Shown in pieces: positions 1-64,000 of a DNA stretch of 64,000 nucleotides. A program made the position numbers and the translations under genes. Every line of letters begins with the position of its first letter. The first letter of the stretch is position 1. The notes under the pieces are model-generated. The model saw only the letters and a list, made by a program, of their open reading frames with translations. It did no database searches and was not told the origin of the DNA. This DNA comes from Roseovarius autotrophicus (lineage in GTDB: Bacteria; Pseudomonadota; Alphaproteobacteria; Rhodobacterales; Rhodobacteraceae), in NCBI RefSeq assembly GCF_018069895.1, contig NZ_JAGQDH010000008.1:1-64000 (forward strand). Direction: 5' to 3'.

Positions 1-158
1 CGATCATCGGTCCGCTCAAAATGCATGTCTGCAGGACAGGTCTCCAATCCGTCGCATATCGCCTCAGTCAACCAACCAGACAGAGAATACCGCAAATGGC
101 TCAGGGCTTAAGTTAGCGCCTATGGGGTGAAACCCCCACCTCTGCCGCCGGTCGCCGC
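1..158. other. Left edge, no recognisable gene
   Basis: No reading frame here has a convincing start, ribosome-binding site or family resemblance. The stretch lies downstream of the minus-strand gene that ends at 159 and may hold its 3' untranslated region or the tail of something cut off by the window edge. Confidence 0.4.
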
Positions 159-740
159 TCAGCTCCGGCCTTCGCTCCATTCACCACCCTCGGGCGCACG
201 CCGCCTGGCCCAGAACCTGATCCACCGCACCCGGATCGCCCAGTAAACTGCGGCCAGCGCCACCAGCACCACGATATTGAACCACGGGATGATCCGTACA
301 TCCGGCCCCGCGACCTCGCGCAGCCCGACCGCATTGGGATAGATCGACAGGAACTCGTTGCGCCAACCGTAATGGCGCACCGCCACCCATTGCGCGGTCT
401 CGTCGGTGCGCCGCGATGTGAAGTCCGAGGCGCGGGCCTGCAAATTCGAGGTGTTGAACTTGAAATAGGGCGGCCAGCCCCAACCGGTATCCTCGTTGCG
501 ATAGACCATCGGCCGACCGTTGGCGCGGAAGGTCTGGATGAAGAACACGTCGCGCTCGGTGGCTGCGACATTCTCGCCGGTACTGGCGTTCGACCAGAAC
601 AGCGCGTTTTCGCCCGGATTGACGCGCTTTTCATAGGTGTCGGTGATACGCACGATATCGTGCTGCGGCAGGGTGTAATGCAGAAAGGCCACCACTACCG
701 TCCAGAAGACGATCCGCACCCCCCATTTCACATAGATCAT
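159..740 (-). CDS. DUF1523 family membrane protein
   Basis: This 193-residue protein has an N-terminal membrane segment (about residues 7-25), a long extracytoplasmic domain with the sequence YRNEDTGWGWPPYFKF in its centre, and a second membrane segment near residues 150-170 followed by a basic tail. The layout and the central motif match the DUF1523 family of Rhodobacterales, whose function is unknown. The start is supported by GGAGG nine bases upstream. It is the second gene of a likely two-gene operon with the small membrane protein upstream, separated by 13 bases. Family assignment is from recall of the sequence pattern; no biochemical role is proposed. Confidence 0.65.
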   Translation of the reverse strand: MIYVKWGVRIVFWTVVVAFLHYTLPQHDIVRITDTYEKRVNPGENALFWSNASTGENVAATERDVFFIQTFRANGRPMVYRNEDTGWGWPPYFKFNTSNLQARASDFTSRRTDETAQWVAVRHYGWRNEFLSIYPNAVGLREVAGPDVRIIPWFNIVVLVALAAVYWAIRVRWIRFWARRRAPEGGEWSEGRS

Positions 741-753
741 TCCCGGGACCTCC

Positions 754-1020
754 TCAGTTGAAATTCGTCAGCCAGATGAGCAACCCGATCGCCGTCACCG
801 GCACGATATAGACCAGCCACAAAAGCCTGCGCCGCAAGGATCGTTCGTATTGCGCCATCCCCTCGGCGATATAGGCGGCGCGGTCGCCGGGGCGACCGGC
901 CTCTTCCCAGTCCCGCGCCATCGTCTCGCGCCGCCGCGCCCGGAAATACCACAACAGGCCCAGATACAGCGCCGTGAGCGCGATCAGCCCGAAGATCAGC
1001 AGGCGTATGAGGGCGACCAT
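754..1020 (-). CDS. Small two-TM hypothetical protein
   Basis: An 88-residue protein with membrane segments at about residues 3-22 and 65-83 around a charged, helical middle rich in Arg and Glu. The ATG at 1020 is chosen over the longer frame because GGGAGAG precedes it at the right distance. It is the promoter-proximal gene before the DUF1523 protein and is transcribed away from the cyclase-family gene at 1110, so the 89 bases between hold both promoters. No family was recognised. A small membrane partner of the DUF1523 protein is possible, but that is a guess from adjacency. Confidence 0.6.
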   Translation of the reverse strand: MVALIRLLIFGLIALTALYLGLLWYFRARRRETMARDWEEAGRPGDRAAYIAEGMAQYERSLRRRLLWLVYIVPVTAIGLLIWLTNFN

Positions 1021-1109
1021 GGGGCTCTCCCTTGTGACGGCGAATCCTTGCAAAGCGCAGAATCATGCTAGGCTCTCCCGATGACCCTCGAAACCCGAAA
1101 GGAGAGCCC

Positions 1110-1925
1110 ATGTGTGATGTCTGTATCATCAAGGCGGTCAAGGACCGGATGCTGTCGCGGCGCGGCTTTTTCACCGCTGCCGCCTCGGTGGGGGCGGCCA
1201 CGGCGCTTGCCCCTCTTGGCGCACCCGCCGCGCTGGCCCGGGGCCATGGCGCGGTGGCGGATCTGACCCACACCTATGACGCCGAGTTTCCGACCTATTT
1301 CGGCGCACCCGGCATTTCGGTGGAGCAGAATTTCAACTTTGCCGAACACAGCTTCAACCTGATGACGCTGACGGTGAACGAGCATACCGGCACCCATATC
1401 GACGCGCCGTTGCATTTCTCGGCCGATGGCACCTCGGTCGATGAGATCCCCGTGGGCGATCTGGTGGCGCCGCTCTGCGTGGTCGATATCGCCGCGCGCG
1501 CGGCTGGCGATGCCGATACGCAGGTGACGCCCGACGACCTGCGCGCCTGGATCGCGCAGCATGGCCCGATCCCGGACGGGGCCTGCGTCGCGCTTTATTC
1601 CGGCTGGGGGGATAAGGTGGGCAGCGATGCGTTCCGTGGCTTCGACGGCGAGAAACAGCATTATCCGGGCTTTCATATCGAGGCTGCGCAGATGCTGATC
1701 GAAGAGACCGGCGCGCGGTCCATCGCCAGTGATACGCTGTCGCTCGATCACGGGATATCGCCTGATTTCGCCACCCATTACGCCTGGCTGCCCACCGGGC
1801 GCTTCGGGATCGAGAACCTCGCCAATCTCGACAAGGTGCCCGCGAGCGGGGCCACCATCGTCATCGGCGCGCCCAAGCATCGCGGCGGCACCGGCGGGCC
1901 TGCGCGTATCTTCGCGCTGATTTGA
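1110..1925 (+). CDS. Tat-exported cyclase family protein
   Basis: A 271-residue member of the cyclase family (PF04199), which includes kynurenine formamidase and other metal-dependent amidohydrolases. The metal-binding motif HTGTHIDAPLH is at residues 92-102, with the His, Asp and His ligands intact. The N-terminus carries a twin-arginine signal (SRRGFF at residues 16-21, then an Ala-rich hydrophobic stretch), so the enzyme is probably exported folded to the periplasm, unlike cytoplasmic kynurenine formamidases. The ATG at 1110 has AAAGGAGAG just upstream. It stands alone, so the substrate cannot be inferred from neighbours. Hydrolysis of an N-formyl or cyclic amide is the likely reaction class. 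Confidence 0.75.
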   Translation: MCDVCIIKAVKDRMLSRRGFFTAAASVGAATALAPLGAPAALARGHGAVADLTHTYDAEFPTYFGAPGISVEQNFNFAEHSFNLMTLTVNEHTGTHIDAPLHFSADGTSVDEIPVGDLVAPLCVVDIAARAAGDADTQVTPDDLRAWIAQHGPIPDGACVALYSGWGDKVGSDAFRGFDGEKQHYPGFHIEAAQMLIEETGARSIASDTLSLDHGISPDFATHYAWLPTGRFGIENLANLDKVPASGATIVIGAPKHRGGTGGPARIFALI

Positions 1926-1947
1926 CGCGGGCAGGGGGGGGGGCCGG

Positions 1948-2175
1948 TCAGTGAACCGTGACCGGCTCCATGTCGTTTTGCCGCGCGAGAAAGAACGCAA
2001 GCTTGCGGTCGCGCACCAGCGCAAGCCGCTCACCCTCGTTGGAATGCACCGCATAGAGCGTCTGCACACCCTCAAGCTGCGCGCGCACCTCCTCGGGCAG
2101 GTCGTCAACCTTCACCGGGCGCACATAGACGATGGGCCGCCCGTTCTGCGTTCCAAAATCGTATTTCACATCCAT
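1948..2175 (-). CDS. DUF1150 family protein
   Basis: A 75-residue soluble protein of the DUF1150 family, a small alphaproteobacterial family regularly encoded next to Hsp20. Recognisable parts are the YVRPV stretch near residues 17-21 and the C-terminal AVHSNEGERLALVRDR region. It starts 6 bases after the hsp20 stop and must share that transcript, which begins at a heat-shock promoter. No function is known for the family. Operon membership suggests a role in protein quality control under heat stress. Confidence 0.8.
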   Translation of the reverse strand: MDVKYDFGTQNGRPIVYVRPVKVDDLPEEVRAQLEGVQTLYAVHSNEGERLALVRDRKLAFFLARQNDMEPVTVH

Positions 2176-2181
2176 GATCGC

Positions 2182-2595
2182 TTACCCCTTGTTGATCCTG
2201 ATCCGTTGCACCACCGGCTCCGGCTCGATCCGCCGCAGATCGACATGCAGCAGGCCGTTCTCCATCACCGCCTCGCCCACCTCGACACCATCGGCCAGAA
2301 CGAAGGATCGCTGGAACTGTCGTGCCGCGATCCCGCGATGGAGGAACACGCGCGCCTCGTCGTTCTCGGACTGACGTCCGCGAATGACCAGTTGCCGGTC
2401 CTCGACCGTGATCGCGAGGTCGTCCTCGGCAAAGCCCGCCACCGCCAGCGTGATGCGGTACGAATTCGGCGAGGTCTGCTCGATGTTGAAGGGCGGATAG
2501 CCCTCGTTACCGGATTTGGCGCTGCGCTCGAGCATGCGTTCAAGTTGCTCGAAGCCCAACAGATAGGGATGCGACCCCAGAGTAAGCTTTGTCAT
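2182..2595 (-). CDS. Small heat-shock protein, Hsp20 family
   Basis: A 137-residue alpha-crystallin-type chaperone that binds unfolding proteins without ATP. The alpha-crystallin domain covers about residues 30-125, with PPFNIEQTSPNSYRITLAVAGF opening in typical form, a beta-strand region ending in LVIRGRQ, and LHRGIAARQFQRSF in the middle. The start at 2595 (MTKLTLGSHPYLLGFEQLER) is the family's usual N-terminus. Transcription probably starts from the sigma-32 promoter at 2662-2691, so the gene should be heat-induced. It is the first gene of an operon with the DUF1150 gene. Confidence 0.9.
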   Translation of the reverse strand: MTKLTLGSHPYLLGFEQLERMLERSAKSGNEGYPPFNIEQTSPNSYRITLAVAGFAEDDLAITVEDRQLVIRGRQSENDEARVFLHRGIAARQFQRSFVLADGVEVGEAVMENGLLHVDLRRIEPEPVVQRIRINKG

Positions 2596-2661
2596 GACAC
2601 GTCCTTGAGCGTAAGCGACCGTCCTTGGTGTGGACCCCTTGCAAGGCGGCCCCACCGCACG

Positions 2662-2691
2662 AATATGGGGCGCGTCCCCATTCCGTGCAAG
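2662..2691 (-). promoter_or_regulatory. Sigma-32 heat-shock promoter of hsp20
   Basis: Read on the minus strand: CTTGCAC (2691-2685), a 14-base spacer, then CCCCATATT (2670-2662). The known RpoH consensus is CTTGAAA, 13-15 bases, CCCCATnT, so the -10 half matches fully and the -35 half in five of seven positions. It lies about 70 bases upstream of the hsp20 start codon. Confidence 0.8.
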
Positions 2692-2758
2692 TGCTTTGCC
2701 AAGACCGGCAAATCCGGTATTCTCTGTGCTCACAGTCTTTTCAGGGGAATCGCTGACC

Positions 2759-2983
2759 ATGAATGCCTTTGGCGATCTGTCCATGAAGACCGAAGAGGTG
2801 CTGCGCGTGGAACTGGAAGAGTTTCGCCGCGAGCATCGCGATCTCGACGAGGCGATCCGCGCGTTGCAGGATCGCGGCACCGCCGACCAACTGACCCTGC
2901 AACGGCTCAAGAAAAAGAAGCTCTGGCTGCGCGACACCATCGCCCGGATCGAAGACCGGCTCTATCCGGACATCATTGCGTAA
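2759..2983 (+). CDS. YdcH / DUF465 family protein
   Basis: A 74-residue, highly charged protein predicted to form a helical hairpin or coiled coil, as usual for the DUF465 (YdcH/SlyX-like) family. The Arg/Glu-rich heptads REHRDLDEAIRAL and LKKKKLWLRDTIARIEDRL are typical of it. The ATG at 2759 has AGGGGAA ten bases upstream; a second Met at residue 9 is possible. It diverges from hsp20, with both promoters inside 163 bases. Function is unknown. Confidence 0.75.
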   Translation: MNAFGDLSMKTEEVLRVELEEFRREHRDLDEAIRALQDRGTADQLTLQRLKKKKLWLRDTIARIEDRLYPDIIA

Positions 2984-3029
2984 CCCGGCTTGATGGCTAT
3001 AGTGCGCGCTCCAAAGAGAGGGGCGCGGC

Positions 3030-3518
3030 ATGACGGGCGTGAAAGTGGGCATCATCATGGGTAGCCAGTCCGACTGGCCGACCATGCGTGAGGCCGCAGC
3101 GGTTCTGGATGAATTGGGCGTGGCTTATGAGACGCGGATCGTCTCGGCGCATCGCACGCCGGACCGGCTCTGGGATTATGGCAGGACGGCGGTTGCACGC
3201 GGCTTGCAGGTGATCATCGCGGGGGCGGGAGGGGCTGCGCATCTGCCGGGCATGATGGCGTCCAAGACGCGCGTCCCGGTGATTGGCGTGCCGGTGCAGA
3301 CGCGCGCGCTGTCGGGCGTGGACAGCCTCTATTCCATCGTGCAGATGCCGCGCGGCTTTCCGGTGGCCACCATGGCGATCGGGGCTGCGGGCGCGGCCAA
3401 TGCGGGGTTGATGGCAGCGGCGATCCTCGCCAATGGCGACGCGGGTCTCGCGCAGCGGCTTGATGACTGGCGCGCTGCGCTATCGGCCTCGATCCCCGAG
3501 GAGCCGCAGGATGACTGA
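3030..3518 (+). CDS. purE: N5-CAIR mutase PurE
   Basis: Class I PurE, which converts N5-carboxyaminoimidazole ribonucleotide to CAIR in purine synthesis. At 162 residues it has the family's normal length. The substrate-binding loop GSQSDWPTM is at residues 11-19, the catalytic-His segment SAHRTPDRL near residue 45, and [14 protein letters not shown] near residue 70. The stop overlaps the purK start by 8 bases, so the two are translationally coupled, as expected for enzymes that act in sequence. Confidence 0.95.
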
Positions 3519-4587
3519 GCCGCTGGCCCCCGGTGCCACCATCGGCATTCTCGGCGGCGGTCAGCTTGGCCGGATGCTCTCGGTCGCGGCCGCGCGCCTT
3601 GGCTTCAAGTCCTGCGTCTTCGAGCCTGCCGGCGATTGCCCCGCGAGCCATGTAAGCAACTGCCATGTCAAGGCCGGGTATGACGACGAAGCCGCGCTCG
3701 CGCGCTTTGCCGAAAGCGTCGATGTGATCACCTACGAGTTCGAGAACATCCCCACAAGCGCGCTTGACCTGCTTGAGGCGCAGCGCCCCGTGCGCCCGAA
3801 CCGCCGTGCGCTCAAGGCCAGTCAGGACCGGTTGGTGGAAAAGGCGTTCCTGTCGGATATCGGCCTTGCCACCGCGCCTTTTGCGGCTGTTGACGATGCA
3901 CAGGACCTGGCCGAGGCGTTGGCCGGAATCGGCGCGCCCGGCATCCTCAAGACCCGCCGTTTCGGCTATGACGGCAAGGGACAGGCGCGGATCAATGCGC
4001 CCGGCGAGGCCGAGGCGGCGCTTGCTGCCATGAACGGACAATCGGCGATCTACGAGGGGTTCGTGGAATTTTCCCACGAGGTCTCGGTCATCGCCGCGCG
4101 CGGCCTTTCGGGCGAGGTGGCGTGTTTCGATCCGGGCGAGAACGTGCATGAGGGCGGTATCCTGCGCACCACCACCGTGCCCGCGCGGCTCTCGGCGATG
4201 CAGCGCGCCGATGCGGTGTTGCTGGCGGGGAAGATCCTCAACGCGCTTGATTATGTGGGCGTGATGGGGGTGGAGTTGTTCGTCACGCCCAAGGGCCTTG
4301 TCGTCAACGAGATCGCGCCGCGCGTGCACAATTCCGGCCACTGGACGCAGGCGGGCTGTGCCATCGACCAGTTCGAGCAGCATATCCGCGCGGTGGTGGG
4401 CTGGCCCTTGGGCGATGGTGCGCGGCACGCCGATGTGGTGATGGAGAACCTGATCGGCGCGGATATGGACCGTCTGCCGGACCTCATGCGCGATCCGCGC
4501 GCCGCGCTGCATCTCTATGGCAAGGCAGAGGTCAAGCCGGGGCGCAAGATGGGCCATGTCAACCGCGTCATCTCTTCGGGCAGCTGA
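3511..4587 (+). CDS. purK: N5-CAIR synthase PurK
   Basis: ATP-grasp enzyme that makes N5-CAIR from AIR, bicarbonate and ATP; its product is the substrate of PurE. The 358-residue protein begins with the nucleotide-fold motif [12 protein letters not shown] (residues 10-21), and the ATP-grasp core includes [13 protein letters not shown] and the C-terminal [14 protein letters not shown]. The start at 3511 lies inside the purE stop region and gives the expected N-terminus; a longer upstream frame would overlap purE further without gain. It is followed after 4 bases by a Nudix gene in the same direction. Confidence 0.95.
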
Positions 4588-4591
4588 GGCC

Positions 4592-5032
4592 GTGTCGCCC
4601 CGTCTGGCCGTGCGCGCGGTGATCGTCGAGGGCGGGCGGCTCTTGCTGGTCAACGCCTATGCCGATGCCGCAAGCACGCTCTGGTGCGCGCCGGGGGGCG
4701 GGGTGGTGGCCCACGCCTCCTTGCCCGAGAATCTCATCCGCGAGGTGCATGAGGAGACCGGACTGCGTATCCGGGTCGGCCCGCCCTGTCTGGTGAACGA
4801 GTTTCACGCGCCCGGCGGCGGGTTTCATCAGGTGGAGGTGTTCTTTCGCTGCCGTCTGGTCGAGGGGGCGCTGTCGGAGGGCTGGCGCGATCCCGAAGGC
4901 GTGGTGACGCGCCGCCGCTGGGTGAGCGAGGCAGAGCTTGACGGCTTGCGCGTGAAGCCTGCAAGCCTTGGCGCGGTCGCGTTCCGGCGCGGCATGGGTT
5001 ACGACCCGCTGGAGCCTATCGTCGGCCCCTGA
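4592..5032 (+). CDS. Nudix hydrolase
   Basis: A 146-residue Nudix protein, a pyrophosphohydrolase of unknown substrate. The Nudix box reads GGVVAHASLPENLIREVHEETGL. The metal-binding REVHEE core is intact, but the first conserved Glu (GX5E) is replaced by Ala. The GTG at 4592 is chosen because it lies 4 bases after the purK stop, while the earlier ATG would overlap purK by about 70 bases. Its 3' end overlaps the convergent EamA gene by 17 bases. Operon context suggests a nucleotide or purine-related substrate, which is an inference only. Confidence 0.8.
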   Translation: MSPRLAVRAVIVEGGRLLLVNAYADAASTLWCAPGGGVVAHASLPENLIREVHEETGLRIRVGPPCLVNEFHAPGGGFHQVEVFFRCRLVEGALSEGWRDPEGVVTRRRWVSEAELDGLRVKPASLGAVAFRRGMGYDPLEPIVGP

Positions 5033-5867
5033 GCGGAACCACCGAGAGCGCGACGCCACCCAGAACCACGACGCCCGCGATCATGAGCGGCAGGCCAAGC
5101 GTCTCGTCCAGAAAGAGCACGCCGCCTGCCATGGCGATCACCGGCACGGTGAGTTGCGCCACCGCCGCGACCGAGCCGGGCAGTCCCGGCAAGACCCGAT
5201 ACCACAACGCATAGCCAAGGCCCGAGGTGACCGCCCCCGACAGCACCGCCAGCGCGATCCCCTCCGCGCCAAGACGCACACCGCCGGAGGCCGGGATCAG
5301 GAGGCCAAGCACAAGGCCCAGGGGCGCGGCAATAAGGAAATTCGCGGCTGTCCCTTGCAGCGCGTCGGTGCTTTTGCGACCCGCAAGCGAATAGATGCCC
5401 CAGCCCAAGCCCGCCGCCGCCATCATCAGCCCGTGCAGCACGCTGACCTGCGGCCCCGCGCCGGGCCAGAGCAGCCAGACAAGCCCGGAAAACGCCAGCG
5501 CCGCCCCGAGCGCACGGCGCAGCGGCACGGTCTCGCGCGCGATCAGGCTTCCCGCGAACATGGTGATCTGCACCACGCCGAACAGGATAAGCGCGCCGAG
5601 GCCCGCATCGAGCACGGTATAGGCCCCGGAAAACCCGTAGATATAAAGCAAAAGCGCCGCCACGCCCGCGACCCGCCCCGGCCCGCCAAGCCGCACCCCG
5701 CCCCGCAGGCCGATGCAGAGCGCCGCCAGCATCGCCGCCCCGGCGATCAGCCGGATCGTGCCGAAACTCGTCGCGTCGATGCTGCCGCCCGCGAGCGCCA
5801 TCCGGTTCAGCACCGAATTGGCGGCAAAGGCGATCATGGTGAGGGCGGTCAGGAGAAAGAGGCGCAT
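5016..5867 (-). CDS. EamA/DMT family transporter
   Basis: A 283-residue inner-membrane protein with ten predicted transmembrane helices in two five-helix EamA halves, the drug/metabolite transporter layout. Each half starts with a short polar N-terminus and ends with a helix such as LVWLLWPGAG or LMIAGVVVLGGVALSVV. Members usually export amino acids, nucleosides or other small metabolites; the substrate cannot be told from sequence. It is a single-gene unit, convergent with the Nudix gene. Confidence 0.85.
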   Translation of the reverse strand: MRLFLLTALTMIAFAANSVLNRMALAGGSIDATSFGTIRLIAGAAMLAALCIGLRGGVRLGGPGRVAGVAALLLYIYGFSGAYTVLDAGLGALILFGVVQITMFAGSLIARETVPLRRALGAALAFSGLVWLLWPGAGPQVSVLHGLMMAAAGLGWGIYSLAGRKSTDALQGTAANFLIAAPLGLVLGLLIPASGGVRLGAEGIALAVLSGAVTSGLGYALWYRVLPGLPGSVAAVAQLTVPVIAMAGGVLFLDETLGLPLMIAGVVVLGGVALSVVPLRGRR

Positions 5868-5927
5868 GGCGATGGCTTAACGCGGCACGGCACGCGCGTA
5901 TAGTCGCAGTCTCTCGGGCAGGGCCAC

Positions 5928-6734
5928 TCAGGGATAGGACGGCGGCAGGTCAAGCAGTTCATCCAGTTGCCGCGCAATCCAGCCGCGCGGGATGAAATGG
6001 CCCCGCGCATGGACATCGAGCAGCACCCGTCCCCTGGCGCACTCCCAAGTCGTGCGCGCGAAGGTGTCGTGCTCGGTGATCGACCAGTCCTCCGCCTCCT
6101 GCCCCGGCCCGTCACAGCCCATCCGGTCGCGCCAGAGTTTGACCGGCCAGGTGGTCTCTCCCTCCGGGCCGAAGGGAAAGCGCAGCACCGTGTCGCGCGT
6201 GCCGTGGACATGGCGAAATTCGGCCGGGGCCTCTGCGCAGTCCTCATCCTGATCGAGCGTGCCAGAGACCGCCAGAACCGCCGCCACGCCATTGCCGTTT
6301 TCGCAGGCATAGCGCCAGGCCATGGCCGCGCCGTAGGAATAGCCGGAAACAAAGACGCGGTTGCGGTCGATGGGATAGCGTTTGGCTGCGTCCTCGATCA
6401 CGGCGGCGGCGAAATCCACGTCATCGGTTCGGCGCGTCCAGAAATCCCAGGTCTTGCCCGCGCCGTTGGGTGCGAGCAGCAGCACGCCGCGCCGCCGCGT
6501 CGCACCCGAGATGCGGCCGTGATTGACGATCAGTGGACCCTGACGCATCCAGCCGTGGAAATGCAGCAGCACTGGCAGCGGCGTCACCCCGTCCCAATCA
6601 TCCGGCTCCCTTACGTGATAGGCGCGCTCTCCGAGCGGGCAGGGCACGGCATCGCGGCACGGCGCGGGATCGGGGCCGGTGGCGAGGGTCTGCGAGGGCA
6701 GGAGAACGGCAAGCAGCAGAAGAAACAGGCGCAT
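5928..6734 (-). CDS. Secreted PHB depolymerase-like esterase
   Basis: A 268-residue alpha/beta-hydrolase of the LpqC/polyhydroxybutyrate depolymerase or feruloyl-esterase group. From the ATG at 6734 the first 18 residues (MRLFLLLLAVLLPSQTLA) form a clear Sec signal peptide, so the mature enzyme is periplasmic or secreted. The oxyanion region LHFHGW, the nucleophile elbow GYSYG and the late catalytic His in ARGHF are all present. Known relatives cleave ester bonds in polyhydroxyalkanoates or plant phenolic esters; which applies here is unclear. Upstream in-frame ATGs at 6755 and 6773 would hide the signal peptide. Confidence 0.75.
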   Translation of the reverse strand: MRLFLLLLAVLLPSQTLATGPDPAPCRDAVPCPLGERAYHVREPDDWDGVTPLPVLLHFHGWMRQGPLIVNHGRISGATRRRGVLLLAPNGAGKTWDFWTRRTDDVDFAAAVIEDAAKRYPIDRNRVFVSGYSYGAAMAWRYACENGNGVAAVLAVSGTLDQDEDCAEAPAEFRHVHGTRDTVLRFPFGPEGETTWPVKLWRDRMGCDGPGQEAEDWSITEHDTFARTTWECARGRVLLDVHARGHFIPRGWIARQLDELLDLPPSYP

Positions 6735-6799
6735 GGCAACCTCGGGCAACGACATGCCCACGCTAACTGGCACGCCTGAAATGTCATGTCACAAGCCTG

Positions 6800-7513
6800 T
6801 CAGACACGGGCGAGATAGACCGCCTGGGTAAAGGGTTTGCCCTGCAATGGGTTGTCGAATACCACTGTTTCGGCCCAGGCTTCGGCAAAGACCCCGGCAA
6901 GGCGTGCGGTAAACTCCGCATCTGGCGGCTCGTTCGACCAGAGGCCGAAAATCCCGCCCGGCTTGAGGTGGCGGCGCACCCCGCGCAGCCCCTCGGGGTG
7001 ATAGAAAGACGTGCTGCGCGCATCCAGAAGCGCCTCGGGGGAATGGTCGATATCGACAAGGATCGCGTCATACCGGCGGTGCGGCGTGGTGGGGTCATAG
7101 CCCTCGGGCGAGGCGGTGAGGGCAAAGAAATCACCCCGGATCAGGCGGCAGCGCGGATCGCCCGTCAGCACCGGCCCAAGCGGCAACAGCCCGTTTTCAT
7201 GCCATTCGATCACCGGTTTCAGATATTCCACCACATCGAGACGCCGCACCCGGTCCGACGCCAGCACCGCCTGCGCCGTATAGCCAAGCCCAAGCCCGCC
7301 CACGACCACATCGAGCGCATCGCCGCCGCAGGCCGCCACCCCGAGCCGCGCCAGCGCCACCTCGGAGGCGGTGAAGGCGCTGGTCATCAGGAATTCCTCG
7401 CCCAGCTTGATTTCCAGAACGTCCTGCCCGAGCCGAAGATCGCGGCGGCGGCGCAGGGAAATCGCACCGATCTCGGTGGGCTGATAGTCGAGTTCCTCGA
7501 ACATGGCGGACAT
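6800..7513 (-). CDS. Spermidine synthase-like methyltransferase
   Basis: A 237-residue Rossmann-fold protein of the spermidine synthase-like/SAM-dependent methyltransferase group. Visible motifs are the glycine-rich loop VVVGGLGLGYTA near residue 70, the acidic ribose-binding end of strand 2 (DVVEYLKPVIEW) and the IDIDHSP motif corresponding to the catalytic-Asp region of polyamine synthases. The 7513 start is preferred because GGAGCG precedes it. True polyamine synthases are usually longer and carry an N-terminal beta-domain, so the reaction is not certain. Confidence 0.65.
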   Translation of the reverse strand: MSAMFEELDYQPTEIGAISLRRRRDLRLGQDVLEIKLGEEFLMTSAFTASEVALARLGVAACGGDALDVVVGGLGLGYTAQAVLASDRVRRLDVVEYLKPVIEWHENGLLPLGPVLTGDPRCRLIRGDFFALTASPEGYDPTTPHRRYDAILVDIDHSPEALLDARSTSFYHPEGLRGVRRHLKPGGIFGLWSNEPPDAEFTARLAGVFAEAWAETVVFDNPLQGKPFTQAVYLARV

Positions 7514-7581
7514 GGGCGCTCCGGGTCGTTGCCGTAGCAGCCTACGCGGTGGGGCCATGCCTGTCGATGGCCGTGGCCATG

Positions 7582-7610
7582 AAAAAGGGCCGCCCCGATA
7601 GGGGCGACCC
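7582..7610 (-). terminator. Rho-independent terminator of sat-cysC
   Basis: On the minus strand GGGTCGCCCC, a TATC loop and GGGGCGGCCC form a strong stem followed directly by TTTTT. It lies 40 bases after the sat-cysC stop, in the right direction to end that transcript. Confidence 0.85.
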
Positions 7611-7649
7611 GATGAGGTGTGTCAGACCTTGCGGCCTGCCGTGCGGGGA

Positions 7650-9356
<1,707 letters not shown>

Positions 9357-9384
9357 GATAACCTTCGTCGTCTCTGGATACAGC

Positions 9385-9404
9385 GGCGCAAGGAGCCTTG
9401 CGCC
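9385..9404 (-). promoter_or_regulatory. Hairpin in sat-cysC leader
   Basis: GGCGCAAG and CTTGCGCC form a perfect 8-bp stem around a 4-base loop, 29 bases upstream of the sat-cysC start. No U-tract follows in the direction of the gene. It could shape the leader RNA or be a protein-binding palindrome. No known sulfur riboswitch was recognised. Confidence 0.4.
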
Positions 9405-9582
9405 GTTTGCGCGCGGCTTAGACCCGGAAGGCGGCGCAATTCAAGCACCTCCGGGGCTTTTCTGGAAAATGAGGCGGATTTGGCGCGGTTTCGGCGGTAT
9501 ATGGGACAATATCGCGCGGGCGATGCTGCATCGCAGTGACGGTTCCGCGCCTGTTACCTTCGGGAAAACGGGCGTTCCGCGC

Positions 9583-10473
9583 TCAGACCCATTTCGCCAA
9601 GGGTGGCAGGCTCATCAGCACGGCATTGGCGTCATGGCCGGTGGCAAGCCCGAACTTGGTGCCGCGGTCATAAACGAGGTTGTATTCGGCATAAAGTCCG
9701 CGATGGACAAGCTGCCTGTCCTTGTCGGCCACGGTGAAGGGCTGTTCACGTCGCTTTTCGACAAGCGGCACGAAGGCCGGGAGGAAGGCGCGGCCGATAT
9801 CCTGCGTCAGCGCGAAATCCGCCCCCCAGTCACCGGTATTGCGATCGTCCATGAAGATGCCGCCGACTCCGCGCGCGCGCCCGCGATGGGGGATGTAGAA
9901 ATATTCGTCCGCCCAGTCCTTGAGACGCGGATAGAGATCGGCACCGTGCGGGTCGAGATGGGCCTTTTGCGTCGCGTGGAAATGGGCCGTGTCCTCGGCG
10001 TATTCGATACACGGGTTGAGGTCCGAGCCGCCGCCGAACCACCAGGCATGCGGGGTCCAGAACATCCGTGTATTCATGTGCACCGCGGGGCAATGCGGAT
10101 TCTGCATATGCGCCACAAGGCTGATGCCAGAGGCCCAGAAACGCGGGTCGTCCGCCATGCCGGGCACGCCGCGCGCGGCCATCGCGCGCTGTGCCGCTTC
10201 GCCCAGTTGGCCATAGACCTCGGAGACGTTGACGCCCACCTTCTCGAAGACGCGCCCCCCGCGCATCACGCTCATGAGGCCACCGCCGGCATCCGAGCCG
10301 TCCTCGCTGGTGCGGGCGGTCTCGCTTACCTCGAAGCGACCGGGGGGCTCGTCCGCGAAGGGGCCGGTGGTGTGGCTTTGCTCCAGCGCCTCGAAGGCGG
10401 CGACGATCTCGTCGCGCAGGCTGCGGAACCAGGTGCTCGCGCGGGTCTTGCGGGCGGTGAAATCCTCGGACAT
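9583..10473 (-). CDS. hemF: Coproporphyrinogen III oxidase, aerobic
   Basis: Oxygen-dependent HemF converts coproporphyrinogen III to protoporphyrinogen IX in haem synthesis. It has 296 residues. Family signatures are HMNTRMFWTPHAWWFGGGSDLNP (abridged: HMNTRMF, then WWFGGG), the FYIPHRGRARGVGGIF-like stretch with RGVGGIFMDD, and the C-terminal EYNLVYDRGTKFGL. The start at 10473 is chosen for its normal N-terminus. The upstream SDR gene ends 10 bases before it, so the two are probably cotranscribed. Confidence 0.93.
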   Translation of the reverse strand: MSEDFTARKTRASTWFRSLRDEIVAAFEALEQSHTTGPFADEPPGRFEVSETARTSEDGSDAGGGLMSVMRGGRVFEKVGVNVSEVYGQLGEAAQRAMAARGVPGMADDPRFWASGISLVAHMQNPHCPAVHMNTRMFWTPHAWWFGGGSDLNPCIEYAEDTAHFHATQKAHLDPHGADLYPRLKDWADEYFYIPHRGRARGVGGIFMDDRNTGDWGADFALTQDIGRAFLPAFVPLVEKRREQPFTVADKDRQLVHRGLYAEYNLVYDRGTKFGLATGHDANAVLMSLPPLAKWV

Positions 10474-10483
10474 GGGCAATCCT

Positions 10484-11284
10484 TCAATGGGCGGGGGCGG
10501 CACAGGGGTCGAGCAGCGTGCGCCCGCCATCCATGGTCATGATCTGCCCGGTCATGAAGGCCGAGCCGTCGCAGGCGAGATATTGCACCGCCTCGGCGAG
10601 TTCGGTGGCCGAGGCGATCCGCCCCAGCGGCGTGTGGCACTCGATATCTTCGCGGTAGTCGCTGTGTTCGCGCAGCGTGTCCTTGAGCGAGGCGCTCATC
10701 ACCGAGCCGAAGGCCACCGCATTGACGCGGATCCGGTGCGGGGCAAGCGCCACGGCAAGGCTTCGCGTCATCTGATCGAGCGCGGCGGAGGAGATGGAAT
10801 AGGCCAGAAGGTCGGGATGTGTGCGGCGCGCGGCAATGGACGAGAGGTTGACGATCGTGCCTGCCGACGCCTCGCCATTGCCTTCGGATTGCTTGATCAT
10901 CCGCCGCGCGACAAGCTGGCTCATGCGCAGCGCGGTCAGAAGATTCTGCTGCAACAGCATCTCGACCCCGTCATCGTCGGGGTTGAGCGGGTCAGAGGGC
11001 ACGACCTGACGGCAGGCATTGATCAGGATATCCACCTGATCGAAGGCGTCGAGCGTGGCCGAAAGCAGATTAGCCTGCGCCAGCTTCTGTCGCATGTCAC
11101 CCGAGAAATAGCGGATATTGTCGCTCTTGGCGAGCTTGCCGAGTTCGTCCTTGAGGCGCTTTTCATCCTTGTCGGCGAACATCACGTTCGCGCCCTTGTC
11201 GGCGAAATGCCGCCCGATGGCGAGGCCGATCCCGTTGGCGCCGCCGGTGACGATGGCGGTCTTGCCCGCGATGGAAAAGGACAT
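10484..11284 (-). CDS. SDR-family protein lacking catalytic Lys
   Basis: A 266-residue short-chain dehydrogenase/reductase fold. The nucleotide-binding TGGANGIG motif (residues 13-20), the active-site Ser in NLSSI (148-149) and Tyr162 are present. Where YxxxK is expected the sequence reads YSISS, so the catalytic Lys is replaced by Ser166, and the usual NNAG motif is INACR. The C-terminal GQIMTMDGG is normal. The protein probably binds NAD(P)(H), but ordinary SDR catalysis is doubtful; it may be a pseudoenzyme or use altered chemistry. It lies just before hemF. Confidence 0.8.
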   Translation of the reverse strand: MSFSIAGKTAIVTGGANGIGLAIGRHFADKGANVMFADKDEKRLKDELGKLAKSDNIRYFSGDMRQKLAQANLLSATLDAFDQVDILINACRQVVPSDPLNPDDDGVEMLLQQNLLTALRMSQLVARRMIKQSEGNGEASAGTIVNLSSIAARRTHPDLLAYSISSAALDQMTRSLAVALAPHRIRVNAVAFGSVMSASLKDTLREHSDYREDIECHTPLGRIASATELAEAVQYLACDGSAFMTGQIMTMDGGRTLLDPCAAPAH

Positions 11285-11329
11285 GGAAAGGGGCCTTTCT
11301 GGCTGATCCGTCGCCCAATCTAGGCCAAT

Positions 11330-12322
11330 TCAGGGCCGCTGGCGAGAGGGATGGCTGGCATGGAGGATCTTGAAGCGCACATCGCCCGCCGCCTCGGTCA
11401 CGCGCTTGAACCGCTCTGCGAGCGTGGACTCGTAGGGCAGGTGCCGGTTGGACACCAGCCAGAGCGCGCCTGCGGGTTTGAGCATGTCGGCGGCAGCGGC
11501 GATGAAGGCGCGGCCAAGGTCGGTATCGGCGGTGCGCCCGGTATGGAAGGGCGGGTTCATGATCACGCTGTCGGCGCGCGTCTCCGGCCGCCAGCCGGTC
11601 GCGTCGGCCCAGTGCAGATGGGCGCGCGGATCGGGCAGGTTGCGGCGCGCACAGTCAAGCGCCGCGTGATCGGCCTCGACCAGATCGAGCCGGGTGATGC
11701 TGTCGCGTTCCAGCGCGCGGGCCGAAAGATAGCCCCAGCCGCCGCCGAGGTCGATCACATGCGCGCCAAGGCTTGCAGGCAGCGTGTCACCGAGCAGGCG
11801 CGAGCCGGGGTCGATCCCGTCGGCGGAAAACACCCCCGGCGCGGTGACAAAGCCGCCCTCGATCTCTCTCGGGCCGGGGCTTTGCCAGTCGCTCAGGTCC
11901 GCCCCCGGCCCGAAGGTGCAGATCTTGCCATGGGCCTTGGACAGCGGCAGCCCGGTTTCCGCCCGCGCCCGGAGTGCGCGCAGCACCGATTCGATACCGT
12001 CGGTCTTGTCCCCGTCCACGATGACCGGCCCGTCGCTGACACCCGCCGCCTGTGCAATGAGCGCATGGGCCAGCGCCTTGGCGCGCGGCAGGCAGACAAG
12101 GGCCGCAGCATAGCGGCCCGAGGGGGCAATGGCGCAATCATACCCCTCTGCAGAGAAATGCCGAAAGTCCGGGGCAAAGCCGGTGATCACCTGCACGCCG
12201 GCGCGCGGCAACGCCGAGAGATCCACGCCCGCACGCGGCGCGAACACGGCGATGCGCCCGGTTTCGGGCAACACCACATGCCCGCTGTCGAGCGCGAGCG
12301 TCAGGCGGTCGGCAAGGCCCAC
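11330..12322 (-). CDS. RsmC-like rRNA guanine methyltransferase
   Basis: A 330-residue class I methyltransferase of the RsmC/RlmG type: a degenerate N-terminal half (residues 1 to about 160) and a catalytic C-terminal half with the SAM loop VIDLGGGWGYLS near residue 190 and the N2-guanine motif NPPFHTG near residue 255. RsmC methylates G1207 of 16S rRNA and RlmG a 23S guanine; the exact target is not decided here. It ends just before an SDR gene transcribed in the same direction and starts 2 bases after the clpS stop. Confidence 0.8.
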   Translation of the reverse strand: MGLADRLTLALDSGHVVLPETGRIAVFAPRAGVDLSALPRAGVQVITGFAPDFRHFSAEGYDCAIAPSGRYAAALVCLPRAKALAHALIAQAAGVSDGPVIVDGDKTDGIESVLRALRARAETGLPLSKAHGKICTFGPGADLSDWQSPGPREIEGGFVTAPGVFSADGIDPGSRLLGDTLPASLGAHVIDLGGGWGYLSARALERDSITRLDLVEADHAALDCARRNLPDPRAHLHWADATGWRPETRADSVIMNPPFHTGRTADTDLGRAFIAAAADMLKPAGALWLVSNRHLPYESTLAERFKRVTEAAGDVRFKILHASHPSRQRP

Positions 12323-12323
12323 G

Positions 12324-12665
12324 CTATTCCTTTTCCATCGTGCATTGCAGCGGGTGCTGATGACGCCGGGCGAAATCCATCACCTGCCCGACCTTGGTCT
12401 CGGCGACCTCGTGGCTGAACACGCCGACCACGGCCACGCCCTTCTTGTGGACGGTCAGCATGATCTCGAACGCCTGCGCATGCGACATGCCGAAAAACCG
12501 CTCAAGCACCGCCACCACGAATTCCATCGGCGTGTAATCGTCGTTGAGCAAAAGCACCTTGTAGAATGGCGGGCGTTGCGTTCTCGCCCGCGTCTTGAGC
12601 GCGATCGAGGTCTCGTCGTCGCCGTTCTCCGGTCCGGTCATGGTGGGGCGCGGGGTCTGTGGCAT
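12324..12665 (-). CDS. clpS: ClpS adaptor protein
   Basis: ClpS binds the ClpA N-domain and delivers N-degron substrates to ClpAP. The 113-residue form has an unstructured N-terminal extension and the core from [20 protein letters not shown], including the conserved DD-TPM N-degron pocket, followed by [13 protein letters not shown]-type sequence. The start is uncertain: Met at 12665 or 12641 both fit, and neither has a strong ribosome-binding site. Confidence 0.9.
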
Positions 12666-12803
12666 GGCGGGCGGGCGGATCCGGGTTTGGGAAAATGCGG
12701 TGTCTCTCGGCCCCTCTATATAACTTATGCCGCCCGCGAGAAAAGGGGCGGTTTGTGGCAAGGTCGCGGGGAGGTTTCCTGCCGCGCGCGGTCCTGCTGT
12801 CCC

Positions 12804-15572
12804 TCACGCCGTCGCGCGCTCGACGCCCTCGGAGATGGCGGTACGGAGTTTCTTCTCGAGCGTGGCGCGTTTGCTTTCAGAGTGGAACTTCAGGCCGAAC
12901 ATGTCCTTGACGTAGAAGGTATCGACCACCTGTTCGCCGAATGTCGCGATCACCGCCGAGGCGATATAGACGTTGTTGGCCGCGAGCGTGCGGGTGAGAT
13001 CGTAAAGCAGGCCGGGGCGGTCGCGGGTGTCAACCTCGATGATGGTGTAGATTTCGGAGCCGTCATTGTCGAAGGTGATATGCGTGGGCACGCGAAAGGC
13101 GCGTTCGCGCTTTTTGAGCTTGTCGCGCGACTTGATCGCCTCGCGTGGGAGGATTTCGCCCTTGAGGGTGCGCGCGATGGTCTGGCGCAGGCGCGGCAGG
13201 CGGCTTTCCTCGAACGGGCTGCCGTCATCATCCTGAATCCAGAACACGGCGGTAGCGAACCCGTCCTTGGAGGTATAGGTGCGCGCATCGACCACGTTCG
13301 CTCCCGCCAGCGCCAGCGCGCCCGCCAGGCGCGAGAAGATCCCCGGATGATCCGCGAGCGCGAAACAGGCGCGAGTGGCGTCACGGTCGGTGTCGATGGC
13401 GAGGTCGATGGCGATTTCGTCATCCTTTAGATCGCGCAAGAGCCGGGCAAAGATCACATGGGCGGTGACATGCAGCCCCTGCCAATAGGGCGGATAGTGA
13501 CGCGAGGTCTCGTGCTTGAGGTCTTTCGCGTCCCAATCGGGCAGGGCCTCGCGCAGGGCACGCTTGGCATCCACCCCGCGCTGTTCGCGGTTGAGCGCCT
13601 CAAGCCCGCCCTCCATCGCGCGCCGGGTCTGGCGATAGAGCGCACGGAACAGCGACGCTTTCCAGTTGTTCCATGTGCCAGGGCCGACGCCGCGAATGTC
13701 GCAGACCGTGAGCAGCAGGAGCAGGTCAAGCCGCTCGCGCGTCTGCACTGCCTTGGCGAAATCGCGCACCGTGCGCGGATCGGCGATGTCGCGTTTCTGT
13801 GCCGTGTCGGACATCAGCAGGTGGTTGCGCACCAGCCATTCCACCGTCTCGGCCTCGCGTTTCGGCAGGCCCAGCCGGGGCGCCACCTTGCGCGCGATCT
13901 GCGCGCCCAGGATCGAATGATCCTCGGGCCGGCCCTTGCCGATGTCGTGCAGGAGCAGCGCCACATAGAGCACGCGGCGGTTCACCCCTTCCTTGAGGAT
14001 CGAGGACGAGACCGGCAATTCCTCGATCAACTCGCGCCGCTCGATCTGCGCGAGGTGCGAGATACATTGGATGATGTGTTCGTCCACCGTGTAATGGTGA
14101 TACATGTTGAATTGCATCATCGCGCGGATCGGTTCGAATTCCGGCAGAAAGGCCGAAAGAACGCCAAGTTCGTTCATGCGCCGCAGCGCGCGTTCGGGGT
14201 TGCCGTGTTTCAGCAGCAGGCCGAGAAAAAGCTTCTGCGCTGCCAGGTCGTTGCGGAATCCCTCGTCGATGAGCGACAGGTTGTTGGTGACCATGAGCAT
14301 CGCATCGGGATGGATCAGAAGCCCGGTGCGCAATGCCTCCTCGAAAAGCCGCAAGAGGTTGAACGGGTCGGCCAAAAAGGCGGCTTCATCGGCGATGGCC
14401 AGCCGCCCGGTGATCTCGACATAGCCCGCGCGCAGCCGCTTGCGCCGCTTGAGCAGACGTTGCAGCAGCGGCTCGGCCTTGTGCTGTGCCGCCTCCAGTT
14501 TGGTCAGGAAGATGCGTGTCAGATCCCCCACGGCAGTGGCGTGGCGAAAGTAATCCTGCATGAAGATTTCCACGCCCCGCCGCCCGCCGCGATCCGCATA
14601 GCCCATCCGTTCGGCCACCTGCACCTGAACGTCGAAGGTGAGTTGATCATTGGCGCGTCCGGCGATGAGGTGCAGATGGCTCCGCACGGCCCAGAGAAAG
14701 CTCTCGGCGCGCTGGAATGTGCCGAATTCCTCCTGTGTGAAGGTGCCAAGTGCCACCAGATCGCCCACATCGCGCACATGGTGCACATACTTGGCGATCC
14801 AGAACAGCGATTGCAGGTCGCGCAATCCGCCCTTGCCCTCCTTGACATTGGGCTCGACCATGTATCGCTCGCCCTGTTTCTCGTGGCGGGCGTCGCGCTC
14901 GGCCAGTTTCGCCTCGGTGAACTCGCGTTCCGTGCCGGTAAAGAGTTTCTCGCGCAACTGCGTGTCGAGGCGCTGCGCAAGGGCCGCGTCACCGCCAAGA
15001 TAGCGATGTTCCAGAAGGGCGGTGCGGATGGTGAAATCCTCGGCCCCCAGACGCAGGCAATCGCGGATGGTGCGGCTTGCATGGCCAACCTTCAGGCGCA
15101 GGTCCCACAGGATGTAGAGCATCGATTCGATCACGCTCTCAGCCCAGGGGGTGATCTTGTAGGGCGTGAGAAACAGCAGATCGACATCGGAAAACGGCGC
15201 CATCTCGCCGCGCCCGTAGCCGCCGACGGCGCAGACGGCGATGCGCTCGGCCTCGGTGGGGGTGGCGAGCGGGTGCATATGGCGCGTGGCCAGATCGAGC
15301 GTTGCCAGCACCACGCAATCCGTGAGCCAGCACCAGGCGCGGGTGGCGGGGCGCGCGTCGAAGGGCCGTCCGGCAAAGGCCCCGGCGATGGCCGTGCGGC
15401 CGTGCGCGATCTCTGCTCCGAGGATCGCGACGGCAGCACGGCGCAGCGCGGCGGGATCGGCGGCCCCGGTTGCGGCTTCGTCAAGCGCCATCGCCACCTT
15501 GCCCGCCGCGAAGATATCGTCGGGTGCAAGGATCAGGTCGGCGGGCGGCGCGGGCGGCTGGGGCAGGGGCAT
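12804..15572 (-). CDS. glnD: PII uridylyltransferase GlnD
   Basis: Bifunctional uridylyltransferase/uridylyl-removing enzyme, the glutamine sensor that modifies PII proteins. The 922-residue protein has, in order, a nucleotidyltransferase domain with GGYGRGEMAPFSDVDLL, a GlnE/GlnD helical linker, an HD phosphohydrolase domain with LLLHDIGKGRPEDH, and two C-terminal ACT domains (around ADHPGIFSRLAGAL and DTRDRPGLLYDLTRTL). The ATG at 15572 falls just after the upstream lipoprotein gene's stop, which excludes the longer frame reading back into that gene. All catalytic segments are intact. Confidence 0.95.
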   Translation of the reverse strand: MPLPQPPAPPADLILAPDDIFAAGKVAMALDEAATGAADPAALRRAAVAILGAEIAHGRTAIAGAFAGRPFDARPATRAWCWLTDCVVLATLDLATRHMHPLATPTEAERIAVCAVGGYGRGEMAPFSDVDLLFLTPYKITPWAESVIESMLYILWDLRLKVGHASRTIRDCLRLGAEDFTIRTALLEHRYLGGDAALAQRLDTQLREKLFTGTEREFTEAKLAERDARHEKQGERYMVEPNVKEGKGGLRDLQSLFWIAKYVHHVRDVGDLVALGTFTQEEFGTFQRAESFLWAVRSHLHLIAGRANDQLTFDVQVQVAERMGYADRGGRRGVEIFMQDYFRHATAVGDLTRIFLTKLEAAQHKAEPLLQRLLKRRKRLRAGYVEITGRLAIADEAAFLADPFNLLRLFEEALRTGLLIHPDAMLMVTNNLSLIDEGFRNDLAAQKLFLGLLLKHGNPERALRRMNELGVLSAFLPEFEPIRAMMQFNMYHHYTVDEHIIQCISHLAQIERRELIEELPVSSSILKEGVNRRVLYVALLLHDIGKGRPEDHSILGAQIARKVAPRLGLPKREAETVEWLVRNHLLMSDTAQKRDIADPRTVRDFAKAVQTRERLDLLLLLTVCDIRGVGPGTWNNWKASLFRALYRQTRRAMEGGLEALNREQRGVDAKRALREALPDWDAKDLKHETSRHYPPYWQGLHVTAHVIFARLLRDLKDDEIAIDLAIDTDRDATRACFALADHPGIFSRLAGALALAGANVVDARTYTSKDGFATAVFWIQDDDGSPFEESRLPRLRQTIARTLKGEILPREAIKSRDKLKKRERAFRVPTHITFDNDGSEIYTIIEVDTRDRPGLLYDLTRTLAANNVYIASAVIATFGEQVVDTFYVKDMFGLKFHSESKRATLEKKLRTAISEGVERATA

Positions 15573-15588
15573 CAGGCCCCCGCAGGCC

Positions 15589-16758
15589 TCAGAACCCGGC
15601 ACCGCCAAAGCCTTGCGGTGCCGGTGACAGGATCTGCACCCGCTTGTCGGTAATGGTGGCGACGGCAAGACCGCGCTCGTTGGTGCCGTCGGGATTGAGA
15701 CGGAACACGCCGGTCACCCCCTGAAACCCAGCCGATTGCGTGAGATCGCCACGCGCCAGCCCTCGCCCGGCCTTGGCAAGCGCCCCGACTGCGGCGATGC
15801 CGTCATAGGCCAGCCCCGCGATCGGGTGTGGCGCATTGCCGTTGGCGGCCCTGAATCGCTCGGTGAAGCGGGCCGAACGGGCGGGATCGGGCAGGGCAAA
15901 CCAGCTGCCCTGAACGCCGGGCAGGTCGAGCGTCTGCGGCGGCGTATCCCAGCGGGCAAGGCCGATATACTGCACACGGTCGGGGCCAAGCCCGGCCTCG
16001 GGAAGCATCTGCGAGAACAGCGGCAGCGCGCCGGCGGTGTTGGCGGTCAGGAACAGTGCGTCGGCGGCGTTGGTCTCGGCGGTCTGGCGGATCAGCGGGA
16101 CCGCGTTCACCACACCGTCCTGCGAGAACTCATAGCCGACGCTGCCGGCAAGCGTTCCGCCCTGCGCCTGAACGGCACCGGTGATCGCCTCGAGCCCGAG
16201 CCGCCCGGCGAGATTCTCGGAATAGACCGCCATCATGCGCGACTTGCCCTGGCTTGCGGCAAAACCGGCCAGCCGGTCGGCGGTGTTGCGGAAGGTCTGC
16301 CCGAGAATGAAGAGATTACCGCCGGCGATGGTCGAGTTGTTGGAGAAGGCGAGCACGTTGATGTTGCGCGGCGCCACGGCGACGGCGACGGCATTGGCCG
16401 ATTCGGCATGCAGGGGACCGATGATGATCTGCGCCCCGTCGGCAACGGCATTGAGTGCCGCCTGCCGGGCCTGCGCGGGCTGGCCGGCGGTGCCGTAGAC
16501 GCGCAGATCGATCGTGACACCGACAAGGTCCGAGACAGCAAGCCGCGCGGCGTTCTCGAGGTCGCGGGCCAGTTGCGCTTCCTGCGCGTTCGCCGTGCCA
16601 TGCGGCACCAGAAGCGCCACCGGTACCGCGCCGCGCGACACCGTGGCCGCGCCCGGCGTGGCCTGCGGCACCGGCTGGCAGGCGGCCAGCCCGACCAGCC
16701 CCGCAAGCGCAGCGAGGCGGGCTAAGGGCTTGCGGAGGGCGGTCGGAACGGCAAACAT
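15589..16758 (-). CDS. LppC/LpoA-type lipoprotein
   Basis: A 389-residue lipoprotein with the lipobox LVGLAAC (Cys27) and a type I periplasmic-binding-protein fold of the LppC/LpoA group (penicillin-binding protein activators). Typical segments are VPVALLVPHG at the start of the fold, IIIGPLHAESA and VLAFSNNSTIAGGNLF. LpoA activates PBP1A in gammaproteobacteria; alphaproteobacterial members keep only the binding-protein-like domain, and their partner is less certain. It lies 16 bases before glnD on the same strand and diverges from rsmI. Confidence 0.8.
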   Translation of the reverse strand: MFAVPTALRKPLARLAALAGLVGLAACQPVPQATPGAATVSRGAVPVALLVPHGTANAQEAQLARDLENAARLAVSDLVGVTIDLRVYGTAGQPAQARQAALNAVADGAQIIIGPLHAESANAVAVAVAPRNINVLAFSNNSTIAGGNLFILGQTFRNTADRLAGFAASQGKSRMMAVYSENLAGRLGLEAITGAVQAQGGTLAGSVGYEFSQDGVVNAVPLIRQTAETNAADALFLTANTAGALPLFSQMLPEAGLGPDRVQYIGLARWDTPPQTLDLPGVQGSWFALPDPARSARFTERFRAANGNAPHPIAGLAYDGIAAVGALAKAGRGLARGDLTQSAGFQGVTGVFRLNPDGTNERGLAVATITDKRVQILSPAPQGFGGAGF

Positions 16759-16838
16759 GGCTTACTCCCTGTCATGGGCACGCGGCTTCGGGTTATACGC
16801 CCGCGTGATCATAGCCGTCATCTGGAAAGGGTCCAGCG

Positions 16839-17702
16839 ATGAATTCCGATCCGCAGAAACTGGCCGCCGGGCTTTACCTGATCGCGACGCCGATCGGGGC
16901 CGCGCGCGACATCACGTTGCGGGCGCTCGATCTTCTTGCGGCGGCGGATGTGCTGGTGGCCGAAGATACGCGCAGCCTGCGGCGGTTGATGGAAATCCAT
17001 GGCGTGGCGCTGGGCGAGCGGCCACTCTGGGCCTATCATGATCACAACGGGGCCAGGATGCGCCCGCGCATTCTGGCGGCTCTGGCCGAGGGCAGATCGG
17101 TGCTCTACGCCTCCGAGGCGGGCACCCCGATGGTGGCCGATCCGGGCTTCGATCTTGGCCGCGCGGCGGTGGCGGAGGGATATCGGCTGATTTCGGCGCC
17201 GGGACCCTCGGCCGTGATCGCGGCGCTTACCCTGTCGGGCCTGCCTACCGACAGGTTCCTGTTCGCGGGCTTCCTGCCGAGCACCTCGGCACGGCGCAAG
17301 ACGGTTTTGAAGGAACTTGGCGCGGTGCCCGCAACGCTGGTGTTCTACGAATCGCCCAAGCGCGTTTCGGCGATGCTGGCAGATGCGGCAGAGGTGCTGG
17401 GCGGCGAGAGACCGGCAGCGCTCTGCCGGGAAATCACCAAGAAATTCGAGGAAACCCGCCGCGATACGCTGGAAAACCTCGCAGAAAGCTGCGCCGGAGA
17501 GGCGCTGAAAGGGGAAATTGTTGTCGTGATCGGGCGCGGGGATTCACCGGATATTAAAGAAGATGATATAGACCGGACTCTGGATGAGGCATTGAAGGGC
17601 GCAAGTGTGCGTGATGCGGCGGATCAGGTGGCGGCGGCCCTGGGGTTGCCACGGCGTCAGGTCTATCAGCGGGCCTTGCAGCTTGCGGCCCGGAACGGAT
17701 GA
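16839..17702 (+). CDS. rsmI: 16S rRNA 2'-O-ribose methyltransferase RsmI
   Basis: RsmI methylates the ribose of C1402 in 16S rRNA. The 287-residue protein starts the family domain with LYLIATPIGAARDITLRAL and continues through AEDTRSLRRLM, SEAGTPMVADPGF and the SAPGPSAVIAALTLSGLPTDRF block, all diagnostic of RsmI. The C-terminal part ends in a small helical region. The downstream YraN-family gene begins within its stop codon. Divergence from the LppC/LpoA-type gene is common in proteobacteria. Confidence 0.95.
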   Translation: MNSDPQKLAAGLYLIATPIGAARDITLRALDLLAAADVLVAEDTRSLRRLMEIHGVALGERPLWAYHDHNGARMRPRILAALAEGRSVLYASEAGTPMVADPGFDLGRAAVAEGYRLISAPGPSAVIAALTLSGLPTDRFLFAGFLPSTSARRKTVLKELGAVPATLVFYESPKRVSAMLADAAEVLGGERPAALCREITKKFEETRRDTLENLAESCAGEALKGEIVVVIGRGDSPDIKEDDIDRTLDEALKGASVRDAADQVAAALGLPRRQVYQRALQLAARNG

Positions 17703-18151
17703 GGGAAAGGTGCGAGATGCGGCAGCTAGTGTTTGATTTCGGCGCGCCGCCTCCGAGCGCGATCACACCCGATCGGGTGCCACGCTGGCGGAGTGACCGC
17801 GGGCGGCGGGCCTTTCTCAGTGGACAGGCCGCCGAAGATATGGTCGCGCAGCTTTATGAGGGGCGCGGCGTAACGGTCCTGGCACGGCGCTGGCGCGGGA
17901 TCAGCGGCGAGATCGACCTCGTCTTGCGCGCACCCGACACCTACGTGTTTTGCGAGGTGAAGCGCGCGGCAACCCATGATCTGGCGCTTCAGCGCCTGCG
18001 TCAGGGGCAGTTGCAGCGGATCTATCATGCGGCCTCGGAATATGTCGGGCTGACGCCCGAGGGGCAGCTTGCGCCGGTGCGATTCGATGTGGCGACGGTC
18101 GATGCTATCGGGGCCGTGGACATCCTCGAGGCGGCGTTCGGGCTTTTCTGA
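17699..18151 (+). CDS. YraN/UPF0102 family protein
   Basis: A 150-residue member of the UPF0102 (YraN) family of restriction-endonuclease-like fold proteins, regularly found beside rsmI. The core runs from AAEDMVAQLYEGRGVTVLARRWR through GEIDLVLRAP and FCEVKRA, keeping the D-(E/Q)xK-like acidic residues. An ATG at 17699 overlaps the rsmI stop; the Met at 17717 has a better AGGTG site and could be the real start. Function is not firmly established. Confidence 0.88.
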   Translation: MRERCEMRQLVFDFGAPPPSAITPDRVPRWRSDRGRRAFLSGQAAEDMVAQLYEGRGVTVLARRWRGISGEIDLVLRAPDTYVFCEVKRAATHDLALQRLRQGQLQRIYHAASEYVGLTPEGQLAPVRFDVATVDAIGAVDILEAAFGLF

Positions 18152-18209
18152 ATTGCGCGCGCGCGCGCCATGGCCCATGAAAGGGGCGATGTGACACATG
18201 AGGCCGCAC

Positions 18210-19145
18210 ATGAAAATCGCCTTTCAGATGGACCCGATCGGGCCGATCGACATCACTGCCGACAGCACTTTCCGCCTGATGATCGAGGCGCAGGAACGGG
18301 GCCATGAGCTCTATTACTACACGCCTGATGCGCTGGCCTATGAAGAGGGGCGGATCACCGCGCGGGGCTGGCCGCTCGAAGTGCAGCGCGTGGCGGGGGA
18401 TCACTACCGGCTGGGCGAAAACCGGACAGTCGATCTGGCGGATTTCGATGTCGTCTGGCTCCGGCAGGATCCACCTTTCGATATGCATTACATCACCACG
18501 ACGCATCTCCTCGAGCGGTTGAGCCCCGGAACGCTTGTGGTCAATGATCCGTTCTGGGTGCGGAATTTCCCCGAGAAGCTGCTGATCCTGAACTTTCCCG
18601 ATCTGACGCCCCCCACCACGATCGCACGCGATCTGGGCACGATCCGGGCGTTTCGCGCGCGCCATGGCGACGTGATTCTCAAGCCGCTTTACGGCAATGG
18701 CGGGGCAGGGGTGTTTCATCTGCCCGAGAGCGACCGAAATCTTGCCAGCCTGCATGAACTGTTCACGGGTTTCTCGCGCGAGCCGCTCATCGTTCAGAAA
18801 TACCTGCCCGACGTGGCCCTGGGCGACAAGCGGGTGATATTGGTGGACGGCGGGCCAATCGGCGCGATCAACCGGGTGCCCGCGCAGGGCGAGACGCGCT
18901 CGAACATGCATGTGGGCGGGCGGCCCGAGAAGGTGGGCCTGACCGAGCGCGACCGCGAGATCTGCGCGCGGATCGGGCCGCTTTTGCGGGAGAAGGGACA
19001 GGTTTTCGTGGGTATCGACGTGATCGGCGATTATCTGACCGAGATCAACGTGACCTCGCCCACGGGGCTTCAGGAACTGGAACGCTTTGACGGCACCAAT
19101 GGCGCAGGGCTGATCTGGGATGCGATCGAGGCGCGGCGGGGGTGA
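18210..19145 (+). CDS. gshB: Glutathione synthetase
   Basis: ATP-grasp enzyme that joins glycine to gamma-glutamylcysteine. It has 311 residues, normal for the bacterial type. Signatures are [10 protein letters not shown] at the start, [38 protein letters not shown] (ATP binding) and [15 protein letters not shown] near the end. The Met at 18210 is preferred over 18198 because GAGG lies seven bases before it. It follows the YraN-family gene after 58 bases and marks the last clear housekeeping gene before the accessory region. Confidence 0.95.
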
Positions 19146-19287
19146 GCTGGCAGCGCGCGCTTCTGAACTTGCATCTTAACCCGGATTATTCATGCGGGTG
19201 CGGTGATAGTGGCGTAAGCTTTTGAAATTTTGTATTTTTTGGTTGTTGAAGCCAGAAAATCCAGTTTCCAAGGCAGGCCCCCTCACC

Positions 19288-19686
19288 ATGATGCAGTCTA
19301 CCTCCGCCGCACCCGCTTTGTCACTCTTGAACGGCAAACCCATCCTTCTCAATTTCGACGGGGCTGAGATGAGTTCCGATGCCGGTCTGACGCTCTTGCG
19401 GGAAGTTGAACGGCGGGCCGATCTGGCGGGTCTGTTGGCCTCGTGCCTCACCGATCCGCGTGACCCGGTCAAGGTGCGGCACAGCCTGGAAGATATCATC
19501 CGGTTCCGGATCATGATGATTGCCGCGGGGTATGAGGATGGCAACGATGCGGGAGATCTGCGCGATGACCCGGCGTTCAAGCTCGCCCTCGACCGTGATC
19601 CCGAGACCGGGGCGGCGCTGTGCTCGCAGCCGAGGATCTCGCGGATGGAAAACCACTTACAAAACGCCCAGAACCTGTTCAGATAA
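19288..19686 (+). pseudogene. Truncated IS1380 family transposase
   Basis: The reading frame resembles the N-terminal third of IS1380 transposases: an N-terminal LNFDGAEMSSDAGLTLLREVE-like stretch (DAGLTLLRE seen), RHSLEDIIRFRIMMIAAGYEDGND in two pieces, DPAFKLAL and CSQPRISRMEN. After that the similarity stops and the frame ends, so the DDE catalytic core is missing and the gene cannot work. An AT-rich stretch before it (about 19205-19260) may be the element's left end. Confidence 0.8.
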
Positions 19687-19863
19687 ACCGAGCCACCTCT
19701 CTTCGATCTCGCCATTGATATGGAAACCGAAGATGGTGTGATCTGGGTCTACGGCCCCGGCGACGAAAGCGTTATCGCATTCACTCCGTTCGGTATCGAA
19801 AACCTGCGAGAGCTCATCGAAATGGATCGTGCAAGCGGCTGTACGGACGCCCCCCCATACGGT
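19687..19863 (+). pseudogene. Gene fragment beside IS1380 remnant
   Basis: Downstream of the transposase break another frame reads PPLFDLAIDMETEDGVIWVY and then GPGDESVIAFTPFGIENLRELI, which looks protein-like in composition but has no start of its own and runs into the antisense of the next gene. It may be the rest of a gene interrupted by, or left behind by, the IS element. The family was not recognised. Confidence 0.35.
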
Positions 19864-19878
19864 GGACAGCACGCCGCG

Positions 19879-20727
19879 TCATGCGGTCATGCCACGGGTA
19901 TACCGCCGTTCCAGCAGGCGAAAGACCAGCGTTATCAGCCCGGCGATCATCAGATAGACCACGGCCAGCATCAGCAGCGGTTCGTAGATGATGAAGGTGT
20001 CCTGCCGCACCCGGCTGGCCACGGCATAGATGTCGATGACCGTGATCGTAGCCACCAGCGGCGTCGCCTTCATCTGCAGAACCGTCTCGCCGCCAAGCGT
20101 GGGCAGGGCGCGTTGCAGGGCCTGCGGCAGCCAGATACGGCGCAGGATGGCGAAGCGTGACAGACCGAAGGCGCGCCCAGCCTCCAGTTGTCCATGCGGG
20201 ACCGAGCGGAACGCGCCGCGCATCACCTCGCCCTCGTATCCCGCATAGCTGAGTGTGAGCGCCAGCAACGCATAGGGCCATGCCTGCCGTAGATAGGGCC
20301 AAAGCTCGGATTCGCGTATCCAGGGGAACTGCGGGAACAGCGAGCCGAGTCCGAAATAAATCAGCCAAAGCTGCAGCAGCAGCGGTGTGCCGCGGATGAC
20401 CGTGCAGAACGCACGCGCCGGCGCCGCCAGAAAACGCGGCCCCGCCGCCTGCGCCAGCCCCAGCGGCACCGCCAGCATGAAGCCCAGCAGGCAGGAAAGC
20501 GCCAGCAACCACAGCGTGCGCCAGAACCCCTGTAGCGCCAGATCGGCATAGCGTGGGATCCAGTGCCAGCGCATCGTCATCCCGGCATAAACCGCGATCC
20601 CCAGTGCCAGCGCGATCAGCACCAGACGGTGCGGCTGCATCACCTCGCGCCAGAGGCTGCGCAACGCGTTGCCGGGAAGGGCGGCGGGCACCGGTGCATT
20701 GGGCGGAATATTTGTCGGGGCGCTCAC
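19879..20727 (-). CDS. Polar amino acid ABC permease (HisM-type)
   Basis: A 282-residue inner-membrane permease of the His/Glu/Gln/Arg family. It has five or six membrane helices and the conserved EAA-loop region GQLEAGRAFGLSRFAILRRI, which docks the ATPase. The GTG start at 20727 overlaps the stop of the first permease gene by 4 bases. The other two genes upstream encode the partner permease and the binding protein. No ATP-binding subunit is encoded with them. The context points to arginine, ornithine or a betaine-like cation as substrate, by inference. Confidence 0.88.
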   Translation of the reverse strand: MSAPTNIPPNAPVPAALPGNALRSLWREVMQPHRLVLIALALGIAVYAGMTMRWHWIPRYADLALQGFWRTLWLLALSCLLGFMLAVPLGLAQAAGPRFLAAPARAFCTVIRGTPLLLQLWLIYFGLGSLFPQFPWIRESELWPYLRQAWPYALLALTLSYAGYEGEVMRGAFRSVPHGQLEAGRAFGLSRFAILRRIWLPQALQRALPTLGGETVLQMKATPLVATITVIDIYAVASRVRQDTFIIYEPLLMLAVVYLMIAGLITLVFRLLERRYTRGMTA

Positions 20728-21482
20728 GGGTGCCCTCGTGTCGGCCCGGCCTCGCCCCGGCGGTAGCGCGCCTCGATCCAGCCGAACACCCGGCCCGAAA
20801 CCAGTGTCATCGTCAGGTAGATCGCCCCAGCCGCCAGAAAGAAGGTAAAGAAGGCCCGTGTCGATCCCGCCGCCTGTCTTGTTTCCAGCGTCAGTTCGGA
20901 AAATCCGACAATGGCCAGCAGTGCGGTGTCCTTGGTGGCGATCAGCCACAGGTTGGACAGCCCCGGCAACGCCAGTGGCAGCATGGAAGGGAACGTGACA
21001 CGGCGAAACAGCGTGATCGGTCCCATGCCATAGGCGCGCCCCGCTTCGATCTGGCCCTTGTCCACGGCCTGGATGGCACCGCGCAGCACCTCGGTCGCAT
21101 AGGCGCCCTGCACGGTGCCCAGCACGAAGATGCCCGCCGCCACGCCGGAAACCTCGACCGGGCGCTGCCCCATCGCGCGCAGTGCCTGGTTCAGCAGGTC
21201 GGTGCCCGCGTAATAGATGATCAGGATCAGGATCAGTTCCGGCACCGCGCGCACAACGGTCGTGTAGACCGACAACAGATCGCGCGTGACCGGCCCGCCG
21301 TTTAGCTTGCCCAGCGCGCCGAAGGTGCCAAGCACCAGCCCCATGCCGAAGGCCCCCGCCGCGATTTGCAGCGATGCCAAGGCACCCCGCAACAGGTTGC
21401 CCCCCCAACCCGGCGGGTGGAGGGACAGAAGCCCCGCCGTGGTTTCAAGCCCCGGTACGAGCGTGTAAAGCCAGTCCAGCAC
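20724..21482 (-). CDS. Polar amino acid ABC permease (HisQ-type)
   Basis: A 252-residue permease, partner of the next gene. The domain begins after a short N-terminal extension with LLRGALASLQIAAGAFGMGL, and the ATPase-contact EAA loop reads KGQIEAGRAYGMGPITLFRR. RAVPELILILIIYY is a typical HisQ-like helix. It follows the binding-protein gene after 12 bases and overlaps the second permease gene, so all three are one transcript. Confidence 0.9.
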   Translation of the reverse strand: MLDWLYTLVPGLETTAGLLSLHPPGWGGNLLRGALASLQIAAGAFGMGLVLGTFGALGKLNGGPVTRDLLSVYTTVVRAVPELILILIIYYAGTDLLNQALRAMGQRPVEVSGVAAGIFVLGTVQGAYATEVLRGAIQAVDKGQIEAGRAYGMGPITLFRRVTFPSMLPLALPGLSNLWLIATKDTALLAIVGFSELTLETRQAAGSTRAFFTFFLAAGAIYLTMTLVSGRVFGWIEARYRRGEAGPTRGHP

Positions 21483-21494
21483 GCGCGGCGCGGC

Positions 21495-22271
21495 TTACTG
21501 GTTGTAGGTGTAGATGGGCGAGTCGAAGTAGCGCGCGGTGATCTCGGCATGTGTGCCATCGGCGATGATGGTGGCGATACCGGCGTTGAGCGATTCGCGC
21601 AGCGCATCCTCTCCCGGCCGGACCCCGGCACCGACGCCGCGGCCCAGGATGCTCTCGTCCATTGCGACCGACCCCAGCAGGGTGCAGCAGTTGCCGAGAT
21701 CGGACGCCAGGAAGGCATCCATTGCCACGCTGTCGGCCTGCATTGCGTCGATGCGCCCGGCGGCGAGGTCCTGGTTGGCCTCGTCCTGGGTCTGGTACAG
21801 CCGCAGTTCGGTCGCGCCCTCGAAATATGCCTGCGCATAGGCCTGGTGCGTGGTCGCCACCTGCACGCCCAGCGCCAGCCCGGCCAGCCCCTCTGGCGTC
21901 GGTTCGACATCAACACCCTGACCACCGACAATCACCGCCGGGGTCTGGTAATAAGGGTTGGTGAAGTCGATCGTCTGCATCCGCTCTTCGGTAATCGACA
22001 TGGACGCCATGATCGCATCAATCCGCCCCGACAGCAGCGCCGGGATGATCCCGTCCCAGGCCGTGGGGGTCAGCACGCAGTCAAGCTCGGCGGCCGTGCA
22101 GATCGCGTCGATGATCTCGATCTCCCAGCCGGCCCAGTTGCCGGCCGCATCGGGCGAGGCGAAGGGCGGATAGGGCTCGGCCGCGATGCCGATGCGTACC
22201 TGATCGGCCATGGCGGTGGTGGCCATCGCCGCAAGCGCCGCGGCACCTGCCAGAGAAACAATTCTGTTCAT
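21495..22271 (-). CDS. Amino acid ABC binding protein
   Basis: A 258-residue periplasmic binding protein of the family 3 (polar amino acid) type with a Sec signal peptide (residues 1 to about 22, ending TTAMA). The mature part starts DQVRIGIAAEPYPPF and has the signature segments GWEIEIIDAIC, DGIIPALLSGRIDAIMASMSIT and TNPYYQTPAVIV. The start at 22271 has AGAGGAGAG just upstream. It is the first gene of the transporter operon and diverges from the amidinohydrolase gene. Charged-amino-acid binding is likely. Confidence 0.88.
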   Translation of the reverse strand: MNRIVSLAGAAALAAMATTAMADQVRIGIAAEPYPPFASPDAAGNWAGWEIEIIDAICTAAELDCVLTPTAWDGIIPALLSGRIDAIMASMSITEERMQTIDFTNPYYQTPAVIVGGQGVDVEPTPEGLAGLALGVQVATTHQAYAQAYFEGATELRLYQTQDEANQDLAAGRIDAMQADSVAMDAFLASDLGNCCTLLGSVAMDESILGRGVGAGVRPGEDALRESLNAGIATIIADGTHAEITARYFDSPIYTYNQ

Positions 22272-22433
22272 GGGTCTCTCCTCTGTTGTCGCACGCCCTT
22301 TTGTGGCGCGCTTCTTGTCTGCGTCACGCCGGGTCAGATGCGCCCGGCATGGTGAGGCCCGTGCGGGCCACGGCAAGGGCGGCTGACCGTGCCGCCCTGT
22401 CGAATTGCTATTGCATTAGGCCCCAGCCCGCGT

Positions 22434-22453
22434 AATTATGCAAGTGTATAATT
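22434..22453. promoter_or_regulatory. Candidate operator in divergent promoter
   Basis: AATTATGCA, AG, TGTATAATT is a near-perfect 20-base palindrome with one mismatch per arm. It lies 18 bases before the amidinohydrolase start and about 160 before the binding-protein start, in the only promoter region serving both operons. It could bind the TetR-family regulator encoded next door, or a GntR-type regulator. This is read from symmetry only. Confidence 0.5.
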
Positions 22454-22471
22454 TCGGCAATCGGAAAACCC

Positions 22472-23377
22472 ATGAGCCAGGAACCCATGCGCAAGACAGC
22501 GGCATTCGGCAGCGAGGACCGGGCGCACCCGCTTGCACGCGTGATCATGCGGGCACCCGGCCCGGCAATGGCTGCGGCCGACCCCGCGCAATGGCATTAC
22601 GGTCCGGGCTTCGACCCGGCGCGCGCGCAGGCGCAGCACGCGGCGCTGGCCGATATCGTTGCGGCCTCGGGCTGCGAGGTGATCTGGCTGGACAGCGCCG
22701 ATGACAGCTTGTCCGACGCCGTCTTCGTGCAGGACCCGTCTTTTGTAACCCACGCCGGCGCCGTGATCCTGAACATGGGAAAATCGCTGCGCCGAGCCGA
22801 ACCCACGCTGCACGAGACTACCTACCAGCGCCTAGGCGTGCCGGTGATCGGACGGTTGACCGGCGATGCGCGCGCCGAGGCGGGAGACGCTTTCTGGATC
22901 GACCCGCAGACGCTGGCCGTCGGGCGCGGCGCACGCACAAATCAGGCCGGAATTGCGGCGCTGGACGACATCCTGCGCCCGCATGGCATCACGGTGCGCG
23001 CCTATGACCTGCCCTGGTGGAGCGGGCCTGAAGCCTGCCTGCACCTGATGTCTCTGGTCTCACCCGTCGCGCCGAACGCGGCGCTGATCCATGCGCCGCT
23101 GATGCCCTTTGCCCTGTGGCAGGATCTGCGCGATGCAGGCTGGACGCTGATTCACGCGCCAGAGGCAGAGTTTCATGCCTCACAGGGCCTGAGCCTGAAT
23201 GTGCTGATGCTGAAGCCCTTTGATGTTGTGATGATCGACGGCTTTCCCCAAACGCGCGCCGCACTCGAAAAGGCCGGATGCCGGGTGCAGGTCTTTGAAG
23301 GCGACGCGCTGTGCATCGCCTGCGAAGGTGGGCCGACCTGCCTTACCCGCCCCCTGCTGCGCGCGGCGTGCGCGTGA
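22472..23377 (+). CDS. DDAH-like amidinohydrolase
   Basis: A 301-residue member of the guanidino-modifying superfamily (arginine deiminase, dimethylarginine dimethylaminohydrolase, amidinotransferase). The substrate-binding DAVFVQDPSF (residues 82-91), GRGARTN (151-157), His191 in ACLHLMS and the nucleophile Cys290 in GGPTCLTRP are in place. Such enzymes attack the guanidinium carbon of arginine, methylarginines or similar compounds. Whether this one releases an amine, ammonia or urea cannot be told. It is the first gene of a long operon and overlaps the TetR gene start by one base. Confidence 0.8.
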   Translation: MSQEPMRKTAAFGSEDRAHPLARVIMRAPGPAMAAADPAQWHYGPGFDPARAQAQHAALADIVAASGCEVIWLDSADDSLSDAVFVQDPSFVTHAGAVILNMGKSLRRAEPTLHETTYQRLGVPVIGRLTGDARAEAGDAFWIDPQTLAVGRGARTNQAGIAALDDILRPHGITVRAYDLPWWSGPEACLHLMSLVSPVAPNAALIHAPLMPFALWQDLRDAGWTLIHAPEAEFHASQGLSLNVLMLKPFDVVMIDGFPQTRAALEKAGCRVQVFEGDALCIACEGGPTCLTRPLLRAACA

Positions 23378-24006
23378 TGAACGCCCGGCGTCCCTTCCGC
23401 CGCAAGGGCGAAGAGACACGGCGCGCGGCGCTGATCGAGGCGGCGCTGGCCTGCATCGCCGAGGGGGGGCCGCAGGCTGCCACCGTGCGCGCCATCGCGC
23501 TGCGTGCTGGTGTCACGCAGGGGCTGATCCGGCATTATTTCGCCACCAAGGAAGATCTGATAGCCGCCGCTCATGACCATCTGATGACCGGCCTGACCGA
23601 GGCGAGCGCGGCGTCTCTGGGTGCGCTTCCGGCCGATCCGCGGGCGCGGCTCGAGGGCTTCGTGGCCAATGCGGTTTCGCCCCCGGTGGTTGATCCGCGC
23701 GCCATGGCACTATGGGCAGCATCGATGCAGCTGGTTGCCCGCGACCCGGCGATGCGCGAGGTGCATGAGCGCACCTATCGTGCCTTTCGCGACCAGCTGG
23801 AGGCGCTGATCGCCGATGCCTTGCAAACCACCGGCAGGCCAGCCGATCCGGCCACCACCCGGCGGCTGGCGATTGCCGGTAATGCTTTGCTGGACGGGCT
23901 ATGGCTGGAAGCCTCGGCCCTGCCGGAACAGTTGCCACCGGAAGAAGCCCGCGCGATTGCGATCGACGCCTTTGAATCCCTCCTTGGCCTTGAACTGAAA
24001 GAGTAA
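23377..24006 (+). CDS. TetR/BetI-type regulator
   Basis: A 209-residue TetR-family repressor. The helix-turn-helix region is residues 15-60: AALIEAALACIAEGGPQAATV, then RAIALRAGVTQGLIRHYFATK, close to BetI, the choline/betaine regulator. The rest is a ligand-binding all-helical domain. Its start codon overlaps the amidinohydrolase stop, and the transaminase gene follows after 3 bases, so it is inside the operon it probably controls. A betaine- or guanidino-type inducer is suggested by context. Confidence 0.87.
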   Translation: MNARRPFRRKGEETRRAALIEAALACIAEGGPQAATVRAIALRAGVTQGLIRHYFATKEDLIAAAHDHLMTGLTEASAASLGALPADPRARLEGFVANAVSPPVVDPRAMALWAASMQLVARDPAMREVHERTYRAFRDQLEALIADALQTTGRPADPATTRRLAIAGNALLDGLWLEASALPEQLPPEEARAIAIDAFESLLGLELKE

Positions 24007-24009
24007 GCG

Positions 24010-25188
24010 ATGCGCTATGCGGAAGTCACCGAGCGTCTGGCCGGTCTGGGGTCGGATAAATGGACGCTCTTTGTGGCGGCGACAGCGCGCAAGCGGGCCG
24101 GGCAGCCGGTCATCGACCTGACTATCGGCGAGCCTGACACCGCCACCCCTGACCATCTGATCCGGGCTGCTACCAGCGCGATGCAGGCGGGGCGGACCGG
24201 CTATTCCAACGGGCGTGGCGAGCCGGAGGCCCTGGCGGCGCTGAGCGCGCGCTATTCCGAAGCAACCGGGCGCCAGATCGGCGCCGACCGGTTCCTGTGT
24301 CTGCCGGGAACACAGACGGCACTTTATGTGGCGTTGATGGCGCTGTGCGACCCAGGTTGCGAGGTGATCCTTGGCGATCCGATGTATGCAACCTACGAGG
24401 GGCTGATCCGCGCTGCCGGTGCGCGGCCGGTGCCGGTGGCGCTGCGTCCCGAACACGGATTTCGCCTGCAGGCGGTTGATGTCGCGGCGCGGATCACGCC
24501 TGCCACGCGCGCAATCCTGCTCAACACTCCGCACAACCCCACCGGCGCGATCCTGAGCCTGGCAGATCTGGATGCCCTGCTCGCCACTGCCGCCAGGCAT
24601 GACCTGTGGGTGATCTCGGACGAGGTCTATGGCAACCTGACCCATGATGGCGCGGTTTTCACCTCGGCGCTGGCCGACCCGGCGCACGAGGCGCGGGTGG
24701 TCGTCGCCTCCTCGATCTCGAAATCACATGCGGCCACGGGCTTCCGCGCGGGCTGGCTGTGCGGATCGGCCGAGTTCTGCGCGCGCTCCTTGCCCCTGTC
24801 CGAGACCATGCTGTTCGGCTCGCAGCCCTTCATTGCCGACATGATGGCCGAAGCACTGGCCAGCCCGCCCACGTCTGCGCAGGCCATGGCCGCTCGTATG
24901 GCGCGGCGCGCGCGCATTGTTCACGAGGCGCTGGACGGCGTGGCAGGGCTGCGTGTGCACCGGCCTCAAGCGGGGATGTTCGCACTTGTCAACATTCGCG
25001 CGCTGAGCCGCGATTCGCAGGCTTTTGCACTGGACCTCCTGCACGCCACCGGGGTCGCGGTCATGCCCGGCGCGTCCTTCGGCACGGCGCTGGAAGGATG
25101 GTTGCGGTTGGCGCTGACCGCCAGCGATGACACAACCCGCGAGGCCTGCGCCCGCCTCGCCCGCTTTGCCGAAGGATGCCGGCCATGA
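24010..25188 (+). CDS. AruH-like arginine:pyruvate transaminase
   Basis: A 392-residue class I/II PLP-dependent aminotransferase. Lys238 in SSISKSHAATGFRAGW binds PLP; NTPHNPTGA and ISDEVYGNL are the usual cofactor motifs. General similarity would allow many substrates. The next gene, an AruI-like decarboxylase overlapping by 4 bases, argues for AruH, which makes 5-guanidino-2-oxopentanoate (2-ketoarginine) from arginine in Pseudomonas. Another cationic amino acid, such as an N-methylated one, remains possible. Confidence 0.75.
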   Translation: MRYAEVTERLAGLGSDKWTLFVAATARKRAGQPVIDLTIGEPDTATPDHLIRAATSAMQAGRTGYSNGRGEPEALAALSARYSEATGRQIGADRFLCLPGTQTALYVALMALCDPGCEVILGDPMYATYEGLIRAAGARPVPVALRPEHGFRLQAVDVAARITPATRAILLNTPHNPTGAILSLADLDALLATAARHDLWVISDEVYGNLTHDGAVFTSALADPAHEARVVVASSISKSHAATGFRAGWLCGSAEFCARSLPLSETMLFGSQPFIADMMAEALASPPTSAQAMAARMARRARIVHEALDGVAGLRVHRPQAGMFALVNIRALSRDSQAFALDLLHATGVAVMPGASFGTALEGWLRLALTASDDTTREACARLARFAEGCRP

Positions 25189-26726
25189 GCACGGTTGCGC
25201 AGGGTCTGGTGGACTGGCTGACATTGATGGGAACCGAGGTGATCTTCGGCATCCCCGGCGTGCACACGATCGAGCTGTATCGCGCGCTGCCCGGTGCCGG
25301 GATTCGCCATGTCACCCCGCGCCACGAAGCCGGCGCAGGCTTCATGGCCGATGGCTATGCGCGCGCTTCTGGCCGTTTTGGCGTGGCACTGGTGATCACC
25401 GGACCGGGGCTGACCAACATCCTGACGCCGATGGCACAGGCGCGCGCCGATTCCGTGCCTATGCTGGTCATCTCGGGCGTCAACCAGCGCGATGCGCTGG
25501 GCAAGGGGTGCGGGCATTTGCACGAACTCCCCGATCAGCAGGCGCTGGTCGCCAAGCTGTGCCCCTCTTTCCACCTGGACCAGGCCGAAGACCTGCCTGC
25601 CACGCTGGCGCAGATCGCACAGGCGCTGACCACGGGGCGCCCGGGGCCGGTGCATCTGCAGATCCCGCTTGATCTGATGGCGGCCCCGTTGCCCGGTCAG
25701 CTCGCGCCCTTCGTCGCCGCCACCGCCCCGTCGCCAGACCTGACTCAGGCCAACCGCCTGCTGGCACAGGCACAGACACCCGTCATCCTTGCCGGTGGCG
25801 GGTGTCGCGGTGCGGGCAGCGCGCTGAAGGCATTGGCCGAGCGGCTGGGCGCGCCGGTCATCCTGACCACAAATGCACGCGGCCTGATGCACGGACACCC
25901 GCTTGGCGTGCCGGCCTCGCCCAGCCTCGGCGCGGTGCGGGATCTGATCCGCAACGCCGACCGGTTGCTGGTGCTGGGCTCGGAACTGGGCCGCACCGAC
26001 TGCGATATGGTCGAGGATGGCAAGTTTCCCGCGACCGACGGCATGATCCGCGTCGATATAGACCCCGACCAACTGGCCCGGCACCCCGCCGCGCTGACAG
26101 TGCAGGCTGATGTCGCAACCATCCTGCCCCGGCTGACTCGTGCCATGCCCGCAGCGGATGGCCCCGCCCGCGCCGCGCATACGCGCGACGCGGCAAGGGC
26201 CGCACTACCCGCTGGGTATGAAGCTGAAGTTGTCCTGCTGGAGCGGCTGCGCGAAGGCTGTCCCGGCGCCATCATGGTGGGCGATTCCACGCAGGTCATC
26301 TATGCCGGCAACCTGTTCTACGATCACGACCGCCCCGGCGGCTGGTTCAACGCCGCCACCGGATACGGCGCGCTGGGCTATGCACCCGGCGCCGCCGTGG
26401 GGGCAGCACTGGCGGCGCCCGAAGCGCGCATCCTGTGCCTGATCGGTGATGGCGGGCTGATGTTCTCGCCCGGAGAGTTGCTGACCGCCGCCGAGGAAGG
26501 GCTGGATATCACCTTCATCGTGTTCAACAATGCGGGCTTTGGCGAGATCGCCACGGCGATGCGTTCGGCAGGCGCGCAGGTGCTGGGCTGCACGCCGCGC
26601 CCTCCCGATTTCGCTGATCTTGCCAGCGCCTGCGACCTGCCTTTTGAACGGGTGACCCCGCAGGCCCTGCAGATCACCGGGTCGGGGCCGCGTCTGATTG
26701 AAGTGACGCTGCCCCCTGTGCAGTAA
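25185..26726 (+). CDS. AruI-like 2-ketoarginine decarboxylase
   Basis: A 513-residue ThDP-dependent enzyme close in sequence to 5-guanidino-2-oxopentanoate decarboxylase (AruI). The N-terminal domain shows FGIPGVHTIELYRAL and the catalytic-Glu segment TPRHEAGAGFMADGYAR; the C-terminal ThDP-binding motif is GDGGLMF to NNAGF. AruI turns 2-ketoarginine into 4-guanidinobutyraldehyde. The Met at 25185 overlaps the transaminase stop (ATGA) and has AAGGA upstream. No aldehyde dehydrogenase to finish the route is encoded nearby. Confidence 0.8.
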   Translation: MSTVAQGLVDWLTLMGTEVIFGIPGVHTIELYRALPGAGIRHVTPRHEAGAGFMADGYARASGRFGVALVITGPGLTNILTPMAQARADSVPMLVISGVNQRDALGKGCGHLHELPDQQALVAKLCPSFHLDQAEDLPATLAQIAQALTTGRPGPVHLQIPLDLMAAPLPGQLAPFVAATAPSPDLTQANRLLAQAQTPVILAGGGCRGAGSALKALAERLGAPVILTTNARGLMHGHPLGVPASPSLGAVRDLIRNADRLLVLGSELGRTDCDMVEDGKFPATDGMIRVDIDPDQLARHPAALTVQADVATILPRLTRAMPAADGPARAAHTRDAARAALPAGYEAEVVLLERLREGCPGAIMVGDSTQVIYAGNLFYDHDRPGGWFNAATGYGALGYAPGAAVGAALAAPEARILCLIGDGGLMFSPGELLTAAEEGLDITFIVFNNAGFGEIATAMRSAGAQVLGCTPRPPDFADLASACDLPFERVTPQALQITGSGPRLIEVTLPPVQ

Positions 26727-26813
26727 ACAGTGCAACCGGCCCGTATAGGCCAGCGCCACGAGACCAAACGGCGGTCAGGAATCGACCGATCGCCTGAAAG
26801 AGGGGAGAAAAGG

Positions 26814-27722
26814 ATGCCATTGAGCATGAACCGCGAGGTGTTCATCACCTGTGCCGTGACCGGTTCGGGCGGTACGCAGCACAAATCGCCCCATGTGCCG
26901 CGCTCGCCGGAGCAGATTGCCGCCTCGGCCATCGACGCGGCAAAGGCGGGCGCGGCGGTGGTGCATTGCCATGTGCGCGACCCCGAAACCGGGGCGCCGG
27001 CGCGCGACCCCGCGCTTTACCGCGAGGTGACAGAGCGCATCCGCGATGCCGAGGTCGATGTGGTGCTGAACCTGACCGCAGGCATGGGCGGCGATCTGAC
27101 GCTGGGCGGCACCGACAGTCCGCTGCCCCCGATTGCCGGCACAGACATGATCGGTGCCGCCGAGCGCGTGCAACATGTGGTAGACTGTCGGCCAGAGCTG
27201 TGCACCCTCGATTGCGGCACGATGAACTTTGCCGAGGCTGATTATATCATGGTCAATACGCCGGGCATGCTGCGCGATATGGCGCAGCGGATGGCGGCAA
27301 GCGGCACGCGCATCGAGATCGAAGCCTTTGATACCGGGCATCTGTGGTTCGCGAAACAACTGGTGGCCGAAGGGATCATCGCCGACCCGGTGCTGGTGCA
27401 ACTGTGCATGGGGGTGCCCTGGGGCGCGCCGGATGACCTGAATACCTTCATGGCGATGGTCAACAACGTGCCGGCGGGCTGGCACTGGTCGGCCTTTGCG
27501 CTGGGGCGCAACGAGATGCCCTATGTCGCGGCCTCGGTTCTGGCCGGCGGCAATGTGCGCGTGGGGCTGGAGGACAACCTGTATCTTGAAAAGGGCGTTC
27601 TGGCTACCAACGCGCAACTGGTCGAGCGCGCGGTAACCATCGTCGAGGCGATGGGCGCGCGGGTGATCGGCCCGGACGCATTGCGCGAGCGGCTGAAACT
27701 GGAGAAAAGGGCACCGCTATGA
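26814..27722 (+). CDS. BKACE, dehydrocarnitine cleavage type
   Basis: A 302-residue beta-keto acid cleavage enzyme (BKACE, formerly DUF849), a zinc-dependent TIM-barrel family that condenses a beta-keto acid with acetyl-CoA to give acetoacetate and a new acyl-CoA. The zinc motif is in VVHCHVRDPETG, and EAFDTGHL and AMVNNVPAGWHWS are family hallmarks. Overlap of its stop with the carnitine dehydrogenase fusion gene identifies it as the CdhC type, making betainyl-CoA from 3-dehydrocarnitine. The ATG at 26814 follows a purine-rich AGAGGGGAGAAAAGG site; 87 bases separate it from the decarboxylase. Confidence 0.82.
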   Translation: MPLSMNREVFITCAVTGSGGTQHKSPHVPRSPEQIAASAIDAAKAGAAVVHCHVRDPETGAPARDPALYREVTERIRDAEVDVVLNLTAGMGGDLTLGGTDSPLPPIAGTDMIGAAERVQHVVDCRPELCTLDCGTMNFAEADYIMVNTPGMLRDMAQRMAASGTRIEIEAFDTGHLWFAKQLVAEGIIADPVLVQLCMGVPWGAPDDLNTFMAMVNNVPAGWHWSAFALGRNEMPYVAASVLAGGNVRVGLEDNLYLEKGVLATNAQLVERAVTIVEAMGARVIGPDALRERLKLEKRAPL

Positions 27723-29179
27723 AGGCGGCCATCATCGGCGGCGGTGTCATCGGGGGCGGCTGGGCGGCGCGGTTCCTGCTCAACGGCTGGGATGTCGCGG
27801 TATTCGATCCTGACCCGGAGGCCCCGCGCAAGCTGGACGCGATCCTGCAGAACGCCCGCGCCAGCCTGCCCGCGCTGTCCGACCTGCCCATGCCGACCGA
27901 GGGGCGGCTGCGCTTCGCCGACACATTGGCCGAGGCGGTCACGGGGGCCGATTACATCCAGGAATCCGTGCCCGAACGGCTGGAAATGAAACACCGTGTC
28001 TATGCCGAGATCCAGCGCGCGACCCCGGATGTGCCGCTGGGCTCGTCCACATCGGGCTTCAAGCCTTCCGAACTGCAGAAGGGCGCGCGCCACCCATCGG
28101 CGATCTTCGTCGCGCATCCGTTCAACCCGGTCTACCTGCTGCCACTGGTCGAAATCGTGCCCGGCCCGACCCATGACAAGGCGCTGATCACGCGTGTCAA
28201 GAACCTGCTGCGCGACCTGGGCATGTTCCCGCTGCATCTGCGCCGCGAGATTGATGCGCATATCGCCGACCGGTTCCTGGAAGCCGTCTGGCGAGAGGCG
28301 CTGTGGCTGGTCAGAGACGGCATCGCCACGACCGGCGAAATCGACGAGGCGATCCGAATGGGCTTTGGCCTGCGCTGGGCGCAGATGGGCCTGTTCGAAA
28401 CCTACCGCATCGCCGGAGGCGAGGCGGGGATGAAGCACTTCATGGCCCAGTTCGGCCCCTGCCTGACCTCGCCCTGGACGAAACTGATGGATGTGCCCGA
28501 ATTCAACGACGAACTGGTCGATCTGATCGCAAGTCAGTCCGACGTGCAATCGGGCCATCACACGATAGCCGATCTGGAACGCATTCGCGACGGCAACTTG
28601 ATCGGCTTCCTGCGCGTCCTGAAAGATCGTGATTGGGGCGCCGGAAAGGTCTTGCGCGACCATGACGCGAGACGCAGAACCGCGATTCCCGCCCCCGCCC
28701 TGATACCCGACGCCGCGGCGCCATTGGTGCTGACGCAGATGCAGGTCCTGCCGGGGTGGATCGATCACAATGGGCACATGACCGAAAGCCGCTATCTGTT
28801 CGCGGCGTCCGAAACCTCGGACGCGCTGCTGCGGCTCATCGGGGCCGATATGGACTATGTCGCCGGCGGGCACAGCTATTACACCGCCGAAAGCCATATC
28901 ACGCATCTGGGCGCAGCAAAGCTTGGCGATCACCTGACCGGGACGGTGCAGGTGTTGGGCGCAGATGAAAAACACATGCATATCGTCATCACCATCGCGC
29001 GCCAGGATACGCCCGTCGCCATGGTCGAACAGATGCTGCTGCATGTGGACATGACAGCGGGCCAGACCTGCCCGGCCGCGCCTGCGGTGCTGGACCGGCT
29101 GCTGCCGATCCGCGATGCCCATGCCGCGCTGCCGCGCCCGGCCCAGGCAGGCCGCCATGTCGGACAAAGGAAAAACTGA
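27719..29179 (+). CDS. Carnitine dehydrogenase-thioesterase fusion
   Basis: A 486-residue two-domain enzyme. Residues 1 to about 315 are a 3-hydroxyacyl-CoA dehydrogenase-type L-carnitine dehydrogenase (CdhA/LcdH): Rossmann loop IIGGGVIGGGWAARF, VPERLEMK and the catalytic-His segment VAHPFNPVYLLPLVE. Residues about 340-465 are a hotdog-fold thioesterase, with DHNGHMTESRY as its typical active-site stretch, matching the CdhB betainyl-CoA thioesterase. The fusion links oxidation of carnitine to hydrolysis of the betainyl-CoA made by the neighbouring BKACE. Start and stop overlap both neighbours. Confidence 0.85.
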   Translation: MKAAIIGGGVIGGGWAARFLLNGWDVAVFDPDPEAPRKLDAILQNARASLPALSDLPMPTEGRLRFADTLAEAVTGADYIQESVPERLEMKHRVYAEIQRATPDVPLGSSTSGFKPSELQKGARHPSAIFVAHPFNPVYLLPLVEIVPGPTHDKALITRVKNLLRDLGMFPLHLRREIDAHIADRFLEAVWREALWLVRDGIATTGEIDEAIRMGFGLRWAQMGLFETYRIAGGEAGMKHFMAQFGPCLTSPWTKLMDVPEFNDELVDLIASQSDVQSGHHTIADLERIRDGNLIGFLRVLKDRDWGAGKVLRDHDARRRTAIPAPALIPDAAAPLVLTQMQVLPGWIDHNGHMTESRYLFAASETSDALLRLIGADMDYVAGGHSYYTAESHITHLGAAKLGDHLTGTVQVLGADEKHMHIVITIARQDTPVAMVEQMLLHVDMTAGQTCPAAPAVLDRLLPIRDAHAALPRPAQAGRHVGQRKN

Positions 29180-30342
29180 TGCATTTTGCCCTCACCGACG
29201 AACAGCGCATGATTTCTGATACCACGCGCGCCTTCGTTGAAGCAGAACTCTACCCGCATGAAGCATTGGTCGAACGAACCGGCCACCTGCCAATGGAGAT
29301 CATCCGCGAGGTCCAGGCCAAGGCGATCAAGGCCGGGCTCTACGCCGCGAACATGCCCGAGGATGTCGGCGGCGCGGGCCTCGATACGCTGAGTTGGCTG
29401 CTCTATGAGCGCGAGCTGGGGCGTGCGAACTATGCGCTGCACTGGACTTGCGTGGCGCGGCCCTCGAACATCCTGCTGGCCGGCACCGCGTCGCAGCGCG
29501 AGAAATACCTCTACCCCTGCATACGTGGCGAGACCTGGGACTGCCTTGCCATGACCGAACCCGGCGCCGGATCGGACTTGCGCGGGATGCAGGCAACCGC
29601 CCGCCCGGACGGTAGTGACTGGGTGCTGAACGGTACCAAGCATTTCATCAGCCACGCCGATATCGCGGGCTTCACCATCGCCTTCATGGCCACCGGCACC
29701 GAGGACACGCCGCGCGGACCAAAGAAACGGATCACCGCCTTCTTTGTCGACAAGGGCACGAAAGGCTTTAGCGTCAGAGAGGGCTATCGCAACGTCAGCC
29801 ATCGTGGCTATACCAACGCGATCCTTGAATTCGACGACTGCCGCGTGCCGGTGGAGAACATTCTTGGCGAGCTTCACAAGGGCTTCGACGTGGCCAATAA
29901 ATGGCTGGGTGCCACCCGGCTGCAGGTGGCCGCGACCTGCCTGGGCCGTGCAAACCGGGCGCTGCGTCTCGCCCTTGGCCATGCGGTCGACCGCCGACAG
30001 TTCGGCCAGCAGATCGGCAAGTTCCAGGGCGTCAGTTTCAAGTTGGCCGATATGGCGCTGGAACTGAAAGCCGCAGAGTTGCTGACATGGGAAGCGGGCT
30101 GGAAAGTCGATCAGGGCAGTGTGACGGATGCCGACATGGCGATGGCCAAACTAAAGGCCAGCGAGGTTCTCGCCATGGTAGCGGATGAAGCGATCCAGAT
30201 CCACGGCGGTATGGGACTGATGGAAGAACTGCCACTTGAACGGATCTGGCGCGATGCGCGGCTGGAAAGGATATGGGAAGGCACCAGCGAGATTCAGCGC
30301 CACATCATCAGTCGTGAATTGCTGAGACCGCTTGGAGGCTGA
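29179..30342 (+). CDS. Acyl-CoA dehydrogenase (butyrobetainyl-CoA type?)
   Basis: A 387-residue FAD-dependent acyl-CoA dehydrogenase. Signatures include LAMTEPGAGSDL, GTKHFISHADIAGF, the arginine-containing QFGQQIGKFQGVSFKLADM and the C-terminal ERIWEGTSEIQRHII with the usual catalytic Glu. Its start overlaps the fusion gene's stop (TGATG). Given the hydratase and CoA ligase downstream, it most likely oxidises gamma-butyrobetainyl-CoA, or a similar cationic C4 acyl-CoA, to the crotonyl analogue. The substrate is inferred from context. Confidence 0.8.
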   Translation: MHFALTDEQRMISDTTRAFVEAELYPHEALVERTGHLPMEIIREVQAKAIKAGLYAANMPEDVGGAGLDTLSWLLYERELGRANYALHWTCVARPSNILLAGTASQREKYLYPCIRGETWDCLAMTEPGAGSDLRGMQATARPDGSDWVLNGTKHFISHADIAGFTIAFMATGTEDTPRGPKKRITAFFVDKGTKGFSVREGYRNVSHRGYTNAILEFDDCRVPVENILGELHKGFDVANKWLGATRLQVAATCLGRANRALRLALGHAVDRRQFGQQIGKFQGVSFKLADMALELKAAELLTWEAGWKVDQGSVTDADMAMAKLKASEVLAMVADEAIQIHGGMGLMEELPLERIWRDARLERIWEGTSEIQRHIISRELLRPLGG

Positions 30343-30378
30343 AAAGAAGGCGACAGGGGGGCGTCTGCCCCGCTGGAG

Positions 30379-30407
30379 CCCCCCAGGATACTTGAGGACA
30401 GAAAATG
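30379..30407 (+). repeat. 29-bp inverted repeat, left arm
   Basis: This arm is the exact reverse complement of 30524-30552. It belongs to a larger element (about 30357-30407) that opens with a GC-rich hairpin, GGGGGGCGTCTGCCCC, and ends in TTGAGGACAGAAAATG. Elements of this general form are common between genes in Rhodobacterales genomes. It lies right after the acyl-CoA dehydrogenase stop. Confidence 0.85.
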
Positions 30408-30523
30408 CGGCACGTTAACGGACTCTCAACCCTGTCTTGTCACTCTGAACTCACGGTACAGGCGGGGACGCCGATGACCGTGGCAGGAAATGGCACCCGG
30501 TTCCTTCCGGAATCGGGTGTTCC

Positions 30524-30552
30524 CATTTTCTGTCCTCAAGTATCCTGGGGGG
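30524..30552 (-). repeat. 29-bp inverted repeat, right arm
   Basis: Exact reverse complement of 30379-30407, belonging to a second copy of the same element in opposite orientation, which also carries the GC-rich hairpin (GGGGGGCAACGCCCCCC at about 30571-30587). The 116 bases between the arms hold an imperfect hairpin (about 30494-30519) and no gene. The pair could fold into a long cruciform between acyl-CoA dehydrogenase and CoA ligase genes. Confidence 0.85.
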
Positions 30553-30607
30553 TGAATGCGAAGCAGAGGGGGGCAACGCCCCCCTTCTTTGCCCGACGGG
30601 GCGGCGA

Positions 30608-32608
30608 ATGAACGATCTGTCCCGCCTTCTTCGTCCGCGCAGCATCGCTGTTCTTGGTTCTGGCTGGGCCGAGAATGTCGTCGCGCAATCGCGAAGCATG
30701 GGGTTCGATGGGCCAGTCTGGCCTGTTCACCCGGTGCGGCGCCAGATTGCCGGCGTTCCCTGCCATCGCAGCCTTGCCGACCTGCCCGGTGCACCGGACG
30801 CAACCTTCATCGGTGTCAATCGCCATGCAACGCTGGAGATTGTCACGCAGCTTGCCGAGATGGGCGCGGGTGGCGCGGTGTGTTTTGCCTCAGGCTGGCG
30901 CGAGGCGGGGGAGGGGCATCTTCAGGACCGACTCCTGAGTGCGGCCGGGGCCATGCCTTTGCTGGGGCCGAACTGCTATGGTCTGATCAACTACCTGGAC
31001 GGGGCGCTGCTCTGGCCGGATCAGCACGGCGGACGGCGCGTCACGCACGGGGTGGCGCTGATCAGCCAGTCCTCGAACATCGCGATCAACCTGACCATGC
31101 AGGCGCGCGGCCTGCCGATCGCCTATGTCGCCTGTCTGGGCAATGCCGCGCAGATCGGCCTGGCGGAACTGGCCGGAGCGGTACTGGCGGATGAGCGCGT
31201 GACCGCTCTGGGCCTTTATCTGGAGGGTTTGGGCAATGCTGCGGCCTTTGCTGCCGTCGCGCAGGCGGCGCAGGCGGCCGGCAAAGGCATCGTGGCGATC
31301 AAGTCCGGCAAGACCGAAGCAGCGCGCACGGCTGCCGCCTCGCACACTGCCGCCATGACCGGGCCGGCGGTTACCTCCTCGGCCTTTTTGCACCGGATCG
31401 GTGTAGCCGAGGTGAGCACGCCCGCCGAGCTGATCGAGACGCTGAAGATCCTGCATCTTCACGGGCAGGGGCTGGGCCGGCGGCTGTGTTCACTGTCCTG
31501 CTCGGGCGGCGAGGCCGGGCTTGTGGCGGATCTGGGGGATGCGGCAGGGCTGCAGTTTCCGCCCCTTTCCGAGCCACGCCGTGTGCAGCTTGCGGCCAGC
31601 TTGGGCCCGCTGGTCACCATCTCGAACCCGCTGGATTATCACACCTTCATCTGGGGTGACGGGCCGCGCATGGCAGAGGTCTTTACCACCATGCTGGCCG
31701 ACCATGATGCCGGCATCTTTCTGATCGACCCGCCGCGCCCGGACCGTTGTGACCCGTCAAGCTTCGAGCCTGCGCTGCAGGCCATCGCCACTGCCGCGCA
31801 GGCCACGGGCAAGCCCGCTTTTCCCGTCGCCTCGCTGCCCGAGAATTTTGACGAGGGCCGCGCGATCACTCTGATGGATCAGGGGATTGCGCCCCTTATG
31901 GGGGTGGAGACCGCGTTGGCCGCGATCCGGGCGGCGCAGCTTCCGCCCCGGCGCGAGGGCTGGAAAAACTGGGCACCCGTTACGCGCCATGGCCGGTTGT
32001 CGCTGCTGGACGAGGCGGTTGCCAAGGCCATGCTGGCCGAGGCAGGCGTCGCTGTGCCCCGCGGGGTGCGCGCTGACAGTTTGGCCGAATTGCGCGCACA
32101 TGCTGCAGGGCTGACGCCCCCCCTGGCGCTGAAGGGGCTGGGCTTTGCTCACAAGACCGAGGCTGGGGCGGTGCGTCTGAACCTGTCCTCGCTCGACGGG
32201 CAGGCCGGGATGCGAGGTGCGACCGGCTATCTGGCCGAGGAGATGGTGACCGACGCCTTGAGCGAAATGCTGATCGGCGCGCGGCGCGACCCGATCTATG
32301 GTGCCACGCTTATACTGGGCTTCGGTGGCGTAGCGGCAGAGTTGCTTGGTGATACGGCAACACTGGTCTTGCCGGTGACGGCAGCGGATGTCACGCAGGC
32401 GCTGCGCGGCTTGCGGTTGTGGCCACTGCTGGACGGCTACCGCGGGCGCAGGCGGGCCGACACCGCGGCTGTCGTGGCCGTGGCACTGGCCTTGCAGGCC
32501 CTGCTGGAGGCTGATTCGCGGCTGGAAGAGATAGAGATCAACCCGCTGATGGTGCGGGACAGCGGCGCCATTGCCGTGGATGCGGTGATTTGGAGGGAAA
32601 ACACATGA
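30608..32608 (+). CDS. NDP-forming acyl-CoA ligase
   Basis: A 666-residue fused alpha-beta acyl-CoA synthetase of the ADP-forming acetate-CoA ligase type. The N-terminal CoA-binding domain starts at LLRPRSIAVLGSG; GPNCYGLIN and the phospho-His segment AASHTAAMTGP follow; the C-terminal ATP-grasp half contains PLALKGLGFAHKTEAGAV and EIEINPLMV. It would activate the pathway acid, such as gamma-butyrobetaine, with CoA. Its stop overlaps the hydratase start (ATGA). The relatively long gap before it contains the inverted repeats. Confidence 0.82.
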   Translation: MNDLSRLLRPRSIAVLGSGWAENVVAQSRSMGFDGPVWPVHPVRRQIAGVPCHRSLADLPGAPDATFIGVNRHATLEIVTQLAEMGAGGAVCFASGWREAGEGHLQDRLLSAAGAMPLLGPNCYGLINYLDGALLWPDQHGGRRVTHGVALISQSSNIAINLTMQARGLPIAYVACLGNAAQIGLAELAGAVLADERVTALGLYLEGLGNAAAFAAVAQAAQAAGKGIVAIKSGKTEAARTAAASHTAAMTGPAVTSSAFLHRIGVAEVSTPAELIETLKILHLHGQGLGRRLCSLSCSGGEAGLVADLGDAAGLQFPPLSEPRRVQLAASLGPLVTISNPLDYHTFIWGDGPRMAEVFTTMLADHDAGIFLIDPPRPDRCDPSSFEPALQAIATAAQATGKPAFPVASLPENFDEGRAITLMDQGIAPLMGVETALAAIRAAQLPPRREGWKNWAPVTRHGRLSLLDEAVAKAMLAEAGVAVPRGVRADSLAELRAHAAGLTPPLALKGLGFAHKTEAGAVRLNLSSLDGQAGMRGATGYLAEEMVTDALSEMLIGARRDPIYGATLILGFGGVAAELLGDTATLVLPVTAADVTQALRGLRLWPLLDGYRGRRRADTAAVVAVALALQALLEADSRLEEIEINPLMVRDSGAIAVDAVIWRENT

Positions 32609-33402
32609 TGCAAATGCGCAGCGACGGGCCGGTGCGGACGCGGGCCGAGGGTGCCATTCTGGAAGTCACGCTAGACCGGCCAAAGGCCAATGCCATCGAT
32701 CTGGCCACCAGCCGGATCATGGGCGATGTCTTCCGCGATTTCCGCGATGACGACAGCCTGCGTGTGGCGATCCTGCGCGCTGAGGGGGGAAAGTTCTTCT
32801 GCCCTGGCTGGGACCTGAAGGCTGCGGCCGAAGGCGACGCCGTTGACGGCGATTACGGGGTTGGTGGTTTTGGCGGGCTGCAGGAACTGCCGCATCTGAA
32901 CAAACCCGTTATTGCGGCTGTCAACGGCATCTGCTGTGGCGGCGGGCTGGAACTGGCGCTGAGCTGCGATCTGATCCTTGCCTCGGACAATGCCAGTTTT
33001 GCGCTGCCGGAAATCCGTTCCGGCACGGTGGCCGATGCCGCTACCCTGAAGCTGCCAAAGCGCATTCCCTATCATGTGGCAATGGACCTGCTGTTGACCG
33101 GGCGCTGGTTCGATACCGCCGAGGCGCTGCAATGGGGCCTGTTGAAGGAAGTGACCACATCAGAGGACCTGCTGCCCAGAACCTGGGATCTGGCGCGCCT
33201 TCTGGCCAGCGGCCCGCCGCTTGTCCATGCCGCGATCAAGGAGGTGGTGCGCGAGGCCGAGGACATGCGCTTTCAGGATGCGCTGAACCGCATCACCAAG
33301 CGCCAGTTCGAGACCGTGGACAGGCTGTATTCCAGCGAAGACCTGCTTGAGGGCGCGCGCGCCTTCGCTGAAAAGCGTGATCCGGTCTGGAAAGGACGCT
33401 GA
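32605..33402 (+). CDS. Carnitinyl-CoA dehydratase-like hydratase
   Basis: A 265-residue crotonase-fold enzyme. The oxyanion-hole segments are FFCPGWDLKAAAEGD and NGICCGGGLELALSCDL, with catalytic acidic residues expected at GGLELA and FALPEIRSG. It resembles CaiD/enoyl-CoA hydratases and would add water to crotonobetainyl-CoA to give carnitinyl-CoA. GGAGGG precedes the ATG at 32605, which lies within the ligase stop. It is the last gene of the operon; IS remnants follow. Confidence 0.82.
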   Translation: MMQMRSDGPVRTRAEGAILEVTLDRPKANAIDLATSRIMGDVFRDFRDDDSLRVAILRAEGGKFFCPGWDLKAAAEGDAVDGDYGVGGFGGLQELPHLNKPVIAAVNGICCGGGLELALSCDLILASDNASFALPEIRSGTVADAATLKLPKRIPYHVAMDLLLTGRWFDTAEALQWGLLKEVTTSEDLLPRTWDLARLLASGPPLVHAAIKEVVREAEDMRFQDALNRITKRQFETVDRLYSSEDLLEGARAFAEKRDPVWKGR

Positions 33403-33456
33403 CGCGACCATCGCACATGCCTGTTATCAAAACGCCGTCACTAGAGCATGATGAGA

Positions 33457-33577
33457 TCAGATTGAAGCGTATCCTGCGTTGACAAGATAGTTTGCGCATT
33501 CCTGCGGGGCAAAGCGGTCGAGGAGTGCTTCGATCCTGCGCCATGGTGCCTCCGCTGTTCTTTCGGAGGCGTTGCGC
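33457..33577 (-). pseudogene. IS630 transposase C-terminal remnant
   Basis: Read on the minus strand, one frame gives ASERTAEAPWRRIEALLDRF and then APQECANYLVNAGYASI before a stop, the characteristic C-terminus of IS630 family transposases. Everything upstream, including the DDE core, is missing. It lies 55 bases after the last gene of the catabolic operon. Confidence 0.8.
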
Positions 33578-33720
33578 GCTGAAGCCGAACTTGCGGATCA
33601 ACCTCCGAAAGCGGCTGGAGCGCGACAAACCCGATGCGCTGGCTGTGCCGCCATCGTCACAATCGTTCCCCCGGATCGGTTGCCTTACGCTGCGGCCACC
33701 GAATGTGATCTGAGGGTATC

Positions 33721-33831
33721 GAGAAGACTCAGGACCCAGCCACGCAATGGCGCTGGACTTACAACAACGACCGCCCCAACATGGGTATCGGCGGCGTCAC
33801 CCCCGCCATGAAACCGAGAATGGTCGCGTAA
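33721..33831 (+). pseudogene. IS3 transposase C-terminal remnant
   Basis: The frame reads QWRWTYNNDRPNMGIGGVTP followed by AMKPRMVA and a stop, the usual end of an IS3 family OrfB integrase-type transposase. The following CCCCGTTAAAAAGGGGG (about 33847-33863) resembles the end of such elements. The remainder of the element is absent. Confidence 0.8.
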
Positions 33832-34021
33832 GTTCTACGCACGCACCCCGTTAAAAAGGGGGAGAGCACGATTGAAATCAGGGGCCGCGCGGCAGAATTG
33901 AGCAAGATCGCAAGTGGCCAGCGCCGCCAAGGCGCAAATCGCGGTCGCCGGTGTCATAACGTCGCCCAAGCAGGCTGTTCAGTCCCTGCCGCGGAACACG
34001 CAAAGATTGGATGGAGACATC

Positions 34022-35824
34022 GTGGACAAGAAGCAGCAGATCCACTTCTGGTATTTCGCCGCCGCCTTCATGGTGTTGTTGATGGTGCAATCGTGGGTGT
34101 CGCAAGCCTCGGTCACCGAACGCATCCCCTACAGCACCTTTCTGGAATATCTCGAGTCGAATCGCATCGCTTCGGTCACCGTGCGCGCCGAGCAGGTCGA
34201 GGGGCGCTATCGCGACGCGATTGACGGCAACACCCATTTTGTCACCAACATCGTGCCCCCGGACCTGACCGAACGGCTGGAGCAATCGGGCGCGGAATTT
34301 GACGGCACGGTGCAGAATACATTTCTCAATACGATCTTGTCGTGGGTCGTGCCGATCCTGCTGATCTTTGCGCTCTGGAGTTTTCTGTTGCGCGGGATGA
34401 TCGAGAAACAGGGCATGGGCGGCATGATGAATGTCGGCAAATCTCGTGCCAAGGTCTATGTCGAGCGCAACACAGGCGTCACCTTCGACGATGTGGCGGG
34501 CGTGGACGAGGCCAAGGCGGAACTCAAGGAAATCGTCGATTTCCTGAAGGAGCCTGAAAAATATGGCCGTCTTGGCGCGCGCATCCCCAAGGGCATCCTG
34601 CTGACCGGCCCGCCCGGCACCGGCAAGACATTGTTTGCCCGCGCCATCGCGGGCGAGGCCGGTGTGCCGTTCTTTTCCATTTCGGGCAGCGAGTTTGTCG
34701 AGATGTTCGTGGGCGTGGGCGCGGCGCGGGTGCGCGATCTGTTCGATCAGGCGCGCAAGGCCGCGCCCTGCATCATTTTCATCGACGAGCTGGACGCGCT
34801 GGGCCGCCGCCGCAGCATTGGCGGCTTTGGCGGCGGGCATGACGAAAAGGAACAGACGCTCAACCAGCTTCTGGCGGAACTCGACGGGTTCGATCCGCGC
34901 GAGCGGGTCGTGCTTCTGGCCGCGACCAACCGGCCCGAGATTCTGGACCCGGCCCTGATGCGGGCGGGGCGGTTTGACCGGCAGGTGGTGGTGGACCGTC
35001 CCGACAAGACCGGGCGGGCCGCGATCCTGCGCGTGCATCTGCGCAAGGTTGAGGTTGACCCAAGCCTGGATATTGATGCCGCGGCCGGTCTCACGCCGGG
35101 GTTCACCGGGGCGGAACTGGCCAATCTGGTGAACGAGGCCGCGATCCACGCCACAAGGCGCGGGGCCGAACGGGTGGCGATGGAGGATATTACCTCGGCG
35201 CTGGAACGCGTCGTGGCAGGGATGGAGCGCAAGGGGCATCTGCTCAACGCGCATGAACGCGAAACCGTGGCCTGGCACGAGATGGGCCATGCGCTCGCCG
35301 CCGCGCGCCTGCCGGGGGCCGATCCGGTGCACAAGGTGTCGATCATCCCGCGCACCATCGGGGCCTTGGGATATACGCTGACCCGCCCGACCGAGGACCG
35401 GTTCCTGATCACCCGGTCAGAGCTTGAGAACCGAATGGTGATGCTTCTGGCGGGGCGCGCGGCGGAAGAGATCCGCTTTGACGAATGGTCCACCGGCGCG
35501 GCGGATGATCTGGTGCGCGCCACCGATATCGCGCGCCAGATCGTCACCCGCTTCGGGATGCACAAGACGCTGGGGCAAGCGGTGCTGGAACAGGATCGCG
35601 GCGGCTTTCTGGGCGAGGACAAGGTCAGTTTCTCGCCGCGCGACCATTCCGAGGCCACCGCGCGCGAGGTCGATCTGGCGGTGCGTGATCTGATTGGCGC
35701 GGCCTATGACCGGGCGGTGGGCCTTTTGCGCGACAACCACGATGATCTCGAATCCGGGGCGCGGCTTTTGCTGGAACGCGAGACGATCACGCCAGCGGAT
35801 TTCGCCCCCCTCAAACCAGCCTAG
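34022..35824 (+). CDS. ftsH: Accessory FtsH AAA+ zinc protease
   Basis: A 600-residue membrane-anchored AAA+ metalloprotease. Two membrane helices lie at about residues 8-27 and 100-122. The ATPase domain has Walker A GPPGTGKT (about 195-202), Walker [12 protein letters not shown] and the arginine-finger region [19 protein letters not shown]. The protease zinc site is HEMGH (about 419-423), where the usual FtsH sequence is HEAGH. The GTG at 34022 has GGAG before it. It differs from the usual housekeeping FtsH in its N-terminus and sits alone among IS remnants, so it is probably a second, acquired copy for stress or specific substrates. Confidence 0.88.
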
Positions 35825-36151
35825 GCGACCGCCGCATGCCCCGACAATCCACGCGCCAACCGTCCCGCCGTCACACCGCTCCAACTGCCCCGGAGGGATG
35901 CCACGACTGCCTGCCATGTTCTTGCGCAGGAGCACCGGCCCGTGCCCGAGTCCTTCGCGCTTGATCATACCAGAGCACGAAACCAGCGCGGATCCTCAAT
36001 TATGCAGGCAGTAGCGCGGCCAACTTGGAAGCCGGGCCGTCCACAATGCACGCAAGCGCATTGGCTGGACTTGTCAAATGCAGGTCAAGCTGTTCTTCTG
36101 CGCTTCTGATTGAAGCGTTTGCACCATAAAAGACAAAGGGGGGAGACCGAA
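35825..36151. other. Intergenic region, no gene seen
   Basis: This 327-base stretch between ftsH and the TAXI receptor gene has no convincing reading frame. Near its end, CTTGTC and GTCAAG (about 36069-36088) form a weak inverted repeat about 65 bases before the receptor start and could be part of a promoter or operator. Nothing else was recognised. Confidence 0.5.
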
Positions 36152-37120
36152 GTGATCAATACAAGATTTGCGAAGTCGATGTATATGACGGCGGCCACAA
36201 TGGGCCTGAGCCTGACGCTGGCGTCTGTGGCAGGCGCTGAAACACGCGTGACGCTGAAATCAGCCTCTTCGACCAGCTCTTATTACGTCATGATGGTGCA
36301 ACTGGGTGAAATGCTCAGCGCGCAATCCGATGGCGCAATCCAGCCAACTGTCGAGGAAAGCCAGGGTTCTGTCCAGAACGTCGCCGAAGCAGGTCGGCGG
36401 CCTGGCGCGTTTCTGTTCACCACACCTCCGAACCTGATTGCCGATGCACAAGCTGGGAAAGCCCCGTTCGAGCAGGGGAATTTCGATAGTATTCGTACGC
36501 TTTTCCCGATGCCTTTCATCACCATTCATCTGGTGGTCCGCGGTGACAGCGATATTCACAGCGTCGCTGATCTGTCCGGACGCAGCTTTATCTCGGGCGG
36601 CACGGGAACGTTTTGTCAACGCCAGGTGGCCTCGATCTTCGAGACGCTGGGCATTGCTGACAGCGTGACTGCACCCGAAATGGAACTGTCAGGCGCACCC
36701 GCGGCCTTGCGCAACAACCAGGTTGACGGCTACGCGACCTGTTCGGCTCATCCGACGCCGCAGGTGCAGGAACTGGCCGCCACGCTCCCCGTGCGTATCC
36801 TGTCCTTCACCGAAGACGAGCGAGCGGCGATCATAGCGGCCAACCCCGGGGCTGGCGCGGTGACTGTTGCAGCCAATACCTATGCGGGGGTGGACGATGA
36901 AATCGCGACCATGGCTGTCCCCGTCGGAGCCTATGCAACCAATATGGACGATGACACTGCGCTGAGCATTGTATCAGCCTTCTGGACGCAGCGCGCGGAC
37001 ATGGCTGACACGAACCCATGGTGGGCGGGCGTAACACCCGATCTGGTGCCGCAACTGGGCGCACCTCTGCACGAAGGCATTGTGGCGTTTTACGCCCAAC
37101 ATGGCGTGGAAATGCCCTGA
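36152..37120 (+). CDS. TAXI-type TRAP substrate receptor
   Basis: A 322-residue periplasmic receptor of the TRAP-associated extracytoplasmic immunogenic (TAXI) family with a Sec signal peptide ending near residue 29 (VAGAE). Typical segments are TLKSASSTSSYYVMMVQLGEML, a central GGTGTFCQRQVASIFETLG loop and LSGAPAALRNNQVDGY. The GTG at 36152 follows GGGGGGAGA at good distance. It works with the fused permease 144 bases downstream. TAXI systems carry glutamate, 2-oxoglutarate and other organic acids; the substrate here is unknown. Confidence 0.82.
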   Translation: MINTRFAKSMYMTAATMGLSLTLASVAGAETRVTLKSASSTSSYYVMMVQLGEMLSAQSDGAIQPTVEESQGSVQNVAEAGRRPGAFLFTTPPNLIADAQAGKAPFEQGNFDSIRTLFPMPFITIHLVVRGDSDIHSVADLSGRSFISGGTGTFCQRQVASIFETLGIADSVTAPEMELSGAPAALRNNQVDGYATCSAHPTPQVQELAATLPVRILSFTEDERAAIIAANPGAGAVTVAANTYAGVDDEIATMAVPVGAYATNMDDDTALSIVSAFWTQRADMADTNPWWAGVTPDLVPQLGAPLHEGIVAFYAQHGVEMP

Positions 37121-37264
37121 GCCTGTACTCCATGGCTGTAGCAGAGTGACATGCACGATCCGGGCGCGCGCCAAACGACGTCAGCGCGCGCCCTTTCCCT
37201 GTAATGCGCATGCGCGAGGTCGAGCTGTGTCGCTTCCGCCTCGATACCCGACATCGGAGACTCG

Positions 37265-39091
37265 ATGAAGCGTCCGTCGTTTTTTGATACTTGGCTAACG
37301 GTCGAGATGGAGGGCCACCGTTTCGGTGTCATTGCGATCGGGTTGGCGGTGTTGTTGGTCGGGTTTCACATGTGGAACGCCTTTGCCGGACTTATTCCAA
37401 ACCTGATCACCCGGCCGGCACATCTCGCCTTGGCATTGCCCTGGATATTCGTTCTGGGCGCGGCAGCGCAGCAGGGGCGGGCCGCATACTGGTCGGGCTG
37501 GGCGTTCCTTGCTGTCGGCTTGACGGTCAGCGCCCTGATCATGCTCAACCGGCGCGATCTTGTTCAGCAATATGGGGCGCTCAGTGGCCCGGTCCAGATC
37601 GTCCTGGCTAGCGCGCTGATTGTGGTGGTTCTGGAAATGGCGCGTCGGGCAATCAAGATCGTTTTGCCCGCTGTGGCGTCAATCGTGCTGGCCTATGCGT
37701 TTTTCGGCGCATTTATTCCCGGAAAGTTCGGCCATGCGGGTATGCCGGCGGACTACTTGCTCGGCACGCTCACCATAACCGAGGGCGGGCTATGGGGCAC
37801 GCTGACCGGAACTTCGGTCGATACCATCGCCATGTTCGTGATTTTGGGCGGGTTCATTTCGGCGGGACAGGCGGGAACGGGGTTCATGGCCTTCGCCACC
37901 CAGATTGCGGGCCGCGCCCGCGCGGGGGCGGCCAAGGTGGCGATCCTGTCATCGGCCTTCTATGGCTCGATTTCCGGTGTGGCGGCGGCCAATACGGCGT
38001 CGACCGGAATGATCACAATCCCGACCATGAAACGCCTTGGCTATCCGCCGCAACTGGCCGCCGCGACCGAGGCCGTGGCCTCGACCGGAGGACAAATCCT
38101 GCCGCCCGTGATGGGGGCAGGCATCTTCGTGATGGCAGAACTGGTGCGCGTCCCCTACACCGAGATCATGGTCGCAGCCCTCTTGCCCGCGATCCTGTTC
38201 TTCATGGCGGCGTGGTTCGGCGTCCATGTCTATGCGCTGCGCACCAATCTGACCGCCTTGCCAAGGGATGCGCTGCCCGGTTGGGCGGTTGTCGCACGGT
38301 CCATGCCGTTCTTCCTGCTGCCCTTCTCGATCCTGGTCGGGACACTTGTGTTCACCAGCTACACCCTTGCCTATGCGGCGGTGTTTGCCACCATCGTGAC
38401 CTGGATCACCCTGATCTTCGAGGCGAATGGGTCACTGTCGTTGCGGGGGTGGTATCGTCGCACATTGCTTGCAGTGGTCACGGCGGCGCAACAGGTTGCG
38501 ATCATCGCGGCGGTCATCGTTTGTGCGGGGATCGTCGTGGGGGTGTTCAACATGACCGGGCTCGGGATCAAGCTGACTTCGCTGATCCTCTCGGCCTCGG
38601 ACGGGCGGTTGTGGATTGCCTTGCTTCTGACAGCCCTGGCCGCACTTGTGCTTGGCATGGAACTGCCCACGACGGCGGCCTATGTGATCTGCGCTGCCGT
38701 CGCCGCGCCAGCGCTTATGGGAATGGGTTTGCCTGACCTGCAAGCGCATCTGTTCGTGTTCTGGTATGCCCTGCTTTGCACGATTACCCCGCCGGTTTGC
38801 GGCAACGTATTCATTGCGGCGGCCATTGCGAAGACGCCATGGTTGCCGGTTGCGGGCAATGCGATGCGCCTCGGGGTTGGGCTGTTCGTCATCCCGCTGG
38901 GCTTTGTGGCCAATCCCGAGATCCTGAACCTGGCGGGAGATCCGATCGCGGCATTGATGACCATGGCCCAGATTGCGCTGGGCTTGTGGCTGATCAGCTT
39001 CGCGGTGATCGGCGCCGCGCGCCAGCCTCTGCTCGAAGCCTTGCGAGTGCCTGCCTTGCCAGCGGGTTTGGCGCTTATTCTCGTGTTCTGA
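37265..39091 (+). CDS. TRAP transporter fused 4TM/12TM permease
   Basis: A 608-residue membrane protein in which the small (DctQ-like) and large (DctM-like) TRAP subunits are fused, as usual with TAXI receptors. The N-terminal helices run to about residue 110. The large subunit contains SSAFYGSISGVAAANTASTG and PTMKRLGYPPQLAAATEAVA, a typical sodium- and substrate-site region, and LVLGMELPTTAAYVICAAVA. It probably drives Na+-coupled uptake. An IS5 remnant follows its stop. Confidence 0.9.
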   Translation: MKRPSFFDTWLTVEMEGHRFGVIAIGLAVLLVGFHMWNAFAGLIPNLITRPAHLALALPWIFVLGAAAQQGRAAYWSGWAFLAVGLTVSALIMLNRRDLVQQYGALSGPVQIVLASALIVVVLEMARRAIKIVLPAVASIVLAYAFFGAFIPGKFGHAGMPADYLLGTLTITEGGLWGTLTGTSVDTIAMFVILGGFISAGQAGTGFMAFATQIAGRARAGAAKVAILSSAFYGSISGVAAANTASTGMITIPTMKRLGYPPQLAAATEAVASTGGQILPPVMGAGIFVMAELVRVPYTEIMVAALLPAILFFMAAWFGVHVYALRTNLTALPRDALPGWAVVARSMPFFLLPFSILVGTLVFTSYTLAYAAVFATIVTWITLIFEANGSLSLRGWYRRTLLAVVTAAQQVAIIAAVIVCAGIVVGVFNMTGLGIKLTSLILSASDGRLWIALLLTALAALVLGMELPTTAAYVICAAVAAPALMGMGLPDLQAHLFVFWYALLCTITPPVCGNVFIAAAIAKTPWLPVAGNAMRLGVGLFVIPLGFVANPEILNLAGDPIAALMTMAQIALGLWLISFAVIGAARQPLLEALRVPALPAGLALILVF

Positions 39092-39184
39092 ACGATCTTT
39101 AACCAACTTCAAAATCGCCACACAAATCGAGGGAGGACCGGGCACGCCCGCAAACATGGCGGTTCGTAGCAGCGCATTTGGCGC

Positions 39185-39360
39185 GAGATACACATTGGTA
39201 TCGACGGGAAAACATTGGAGGTCCGCGCGGTCGAGGTCACCAGCAGCAACATCGGTGACGCGCCCATGCTGCCAGAGCTGTTCGACCAAACCCCGTCCGA
39301 TCAGGACATCGGATCGGCGAGTGCTGACGGCGCGTATGATATGCGCCTGTTCGGCCGAAA
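39185..39360 (+). pseudogene. IS5 family transposase fragment
   Basis: The frame reads IHIGIDGKTLEVRAVEVTSS, then NIGDAPMLPELFDQTPSDQD and ASADGAYDMR, matching the central part of IS5-family transposases around a catalytic Asp (DGAYD). Both ends of the gene are missing and the frame then loses similarity. Confidence 0.78.
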
Positions 39361-39475
39361 TCAGCGCCTTACAGAGAGGCGTCGAACTTTGCCAGCGCGG
39401 CGGTCAGCGGCCGCTTGCGCCTGGACTGAAGGCAAACTGATTTCCGTGCCAGATTGCCTTCAGCCTTGTCATGAT

Positions 39476-39505
39476 AACGGGGCCACCTTCCAAAGCGGCC
39501 CCGTT
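39476..39505 (-). terminator. Hairpin after the haem-module operon
   Basis: AACGGGGCC and GGCCCCGTT form a perfect 9-bp stem around a 12-base loop, 8 bases beyond the DUF2231 stop. No U-tract follows on the minus strand, so it is at most a weak or Rho-assisted terminator, or an mRNA end stabiliser. Confidence 0.45.
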
Positions 39506-39512
39506 GCCCGGA

Positions 39513-40067
39513 TCAAGCCGATTGCTTGCGTCCCGCCATCAGGCCAAGCCCTGCCATGACAACCGCCAGGACGATCAGCAAGGCGACGGTGAGATTGGGA
39601 ACATAATAGGTGGAATAGATTTCCCACCCGAGCATGCGCAGCACATTTCCGACGTCGGTGTAGATACCGACCAGGTGCCCGCCGAGGGTGCCCGTGATAC
39701 CCACGAGTATGACGCCGATGCCAGACAGGATGAGCATCACGAAACGCGTTGTGCCGTGCCAAAGTGCTTCACCCTGCACCTGGCGGGTGATCGCCAGCAG
39801 GGCAAAGTAGGCCAGCGACCATGTTGCCGTCAGCATGTGGTTGCGTCCCATGGGGCTTGAGGACAGCGCCTCCCAGTCCCAGACCAGCAGCCCGACCACA
39901 TAAGCGATAATACCGAACAGAACACCAAGTAACAGAAACAACGGCAAGGCGCGATCCGCGCCGCGACCCAACGGACCGTCATTGACGACCCGCAGAAAGA
40001 TCAACAGTGCCGACGACAGCCACAACGCGATGGGAAAGTGAACGAGAACAACGTGATAGGCGGCCAT
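39513..40067 (-). CDS. DUF2231-like membrane protein
   Basis: A 184-residue protein with about five hydrophobic helices; the opening HVVLVHFPIALWLSSALLI is typical of DUF2231-type integral membrane proteins, some of which are thought to bind haem through histidines. Histidines at residues 5 and 10, in MGRNHMLTATWS and in ALWHGTTRF could be ligands. AAGGAG precedes the ATG at 40067. It follows the haem-binding protein gene after 2 bases, so the two form one operon. A role in electron transfer to or from its partner is likely but unproven. Confidence 0.7.
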   Translation of the reverse strand: MAAYHVVLVHFPIALWLSSALLIFLRVVNDGPLGRGADRALPLFLLLGVLFGIIAYVVGLLVWDWEALSSSPMGRNHMLTATWSLAYFALLAITRQVQGEALWHGTTRFVMLILSGIGVILVGITGTLGGHLVGIYTDVGNVLRMLGWEIYSTYYVPNLTVALLIVLAVVMAGLGLMAGRKQSA

Positions 40068-40069
40068 TT

Positions 40070-41443
40070 TCAGGCTCCTTTGTTTGAAGTGGCAGAGCGG
40101 TTCAGCGCGACACCGAACCCTGCGATGAAGACAACACCGGCCAGAAGCGTCAGCAGCCATTGACGCCGGATCTCATCATTGAATTCGATCTCGATGCCAT
40201 AATTGGTCAACTGTTCCGGGCTGTGGCGGTAGCGAACGGGCACCCCCTCGGCGATACCTTCCGCGCCTGCGTGGGCCTTGGAGTTCAGCAAGGGCCATGT
40301 GACCTGCCCAGGGTAGAACAACGTGACTTCGCTCCAGTTATTCCCCCATTGCGGCCGGTTGCCGGTAAAGCGTTCGGCTGTGATGTCGGCGTCACGGCCC
40401 AAACCCAGGCTCTGCGGCAGCGAGACATAGTGCCAGCGTCCGCCGGTCGCATCGCGGTGGATCGCAAACCCCACGTCGTACATGCCCAGATCGCGCAGGA
40501 TCTTGTCATCCTCCGGTGCCCCGGTGTCGAGCGCGCGCGCCAGGGTCACGTCCCAGTAGCCATCGGCCCAGCGCCCCTTTCCGGGCGCGGAAATGTCAGC
40601 GCGCGAACCCTCGGGTTGGCGCAGGGTCCGGCGCGGAATGACATCGCCATTCTGCCAGGCATGATCGGGGTCGAACGGAACCGTGACGTCAGGGGTCAGC
40701 GCATAGACCTGATCCTGCGTGACATTTCCGGCCATGATGTCATCCCAGCGCAGCGCGGCAAAGCCTACCACTTCGGGATTGAACATCACGTTGGGTTGCG
40801 ACAGGTCCTTGTTCCAGTTGGTTCCATAGCTGGAGCGTCCGCCGTCGCCGGCGCGCTCGATGCCGACGTTCTGGTCATCGGAATAGCCTAGCGGATTCGA
40901 CCGCCCGCCGCGCCAGTGCCACAGATCGAGGAAATACCCTGCCGCACGCAACCGTGCCTGCACATCCTCGGGCGCAACATCGTCCCATGCGCCCAGCCTG
41001 TTGCGCGTTGCGGGCAGGTATTTGGTGACTTCCTCCGGGGCCTCATTGGTCAGCCCCTCCAGACCGGCGCCGACCGTGATATAGCCGCCGTAGCGACCGA
41101 ATTCCGGCACCGACCCGTCATCGAGCATCATCGCTACACGATCTTCATGCAGACCGTCGGGGTTCGAACCCGGCACGGCGTTGCCGCGGCGCTTCCATTC
41201 ACCGTCCTGATAGACCAGAACATCATGAAAGATGCCGGCCCTGTCCGAAGGCCAGCGATACCGAAAGAACATCGTGTCGTTGTTGTAAGCGGCCTGCACC
41301 TGCAAGGGCACGGTCAATGTCTCGGGAATGCTGATGTTGCGCTCTGGATCGTTGACTACAACGCCCGTGCCATGCGTGACCCAACTGATTAGAAACCCAC
41401 CAAGAAAGAGCACGGATGCTCCTGGTAAAAGATACTTGTTCAT
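40070..41443 (-). CDS. Ethylbenzene-dehydrogenase-related haem protein
   Basis: A 457-residue protein with an N-terminal signal or anchor helix (about residues 5-22), a large periplasmic beta-rich domain of the ethylbenzene dehydrogenase gamma-subunit type (haem-binding, PF09459) and a C-terminal membrane helix (about 430-448). Characteristic segments are YNNDTMFFRYRWPSD, LDLWHWRGGRSNPLGYSDDQNV and WADGYWDVTLARAL. Such domains hold haem b and pass electrons to or from DMSO-reductase-family enzymes, but no molybdoenzyme is encoded nearby. GGAGGG precedes the ATG at 41443, and a perfect FNR-type box lies 83 bases upstream. Confidence 0.78.
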   Translation of the reverse strand: MNKYLLPGASVLFLGGFLISWVTHGTGVVVNDPERNISIPETLTVPLQVQAAYNNDTMFFRYRWPSDRAGIFHDVLVYQDGEWKRRGNAVPGSNPDGLHEDRVAMMLDDGSVPEFGRYGGYITVGAGLEGLTNEAPEEVTKYLPATRNRLGAWDDVAPEDVQARLRAAGYFLDLWHWRGGRSNPLGYSDDQNVGIERAGDGGRSSYGTNWNKDLSQPNVMFNPEVVGFAALRWDDIMAGNVTQDQVYALTPDVTVPFDPDHAWQNGDVIPRRTLRQPEGSRADISAPGKGRWADGYWDVTLARALDTGAPEDDKILRDLGMYDVGFAIHRDATGGRWHYVSLPQSLGLGRDADITAERFTGNRPQWGNNWSEVTLFYPGQVTWPLLNSKAHAGAEGIAEGVPVRYRHSPEQLTNYGIEIEFNDEIRRQWLLTLLAGVVFIAGFGVALNRSATSNKGA

Positions 41444-41525
41444 TGTTCTTACCCTCCTTGTACGGGATCCGTGAACCGTTCGTCGCGAACACGAGCCATA
41501 ATGTTCCTCTTTGATTAATCTATCT

Positions 41526-41539
41526 TTGATCCGGATCAA
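41526..41539. promoter_or_regulatory. FNR/FixK-type box, perfect
   Basis: TTGAT-CCGG-ATCAA matches the FNR/FixK consensus TTGAT-N4-ATCAA at all ten positions. On the minus strand a plausible -10, CATTAT (41503-41498), lies where class II activation would put it for a start near 41491. This predicts induction of the haem module at low oxygen. Confidence 0.8.
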
Positions 41540-41589
41540 CAGTGATGGAGATCGTCATCGCGACGCCGGCCGGAGCAGGGACCATCCAC

Positions 41590-41751
41590 ACATCAATCGA
41601 GATGGCCTTCGCAAGGCACAAGTCGCTTATCCGGCGCGCGGCTGCGCGGACATGGAATGACCTCTGGTGCGGTGCCGGTCATGTCTGCGATATCCTCACC
41701 GAGAAAGAGTGCCGCAATCTCTTCAAGGCCGCAGGATGTGAGACCGATTGA
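41590..41751 (+). pseudogene. IS630 transposase C-terminal remnant
   Basis: The frame reads SIEMAFARHKSLIRRAAART and, further on, ECRNLFKAAGCETD before a stop. This matches the C-terminus of IS630 transposases (pattern IEMAFAKLK to ECANYF-AAGY). The catalytic part is missing. It overlaps nothing else and lies between the FNR box and the Hint gene. Confidence 0.75.
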
Positions 41752-41831
41752 ACGCAACACGTCCTGATCTTGAAAGGCTTTTGGGTTCCGGTCGCTCCAA
41801 AGTCTTTCAAGCCGGGGCAAGGTTGCGCGGG

Positions 41832-42917
41832 TCAGTTCGCGTTGGCAATCAGCATGGGCCTTGCCGCTTGCGGTACCCTGAGAGCCACATGGCCCGTCAT
41901 ATCCGTGTTCGCGCAGAGCCTTTCGATGGCCTGCCGTTTGGTCAGGGTTGGCCGACAAAGCGGACCATATCCGTTGATCGGGTCCGCAGCCAGTTCCGGA
42001 AACAAGGCCATTATCTGAAAACGGTGTCCCAGACTCAGGTTGCGGATGGCCATTGGGCCGGGAAAGAAACTCTCGGATTGGACGCCTTCGGCCGTCAGGA
42101 TGGAATGGCGTGCCATGAGCACATGATAGTATCTGACCGTTTGGCACGAGGTGTCCCGACCGATGCCACAATAGCCCTCAAGGCTGAGTGCGGGGGCGAA
42201 GTATTCTTCGATGTCATTCACGAACGCAAAGCTTTGGCGGCAAAGCAACATGCGGTGCTGAGGCGAAACCATCAGGTCGCGATGCGGCAGAGTCCCGTCA
42301 AGCGATCGGGCCGGGATACGCACCGGGCGCAGTTTTTCCGCAGTTCCAGGCCAGGTGTGACGCGTCCACCCGATCCACCGGATTGGCTGAGGACCATCGT
42401 CCCTGGTCATCAACAGGTCTCCGACCCGAAGGTTCTCGACGGCCACAGGGCCGTTGACGGTTTCAAGTCGGGTGCCGTCCACATAGCAGACCGGCACGGG
42501 ATCGGGGGCCGTGTTCAGATTCTCAACGTCGATCCGCCCGAGGCTGAAACTGTCCATGTCTGCCGCGGATGCCTGTTGAAAGGGCATGAAGACAAGAGAG
42601 GTGGTTTCGCCGGGAGCGGGGTAATCGTGCACGGTAATGCGCATGACATCCTCGCCCCGGAACTGGGCTGGAACCTGATTGGCGCCTTTGCTGTTATTCG
42701 TAGGCAGGGTCGCAGACCAGTTTACCGTGAAGCTGTATGTCTGGCCATTGATCGCGACCTGCGTATTCGGGTCGGGCGCGCCGCCAAGCCAAAGATCACC
42801 CTGATCGCCGGATTGAGTTTCGGCAACGAACGTGATCTCGAAAGATGGTTCCCCGGTGAGGTTGATCGCCGGGTTGTTGGCCGTGCTGCTATCTGTTCGA
42901 ACGTAGTAACTGCTCAT
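41832..42917 (-). CDS. Hint-domain protein
   Basis: A 361-residue protein with an N-terminal beta-rich region (residues 1 to about 140) and a Hedgehog/intein-type (Hint) domain beginning at Cys144 or close by in VPVCYVDGTRLETVNGPVAVE, followed by VGDLLMTRDDGPQPIRWIGW and MVSPQHRMLL. Hint proteins of this size are frequent in Roseobacters; self-cleavage at the Cys is expected from the fold, with unknown purpose. No signal peptide is seen. No neighbour suggests a partner. Confidence 0.8.
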   Translation of the reverse strand: MSSYYVRTDSSTANNPAINLTGEPSFEITFVAETQSGDQGDLWLGGAPDPNTQVAINGQTYSFTVNWSATLPTNNSKGANQVPAQFRGEDVMRITVHDYPAPGETTSLVFMPFQQASAADMDSFSLGRIDVENLNTAPDPVPVCYVDGTRLETVNGPVAVENLRVGDLLMTRDDGPQPIRWIGWTRHTWPGTAEKLRPVRIPARSLDGTLPHRDLMVSPQHRMLLCRQSFAFVNDIEEYFAPALSLEGYCGIGRDTSCQTVRYYHVLMARHSILTAEGVQSESFFPGPMAIRNLSLGHRFQIMALFPELAADPINGYGPLCRPTLTKRQAIERLCANTDMTGHVALRVPQAARPMLIANAN

Positions 42918-43263
42918 TTTTACCTGATCAACTTGCCTCGTGAGCGGTCGCTTCGACCGTCTCGTTTTTATTTAAACCTTGTTTATTTTATCCCGATGAT
43001 TGTGGCAAGAAAAAGGACAATCTGCGGGGATCGGCCCGCGTCCTCAGGCCGAGTTCCCCCAAGCTTTATGGGCTGGATAAGGGGCGGCACACGACATGGT
43101 TTCGCTCTTGATGTCGCCGCTTCGAGATCACGACCACAGGCAACAGGGCTCCACGAATCCGGCATCCCTGGATTGCGCGCACGGAGTGTTGCAACCCTGC
43201 GGCAACGTTTCGGTCCATCCGGCACCGGTCGTATCCGGGGCGTGCCGGAGCGGCCACCCATCA
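42918..43263. other. Intergenic region, no gene seen
   Basis: The 346 bases between the Hint gene start and the phaC stop hold the Hint promoter region (AT-rich, about 42960-43010) and a GC-rich part in which no reading frame looks real. The hairpin at 42942-42970 is the only structure noted. Confidence 0.5.
42942..42970 (+). terminator. Possible plus-strand terminator
   Basis: GAGCGGTCG, a CTT loop and CGACCG with CTC form a short stem followed by GTTTTTATTT, in terminator form on the plus strand. No plus-strand gene precedes it apart from the IS630 remnant; on the minus strand the same hairpin would lie in the Hint leader. Confidence 0.35.
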
Positions 43264-45084
43264 TCACATCTGGTGGATATAGCGCCCCGGCGCATCGTCG
43301 AGGGCGGGAAATGACGGATGGTTTCCGGGCGCGCGCGCGGGCACCGGCCCGCCGCTGTGGCGACCGAGCCAGCGGGCCCATTCCGGCCACCAGGAGCCTT
43401 GACGCGGCTCGTGCGCGGCAAGCCATGTATCGGGGTCGCGGTAATGCGCCCCGCTCGGGCGATGACCGATGCGGTAGTGGCGCCCCTTGTGCCCGGGTTC
43501 CGTCAGGATGCCGCCGTTATGTCCGCCTTTCGTCAGCAGGAAATGCATGTCGCAATCGGTGAAAAGCGCGGTCTTGTAGACCGAGCGCCACGGCGCGATG
43601 TGATCGGCTTCGGTGCCCACCACGAAGATCGGTCCGTCTATATCCTTGAGCGCGATCACCCTCCCCTCGACGGCGAACCTTCCCGCCGAGATGCGGTTCT
43701 CCAGAAAGATGCCGCGCAGATATTCGGAATGCATCCGGGCGGGCATCCGGGTCGTGTCGTTGACCCAGACCGAGATATCGGTGGGCAGGTCCGGCTCTCC
43801 CAGGAAATAACGGCGCACCGCGCGTGACCAGATCAGATCCTCGGACCGGATCGCCGCGAAGGCACCCGACATCTGTGGGCGGTCGAGATAGCCCTGCGAC
43901 CACATCAGATCCTCCAGAAAGGCGACCTGGCTTTCGTCGAGGAAAAGCAGCAGTTCCCCCGCCTCGGCGAAATCCACCTGGGCCGCCATCAGCGTGACCG
44001 AGGCCAGCCGCGCATCGCCGTCGCGCGCCATCGCCGCCGTCGCTATCGCCAGAAGCGTGCCGCCGAGGCAATAGCCGTTGGCATGGACCCGTTGCCCCGG
44101 CACCACGGTATTGATCACCTCCAGCGCCTGCATGATGCCTTTGGTGCGATAATCCTCGAGCGACAGCCCCGCGTGCTCGGCCCCCGGATTGCGCCACGAG
44201 ATGCAGAATACCGTATAGCCCTGACCGACCAGCCAGCGGATAAAGGAATTCTCGGGCGAGAGATCAAGGATATAGTATTTCATGATCCAGGCCGGGACGA
44301 TCAGCACCGGCTCGGCCTTTACCTTTGGGGTGGTGGGGGCATACTGGATCAACTCCATGAGTTCGTTTCGATAGATCACCGTTCCGGGCGTGCAGGCCAG
44401 CACCTTGCCAAGCGCGAAGGACTCGGGCACGGGCCGGTGCTCCTGCGCGAGAACATGGCGGGCGTCATCGGCATAATGCGCGGCCCCTTCGATCAGATTG
44501 CGGCCGTGGGTCGCGCGCGTCTTTTCAATGATCTCCGGGTTGCACACGGGGAAGTTCGCAGGCGACACCGTATCGAGAAGCTGCCGCATCACGAAGCCGG
44601 TGCGCTGGGCGTTCTGTCGGCGCAACCCGCGCAGTTCCGAGGTCGCGGTCACCCACCAGTCCTGCGTGGCCAGAAAACCCTGCTGCCAGAGCGCGAAGGG
44701 CGCCTTTTCCCAGCCTTCGTGCGACCAGCGTGTGTCGTAGGGGCCGGGGCGAAAAGGCTTGTCCGCAGCTAACCCGGCCAGCCGCGCCATCGTGTATTGC
44801 GCCAGCTTCGTGCCATTGACCTGTGCCCGTTCGATCAATTCCAACTGCCGCCCCGGCGCGCGCGCCAGATGCAGCGCCCAGTCGCTCCATGCCTCCAACA
44901 TCGCATGAGGGGAAATGCCGGCGGTCAACCGCGCCAGGCTTGCCATCGCGCTGCGGTCGAGGGTCGCGTGGGGATGGCATCTCGGCGCGTCCGTGGGTTT
45001 TGTCGGGGCAGGGGGGCGCACCGGCGGCACCACCGCAGGCAGGGCGGGCGGGCCTTGCGTTTTCGAGCGGGTCTTGCGGGTCAT
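43264..45084 (-). CDS. phaC: Class I PHA synthase
   Basis: A 606-residue polyhydroxyalkanoate synthase that polymerises (R)-3-hydroxyacyl-CoA. The lipase-like box with the catalytic Cys reads HANGYCLGGTLLAIA, and flanking signatures are VPAWIMKYYILDLSPENSF and FVVGTEADHIAPWRSVYK with the catalytic Asp; the late His lies in LTKGGHNGG. The first 60 residues are basic and Pro-rich. The ATG at 45084 is chosen over longer frames on ribosome-binding-site and family grounds. The P-type ATPase gene diverges from it across a region with an FNR-type box. No phasin or depolymerase gene is nearby. Confidence 0.92.
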   Translation of the reverse strand: MTRKTRSKTQGPPALPAVVPPVRPPAPTKPTDAPRCHPHATLDRSAMASLARLTAGISPHAMLEAWSDWALHLARAPGRQLELIERAQVNGTKLAQYTMARLAGLAADKPFRPGPYDTRWSHEGWEKAPFALWQQGFLATQDWWVTATSELRGLRRQNAQRTGFVMRQLLDTVSPANFPVCNPEIIEKTRATHGRNLIEGAAHYADDARHVLAQEHRPVPESFALGKVLACTPGTVIYRNELMELIQYAPTTPKVKAEPVLIVPAWIMKYYILDLSPENSFIRWLVGQGYTVFCISWRNPGAEHAGLSLEDYRTKGIMQALEVINTVVPGQRVHANGYCLGGTLLAIATAAMARDGDARLASVTLMAAQVDFAEAGELLLFLDESQVAFLEDLMWSQGYLDRPQMSGAFAAIRSEDLIWSRAVRRYFLGEPDLPTDISVWVNDTTRMPARMHSEYLRGIFLENRISAGRFAVEGRVIALKDIDGPIFVVGTEADHIAPWRSVYKTALFTDCDMHFLLTKGGHNGGILTEPGHKGRHYRIGHRPSGAHYRDPDTWLAAHEPRQGSWWPEWARWLGRHSGGPVPARAPGNHPSFPALDDAPGRYIHQM

Positions 45085-45256
45085 GGGGCGACGGGCTCCC
45101 TTTGTCTCGGGCGATAAGCGTGATGGGCCTGAGCGGTTCCGGTTTCCGGCAGGGCTGACGTGCAACCGGAGCTGCGCAAGGCGCGGGGGCGGCGGATCGG
45201 CGCGGGTGTCGGCCTGCATATGCCTGACACTCTCGCCTTTTTCCGGCGTCCGGCCC

Positions 45257-45270
45257 CTGATTTGGATCAA
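45257..45270. promoter_or_regulatory. FNR/FixK-type box, one mismatch
   Basis: CTGAT-TTGG-ATCAA matches TTGAT-N4-ATCAA in nine of ten positions. Its centre is 67 bases before the P-type ATPase start; a TSS 41.5 bases downstream (about 45305) would have TATCTA or TCTATG as its -10. It could also serve phaC on the other strand, 173 bases from that start. Confidence 0.7.
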
Positions 45271-45330
45271 ATCCCCGCCTGAAACTGTTATCTATGGTCG
45301 GGTACAGTCAGACGGAACCCCAGCGTGATC

Positions 45331-48009
45331 ATGCATGACAAGACCACCGAGCTCGTTCTTCGGGAACTGGGCGCGACCGCAGCGGGGCTAAGCTCCGACG
45401 AGGCGGCGCAGCGGCTGGCCAGACATGGCCCCAATCGCCTGCCAGAGCCGCCGACGCGCAATCCGGTGCTGCGGTTCCTCGGACATTTTCACAACATTCT
45501 CATCTACGTTCTGCTTGGCGCGGCGGCGGTCACGGCAGTCCTTGGCCACTGGACGGATAGCGGGGTGATCCTTGCGGTGGTCCTTGTCAACGCCATCATC
45601 GGCTTTGTGCAGGAAGGGCGGGCCGAACAGGCGATGGCGGCGCTTCGCGGGATGTTGGCGCTGCATGTCGCCGTGTTGCGCGACGGGCGGCGGCGCAGTC
45701 TGGACGCCGCCGATCTGGTTCCGGGCGATATCGTGCTGGTCGAGGCGGGCGACCGCGTGCCTGCCGATCTGCGGCTGATCGAGGCGCGCGGTCTCAAGGC
45801 TGAAGAGGCGATCCTGACCGGCGAATCGGTGCCCGTTGACAAGGACACCGCGCCGGTCTCGACAGAGGCAAGCCTTGGCGATCAGGGGTCGATGCTGTTT
45901 TCCGGCACGCTGGTCGCAACCGGGACGGGCCGTGGCGTGATCACCACCACCGGCGCGGATACGCAGATCGGGCGGATCAGCACCATGCTGGGCGGGATCG
46001 AACAACTGACGACGCCGCTTGTCGCGCAGATGGACCGGTTCGCGCGCTGGCTGACCGTTTTCATCCTCATCGTGGCCGCCCTTGTGCTGACCTACGGACA
46101 TTTTGTCGGGCACATGCCCTTCGCTGATCTGTTCATGGCGGTTGTCGGGCTGTCCGTCGCGGCGATCCCCGAGGGCCTGCCTGCGGTGCTGACGATCACC
46201 CTTGCCGTCGGGGTAACGGCGATGGCGCGGCGCAACGCGATCATCCGGCGCCTGCCTGCCATAGAAACGCTCGGCTCTGTCTCGGTCATCTGTTCGGACA
46301 AGACCGGCACGCTGACGCGCAACGAGATGATGGCGGCCGCGCTGGTGGTGGCAGGAGACAGCTTTGGCGTAGGCGGTTCAGGCTATGCCCCGCATGGGAC
46401 GCTGCGCCTGTGCAACAGCGACAGCGCGTGCGAACCAGACGACCACCCCGTGCTGACCGAGATCGCCCGCGTGGCGGGCCTGTGCAACGATGCGGTGTTG
46501 CATGACCGTGACGATGTCTGGCAGGCAGAGGGCGACCCGATGGAGGGCGCGCTGAAGGCGCTGGCCGGCAAGATCACCGGTAATGGCCACATCCCGTTCG
46601 AGGGCTGGCAACGCATCGACGCGATCCCCTTTGACGCCGCGCACAGGTATATGGCAACGCTCGACCGCGATCCCGGCGGCGCTGCAATCGCCCATGTCAA
46701 GGGCGCTCCCGAGGCCATTCTGGCGCTTTGCCGCGACCAGCGCGCGCGGGACGGCGGCACCCGGCCGCTCGAACCGGCGGACTGGCATGCGCAGGTCGAG
46801 ACGCTCGCCGCCGAAGGGCAACGGGTCATCGCGGTCGCGGTCAGGGACATGGATGGGGCGGCAGGCAGCCTTGATCCCGGCGATCTTGAGGGAACACTTA
46901 CGCTGATCGGCCTGATCGGCCTGATCGACCCGCCCCGCGACGAAGCCATCGACGCCGTGGCCGAGTGCCATGCTGCCGGTATCCGCGTGAAGATGATCAC
47001 CGGCGATCACGCCGCCACTGCGCGTGCCATCGCCCGGAAGATCGGGCTGAAAAACAGTGACCGGGTGCTGACCGGGGCCGATCTGGAGGCGATGGACGAT
47101 GCCGCCCTGACCCAGGCGGCCGTGGAAACCGACATCTTTGCCCGCACCTCGCCCGCAGACAAGCTGCGGCTGGTCACGGCGCTTCAGGCGCGTGGACTGA
47201 CCGTGGCCATGACCGGCGACGGGGTGAACGATGCCCCGGCTCTCAAGCGCGCCGATGCCGGAATCGCGATGGGCCTCAAGGGCAGCGAAGCCGCGAAAGA
47301 GGCGGCCGAACTGGTGCTGGCCGACGACAATTTCGCCTCGATCGCGGCGGCGGTGCGCGAGGGGCGCACCGTCTACGACAATATCAAGAAGGTGATCAGC
47401 TGGACCCTGCCCACCAATGCCGGTGAGGCAATGACCATCATCGTGGCACTTTTCGCCGGCATGGCGCTGCCGATCACGGCGGTGCAGATCCTGTGGGTGA
47501 ACCTGATCACCGCGATCACGCTTGGCCTTGCGCTGGCCTTCGAGCCGTCAGAGCCGGGCACCATGCGCCGCCCCCCACGCCCCCGCGGAGAGCCGCTGCT
47601 GTCGGGCACGCTGGTCTGGCAGATCGCGCTCGTCTCCGGGCTGATCCTGATGGCGGTTTTCGGGATGTATTTCTACGCGATCGACAAGGGCTATCCGGTC
47701 TCGCTGGCCCAGACCATCTCGATGAATACGCTGGTTGTGCTGCAGATCTTCTATCTCTTCTTCATCCGCAACATCCACGGCACCTCGCTGACATGGGTCG
47801 GGGTGCGGGGCACGCCGGTGGTCTGGGCCTGCATCTGTGTCGTGGTCGTGGCGCAGGTCGCGATCACCTATCTCCCGCCGCTTCAGATCATCTTCGGCAC
47901 CCGGAACGTCGCGTTGTTCGATGGGGCGCTGATCATCGGCGTGGGTATCGTGTTCTTTGCCCTCATTGAAACGGAAAAGCAGATGCGCCTTGCGTTTCGG
48001 CGGGGTTAA
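45331..48009 (+). CDS. P-type cation ATPase, type II
   Basis: An 892-residue P-type ATPase. It has an N-terminal cation-ATPase domain, TGES in the actuator domain, the membrane motif PEGLP (about residue 280), the phosphorylation site DKTGT (about 323) and TGDGVNDAP in the hinge, plus six C-terminal helices. PEGLP in helix 4 is the sequence of Ca2+/Na+-type pumps (type II), as opposed to CPx metal pumps. Export of Ca2+ or a similar cation is likely. The FNR-type box upstream suggests low-oxygen control. Confidence 0.88.
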
Positions 48010-48287
48010 CGGTGCCGAACATCGCCGGTGATGACCGCAGGACGTGTGGTGCCCCGAGTGGATTCAACCCTTTTCGCATGCGTCGGCTTTGTGGTAGAGA
48101 GGGGCGGATACGGCTGTCTGGAAAGATTCCGCGTCATTCCCGTGCCTCGACATCGCGCCTCGTGACAGAAGGGACGGCGTAACCCCGAGCGGTGCGAATC
48201 CCGGACAACAGACGCGGTGCCATCGACAGGGCGGAAAGGGCGGCCACAAATGAGCATTCAGGGACACTCCCAAAGGTGGGGCAGATA

Positions 48288-49535
48288 ATGGCGTTCGGGA
48301 TTCTGTTCTACCTGTTGGTGGTCGCCCTGTTTGCGGGGTTTTATGTAAAGAGGTATTTTTTACCTGCGGCGATTACTTTCGTTCCGGTAGTGTTTGGCGG
48401 GTATTTCATAATTTCAGTATTTATTTTTTCATTTGGATCATTTGTTCCGTTTACTTACTATCGCGTATCCGACCACGCTAGTTACGCATATGCCATGGGA
48501 GCTTTCAGCGCACATTTTATCGCCGTCGGATTGGCCTTCATGGTTTTCTACAGGCCAAGGCAGTCGTTGAGCAACGCAGCTGTGCGACTCGAGGAGGAGA
48601 GTGGGTGGAGGCCAATGAATTTTTCCCTTGGTTTGCCTGGAGTCATGTTCTGCATGCTTCCCGTTTTTTTCATCATTCTGTCAGGCAATGTTTCAGATCT
48701 TGTGTCCAGAGATGGCTTCATTTTGGAATCGGCAGAGCACGGTTGGATGCGATTTGAAGAACTTTCGTTCTTTTTGTCTGCGGCTTTGCTGCCGTTCATA
48801 AAGGTGACAACACTCAGGCGCCTCGTATTGATTTCACTATTTATCGCCTTTGCCGCACTTGGCAGCAGGTCAGCAGTCATCCTTCTTGTTATCTACGCGA
48901 GTGCAAGGTTTTTTCTTCTGCGCAGAATTGGATCATTCAAGTTCATGCTCATTATTATTTTCTCTCTTTACTCTTTGGCGATCACAATGATTTTACGGGT
49001 GAACGATCAAGGTGGGCTTGTTTCCGTTTTTGACGCATATATCAACACGCATTTTTTCGATGTATTGCAAAACTTGATTCTGGGTTTAAATTACATTCTT
49101 AATCTTTCCTTTATTCTTATCGGAGAGATGTTTTCCACTGTAGAGGCAGGAGGCGATTGGTTCTTTTACTCTGTTGTTCCGGTGCCATCTTTCTTGTATG
49201 ATCGCACATTTGAATATGATGCATTCATGCGCTTTAGAAAGAATATACCCTACCCGGGATTCGGTTATGCGGTTTTATCTCTTGGGCTGCCGATTTATCT
49301 TCTGATCGTGTTCATAACTTCGAGTGTATTCCTGTTGATAAGATCGTATCTAAAGGCAAAGGATGATTTAATTGATCGAATTGTCTGCTTCTGCTTCTTT
49401 GTTTTTCCCCTTCTTATTTTGCTCCAGTATAATCTGCGCGCTGGCACAAGAATGATTTACGTTTTTGCGGCGATTTATTTTATTTCGGTTATTGTCCGCC
49501 GGGTAAAGTTGTTTCGGTCCCGCTCATGGGTCTGA
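48288..49535 (+). CDS. Wzy-like polysaccharide polymerase
   Basis: A 415-residue, very hydrophobic protein with about ten to eleven predicted membrane helices. Its distribution of helices with a large loop, and segments such as LGSRSAVILLVIYASARFFLL and GLPIYLLIVF, resemble O-antigen polymerases (Wzy) or oligosaccharide repeat-unit polymerases, which have little conserved sequence. The ATG at 48288 follows AGGTGGGG. Its base composition is clearly AT-richer than its neighbours and it uses TTT, ATT and TTA codons freely, pointing to horizontal transfer. No glycosyltransferase or Wzx is adjacent. Confidence 0.6.
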   Translation: MAFGILFYLLVVALFAGFYVKRYFLPAAITFVPVVFGGYFIISVFIFSFGSFVPFTYYRVSDHASYAYAMGAFSAHFIAVGLAFMVFYRPRQSLSNAAVRLEEESGWRPMNFSLGLPGVMFCMLPVFFIILSGNVSDLVSRDGFILESAEHGWMRFEELSFFLSAALLPFIKVTTLRRLVLISLFIAFAALGSRSAVILLVIYASARFFLLRRIGSFKFMLIIIFSLYSLAITMILRVNDQGGLVSVFDAYINTHFFDVLQNLILGLNYILNLSFILIGEMFSTVEAGGDWFFYSVVPVPSFLYDRTFEYDAFMRFRKNIPYPGFGYAVLSLGLPIYLLIVFITSSVFLLIRSYLKAKDDLIDRIVCFCFFVFPLLILLQYNLRAGTRMIYVFAAIYFISVIVRRVKLFRSRSWV

Positions 49536-49767
49536 TATTGACTGCCCGATCTTGCACGAGATCGAGGGGGCTGGTCTGATCCGGGTGCCGGTTTGTCCGG
49601 TGGCGGCGTCCTCAAGATGTCGAGAGTTTTCTCGCGGGGTGCCAGTTGATCTTGCGCGACGCCCGAGGATTGTCAATTCTGTGCCATCAGGACAGGCTGA
49701 CCTGATCGGTAACAAAACCGGACCTGGCGGTTCCAATGACGGCAGGTCCTCAACAGGGGAAACAAAC

Positions 49768-50949
49768 ATGAAGAAGTTCTTGCTCGCCTCGACTGCCACT
49801 TTCGCTCTGGCAGGCGGGGCTTTGGCACAGGATGTCAAGATCGGAATCATCCTGGGCTTTACCGGCCCGCTGGAATCAATCACGCCCGCGATGGGGGCGG
49901 GTGCGGAACTGGCGATCGCCGAGGTGAACGCCTCGGGCAACTTCGCCCTGGGGGCGGTCACGGCCGTGCGGGGCGATTCGACCTGCGTCGATGCGGCGGC
50001 GGCCGTGGCAGCGGCAGAACGGCTCGTCACCTCCGAGAAGGTGGACGCGATCATGGGCGCCGACTGCTCTGGCGTGACCGGGGCGATCCTTCAGAACGTG
50101 GCGCGTCCGAACGGGATCGTGATGATCTCGCCCTCGGCCACTTCGCCGGCGCTGTCAACCGCCGAGGATGACGGGCTGTTCTTCCGCACCGCGCCCTCGG
50201 ATGCGCGCCAGGGCGAGGTGATGGCCGATATCCTGGCGGAAAAGGGCATCGGGTCGGTCGCCGTGACCTATACCAACAACGACTATGGCAAGGGACTGTC
50301 CGACAGTTTTGCGGCGGCCTTTGCGGCCAGGGGCGGCAAGGTGACGATCAACGCCCCGCACGAGGACGGCAAGGCCGACTATTCGGCGGAGGTGGGCGCG
50401 CTCGCCTCGGCCGGTGGCGAGATGCTGGTGGTCGCGGGTTATGTCGATCAGGGCGGCAAGGGGGTCATCCAGGCCTCGATCGACAGCGGTGCCTTCGAGA
50501 CCTTCTATCTTGTGGACGGGATGTATGGCGACAGCCTGATCCAGTCGATCGGCGCGGAACTGGACGGATCGTTCGGGGCGGTGCCGGGCACGGATTCCGA
50601 CGGGGCGACGCGGTTCCAGGAACTGGCCTCGGCAGCCGGTTTTGACGGCACCTCGGCCTTTGCGCCCGAAAGCTATGACGCGGCGGCGCTGATCCTGCTG
50701 GCAATGGCGTCGGCGGGGACAAGCAAGGCGACCGACTGGGCCGGCAAGGTCATGGAGGTTGCCAATGCTCCCGGCGAACTGATTCTGCCCGGAGAGCTGG
50801 GCAAGGCGCTCGAACTGATCGCGCAAGGGGTGGACATCGACTATGTCGGCGCCTCGGCGGTGGAACTGATCGGGCCGGGCGAATCCGCCGGCAGCTATCG
50901 CCAGTATGAAATCCGTAACGGCAGTTTCGAGACGGTCGGGTTTCGCTGA
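49768..50949 (+). CDS. Branched-chain-type ABC binding protein
   Basis: A 393-residue periplasmic binding protein of the Leu/Ile/Val family (type I fold) with a Sec signal peptide ending GGALA at about residue 20. The mature part begins QDVKIGIILGFTGPLESITP, with ADCSGVTGAILQNV and AVTYTNNDYGKGL as typical segments. It is the first gene of a full Liv-type transporter and is separated from the ATPase by two perfect hairpins. Binding proteins of this family take amino acids, urea, amides or aromatic acids; the substrate is not evident. Confidence 0.87.
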   Translation: MKKFLLASTATFALAGGALAQDVKIGIILGFTGPLESITPAMGAGAELAIAEVNASGNFALGAVTAVRGDSTCVDAAAAVAAAERLVTSEKVDAIMGADCSGVTGAILQNVARPNGIVMISPSATSPALSTAEDDGLFFRTAPSDARQGEVMADILAEKGIGSVAVTYTNNDYGKGLSDSFAAAFAARGGKVTINAPHEDGKADYSAEVGALASAGGEMLVVAGYVDQGGKGVIQASIDSGAFETFYLVDGMYGDSLIQSIGAELDGSFGAVPGTDSDGATRFQELASAAGFDGTSAFAPESYDAAALILLAMASAGTSKATDWAGKVMEVANAPGELILPGELGKALELIAQGVDIDYVGASAVELIGPGESAGSYRQYEIRNGSFETVGFR

Positions 50950-50951
50950 TT

Positions 50952-50970
50952 GCCTGCCGCAGCGGCAGGC
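50952..50970 (+). repeat. Hairpin 1 after binding-protein gene
   Basis: GCCTGCCGC, A, GCGGCAGGC forms a perfect palindrome 2 bases after the stop codon. It has no U-tract. With the second hairpin it probably blocks 3'-exonucleases and raises binding-protein mRNA relative to the downstream genes. Confidence 0.7.
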
Positions 50971-50974
50971 TGAG

Positions 50975-51006
50975 GATGCGGCCCGGGGTGTGTCCCGGGC
51001 CGCATC
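50975..51006 (+). repeat. Hairpin 2 after binding-protein gene
   Basis: GATGCGGCCCGGG, GTGTGT loop and CCCGGGCCGCATC form a perfect 13-bp stem 4 bases after the first hairpin, with no U-tract. Stable stems at this place are known from other binding-protein operons, where they set unequal expression. Confidence 0.75.
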
Positions 51007-51077
51007 GTGCTGAAAGGACAGGAGCAACCGGCCGTGGCCTCGTCGCGATGATCGGATGGCCCGACAGGGAGAGTGAG

Positions 51078-51869
51078 ATGATATCTGTGCAGGACCTGCA
51101 CAAGCATTTTGGCGGGTTTCACGCTGTGGATGGCGCATCGCTGGAGATTGCGGCCGGATCGATCACCGGGTTGATCGGGCCCAATGGCGCCGGAAAGACC
51201 ACGCTGTTCAACGTGATCGCGGGGCGTTTGCCGCCAACGAGCGGCAAGGTGATGATGGCGGGCGAGGACATCACCGGGTTGCCACCGCACGCGCTGTTCC
51301 ACAAGGGGCTGCTGCGGACCTTCCAGATCGCGCACGAATTTCCCTCGATGACGGTGCGCGAGAACCTGATGATGGTGCCCTCAGGCCAGTCCGGAGAGCG
51401 GCTCTGGAACACCTGGTTCGGGCGCGGTCGCATCGCCGAGGAGGAACGGGCCTTGCGTGACCGGGCCGACGAGGTGCTGGAGTTTCTCACCATCAACCAC
51501 ATTGCCGATGAGAAGGCTGGCCAGATTTCCGGCGGGCAGAAGAAGCTGGTGGAACTGGGGCGCACCATGATGGTCGATGCCAGGATCGTGTTTCTCGACG
51601 AGGTGGGGGCGGGGGTGAACCGCACGCTGCTCAATACGATCGGGGATGCGATCATCCGGCTCAACCGCGAGCGCGGCTATACGTTCTGCGTGATCGAACA
51701 TGACATGGATTTCATCGCCCGGCTTTGCGATCCGGTGATCTGCATGGCCGAGGGCAAGGTTCTGGCACAGGGCACGGTGGACGAGATCCGGAATGACGAG
51801 CGCGTGATCGAGGCTTATCTCGGCACCGGATTGAAGAACAGGATCAGGAAGGAGGCCACCCATGGCTGA
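51078..51869 (+). CDS. livG: Liv-type ABC ATPase (LivG-like)
   Basis: A 263-residue ATP-binding subunit. Walker A GPNGAGKT is at residues 34-41, the signature is ISGGQKKLVELGR, and the switch His follows in CVIEHDMDF. Walker B reads FLDEVGAGVN, so the common DEP-A-GLN is DEV-G-GVN here; the catalytic Glu remains. GGGAGAG precedes the ATG at 51078. Its stop overlaps the second ATPase gene by 8 bases. The gene symbol reflects family position only, since the substrate is unknown. Confidence 0.85.
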   Translation: MISVQDLHKHFGGFHAVDGASLEIAAGSITGLIGPNGAGKTTLFNVIAGRLPPTSGKVMMAGEDITGLPPHALFHKGLLRTFQIAHEFPSMTVRENLMMVPSGQSGERLWNTWFGRGRIAEEERALRDRADEVLEFLTINHIADEKAGQISGGQKKLVELGRTMMVDARIVFLDEVGAGVNRTLLNTIGDAIIRLNRERGYTFCVIEHDMDFIARLCDPVICMAEGKVLAQGTVDEIRNDERVIEAYLGTGLKNRIRKEATHG

Positions 51870-52572
51870 GCCATTCCTGATCGGCGAGGCGATGACGGGG
51901 GGCTATGGCGGGGCGGACATCCTGCATGGCTGCACCATCGCCGTCGAACCGGGCGAGATTGCCGTGATCGTCGGGCCGAACGGGGCTGGCAAGTCCACCG
52001 CCATGAAGGCCATCTTCGGGATGCTGCGGTTGCGCAAGGGGCGGGTGCGGCTGGCGGGCGAGGACATCACCGGGCTGACGCCGCAGGCGCGGGTGCTCAG
52101 GGGTATGGGGTTCGTGCCGCAGACCTCCAACATCTTCACCTCGATGACGGTCGAGGAGAATCTCGAGATGGGCGCCTTCATCCGGCGTGACGATTTCCAG
52201 GACACCATGGCGCAGGTCTATGAGCTGTTCCCGATCCTGAAGGACAAGCGCAGCCAGCCCGCCGGGGAACTGTCGGGCGGGCAGCGTCAGCAGGTTGCGG
52301 TGGGGCGTGCGTTGATGACGCAACCGAAGGTGCTGATGCTGGACGAGCCGACGGCGGGTGTCTCGCCCATCGTGATGGACGAGCTTTTCGATCGGATCAT
52401 CGAGGTGGCCCGGAGCGGAATTTCCATCCTCATGGTCGAACAGAACGCGCGCCAGGCGCTGGAGATCGCCGACAAGGGCTATGTGCTGGTGCAGGGCGCC
52501 AACCGTTTTACCGATACCGGGGCGGCGCTGCTGGCGGATCCCGAGGTCCGGCGCAGCTTTCTGGGGGGGTGA
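51862..52572 (+). CDS. livF: Liv-type ABC ATPase (LivF-like)
   Basis: A 236-residue ATP-binding subunit with Walker A GPNGAGKS, signature LSGGQRQQVAVGRALM, Walker B LMLDEPTAGVSP and the switch His position occupied in the LMVEQNARQALEIAD stretch, as in LivF. It is the second of the two ATPases of the transporter, overlapping the first and followed after 3 bases by a permease. Confidence 0.88.
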   Translation: MAEPFLIGEAMTGGYGGADILHGCTIAVEPGEIAVIVGPNGAGKSTAMKAIFGMLRLRKGRVRLAGEDITGLTPQARVLRGMGFVPQTSNIFTSMTVEENLEMGAFIRRDDFQDTMAQVYELFPILKDKRSQPAGELSGGQRQQVAVGRALMTQPKVLMLDEPTAGVSPIVMDELFDRIIEVARSGISILMVEQNARQALEIADKGYVLVQGANRFTDTGAALLADPEVRRSFLGG

Positions 52573-52575
52573 GGG

Positions 52576-53592
52576 GTGGATTTTCTCAACGGTCTGGTGA
52601 CCTTTCTCAACTTTGTCTTCATCCCCGGCGCTGCTTATGGCGCGCAGTTGGCGCTTGGTGCCCTGGGGGTGACGCTGGTTTACGGGATCCTGCGGTTCTC
52701 AAATTTCGCTCATGGCGACACCATGGCCTTCGGCACGGCGGCAACGATCCTGGTGACCTGGGGGCTGACCGGCCTCGGGGTCAGCTTTGGCTCCTTGCCG
52801 ACCGCGCTTCTCGCGTTGCCGGCCGGAATCGCGATTACGGCGGCGCTGGTGCTGGCGACGGACCGGATGGTCTATCGCTTCTATCGCAGGGTAAAGGCGG
52901 CGCCGGTGGTGCTGGTCATGGTCTCGATGGGGGTGATGTTCGTGATGAACGCGCTGACACGGTTTTTTCCGGGCATCGGGGTCAATGACATCAATTTCGC
53001 CGATGGCGGGCGGTTCATCATCGGAGTGCGCGAGTTCCGCGAGATGACCGGCCTGCAAGAGGGGCTGGCAATCCGCACCACACAGGCGATCACGCTGGTG
53101 GTGGCCGCGGTAGCGGTGGCGCTGCTGTTCTGGTTTCTCAACCGCACGCGGACCGGCAAGAGCATGCGGGCCTTTTCCGACAACGAGGATCTGGCGCTTC
53201 TGTCCGGCATCAACCCCGAGCGCGTCGTGGCCGTGACCTGGATCCTCGTCGCCGCGCTGGCGACCACGGCAGGGGTGCTTTACGGGCTGGACAAGAGCTT
53301 CAAGGCCTTCACCTATTTTCAGCTTTTGCTGCCGATCTTTGCCAGCGCGGTGGTAGGGGGGCTGGGCAATCCGTTGGGCGCGATCGCGGGTGGCTTTGTC
53401 ATCGCCTTTTCCGAGGTAACCGTGACCTATGCCTGGAAGCGAGTGCTGACCTGGTGGCTACCCGAGAGGTGGGCGCCCGACAGCCTCGTGCAGCTTCTGG
53501 GGACGGATTACAAGTTCGCTGTCAGTTTCGCCATTCTGGTGATCGTGCTTCTGTTCCGGCCAACCGGCATCTTCAGGGGAAAATCGCTGTGA
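52576..53592 (+). CDS. livH: Liv-type ABC permease (LivH-like)
   Basis: A 338-residue permease with about eight to nine helices. Typical LivH features are YGAQLALGALGVTLVYGILRF, SNFAHGDTMAFGT and SDNEDLALLSGINPERVV, the cytoplasmic loop that meets the ATPase. It starts with GTG at 52576, 3 bases after the previous stop and preceded by GAGG. Its stop overlaps the next permease. Confidence 0.88.
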   Translation: MDFLNGLVTFLNFVFIPGAAYGAQLALGALGVTLVYGILRFSNFAHGDTMAFGTAATILVTWGLTGLGVSFGSLPTALLALPAGIAITAALVLATDRMVYRFYRRVKAAPVVLVMVSMGVMFVMNALTRFFPGIGVNDINFADGGRFIIGVREFREMTGLQEGLAIRTTQAITLVVAAVAVALLFWFLNRTRTGKSMRAFSDNEDLALLSGINPERVVAVTWILVAALATTAGVLYGLDKSFKAFTYFQLLLPIFASAVVGGLGNPLGAIAGGFVIAFSEVTVTYAWKRVLTWWLPERWAPDSLVQLLGTDYKFAVSFAILVIVLLFRPTGIFRGKSL

Positions 53593-54899
53593 GCATTCCG
53601 TATCGCAATCTGATGCTGTTCGCCGGGGTGGCGGTTCTCTATGCCGCGACGGCGATGATCTATGGCTGGAACCTGACGCTGGCCATTGTGAACATGGCCC
53701 TGATCGGCGCGATCATGGCGCTTGGGGTCAACATGCAATGGGGCTATGCCGGCCTGTTCAACATCGGGGTGATGGGCTTTGTGGCGCTTGGCGGGCTGGC
53801 GGCGGTGGTGGTCTCGATGCCGCCGGTGCCCGAGGCATGGGCGGCGGGCGGTATGGGGGTGATCCTTGGCCTGCTGATAGGGGCGGCGACGGTGATCGCG
53901 GCCATGATGATCTGGGCAAGGATGCCGAAAGGGCGCGCGCGCGGGGTTTTGGTCGCCGGGGTGCTGCTGGCGGGGTTCTTCCTGTTTCGCGCCGTCTTTG
54001 ATCCGGCGACGGCGGCGGTCGAGGCGGTGAACCCGGCCGGAACCGGCTATCTGGGCGGGATGGGGCTGCCGGTGCTGCTGGCCTGGCCGGCCGGGGGTGT
54101 TCTGGCCGCCGGGGCCGCCTGGCTGATCGGCAAGACGGCGCTCGGGTTGCGATCGGATTATCTGGCGATCGCCACACTTGGGATTTCCGAGATCGTCATC
54201 GCGGTTCTCAAGAACGAGGACTGGCTGGCGCGCGGGGTGAAAAACGTGACCGGCATCCCGCGCCCCTGGCCCGTGCCCTACGAGGTCGCCTTGCAGCAGC
54301 GTCCGGGCTTTGGCGACTGGGCGAGCGGCCTTGGGTTCGATCCGGCAACGGCCTCATCGATCATTGTCAAGCTGGGCTATGCCGGGCTGTTCCTGGTGGT
54401 GATCCTGGTCATCGTGGTGGCGTTGGAACTGGCGCTGAAATCGCCCTGGGGGCGGATGATGCGCGCGATCCGCGACAACGAGGTCGCCGCCGCAGCCATG
54501 GGCAAGGATGTGACGGCGCGGCATTTGCAGGTCTTTGTGCTGGGATCGGCCATCGTGGGCGTGGCGGGCGCGATGATGACGACGCTGGACGGACAGTTGA
54601 CGCCGGGCAGCTATCAACCGCTTCGCTTTACCTTTCTGGTCTGGGTGATGGTCGTCGTGGGCGGATCCGGGAACAATTGGGGCTCGGTTCTGGGCGGGCT
54701 GCTGATCTGGTGGCTCTGGGTGATGGTCGAACCACTCGGGCTGGCGGTGATGCAGGCGGTGACTGCCGGCATGGCGGATGGCCACTGGCTGAAGGCGCAT
54801 CTGCTGGATTCGGCCGCGCATATGCGGCTTCTGACCATGGGGGTGCTGTTGCTTGTGGTGCTGCGCTTCAGCCCGCGCGGGCTGATCCCCGAAAAATGA
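53589..54899 (+). CDS. livM: Liv-type ABC permease (LivM-like)
   Basis: A 436-residue permease, with about ten helices. The MQWGYAGLFNIGVMGFVALGG stretch and the coupling loop RAIRDNEVAAAAMGKDVTARHL are characteristic. It is longer than typical LivM by an inserted helix pair near residues 85-170. The GTG at 53589 overlaps the LivH stop by 4 bases, with AGGGGA upstream. It is convergent with soxT, 15 bases away. Confidence 0.87.
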   Translation: MSIPYRNLMLFAGVAVLYAATAMIYGWNLTLAIVNMALIGAIMALGVNMQWGYAGLFNIGVMGFVALGGLAAVVVSMPPVPEAWAAGGMGVILGLLIGAATVIAAMMIWARMPKGRARGVLVAGVLLAGFFLFRAVFDPATAAVEAVNPAGTGYLGGMGLPVLLAWPAGGVLAAGAAWLIGKTALGLRSDYLAIATLGISEIVIAVLKNEDWLARGVKNVTGIPRPWPVPYEVALQQRPGFGDWASGLGFDPATASSIIVKLGYAGLFLVVILVIVVALELALKSPWGRMMRAIRDNEVAAAAMGKDVTARHLQVFVLGSAIVGVAGAMMTTLDGQLTPGSYQPLRFTFLVWVMVVVGGSGNNWGSVLGGLLIWWLWVMVEPLGLAVMQAVTAGMADGHWLKAHLLDSAAHMRLLTMGVLLLVVLRFSPRGLIPEK

Positions 54900-54914
54900 G
54901 CGCCCCCGGCTGTC

Positions 54915-55964
54915 TCAGGCAAATCCGGTGATCAATTGACGCAACCCGAGCGCCGCCCCGGCAAAGATGGCGGCGAAGGTGACCGGCGCGCTCAGCGCCA
55001 GCACCGAAAAGGCCGACATGCCCTGACCGACCGAACAGCCGACGGCGATTACCCCGCCAAAGCCCATGCAGATGCCGCCGAGGATCTGGCGGCGCAATTC
55101 GCGTGGATCCTCGCAGGCTTCCCAGCGAAAATGCTGCTTCCAGAGGCTGCCCGCAAAGGCCCCGGCCAGAACGCCAAGAACCGAGGCCACGCCAAAGCTG
55201 AAGGCGGTGCCGCCGCTGGCGGTCATCAGGTACAGGATCGTATCGCCCAGGGGCGCCGAGAAAGTGTGCGAGATCACCGGCTGCGCCATGAAGCCGTGGG
55301 TTGCCACATAGGACGTGGCAGCCCAGCCCGAGGCGATGGCCAGCCCCACGGCACAGCCCCAGAACACCGCCCGCCGATCCGCCAGAAAGCGGCGCGAGCC
55401 GAGTGCCAGCCCCAGGATCGCAAGCGAGAGGGCAAGCCCGGCCCCGATTATCGGCAGGCCGGTCAGCCTGGCCAGCACCTCGGCATAGCTGCGGGTCTGC
55501 CAGTTCAGGCTTGTCGCATCGGTCACGGTGACGCGCAGGGCGGCCAGCGGCCCTGACATCATCACATAGGCCGAAATTCCCATCACCAGCACGATGACGA
55601 AGGCGCGCAGGTCGCCGCCGCCGAACCGCGCCAGTGCGCCATGTCCGCAATTCCCGGCAATCGACATGCCATATCCAAAGAGCAGACCGCCCAGAACGCT
55701 GGCCAGCGGCGACCATGGCGTGAGCCAATAGACATTCTCTGCGATCTCGAAGAAGCCGAGCGCGGCCATGCCGAATCCCGCTACCCCGGCAAAGCCGATG
55801 GCCAGCCCCCACATGCGCAATCGCGTGTCGCTGCCCTGATAAAGCACGTCCTCGATCGCGCCCAGGGTGCAGAACCTCCCTACGCGCGCGGCCAGCCCCA
55901 GAAGAACCCCGCCGCCAAAGGCTGCGAGCGTGATCAGAAGCGGTTCGGGAATCTCCGATATCAT
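54915..55964 (-). CDS. soxT: YeeE/YedE-type sulfur transporter SoxT
   Basis: A 349-residue membrane protein of the YeeE/YedE family, related to the thiosulfate importer TsuA, with about nine helices. Conserved Cys motifs of the family are present: GRFCTLGAIEDV (about residue 32), SIAGNCGHGALAR and GCSVGQGMSA. Paracoccus pantotrophus has soxT in the same place next to soxR and soxS, which supports the name. It probably brings thiosulfate or a sulfane-sulfur signal into the cytoplasm, where the repressor can sense it. It is the last gene of a soxS-soxR-soxT unit. Confidence 0.85.
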   Translation of the reverse strand: MISEIPEPLLITLAAFGGGVLLGLAARVGRFCTLGAIEDVLYQGSDTRLRMWGLAIGFAGVAGFGMAALGFFEIAENVYWLTPWSPLASVLGGLLFGYGMSIAGNCGHGALARFGGGDLRAFVIVLVMGISAYVMMSGPLAALRVTVTDATSLNWQTRSYAEVLARLTGLPIIGAGLALSLAILGLALGSRRFLADRRAVFWGCAVGLAIASGWAATSYVATHGFMAQPVISHTFSAPLGDTILYLMTASGGTAFSFGVASVLGVLAGAFAGSLWKQHFRWEACEDPRELRRQILGGICMGFGGVIAVGCSVGQGMSAFSVLALSAPVTFAAIFAGAALGLRQLITGFA

Positions 55965-56003
55965 AGGCCGTCCTCCCCTGGTCTACGTGCTTGACGCGCC
56001 CTC

Positions 56004-56318
56004 TCAGGCTTTGCGGCAGAACATGTCGTAGACCACGGTCAGGATCCGCATCGCGCGCTCGTCTGTCAAACTGTAATAGATGGCCTTGCCTTCCCGTCTT
56101 GGCGATACAAGCCCCTCCAGCCGCAGCCGCGAGAGCTGTTGCGAGACCGCCGCTTGCCGGGCCGAGAGCAATTCCTCCAGTTCCGACACCGATTTCTCGC
56201 CGGTCGTGAGGTGGCACAGGATCATGAGCCGACCCTCGTGGCTGATCGCCTTGAGGAACTCCGCCGCGTCACAGGCGTGGCTGTGCATGGCGTTGAGGCT
56301 CTGTTGGGTAACTTCCAT
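56004..56318 (-). CDS. soxR: ArsR-family repressor SoxR
   Basis: A 104-residue winged-helix repressor of the ArsR/SmtB family. The recognition helix region is ELLSARQAAVSQQLSRLR, then LEGLVSPRREGKAIYYSL. Cysteines are at 16, 35 and 101. The 35/101 pair is 66 residues apart, the same spacing as Cys41/Cys107 of the persulfide sensor SqrR, whose pair is bridged by sulfur when inducer is present. It would repress the divergent sox genes until thiosulfate-derived sulfane sulfur appears. It follows soxS after 29 bases and precedes soxT after 39. Confidence 0.9.
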   Translation of the reverse strand: MEVTQQSLNAMHSHACDAAEFLKAISHEGRLMILCHLTTGEKSVSELEELLSARQAAVSQQLSRLRLEGLVSPRREGKAIYYSLTDERAMRILTVVYDMFCRKA

Positions 56319-56347
56319 GGGCTTGGACCACGCTCCTTGGCGGATTG

Positions 56348-56701
56348 TCAGGGCAATGCCGTCGCGTCTGGGTGCGCGTCAAGCAGATTTGTCAGCAGAA
56401 ACCAGAAGAATTCATCCCCCCCATACCCCTCGATCCGGCCCAGTTCGCGGCCGTTGTCGATCAGGATGAAGGTGGGTGTGAAGATCGGCCGCGAGCCAAG
56501 GATCACATCATCGGGCAGGGCGTTGATCTGTGCGCGGCGCAGCGGCGCGCGCGCGCCTTGCTCGGTCTTGGGATAGATCGGGGCGATCTCGGCGTTCCAG
56601 CGGTCACACCAGGCGCAGCCATGCCGCTCGACCATCAGGAGTTCGGCCGCGTGCAACGGGACCGGAAGGACCAGAAGGCAGAGAAGGGCAAGAAAGCGCA
56701 T
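56348..56701 (-). CDS. soxS: Periplasmic thioredoxin SoxS
   Basis: A 117-residue thioredoxin-like protein with a signal peptide (first 18 residues, ending LHAA) and the redox motif HGCAWCDRW, a CxxC near residue 28. In Paracoccus, SoxS keeps SoxY reduced and active and takes part in the SoxR response. GGAGCG precedes the ATG at 56701, chosen because it begins the signal peptide. It diverges from soxV; the shared 76-base region holds a candidate SoxR operator. Confidence 0.88.
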   Translation of the reverse strand: MRFLALLCLLVLPVPLHAAELLMVERHGCAWCDRWNAEIAPIYPKTEQGARAPLRRAQINALPDDVILGSRPIFTPTFILIDNGRELGRIEGYGGDEFFWFLLTNLLDAHPDATALP

Positions 56702-56733
56702 CGGGCGCTCCGATTGACGGAGGTGCAAAAACA

Positions 56734-56757
56734 TATGATAGTTTGAATGTTTGAATG
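56734..56757 (+). promoter_or_regulatory. Candidate SoxR operator, soxS-soxV
   Basis: TATGATA, then two TGAAT half-sites (TTTGAATG, TTTGAATG). The same arrangement, with a one-base shorter gap, occurs before soxX at 58200-58222. The box lies 20 bases before soxV and 33 before soxS. In Paracoccus SoxR is known to bind these same two intergenic regions. Confidence 0.65.
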
Positions 56758-56777
56758 AATCAACCCCGAGGGCGCCC

Positions 56778-57515
56778 ATGTTCGATGTCTCGCTGTTAAG
56801 CGCCTTTCTGGGGGGGCTGATCGTATTCTTCTCGCCCTGTGTTCTTCCGATCGTGCCCTTCTACCTCAGCTACATGGCCGGGGCCTCGGTCTCGGCGGTG
56901 GGGGCAGGGGGTCAGCTTGCGCCGGGAGTGCGCGCGCGCGCCTTTGCCGCCTCGGTCATGTTCTCGGCAGGGATCATCACCGTCTTTGTGCTTCTTGGCG
57001 CGGCGGCCTTTGGCCTTAGTCAGGCATTCCGCGCATATCAGACCGAATTTCGTCTTGTCGCAGCGCTGATCGTGCTGGTTCTGGGCCTGCATTTCCTTGG
57101 CGTTCTGCGCATCGGCTTTCTCAACCGCGTGTTCCAGATCGAGGCGGGCGAGACCAGGGGCATGTCGGTTCTCGGTGCCTATGTGGTGGGCTTTGCCTTT
57201 GCCGCCGGGTGGACGCCTTGTGTCGGCGGTGTGCTCACGGCGGTGGTCTTTACCGCCAGCACCGAGGCGACGGCGATGCGCGGGCTTGGCCTGATGCTGG
57301 TCTTTGGCCTTGCCATGACCATTCCCTTCATGGTGGCCGCGCTCTTCATCGGGCCGTTCCTGCGCTTTGTCGCGCGGTTCCGGCGGCATCTGCCCAAAGT
57401 TGAAAAGGCGATGGGTGTCCTGCTGATCGTCTTTGCTGCGCTCATCGCGACCGACAGCGTCAACTACATCGCACAATGGATGCTGGAGACCTTTCCGGTA
57501 TTCCAGAACATTTAG
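56778..57515 (+). CDS. soxV: CcdA/DsbD-type electron carrier SoxV
   Basis: A 245-residue membrane protein of the CcdA family with six helices; the redox Cys residues are in FSPCVLPIVPFYLSYM (about residue 21) and GWTPCVGGVL (about 145). SoxV moves reductant from cytoplasmic thioredoxin to periplasmic SoxW and SoxS. The start at 56778, with GAGG upstream, replaces an earlier TTG at 56751. It is the first gene of the plus-strand sox cluster, and soxW follows after 12 bases. Confidence 0.93.
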   Translation: MFDVSLLSAFLGGLIVFFSPCVLPIVPFYLSYMAGASVSAVGAGGQLAPGVRARAFAASVMFSAGIITVFVLLGAAAFGLSQAFRAYQTEFRLVAALIVLVLGLHFLGVLRIGFLNRVFQIEAGETRGMSVLGAYVVGFAFAAGWTPCVGGVLTAVVFTASTEATAMRGLGLMLVFGLAMTIPFMVAALFIGPFLRFVARFRRHLPKVEKAMGVLLIVFAALIATDSVNYIAQWMLETFPVFQNI

Positions 57516-57527
57516 GGAGGACATGCC

Positions 57528-58121
57528 ATGACACGATTCCTGAGATTGCTGGTCCTGCGCCTTCTGGCCGCGCTGGTTCTGGCCCTGCCGGTCGCCGCGG
57601 CGGAGCTTGGCGATGACGGGCTGCACAAGGTCGACTGGATCCGCGACACGTTCAAGGATCTGCGCGAGGATCTGGACGATGCCAATGCCGAGGGCAAGCG
57701 CCTGATGCTGATTGTCGAGCAGCGCGGCTGCATCTACTGCACGCGGATGCATGAGAAGGTATTCCCCCGCCCCGAGATCGCCGACTACATCCGGGACAAC
57801 TATTTCGTGGTGCGGATCAACCTGCACGGCGATACCGAGGTGACCGATTTCGACGGCGAATCGCTGACCGAGAAACAGGCGGCACGGAAATGGGGCTTGC
57901 TGTTCACCCCGTCCATTCTGTTCCTGCCCGAGGAGGTGGACGAGGGGCAGACAGCGGCGCAGGCGGCGGTTGCGATGATGCCCGGCGCGTTCGAGGCGGG
58001 CACCACGCTGGACCTGCTGACCTGGGTGCGGGAAAAGCGGTATGCGCTTGACGGGGATGAAGATTTTCAGCGCTACCATGCGCGCATGATCGCCGAACGC
58101 GCCACGCGCAAGTCCGATTGA
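57528..58121 (+). CDS. soxW: Periplasmic thioredoxin SoxW
   Basis: A 197-residue thioredoxin-fold protein with a signal peptide (ending VAAA at about residue 24) and the CxxC motif QRGCIYCTRM near residue 67; cis-Pro follows in LLFTPSILF. SoxV delivers electrons to it in Paracoccus. GGGAGG lies about 10 bases before the start. It is in the soxV transcript; a gap of 116 bases with palindromes separates it from soxX. Confidence 0.92.
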   Translation: MTRFLRLLVLRLLAALVLALPVAAAELGDDGLHKVDWIRDTFKDLREDLDDANAEGKRLMLIVEQRGCIYCTRMHEKVFPRPEIADYIRDNYFVVRINLHGDTEVTDFDGESLTEKQAARKWGLLFTPSILFLPEEVDEGQTAAQAAVAMMPGAFEAGTTLDLLTWVREKRYALDGDEDFQRYHARMIAERATRKSD

Positions 58122-58147
58122 CCACAGCATTGGTGAGGCGCCGAATA

Positions 58148-58175
58148 CATTAAATTCAAGAATAAGAATTTAATG
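58148..58175. promoter_or_regulatory. Inverted repeat upstream of soxX
   Basis: CATTAAATTC and GAATTTAATG form a perfect 10-base inverted repeat with an 8-base spacer. It lies just upstream of a candidate -35 (TTGTGT, 58176-58181) of the soxX promoter. It could be a second SoxR site or an activator site. Confidence 0.6.
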
Positions 58176-58199
58176 TTGTGTGATCCCGCGATTGTGTCC

Positions 58200-58222
58200 T
58201 ATGATATACTGAATTCTGAATG
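58200..58222 (+). promoter_or_regulatory. Candidate SoxR operator and soxX promoter
   Basis: TATGATA, then CTGAATTC and TGAATG, matching the soxS-soxV box. TATGAT (58200-58205) also fits as a -10 with TTGTGT 18 bases upstream, so a bound repressor would cover the promoter. The soxX start is 15 bases downstream. Confidence 0.65.
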
Positions 58223-58237
58223 TGTTAGGGAGGACGC

Positions 58238-58708
58238 ATGAAACGCACGATTATTGCCCTGTCGCTTGCGGGAATGGCGACAAGCGTCACGGCGGCTGAG
58301 ATCGCCCCTGGCGATGTCGCGTTCGAGGATGGGGCCATCACGGTTTCGCTCACTGGCCAACCCGGTGATCCGGCGCGCGGCCGCGAGGTTCTGGGCAGCC
58401 GGTCGCTCGGCAACTGCGTGGCCTGCCACGCCAATTCCGAAATGGCCGACATCCCATTCCATGGCGAGATTGGCCCGATGCTGGACGGGACCGGCGACCG
58501 CTGGACCGAGGCCGAACTGCGCGGCATCGTCGCCAATGCCAAGGAAATGTTCCCCGGCTCGATGATGCCCAGCTTCTACCGTGTGGATGGCTACACCCGG
58601 CCCGGCAACGCCTTTACCGGCAAGGCGGCGGACGAAACCTTCGGCCCGCTTCTGACCGCGCAGCAAATCGAAGATGTGGTCGCCTATCTGGTGACCCTCA
58701 AGGACTGA
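58238..58708 (+). CDS. soxX: Cytochrome c subunit SoxX
   Basis: A 156-residue periplasmic monohaem cytochrome c with signal peptide ending VTAA (residue 20). The haem motif CVACH is at residues 60-64 and a Met ligand is likely in GSMMPSFYR. SoxX and SoxA form the complex that oxidatively couples thiosulfate to SoxY. GGGAGGA precedes the ATG. It begins the structural-gene part of the cluster, behind its own promoter region. Confidence 0.96.
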   Translation: MKRTIIALSLAGMATSVTAAEIAPGDVAFEDGAITVSLTGQPGDPARGREVLGSRSLGNCVACHANSEMADIPFHGEIGPMLDGTGDRWTEAELRGIVANAKEMFPGSMMPSFYRVDGYTRPGNAFTGKAADETFGPLLTAQQIEDVVAYLVTLKD

Positions 58709-58752
58709 CCCTGTCCCGCGCAGGCGGGCCAAAGATACAGGAGAAAAGACAA

Positions 58753-59169
58753 ATGCAACTTTCACGACGCAACGTGATGATCATGGGCGCGGGGGCCTTT
58801 GTGGCCTTCGGTCTGCCGATGCGTGCCAGCGCTGCCGCCGAGGATAAGATCGCGGAATTCACCGGCGGGGCCGCGATGGCCGATACCGGGATCACCCTGA
58901 CTGCGCCCGAGATCGCCGAGAACGGCAACACCGTGCCGATCGAGGTCTCTGCGCCCGGGGCCGAGGCGATCCTCGTGCTTGCCATGGGTAACCCGACGCC
59001 GGGCGTGGCCCAGTTCAACTTCGGTCCGCTGGCCGGGTCGCAATTCGCTTCGACCCGGATCCGCCTTGCCGGCACGCAGGACGTGGTCGCGGTCGCGAAG
59101 ATGAAGGACGGAACGTTCGCGCGTGCCTCGCGCAACGTCAAGGTCACCATCGGCGGCTGCGGCGGCTGA
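58753..59169 (+). CDS. soxY: Sulfur carrier SoxY
   Basis: A 138-residue covalent sulfur carrier. The C-terminus VTIGGCGG carries Cys136 on the flexible swinging arm to which sulfur intermediates are bound. A twin-arginine signal (LSRRNVMIMG) is at the N-terminus, so SoxY takes its partner SoxZ out through Tat. AGGAG precedes the start. soxZ follows after 22 bases. Confidence 0.97.
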   Translation: MQLSRRNVMIMGAGAFVAFGLPMRASAAAEDKIAEFTGGAAMADTGITLTAPEIAENGNTVPIEVSAPGAEAILVLAMGNPTPGVAQFNFGPLAGSQFASTRIRLAGTQDVVAVAKMKDGTFARASRNVKVTIGGCGG

Positions 59170-59191
59170 GGAAATTCAAGGAGATACACCC

Positions 59192-59521
59192 ATGGCACAA
59201 GATGTCAAACCACGCATCAAGCTTCCGAAATCGGCAGCGGCGGGCGAAACAATCTCGATCAAGACCCTCGTGAACCACACGATGGAATCCGGCCAGCGCA
59301 AGGATGCCGACGGCAATACCATCCCCCGCTCGATCATCAACCGCTTCACCGCCGAATTCAACGGCCAGACGGTCGTGGACGTGACGATGGAACCGGCGAT
59401 CTCGACCAACCCCTATTTCGAATTCGAGGCGATCGTGCCCGAGGCGGGGGAGTTCAAGTTCACCTGGTATGACGACGATGGCTCGATCTACGAGGATGTG
59501 AAGTCGATCGCGCTCGCCTGA
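59192..59521 (+). CDS. soxZ: SoxY partner SoxZ
   Basis: A 109-residue immunoglobulin-like protein without a signal peptide; it is exported in complex with SoxY. Family signatures are KPRIKLPKSAAAGETISIKT, NRFTAEFNGQTVVDV and FKFTWYDDDGSIYED. AAGGAG precedes the ATG at 59192, chosen over a longer frame that would overlap soxY. Confidence 0.97.
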   Translation: MAQDVKPRIKLPKSAAAGETISIKTLVNHTMESGQRKDADGNTIPRSIINRFTAEFNGQTVVDVTMEPAISTNPYFEFEAIVPEAGEFKFTWYDDDGSIYEDVKSIALA

Positions 59522-59548
59522 GCCGGAATCGTCGAGGGAGGGACGAGA

Positions 59549-60406
59549 ATGACACGAACCAAGATGCTTGCCGCGCTTTTCGGCGCCACGGCGATGATGA
59601 CAGGCCCCGCCCTCGCGGAGCCTGCCGAGGACACGCTCAACCTCAACGACGAGATTGAACTTGTCACATGGACCGAACCTTCCGAGGCGCTTGACGGGGC
59701 GCTGACCGAGGTGATTTCGGGCTGGCATTTCCGCGGCGACGAGACGCGCGCCATGCAGGCCGACGATTTCGACAATCCGGGCATGATGTTCGCCGATCAG
59801 GCGCGAGAGACCTGGGACATGGTCGACGGCGCGGCGGGCAAGTCCTGCGCAAGCTGTCACGGCGACGTGGACGAGTCGATGAAGGGCGTCCGCGCCGTCT
59901 ACCCGAAGTGGAACGAGACGGCGGGCGAGGTGCGCACGCTCGAAATGCAGGTCAACGCCTGCCGCACCGAGCAGATGCAGGCCGAGCCCTGGAAATACAC
60001 CGGCGAAGACATGATCAACATGACGGCGCTGATTTCCGCGGTCTCGCGCGGTATGCCGATGAACGTGGCGATTGACGGTCCCGCCCGCGAGACCTGGGAA
60101 AAGGGCAAGGATATCTATTACACCCGTTTCGGCCAGCTAGAGCTGAGCTGCGCCAATTGTCACGAGGACAATTACGGGCGGATGATCCGGGCCGACCACC
60201 TGAGCCAGGGCCAGATCAACGGCTTCCCGACCTACCGTCTCAAGGACGCCAAGCTGGTGGCAGCGCAGCACCGTTTCCGCGGCTGCATCCGTGACACCCG
60301 TGCCGAGACCTTCGCCGTCGGAAGCCCCGAGTTCATCGCACTCGAGCTTTATGTGGCCAGCCGTGGCAATGGTCTGTCGGTCGAGGGGCCGTCCGTCCGC
60401 AACTGA
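59549..60406 (+). CDS. soxA: Dihaem cytochrome SoxA
   Basis: A 285-residue dihaem cytochrome c with signal peptide ending PALA (residue 23). Haem motifs CASCH (100-104) and CANCH (201-205) are both present, so this is the dihaem form. Cys246 in RFRGCIRDTRAE is the known active-site haem ligand that carries the persulfide. With SoxX it joins thiosulfate to SoxY Cys136. GGAGGG precedes the start. A terminator-like hairpin follows the stop. Confidence 0.96.
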   Translation: MTRTKMLAALFGATAMMTGPALAEPAEDTLNLNDEIELVTWTEPSEALDGALTEVISGWHFRGDETRAMQADDFDNPGMMFADQARETWDMVDGAAGKSCASCHGDVDESMKGVRAVYPKWNETAGEVRTLEMQVNACRTEQMQAEPWKYTGEDMINMTALISAVSRGMPMNVAIDGPARETWEKGKDIYYTRFGQLELSCANCHEDNYGRMIRADHLSQGQINGFPTYRLKDAKLVAAQHRFRGCIRDTRAETFAVGSPEFIALELYVASRGNGLSVEGPSVRN

Positions 60407-60414
60407 TCGGATTA

Positions 60415-60444
60415 CCCCGCCGGGCAGCGCCCGTGCGGGGTTTT
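60415..60444 (+). terminator. Terminator-like hairpin between soxA and soxB
   Basis: CCCCGC, an inner CGGGC-AGC-GCCCG stem, T, then GCGGGG followed by TTTT. This is the form of an intrinsic terminator but it lies inside the operon, 8 bases after soxA. Partial termination here would give less soxB-soxC-soxD than soxX-soxA mRNA. Confidence 0.75.
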
Positions 60445-60468
60445 CCTCAATCTTAAATATTCAAAAAA

Positions 60469-60487
60469 CCGCATGGGTTCCATGCGG
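60469..60487 (+). promoter_or_regulatory. Hairpin in soxB leader
   Basis: CCGCATGG, a GTT loop and CCATGCGG form a perfect 8-bp stem, 18 bases before the soxB start. It includes two ATG triplets and lies next to the ribosome-binding site GAAGGG, so it could affect soxB translation. Confidence 0.5.
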
Positions 60488-60505
60488 GGCATGGAAGGGT
60501 CCGAC

Positions 60506-62203
60506 ATGATCTCGCGGCGTGATTTTCTTCAGACGAGCATGGCCGCCTCGGCCATTCTTGGGGCGTCCTCCTTTGGCAACTGGGCGCGACTTGCAGCACA
60601 GCAGGCGCTGACGCAGGATCAGCTTCTGCAATTTGACACGTTCGGCAATGTGAGCCTGATTCACATCACCGATATTCACGGGCAGCTCAAGCCGATCTAT
60701 TTCCGTGAACCGTCGATCAACCTCGGCGTGGGCGGCAACCGGGGCGCAGTCCCTCATGTCACCGGCGCCGATTTCCGCCGCCTTTATGGCATTGATGATG
60801 GCAGCCCGTCGCATTACGCGCTGTCCTCGGGCGATTTCAGTGCGCTGGCGCAGGCCTATGGCCGGGTCGGCGGGCTTGATCGTGTGGCCACCGTGATCAA
60901 CGCCATCCGCGCCGATCGCCCTGACGCGATCCTGCTCGATGGCGGCGACACCTGGCACGGCTCCTATACCTGCTATCACACGGCAGGGCAGGACATGGTC
61001 AACGTGATGAACGCGCTCAAGCCCGACGCGATGACCTTTCACTGGGAATTCACCCTCGGTTCTGACCGCGTGCATGAGATTGTTGAGGGGCTGCCCTTCG
61101 CCGCTCTGGGACAGAACATCTTTGACGCCGAGTGGAACGAGCCGACCGATGTTTTCCCCCCCTACACCTTCTTCGAGCGCGGCGGCGTCAAGATCGCGGT
61201 CATCGGTCAGGCCTTCCCCTACATGCCGATCGCCAACCCCGGCTGGATGTTCCCCGAATACTCGTTCGGTATCCGGGACGAGAACATGCAGGCCATGGTG
61301 GACGAGGTGCGCGCGCAGGGGGCCGAACTGGTTGTCTGCCTCAGCCACAACGGCTTTGACGTGGACAAGAAGATGGCAAGCCGCGTCAAGGGCATCGACG
61401 TGCTCCTGTCGGGGCACACCCATGATGCCCTGCCCGAGCCGGTGCTTGTCGGCGAGACACTCATCATCGCCTCCGGCTCCAACGGCAAATTCGTCAGCCG
61501 CGTCGATCTCGATGTGCGCGACGGTCGCATGATGGGTTTCCGCCACAAGCTCATCCCGATCTTCTCGGATGTGATCGAGCCGGACAAGGCGGTTGCCGCG
61601 CTCATCGACGAGCAGCGCGCGCCCTATCTCGACCAGTTGACCGAGGTGATCGGCCAAACCGACAGCCTGCTTTACCGGCGCGGCAATTTCAACGGAACCT
61701 GGGACGATCTGATCTGTGACGCGCTGATCGCCGAGCGCGATGCTGACATCGCCATGTCGCCCGGCGTCCGCTGGGGGCCGTCGCTGATCCCCGGTCAGGA
61801 CATCACCCGCGAAGACATCTTCAACGTCACCTCGATGACCTATGGTCAGGCCTATCGCTCCGAGATGACCGGCGAGTTCATCAAGGTGATCCTCGAGGAC
61901 GTGGCCGACAACATCTTCAACCCCGACCCCTATTACCAGCAGGGCGGCGACATGGTGCGCACCGGCGGGCTTGGCTACCGGATCGACATCAACCAGCCGC
62001 AGGGCAGCCGGATCAGCGAGATGACCCTGCTCCGGACTGGCGAGGCGATTGTTCCGTCAAAAAATTACGTCGTCGCCGGCTGGGCCAGCGTCAACGAGGG
62101 CACCGAGGGCCCGCAGATCTGGGACGTGGTGGAAAACCACATCCGCAAGCAGGGCACCATCCGCCTTGCCCCCAATGACAGCGTCAAGGTCATCGGCGCG
62201 TAA
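60506..62203 (+). CDS. soxB: Sulfate thiohydrolase SoxB
   Basis: A 565-residue dimanganese hydrolase of the 5'-nucleotidase fold that releases sulfate from SoxY-bound thiosulfonate. A twin-arginine signal (SRRDFLQT) opens the protein. Metal-binding segments are ITDIHGQ (Asp56, His58), LLDGGDTWHG (Asp148) and LLSGHTHDALP. TFHWEFTLG replaces the GNHE of nucleotidases, as typical in SoxB. The Met at 60506 is preferred to 60473 because it starts the Tat signal and has GAAGGG upstream. Confidence 0.96.
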   Translation: MISRRDFLQTSMAASAILGASSFGNWARLAAQQALTQDQLLQFDTFGNVSLIHITDIHGQLKPIYFREPSINLGVGGNRGAVPHVTGADFRRLYGIDDGSPSHYALSSGDFSALAQAYGRVGGLDRVATVINAIRADRPDAILLDGGDTWHGSYTCYHTAGQDMVNVMNALKPDAMTFHWEFTLGSDRVHEIVEGLPFAALGQNIFDAEWNEPTDVFPPYTFFERGGVKIAVIGQAFPYMPIANPGWMFPEYSFGIRDENMQAMVDEVRAQGAELVVCLSHNGFDVDKKMASRVKGIDVLLSGHTHDALPEPVLVGETLIIASGSNGKFVSRVDLDVRDGRMMGFRHKLIPIFSDVIEPDKAVAALIDEQRAPYLDQLTEVIGQTDSLLYRRGNFNGTWDDLICDALIAERDADIAMSPGVRWGPSLIPGQDITREDIFNVTSMTYGQAYRSEMTGEFIKVILEDVADNIFNPDPYYQQGGDMVRTGGLGYRIDINQPQGSRISEMTLLRTGEAIVPSKNYVVAGWASVNEGTEGPQIWDVVENHIRKQGTIRLAPNDSVKVIGA

Positions 62204-62229
62204 GAGCATGTTGAAAGGAGGCATTCGAG

Positions 62230-63513
62230 ATGTCTGAACTCATCAAGGGTAAACCCACCTCGCGCCGCGCCTTCCTGCGCGGCAGCGTGGCAGCGGCAGC
62301 GGGCGCCGTGGCCGCAGGCACGGCGCAGGCGGGCACGCCCGATCCACTGATCACAGAGGTGCAGCCCTGGGCAAATGGTTTTGGCGATGGCGTCGATGCC
62401 ACCCCCTACGGCCTGCCGATTCAGTATGAATCCGACGTGATCCGCCGCAATGTGGAATGGCTGACCGCCGACACGACATCTTCGATCAACTTTACCCCGA
62501 TTCATGCGCTCGACGGCACGATCACGCCGCAGGGTTGCGCCTTTGAACGTCACCATTCCGGCGCGATCGACCTGCGCAAGGAAGATTACCGCCTGATGAT
62601 CAACGGCCTTGTCGATACGCCGCTGGTCTTTACCTATGCCGATCTCGAACGCTTCCCACGCGAGAACCACGTTTATTTCTGCGAATGTGCCGCCAATACC
62701 GGCATGGAATGGGCTGGCGCGCAACTCAATGGCGCACAGTTCACCCATGGCATGATTCACAACATGGAATATACCGGCGTGCCGCTGCGCACCCTGCTGG
62801 AAGAGGCCGGGCTGGACGTGGCGGGCGATCTCAAGGACAAGTGGGTCTATGTCGAGGGGGCTGACGCCTCGTCCAATGGCCGCTCGATCCCGATGGCCAA
62901 GGCGCTTGGCGATTGCCTTGTCGCGTTCAAGGCCAATGGCGAGGCGCTGCGCAAGGAGCACGGCTATCCCGTGCGCCTCGTCGTGCCGGGCTGGGAAGGT
63001 AACATGTGGGTCAAGTGGCTACGCCGCATCGAAGTGACCGATGCCGCCGTCGAAAGCCGTGAAGAAACCAGCAAATACACCGATACGCTGGCCGATGGCA
63101 CCAGCCGTAAATGGACCTGGGTGATGGATGCCAAATCGATCATCACCTCGCCCAGTCCGCAAGCGCCCATCACTCACGGAACGGGGCCGCTTGTGATCAC
63201 GGGTCTCGCCTGGTCCGGCCATGGCGCAATTACGCGCGTGGATGTGTCCAAGGACGGTGGCAAGACATGGGAAACCGCCCGTCTGGCCAAACCGGGCGAG
63301 GCCAAGGCGCTGACGCGGTTCTATCTCGATACCACCTGGGACGGTGAGGAGATGCTGCTGCAAAGCCGCGCCATGGACGAGACCGGCTATATCCAGCCGA
63401 CCAAGGCACAGCTGCGCGAGGTGCGGGGCGAGAACTCGATCTATCACAACAACTGCATCCAGACCTGGTGGGTTCGTCCGAACGGGGAGGCCGAGAATGT
63501 CGAAATTTCTTAA
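62230..63513 (+). CDS. soxC: Molybdenum sulfane dehydrogenase SoxC
   Basis: A 427-residue molybdenum protein of the sulfite oxidase family that, with SoxD, oxidises the sulfane sulfur left on SoxY by six electrons. A twin-arginine signal (TSRRAFLRG) is at residues 10-18. The Mo-ligand Cys is Cys153 in YFCECAANTG; the dimerisation domain begins around residue 300 with TGLAWSGHGAITRVDVSKD. AAAGGAGG precedes the start. The soxD start lies inside its 3' end. Confidence 0.96.
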   Translation: MSELIKGKPTSRRAFLRGSVAAAAGAVAAGTAQAGTPDPLITEVQPWANGFGDGVDATPYGLPIQYESDVIRRNVEWLTADTTSSINFTPIHALDGTITPQGCAFERHHSGAIDLRKEDYRLMINGLVDTPLVFTYADLERFPRENHVYFCECAANTGMEWAGAQLNGAQFTHGMIHNMEYTGVPLRTLLEEAGLDVAGDLKDKWVYVEGADASSNGRSIPMAKALGDCLVAFKANGEALRKEHGYPVRLVVPGWEGNMWVKWLRRIEVTDAAVESREETSKYTDTLADGTSRKWTWVMDAKSIITSPSPQAPITHGTGPLVITGLAWSGHGAITRVDVSKDGGKTWETARLAKPGEAKALTRFYLDTTWDGEEMLLQSRAMDETGYIQPTKAQLREVRGENSIYHNNCIQTWWVRPNGEAENVEIS

Positions 63514-64000
63514 ATTCACCCTTGTGACGGGGCTGGCAATCAGCGCCACGGCCACAGCTGTCTGGGCTGCTCCCTTTGGCCTCGGTCGCCCGGCCCTGCT
63601 CGAGGAAATCGCCGCCTGGGATGTCAAGGTCATGCCCGACGGGCGCGGCCTGCCCGAGGGGCGCGGCGACGTGGAAACCGGCGACGAGGTGTTTGGCGAC
63701 CAGTGCGCCGTCTGCCACGGCGATTTCGCCGAAGGTGTCGGGAACTGGCCCAAGCTGGCCGGCGGCTGGGGCACGCTTGACCATGACGACCCGCTCAAGA
63801 CCGTCGGCTCCTATTGGCCCTATCTTTCGACGCTTTGGGATTACGTCAACCGCTCCATGCCCTTCGGCAATGCCCAGACCCTGAGCCCGGACGAGGTCTA
63901 TGCCATCGTCGCTTACATCCTCTATTCCAACAACCTGGTAGAGGATGATTTCGAACTGAGCCACGAGAACTTTATGGATGTTGAACTGCCCAATGCGGGT
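63497..64000 (+). CDS. soxD: Cytochrome c subunit SoxD (partial)
   Basis: The first 168 codons of soxD, cut by the window edge. A signal peptide ends at about residue 25 (VWAA). The first haem motif CAVCH is at residues 70-74, followed by KLAGGWGTLDHDDPLKTVGS, typical of SoxD. The second haem domain would be beyond the window. The start overlaps the soxC stop by 17 bases with GGGGAGG upstream. SoxC and SoxD presence means sulfur is taken to sulfate without sulfur globules. Confidence 0.93.
   Translation, partial: MSKFLKFTLVTGLAISATATAVWAAPFGLGRPALLEEIAAWDVKVMPDGRGLPEGRGDVETGDEVFGDQCAVCHGDFAEGVGNWPKLAGGWGTLDHDDPLKTVGSYWPYLSTLWDYVNRSMPFGNAQTLSPDEVYAIVAYILYSNNLVEDDFELSHENFMDVELPNAG

Follow-up and report, generated by a model that had tools for sequence, protein, structure and literature searches.

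Nine genes on the forward strand of a 64-kb stretch of Roseovarius autotrophicus DNA (hereafter, the window) place an arginine-type enzyme set, module A, ahead of a carnitine-type set, module B. Both halves belong to known kinds of pathway; what seems new is their recurrent union. We give a probability of about one half to a composite degradation operon in which a C4 cationic acid passes from module A to module B. In such an operon, a divergent ABC importer and TetR control would serve the hydrolase, transaminase and 2-oxo-acid decarboxylase of module A, which would convert a cationic amino acid of the arginine or ornithine type to a C4 aldehyde that ends in a cationic group. Oxidation of this aldehyde to the C4 acid would fall to an aldehyde dehydrogenase encoded elsewhere, and the ligase, acyl-CoA dehydrogenase and hydratase of module B would carry the acid to a 3-hydroxy compound. 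This compound would be oxidized by a dehydrogenase-thioesterase fusion, BKACE exchange with acetyl-CoA would then give acetoacetate and a C2-shortened cationic acyl-CoA, and the thioesterase would release the acid, which would be glycine betaine if the head group is trimethylammonium. We infer both the metabolic continuity from A to B and all of the substrates.

Gene content and order, a conserved palindrome, the absence of a customary regulator from the window, and linkage above a rough chance estimate are direct observations; the gene identities, the linkage and the missing regulator speak for the composite operon. Against it stand the separation of the halves in most relatives, the restriction of the palindrome to module A, a hairpin-bearing gap within module B, and the apparent mismatch between hydrolases that suggest a guanidino substrate and the ordinary-looking carnitine enzymes of B. 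If A feeds B, the array would give bacteria a path on which transamination and decarboxylation bring a basic amino acid into metabolism of the gamma-butyrobetaine/carnitine type, and one could test directly whether carnitine enzymes also accept other cationic acids.

Composition of the gene array

The earlier note had described nine genes in one direction, and nine forward-strand open reading frames are found at the coordinates it gave, with identities assigned by Pfam and NCBIfam (Table 1) that also agree with its naming of the two halves and of the chemistry of each. Its description of overlapping or nearly touching ends holds for six of the eight junctions, whereas gaps of 87 nt upstream of the BKACE gene and 265 nt between the acyl-CoA dehydrogenase and ligase genes separate the remaining pairs. 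Three genes more likely start elsewhere than first assigned, each at an ATG: the BKACE gene at 26814, the hydratase gene at 32605, and the regulator gene at 23377, where its ATG shares one base with the stop codon of the hydrolase gene (TGATG).

Table 1. Features of the array and its divergent importer (positions in the window).
Feature	Position	Strand	Basis
ABC permease BPD_transp_1, second of two	19879..20670	-	Pfam PF00528 in ORF 19879-21408, within which the upstream boundary is approximate; tblastn to relatives' syntenic importer permeases
ABC permease, first of two	20724..21482	-	Shares cluster with relatives' importer permeases
Substrate-binding protein (SBP), lysine/arginine/ornithine type	21495..22376	-	TIGR01096 2.4e-62, 210.7 bits, under cut-off 256
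Conserved 20-nt palindrome AATTATGCAAGTGTATAATT, presumed TetR operator	22434..22453	.	0 mismatches to AATTATRCNNNNGYATAATT
DDAH-like guanidino-group hydrolase (DDAH')	22472..23377	+	NF045660 2.1e-22, under cut-off
TetR-family regulator, BetI-type C-terminal domain	23377..24006	+	PF13977 2.6e-21, PF00440
Class I/II aminotransferase (AT)	24010..25188	+	PF00155 8.3e-64; syntenic homologues in relatives
ThDP-dependent 5-guanidino-2-oxopentanoate decarboxylase type, AruI-like (DC)	25176..26726	+	NF005712
BKACE, presumed dehydrocarnitine type	26814..27722	+	PF05853 335.4 vs 24.8 bits
Carnitine 3-dehydrogenase-thioesterase fusion (CDH-TE)	27719..29179	+	NF005716; PF02737, PF13279
Acyl-CoA dehydrogenase (ACAD), presumed gamma-butyrobetainyl-CoA	29179..30342	+	PF00441/02770/02771
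44-nt inverted repeat, 84% complementary, around 116 nt	30364..30567	.	Holds terminator-like hairpin 30492-30521
NDP-forming acyl-CoA ligase, presumed gamma-butyrobetaine	30608..32608	+	PF13549, PF13607, PF13380
CaiD-like enoyl-CoA hydratase	32605..33402	+	NF002936 under cut-off

Sequence matches identify the parts of module A as an ABC importer, a hydrolase related to DDAH, a TetR-family regulator, an aminotransferase and an AruI-type decarboxylase. The decarboxylase passes its model (NF005712, 624.2 bits against a cut-off of 500), which upholds its earlier label as AruI-like. The best NCBIfam match of the transaminase is GntC (248 bits, cut-off 415), and there is no AruH model among the best 25 of 80 families. 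The regulator is a TetR protein with a BetI-type domain, as proposed, but scores under the BetI cut-off (TIGR03384, 94.7 vs 201.3 bits). The gene previously called an amidinohydrolase does belong to the guanidine-modifying DDAH/arginine-deiminase superfamily, and is better described as a divergent relative of dimethylargininase (DDAH). It passes PF02274 (49.4 vs 22.8 bits) and misses the cut-offs of two dimethylargininase models (NF045660, 80.1 vs 340 bits; NF045658, 61.5 vs 450), and the solved chains nearest to it by sequence are DDAH. Residues E136, H191, C290, D82, D88, R107 and R155 are invariant across nine aligned sequences; we take C290, H191 and E136 to be the catalytic Cys-His-Glu residues and D82 and D88 to be the guanidine-binding aspartates.

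The divergent ABC importer, with its binding-protein gene and two permease genes on the reverse strand, was missing from the earlier reading. No ABC ATPase gene resembling that of relatives lies beside the binding-protein gene, which counts against the composite operon. So does the lack of an aldehyde dehydrogenase among the nine genes, already claimed from the sequence and confirmed here with Pfam and NCBIfam. The source genome has nine matches to the aldehyde dehydrogenase family PF00171, all on other contigs and one only 116 positions long.

Module B is, on the same kind of evidence, the standard set for converting gamma-butyrobetaine and carnitine to glycine betaine. The proposed carnitine dehydrogenase-thioesterase fusion is verified by NF005716 (742.7 bits, cut-off 592) and PF13279. 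The ligase carries CoA-binding, succinyl-CoA-ligase-like and ATP-grasp domains, all above Pfam cut-offs. Identity to counterparts in the carnitine operons of relatives is 58-83% for BKACE, 59-90% for the acyl-CoA dehydrogenase and 69-87% for the hydratase. The acyl-CoA dehydrogenase scores 166.2 bits against the model for CaiA-type crotonobetainyl-CoA dehydrogenase (NF002885), under the cut-off of 540. The CaiD-like label of the hydratase is retained for likeness, by operon context, although its NF002936 score of 297.8 bits falls under the cut-off of 500.

Transcription and regulation

From this arrangement, the nine genes are likely to form one transcript. This is not certain because the 265-nt gap before the ligase, inside module B, carries an inverted repeat and a terminator-like hairpin; the 24-nt core of the repeat has no second copy in the source genome at up to two mismatches. 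A promoter scan predicted none anywhere in the region and is therefore insensitive here.

The palindrome is found upstream of module A only and as a single copy in the source genome (at up to three mismatches), and TetR binding at positions 22434-22453 is predicted from its sequence. At the same threshold, sites occur in 60 of 109 scanned loci, a set that includes two stretches from some genomes or the same stretch twice (L151/L161), and 56 of the 60 have a module A gene no more than 1.5 kb away; the matches in L201, L236, L263 and L280 look like chance. A second operator that would place module B under TetR was considered and rejected, as no further palindrome occurs at up to three mismatches. 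Since the site is single and precedes only A, TetR could control B only through read-through, and transcription starting at the promoter of A probably does continue into B. The presumed repressor-operator pair offers a handle on the inducer, and hence on the substrate.

Module B commonly has a regulator of its own. Among 30 other BKACE-bearing loci (32 loci, excluding the window and L270, which lacks BKACE), 28 have a GlxA/AraC gene, in 21 cases within 4 kb of BKACE and in seven further off. No such gene is present at E<=1e-15 within the window. The two other loci without it are L094 and L280; the latter, with L236, derives from a distant single-cell genome that has the gene order of the window. 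The composite operon is weakened by L094, where the regulator is also missing and no module A was observed.

Linkage of the two modules across genomes

The earlier note had called for a search for conserved co-occurrence, and its outcome is mixed. Module B genes adjoin the decarboxylase gene in 11 of 80 loci, from eleven different genome records, where 0.4-1.1 would be expected; these 80 are the best of 590 confirmed stretches by likeness to the decarboxylase of the window rather than a random sample. The other 69 of these best 80 are without B as fetched, with 20 of the 80 stretches shorter than 21 kb. (Labels of the same genome are L279/L169, L280/L236, L281/L216 and L277/L278/L228.) Of 70 further genomes of the family that encode the decarboxylase, 65 have the ligase and positions are listed for 57, on the same contig in 18. 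Decarboxylase and ligase lie within 10 kb in four of the 57 (0.3 expected) and 25-36 kb apart in three more, counts that exclude eight ligase-bearing genomes without a listed position, and the halves are apart in the remaining 50 of 57; in G462 and G364, a second ligase match lies outside the matches listed. Twelve other genomes of the same genus have the decarboxylase at E<=1e-90. The halves are apart in all nine with at least 53% identity, and of the three at 41-45%, G107 has them 122 kb apart, G091 has them on separate contigs, and G086 (41%) has the hydratase 9.2 kb from the decarboxylase. An annotated plasmid of Sulfitobacter sp. W027 carries the entire module B adjoining ABC-TetR-AT-DC-DDAH.

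Several linked loci have distinct orders. L227 and L235 read AT-DC-ACAD-ligase-hydratase-hydratase, and L236 reads SBP-permease-AT-DC-BKACE-CDH-ACAD-ligase-hydratase, which is the enzyme order of the window; all three, and the window, are single-strand arrays. In L184/L275, L227/L272 and G443, the ligase, acyl-CoA dehydrogenase and hydratase genes are tied to A whereas BKACE-CDH is on another contig. Pure chance neighbourhood is unlikely given recurrence above the Poisson expectation, an estimate that is rough because it assumes random gene placement and treats loci as independent. Because linkage exceeds this estimate, the idea of an A-B link survives; because the halves lie separately in most related genomes, the claim of a unified pathway is weakened.

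A different explanation is that two self-sufficient modules sit side by side and pass no intermediate. Module A would degrade arginine or methylarginines, with GABA and urea as products, by way of a ureohydrolase encoded in the genome, for which three arginase-family matches in the source genome might process 4-guanidinobutyrate. Module B would degrade carnitine and gamma-butyrobetaine, and clustering would reflect the exposure of the same organisms to both types of compound. The separation in most genomes and the palindrome before A only are consistent with this explanation. So are the nearest relatives: neither G362/L161 nor L166, the nearest to A, shows B next to A within the stretch fetched, and L271, the nearest to B, belongs to G523, a genome absent from the table of those with the decarboxylase at E<=1e-115. 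The same A layout without adjoining B is seen in G362, L166, Shinella and Rhizobium AB2/73. However, linkage that recurs in several arrangements and more often than the rough estimate predicts, the single-strand arrays, the genomes in which only the ligase part travels with A, and the absence of B's usual regulator from both the window and L280/L236 argue against it, and we consider it a tentative but real contender.

Candidate substrates

The substrate passed from A to B in a composite operon might be a guanidino compound. Arginine or N-methylarginine would yield 4-(methyl)guanidinobutyrate, module B would shorten this to (methyl)guanidinoacetate, and the DDAH-like enzyme would hydrolyse a guanidino intermediate. 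The decarboxylase model is that of a 5-guanidino-2-oxopentanoate enzyme, the importer is of the lysine/arginine/ornithine type, though under the model cut-off, and the L236 array has an agmatinase-type ureohydrolase gene about 1.6 kb away. Two kinds of DDAH-type hydrolase accompany the decarboxylase among the best 80 of 590 loci, DDAH' in 31 and true DDAH in nine (eight at the operon tail), and their occurrence there suggests a guanidino substrate.

The sequences of module B do not point the same way. For each protein, 13-16 sequences from linked and 8-16 from unlinked loci were compared, and no alignment column tells the two groups of B enzymes apart at 80% consistency; in this comparison 'linked' L265, L267 and L269 lie 25-36 kb from the decarboxylase and 'unlinked' L275 and L276 come from genomes with the ligase part linked. 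Module B thus probably still performs trimethylammonium chemistry. The source genome has a sole CDH-TE (E<=1e-40), so that, with no separating column, there is no sign of B re-tuned to a guanidino head. At E<=1e-60, one CDH match is present in 12 of 14 linked genomes and two matches in the other two (the fifteenth linked record, that of Sulfitobacter sp. W027, is a plasmid only); in the 12, B is therefore shared, with no spare copy. That guanidino compounds have a paralogous B set of their own is unlikely given these CDH counts, the single ligase match in the source genome (E<=1e-110) and the column comparison. Moreover, IlvB1 of Sinorhizobium meliloti reportedly prefers the ornithine-derived keto acid (PMC7268258). 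The guanidinoacetate route proposed previously gains no support from B, and we regard it as unlikely. The other route raised in the earlier note, from an N-methylated amino acid to gamma-butyrobetaine, may still hold.

Trimethyllysine is near arginine in length, and might be converted by the transaminase and decarboxylase to 5-trimethylammoniopentanal and then delta-valerobetaine, which B would treat as a homologue of gamma-butyrobetaine. Mammalian BBOX is reported to accept delta-valerobetaine, but the microbial route to this compound described in the same source uses DavB and DavA (PMC11773067). This proposal also demands that B handle a C5 chain, has no sequence evidence in its favour and appears highly improbable.

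N-delta-Trimethylornithine, reported as the head group of trimethylornithine lipids (PMC7828035), might instead be imported, transaminated, decarboxylated to 4-trimethylammoniobutanal and oxidized to gamma-butyrobetaine, followed by conversion through carnitine to glycine betaine. Canonical substrates would then suffice for all of module B, and the route would fit the reported preference of IlvB1 for an ornithine-length keto acid (PMC7268258). An amidohydrolase gene family that accompanies module A in 15 of the best 80 of 590 loci, and is M20 in the two members scanned, could release the amino acid from an N-acyl form, and the DDAH-type hydrolase would serve co-imported methylarginines. We offer this route as speculative and rather improbable.

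Comparison with known systems

A non-exhaustive search of open-access literature found no description of the recurrent A-B union, and searches on the combined operon and on carnitine-dehydrogenase active-site residues yielded nothing. That some relatives also unite both sets hints at an undescribed entry into carnitine metabolism.

Module A resembles the arginine transaminase pathway reported for Pseudomonas aeruginosa (AruH/AruI) and S. meliloti (AspC/IlvB1), in which an aminotransferase is followed by an AruI-type ThDP decarboxylase. AspC is reported to be promiscuous for arginine, ornithine, agmatine and putrescine, and IlvB1, an AruI homologue encoded downstream of AspC, to perform 7-fold better with 5-amino-oxopentanoate (PMC7268258), which would favour the composite operon if the two are orthologues of the window's pair. 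In contrast to that pathway, the window adds a DDAH-like hydrolase, a divergent importer and a TetR gene dedicated to the set, and carnitine genes follow downstream. S. medicae (L220) has ABC-TetR-AT-DC with no B in the fetched stretch.

Module B shares BKACE and a carnitine dehydrogenase with thioesterase function with the L-carnitine/gamma-butyrobetaine catabolism reported for S. meliloti (Bazire et al. 2019, as cited in PMC12482172) and with the caiX-cdhCAB-hocS operon of P. aeruginosa, which is reported to have a divergent AraC-family regulator, CdhR (PMC5806209). The ligase, acyl-CoA dehydrogenase and hydratase share the carnitine operon in many relatives. Unlike the P. aeruginosa operon, the 64-kb window has no such regulator gene, and its module B follows an arginine-type decarboxylase.

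Further close parallels to module A are ABC-TetR-AT-DC-DDAH clusters of roseobacters such as Ruegeria pomeroyi DSS-3 and Phaeobacter inhibens M628, which also combine importer, TetR, aminotransferase, decarboxylase and DDAH-family hydrolase. No carnitine genes are listed in their fetched stretches, and they carry true DDAH at the tail, whereas the window has DDAH', 29-30% identical, at the head. A related palindrome lies in the divergent promoter of these clusters, with no mismatches in L149 and three in L150.

Architecture of the array and its presumed control region

The nine genes had been described as co-directional with mostly overlapping or nearly touching ends, and this organization is borne out: with likely start codons, only two of the eight junctions are wide, those ahead of the BKACE gene (87 nt) and the ligase gene (265 nt), and the genes at the other six overlap or almost touch. 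The core of the inverted repeat in the latter gap has no second copy in the window's genome (3.68 Mb in 83 contigs) with up to two mismatches allowed. The proposed gene identities stand in part. The 5-guanidino-2-oxopentanoate decarboxylase type and the carnitine 3-dehydrogenase, here fused to a thioesterase, exceed their family cut-offs, whereas the supposed amidinohydrolase is a divergent relative of dimethylargininase (DDAH), termed DDAH', and the CaiD-like hydratase falls under its cut-off. Upstream lies a divergent ABC importer of the lysine/arginine/ornithine type. An ABC ATPase gene, seen beside the substrate-binding protein (SBP) gene in relatives, was not found there by tblastn in the window (around 21495-22472) or at two compared loci (L151 and L166); the window's only matches are distant ones at 51-52.5 kb. 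The protease, TAXI-type SBP and TRAP genes downstream of the operon have no matches in the relatives' carnitine loci searched.

Features of the window and of compared loci (L numbers)
Feature	Position	Remarks
Palindrome AATTATGCAAGYGTATAATT	window 22434-22453	Promoter region between importer and TetR/DDAH' genes; strongly conserved
Nine-gene array	window 22472-33402	All one direction
Array genes 1-5		DDAH-like hydrolase (DDAH'); TetR with BetI-type C-terminus; class I/II aminotransferase (AT); 5-guanidino-2-oxopentanoate decarboxylase type (DC); BKACE
Array genes 6-9		Carnitine 3-dehydrogenase with 4HBT thioesterase (CDH-TE); acyl-CoA dehydrogenase (ACAD); NDP-forming CoA ligase; CaiD-like hydratase
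ACAD-ligase gap	window 30364-30567	44-nt inverted repeat with 116-nt spacer; terminator-like hairpin
FtsH-type protease	window 33914-35824	
TAXI-type SBP and TRAP permease	window 36110-39091	
Array of single-cell genome AG-435-K15	L236:6173-17606	One strand carries SBP, permease and every gene from AT to hydratase
M20 family members, examples	L195:3254-4447; L227:3621-4793	Adjoin importer

The palindrome AATTATGCAAGYGTATAATT recurs with at most three mismatches in 60 of 109 loci scanned, within 1.5 kb of an importer, DDAH', TetR, AT or DC gene (module A) in 56 of the 60, and once in 60 shuffled control loci. Its single copy in the window's genome precedes DDAH', not the BKACE-to-hydratase genes (module B). 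It is presumably the operator for this TetR family.

Modules A and B as separate blocks

Among named records, the closest module A genes are those of Pararhodobacter sp. CCB-MM2 and the metagenome-assembled genome (MAG) HLUCCA12 (DDAH', TetR, AT and DC 67-75% identical), where DDAH'-TetR-AT-DC stands beside the ABC importer with no carnitine genes within the stretch examined. Shinella sp. PSBB067 has the identical layout, and Rhizobium sp. AB2/73 a similar one but without DC. AT homologues (53-58% identity) occur in 13 of 35 same-genus genomes; TetR precedes AT at all 12 of their loci examined with flanks, and an importer gene is close by at 10, one of them (L035) by a 60-residue permease match only. 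A TetR-AT-DC-DDAH run adjoins the importer in Phaeobacter inhibens M628, Ruegeria pomeroyi DSS-3 and Sulfitobacter sp. W027, and its tail gene is annotated 'arginine deiminase family protein' in the first two.

Of the 80 decarboxylase loci most like the window's DC (best 80 of 590 stretches), 31 carry DDAH' and 9 a true DDAH, which sits at the operon tail in 8 of these 9. Twelve Mesorhizobium loci carry DC with no AT detected (L175, L176, L179, L187, L188, L190, L198, L203, L206, L213, L223 and L225); in all of them a gene of one and the same family lies near the importer, and the single member scanned is an Ldh_2-type dehydrogenase, perhaps an alternative path to the keto acid. Another family adjoins the importer at 15 of the 80 loci, and its two scanned members are M20 amidohydrolases, which suggests an N-acylated substrate.

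Module B is widespread in the genus and the family, with its genes ordered as in the window or nearly so: 234 of 394 family genomes have the ligase, and all five genes stand together at nine compared loci (L097, L098, L110, L111, L113, L242, L267, L269 and L271). A GlxA/AraC-type gene accompanies BKACE in 28 of 30 other loci, within 4 kb in 21 of the 28, and none occurs in the window's 64 kb. The two remaining loci are L094 and L280, the latter from AG-435-K15, whose enzyme order matches that of the window. The closest module B among loci compared (L271, 74-90% identity) belongs to a genome, G523, that is absent from the table of genomes with a decarboxylase at E<=1e-115. Since the nearest named kin of module A show no module B in the stretches examined and the nearest kin of module B falls outside that table, the window's array looks assembled from two blocks, each standing alone elsewhere.

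Recurrence of the union

Co-occurrence across genomes gives a divided answer. The halves are mostly apart: in 50 of the 57 family genomes for which DC and ligase each have a listed position, the two genes sit on separate contigs or are over 40 kb from each other, and all nine same-genus genomes with DC of at least 53% identity are unlinked, with DC and CDH on different contigs (seven) or more than 240 kb apart (two). Such separation fits independent modules that neighbour one another, a reading we rate somewhat less probable than metabolic continuity. In favour of a link, DC and ligase lie within 10 kb in four of the 57 (G443, G430, G517 and G165) and 25-36 kb apart in three, and in another same-genus genome (G086, DC 41% identical) the hydratase lies 9.2 kb from DC. 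Module B genes are also present at 11 of the best 80 of 590 decarboxylase loci (flanks up to 10 kb), against 0.4-1.1 expected by chance if one or two 7-kb operons were randomly placed. By title, these eleven records comprise Tabrizicola, Paramesorhizobium, Stappia, Hoeflea, Ochrobactrum, Peteryoungia, Roseicyclus, two Rhodobacteraceae, an Aurantimonadaceae MAG and a single-cell genome. When all ORFs of the 80 loci were clustered, other non-core families occupied more loci than module B genes; several of these are confined to one genus by record title (e.g. Mesorhizobium) or are spurious-looking ORFs, but the M20 family spans several genera, as module B genes do.

Arrangements vary. Single-strand arrays occur in the window, L227, L235 and L236; the ligase part of module B adjoins the importer at L184, L197, L228 and in G443; BKACE-CDH lies on the importer's side at L169 and L219; module B genes diverge from DC at L232 and in G517; and in Sulfitobacter W027 the entire module lies on the importer's far side. 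The L236 assembly comprises about 1.8 Mb of a 40% GC genome, and an agmatinase-family gene lies about 1.6 kb beyond its array. A short contig (L273; G534 contig C37) carries BKACE-CDH, DDAH', SBP and permeases, and L235 carries AT-DC-ACAD-ligase-hydratases on a contig starting inside AT; the two are perhaps a single cluster divided by assembly.

That the union recurs in other genomes makes the array more interesting than an isolated oddity. Of the unified operon and pathway proposed in the earlier note, the gene array is real and the union of its halves recurs, whereas a single pathway is something we infer: metabolic continuity of the modules in some form is given a probability of about 0.5.

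Candidate substrates

No column in CDH-TE, BKACE, ACAD, ligase or hydratase separates linked from unlinked sequences at 80% consistency. In each module B protein, the window differs at 1-6 positions where the column is otherwise 93% conserved. Because CDH-TE is single-copy in the window's genome and 12 of 14 linked genomes have only one CDH, module B would most simply still be a gamma-butyrobetaine/carnitine route.

Within metabolic continuity, a trimethyllysine version appears highly improbable, and the guanidino and trimethylornithine versions are both unlikely, to a similar degree. DDAH' shares 29-30% identity with three true DDAHs and retains the catalytic residues; hydrolases of this type point to guanidino compounds. 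This conflicts over the substrate with an ornithine-length line drawn from Sinorhizobium meliloti, in which AspC and IlvB1 are reported (PMC7268258) to be promiscuous, with a sevenfold preference of IlvB1 for 5-amino-oxopentanoate. By analogy with these enzymes, the window's AT and DC may have room for a substrate of ornithine length.
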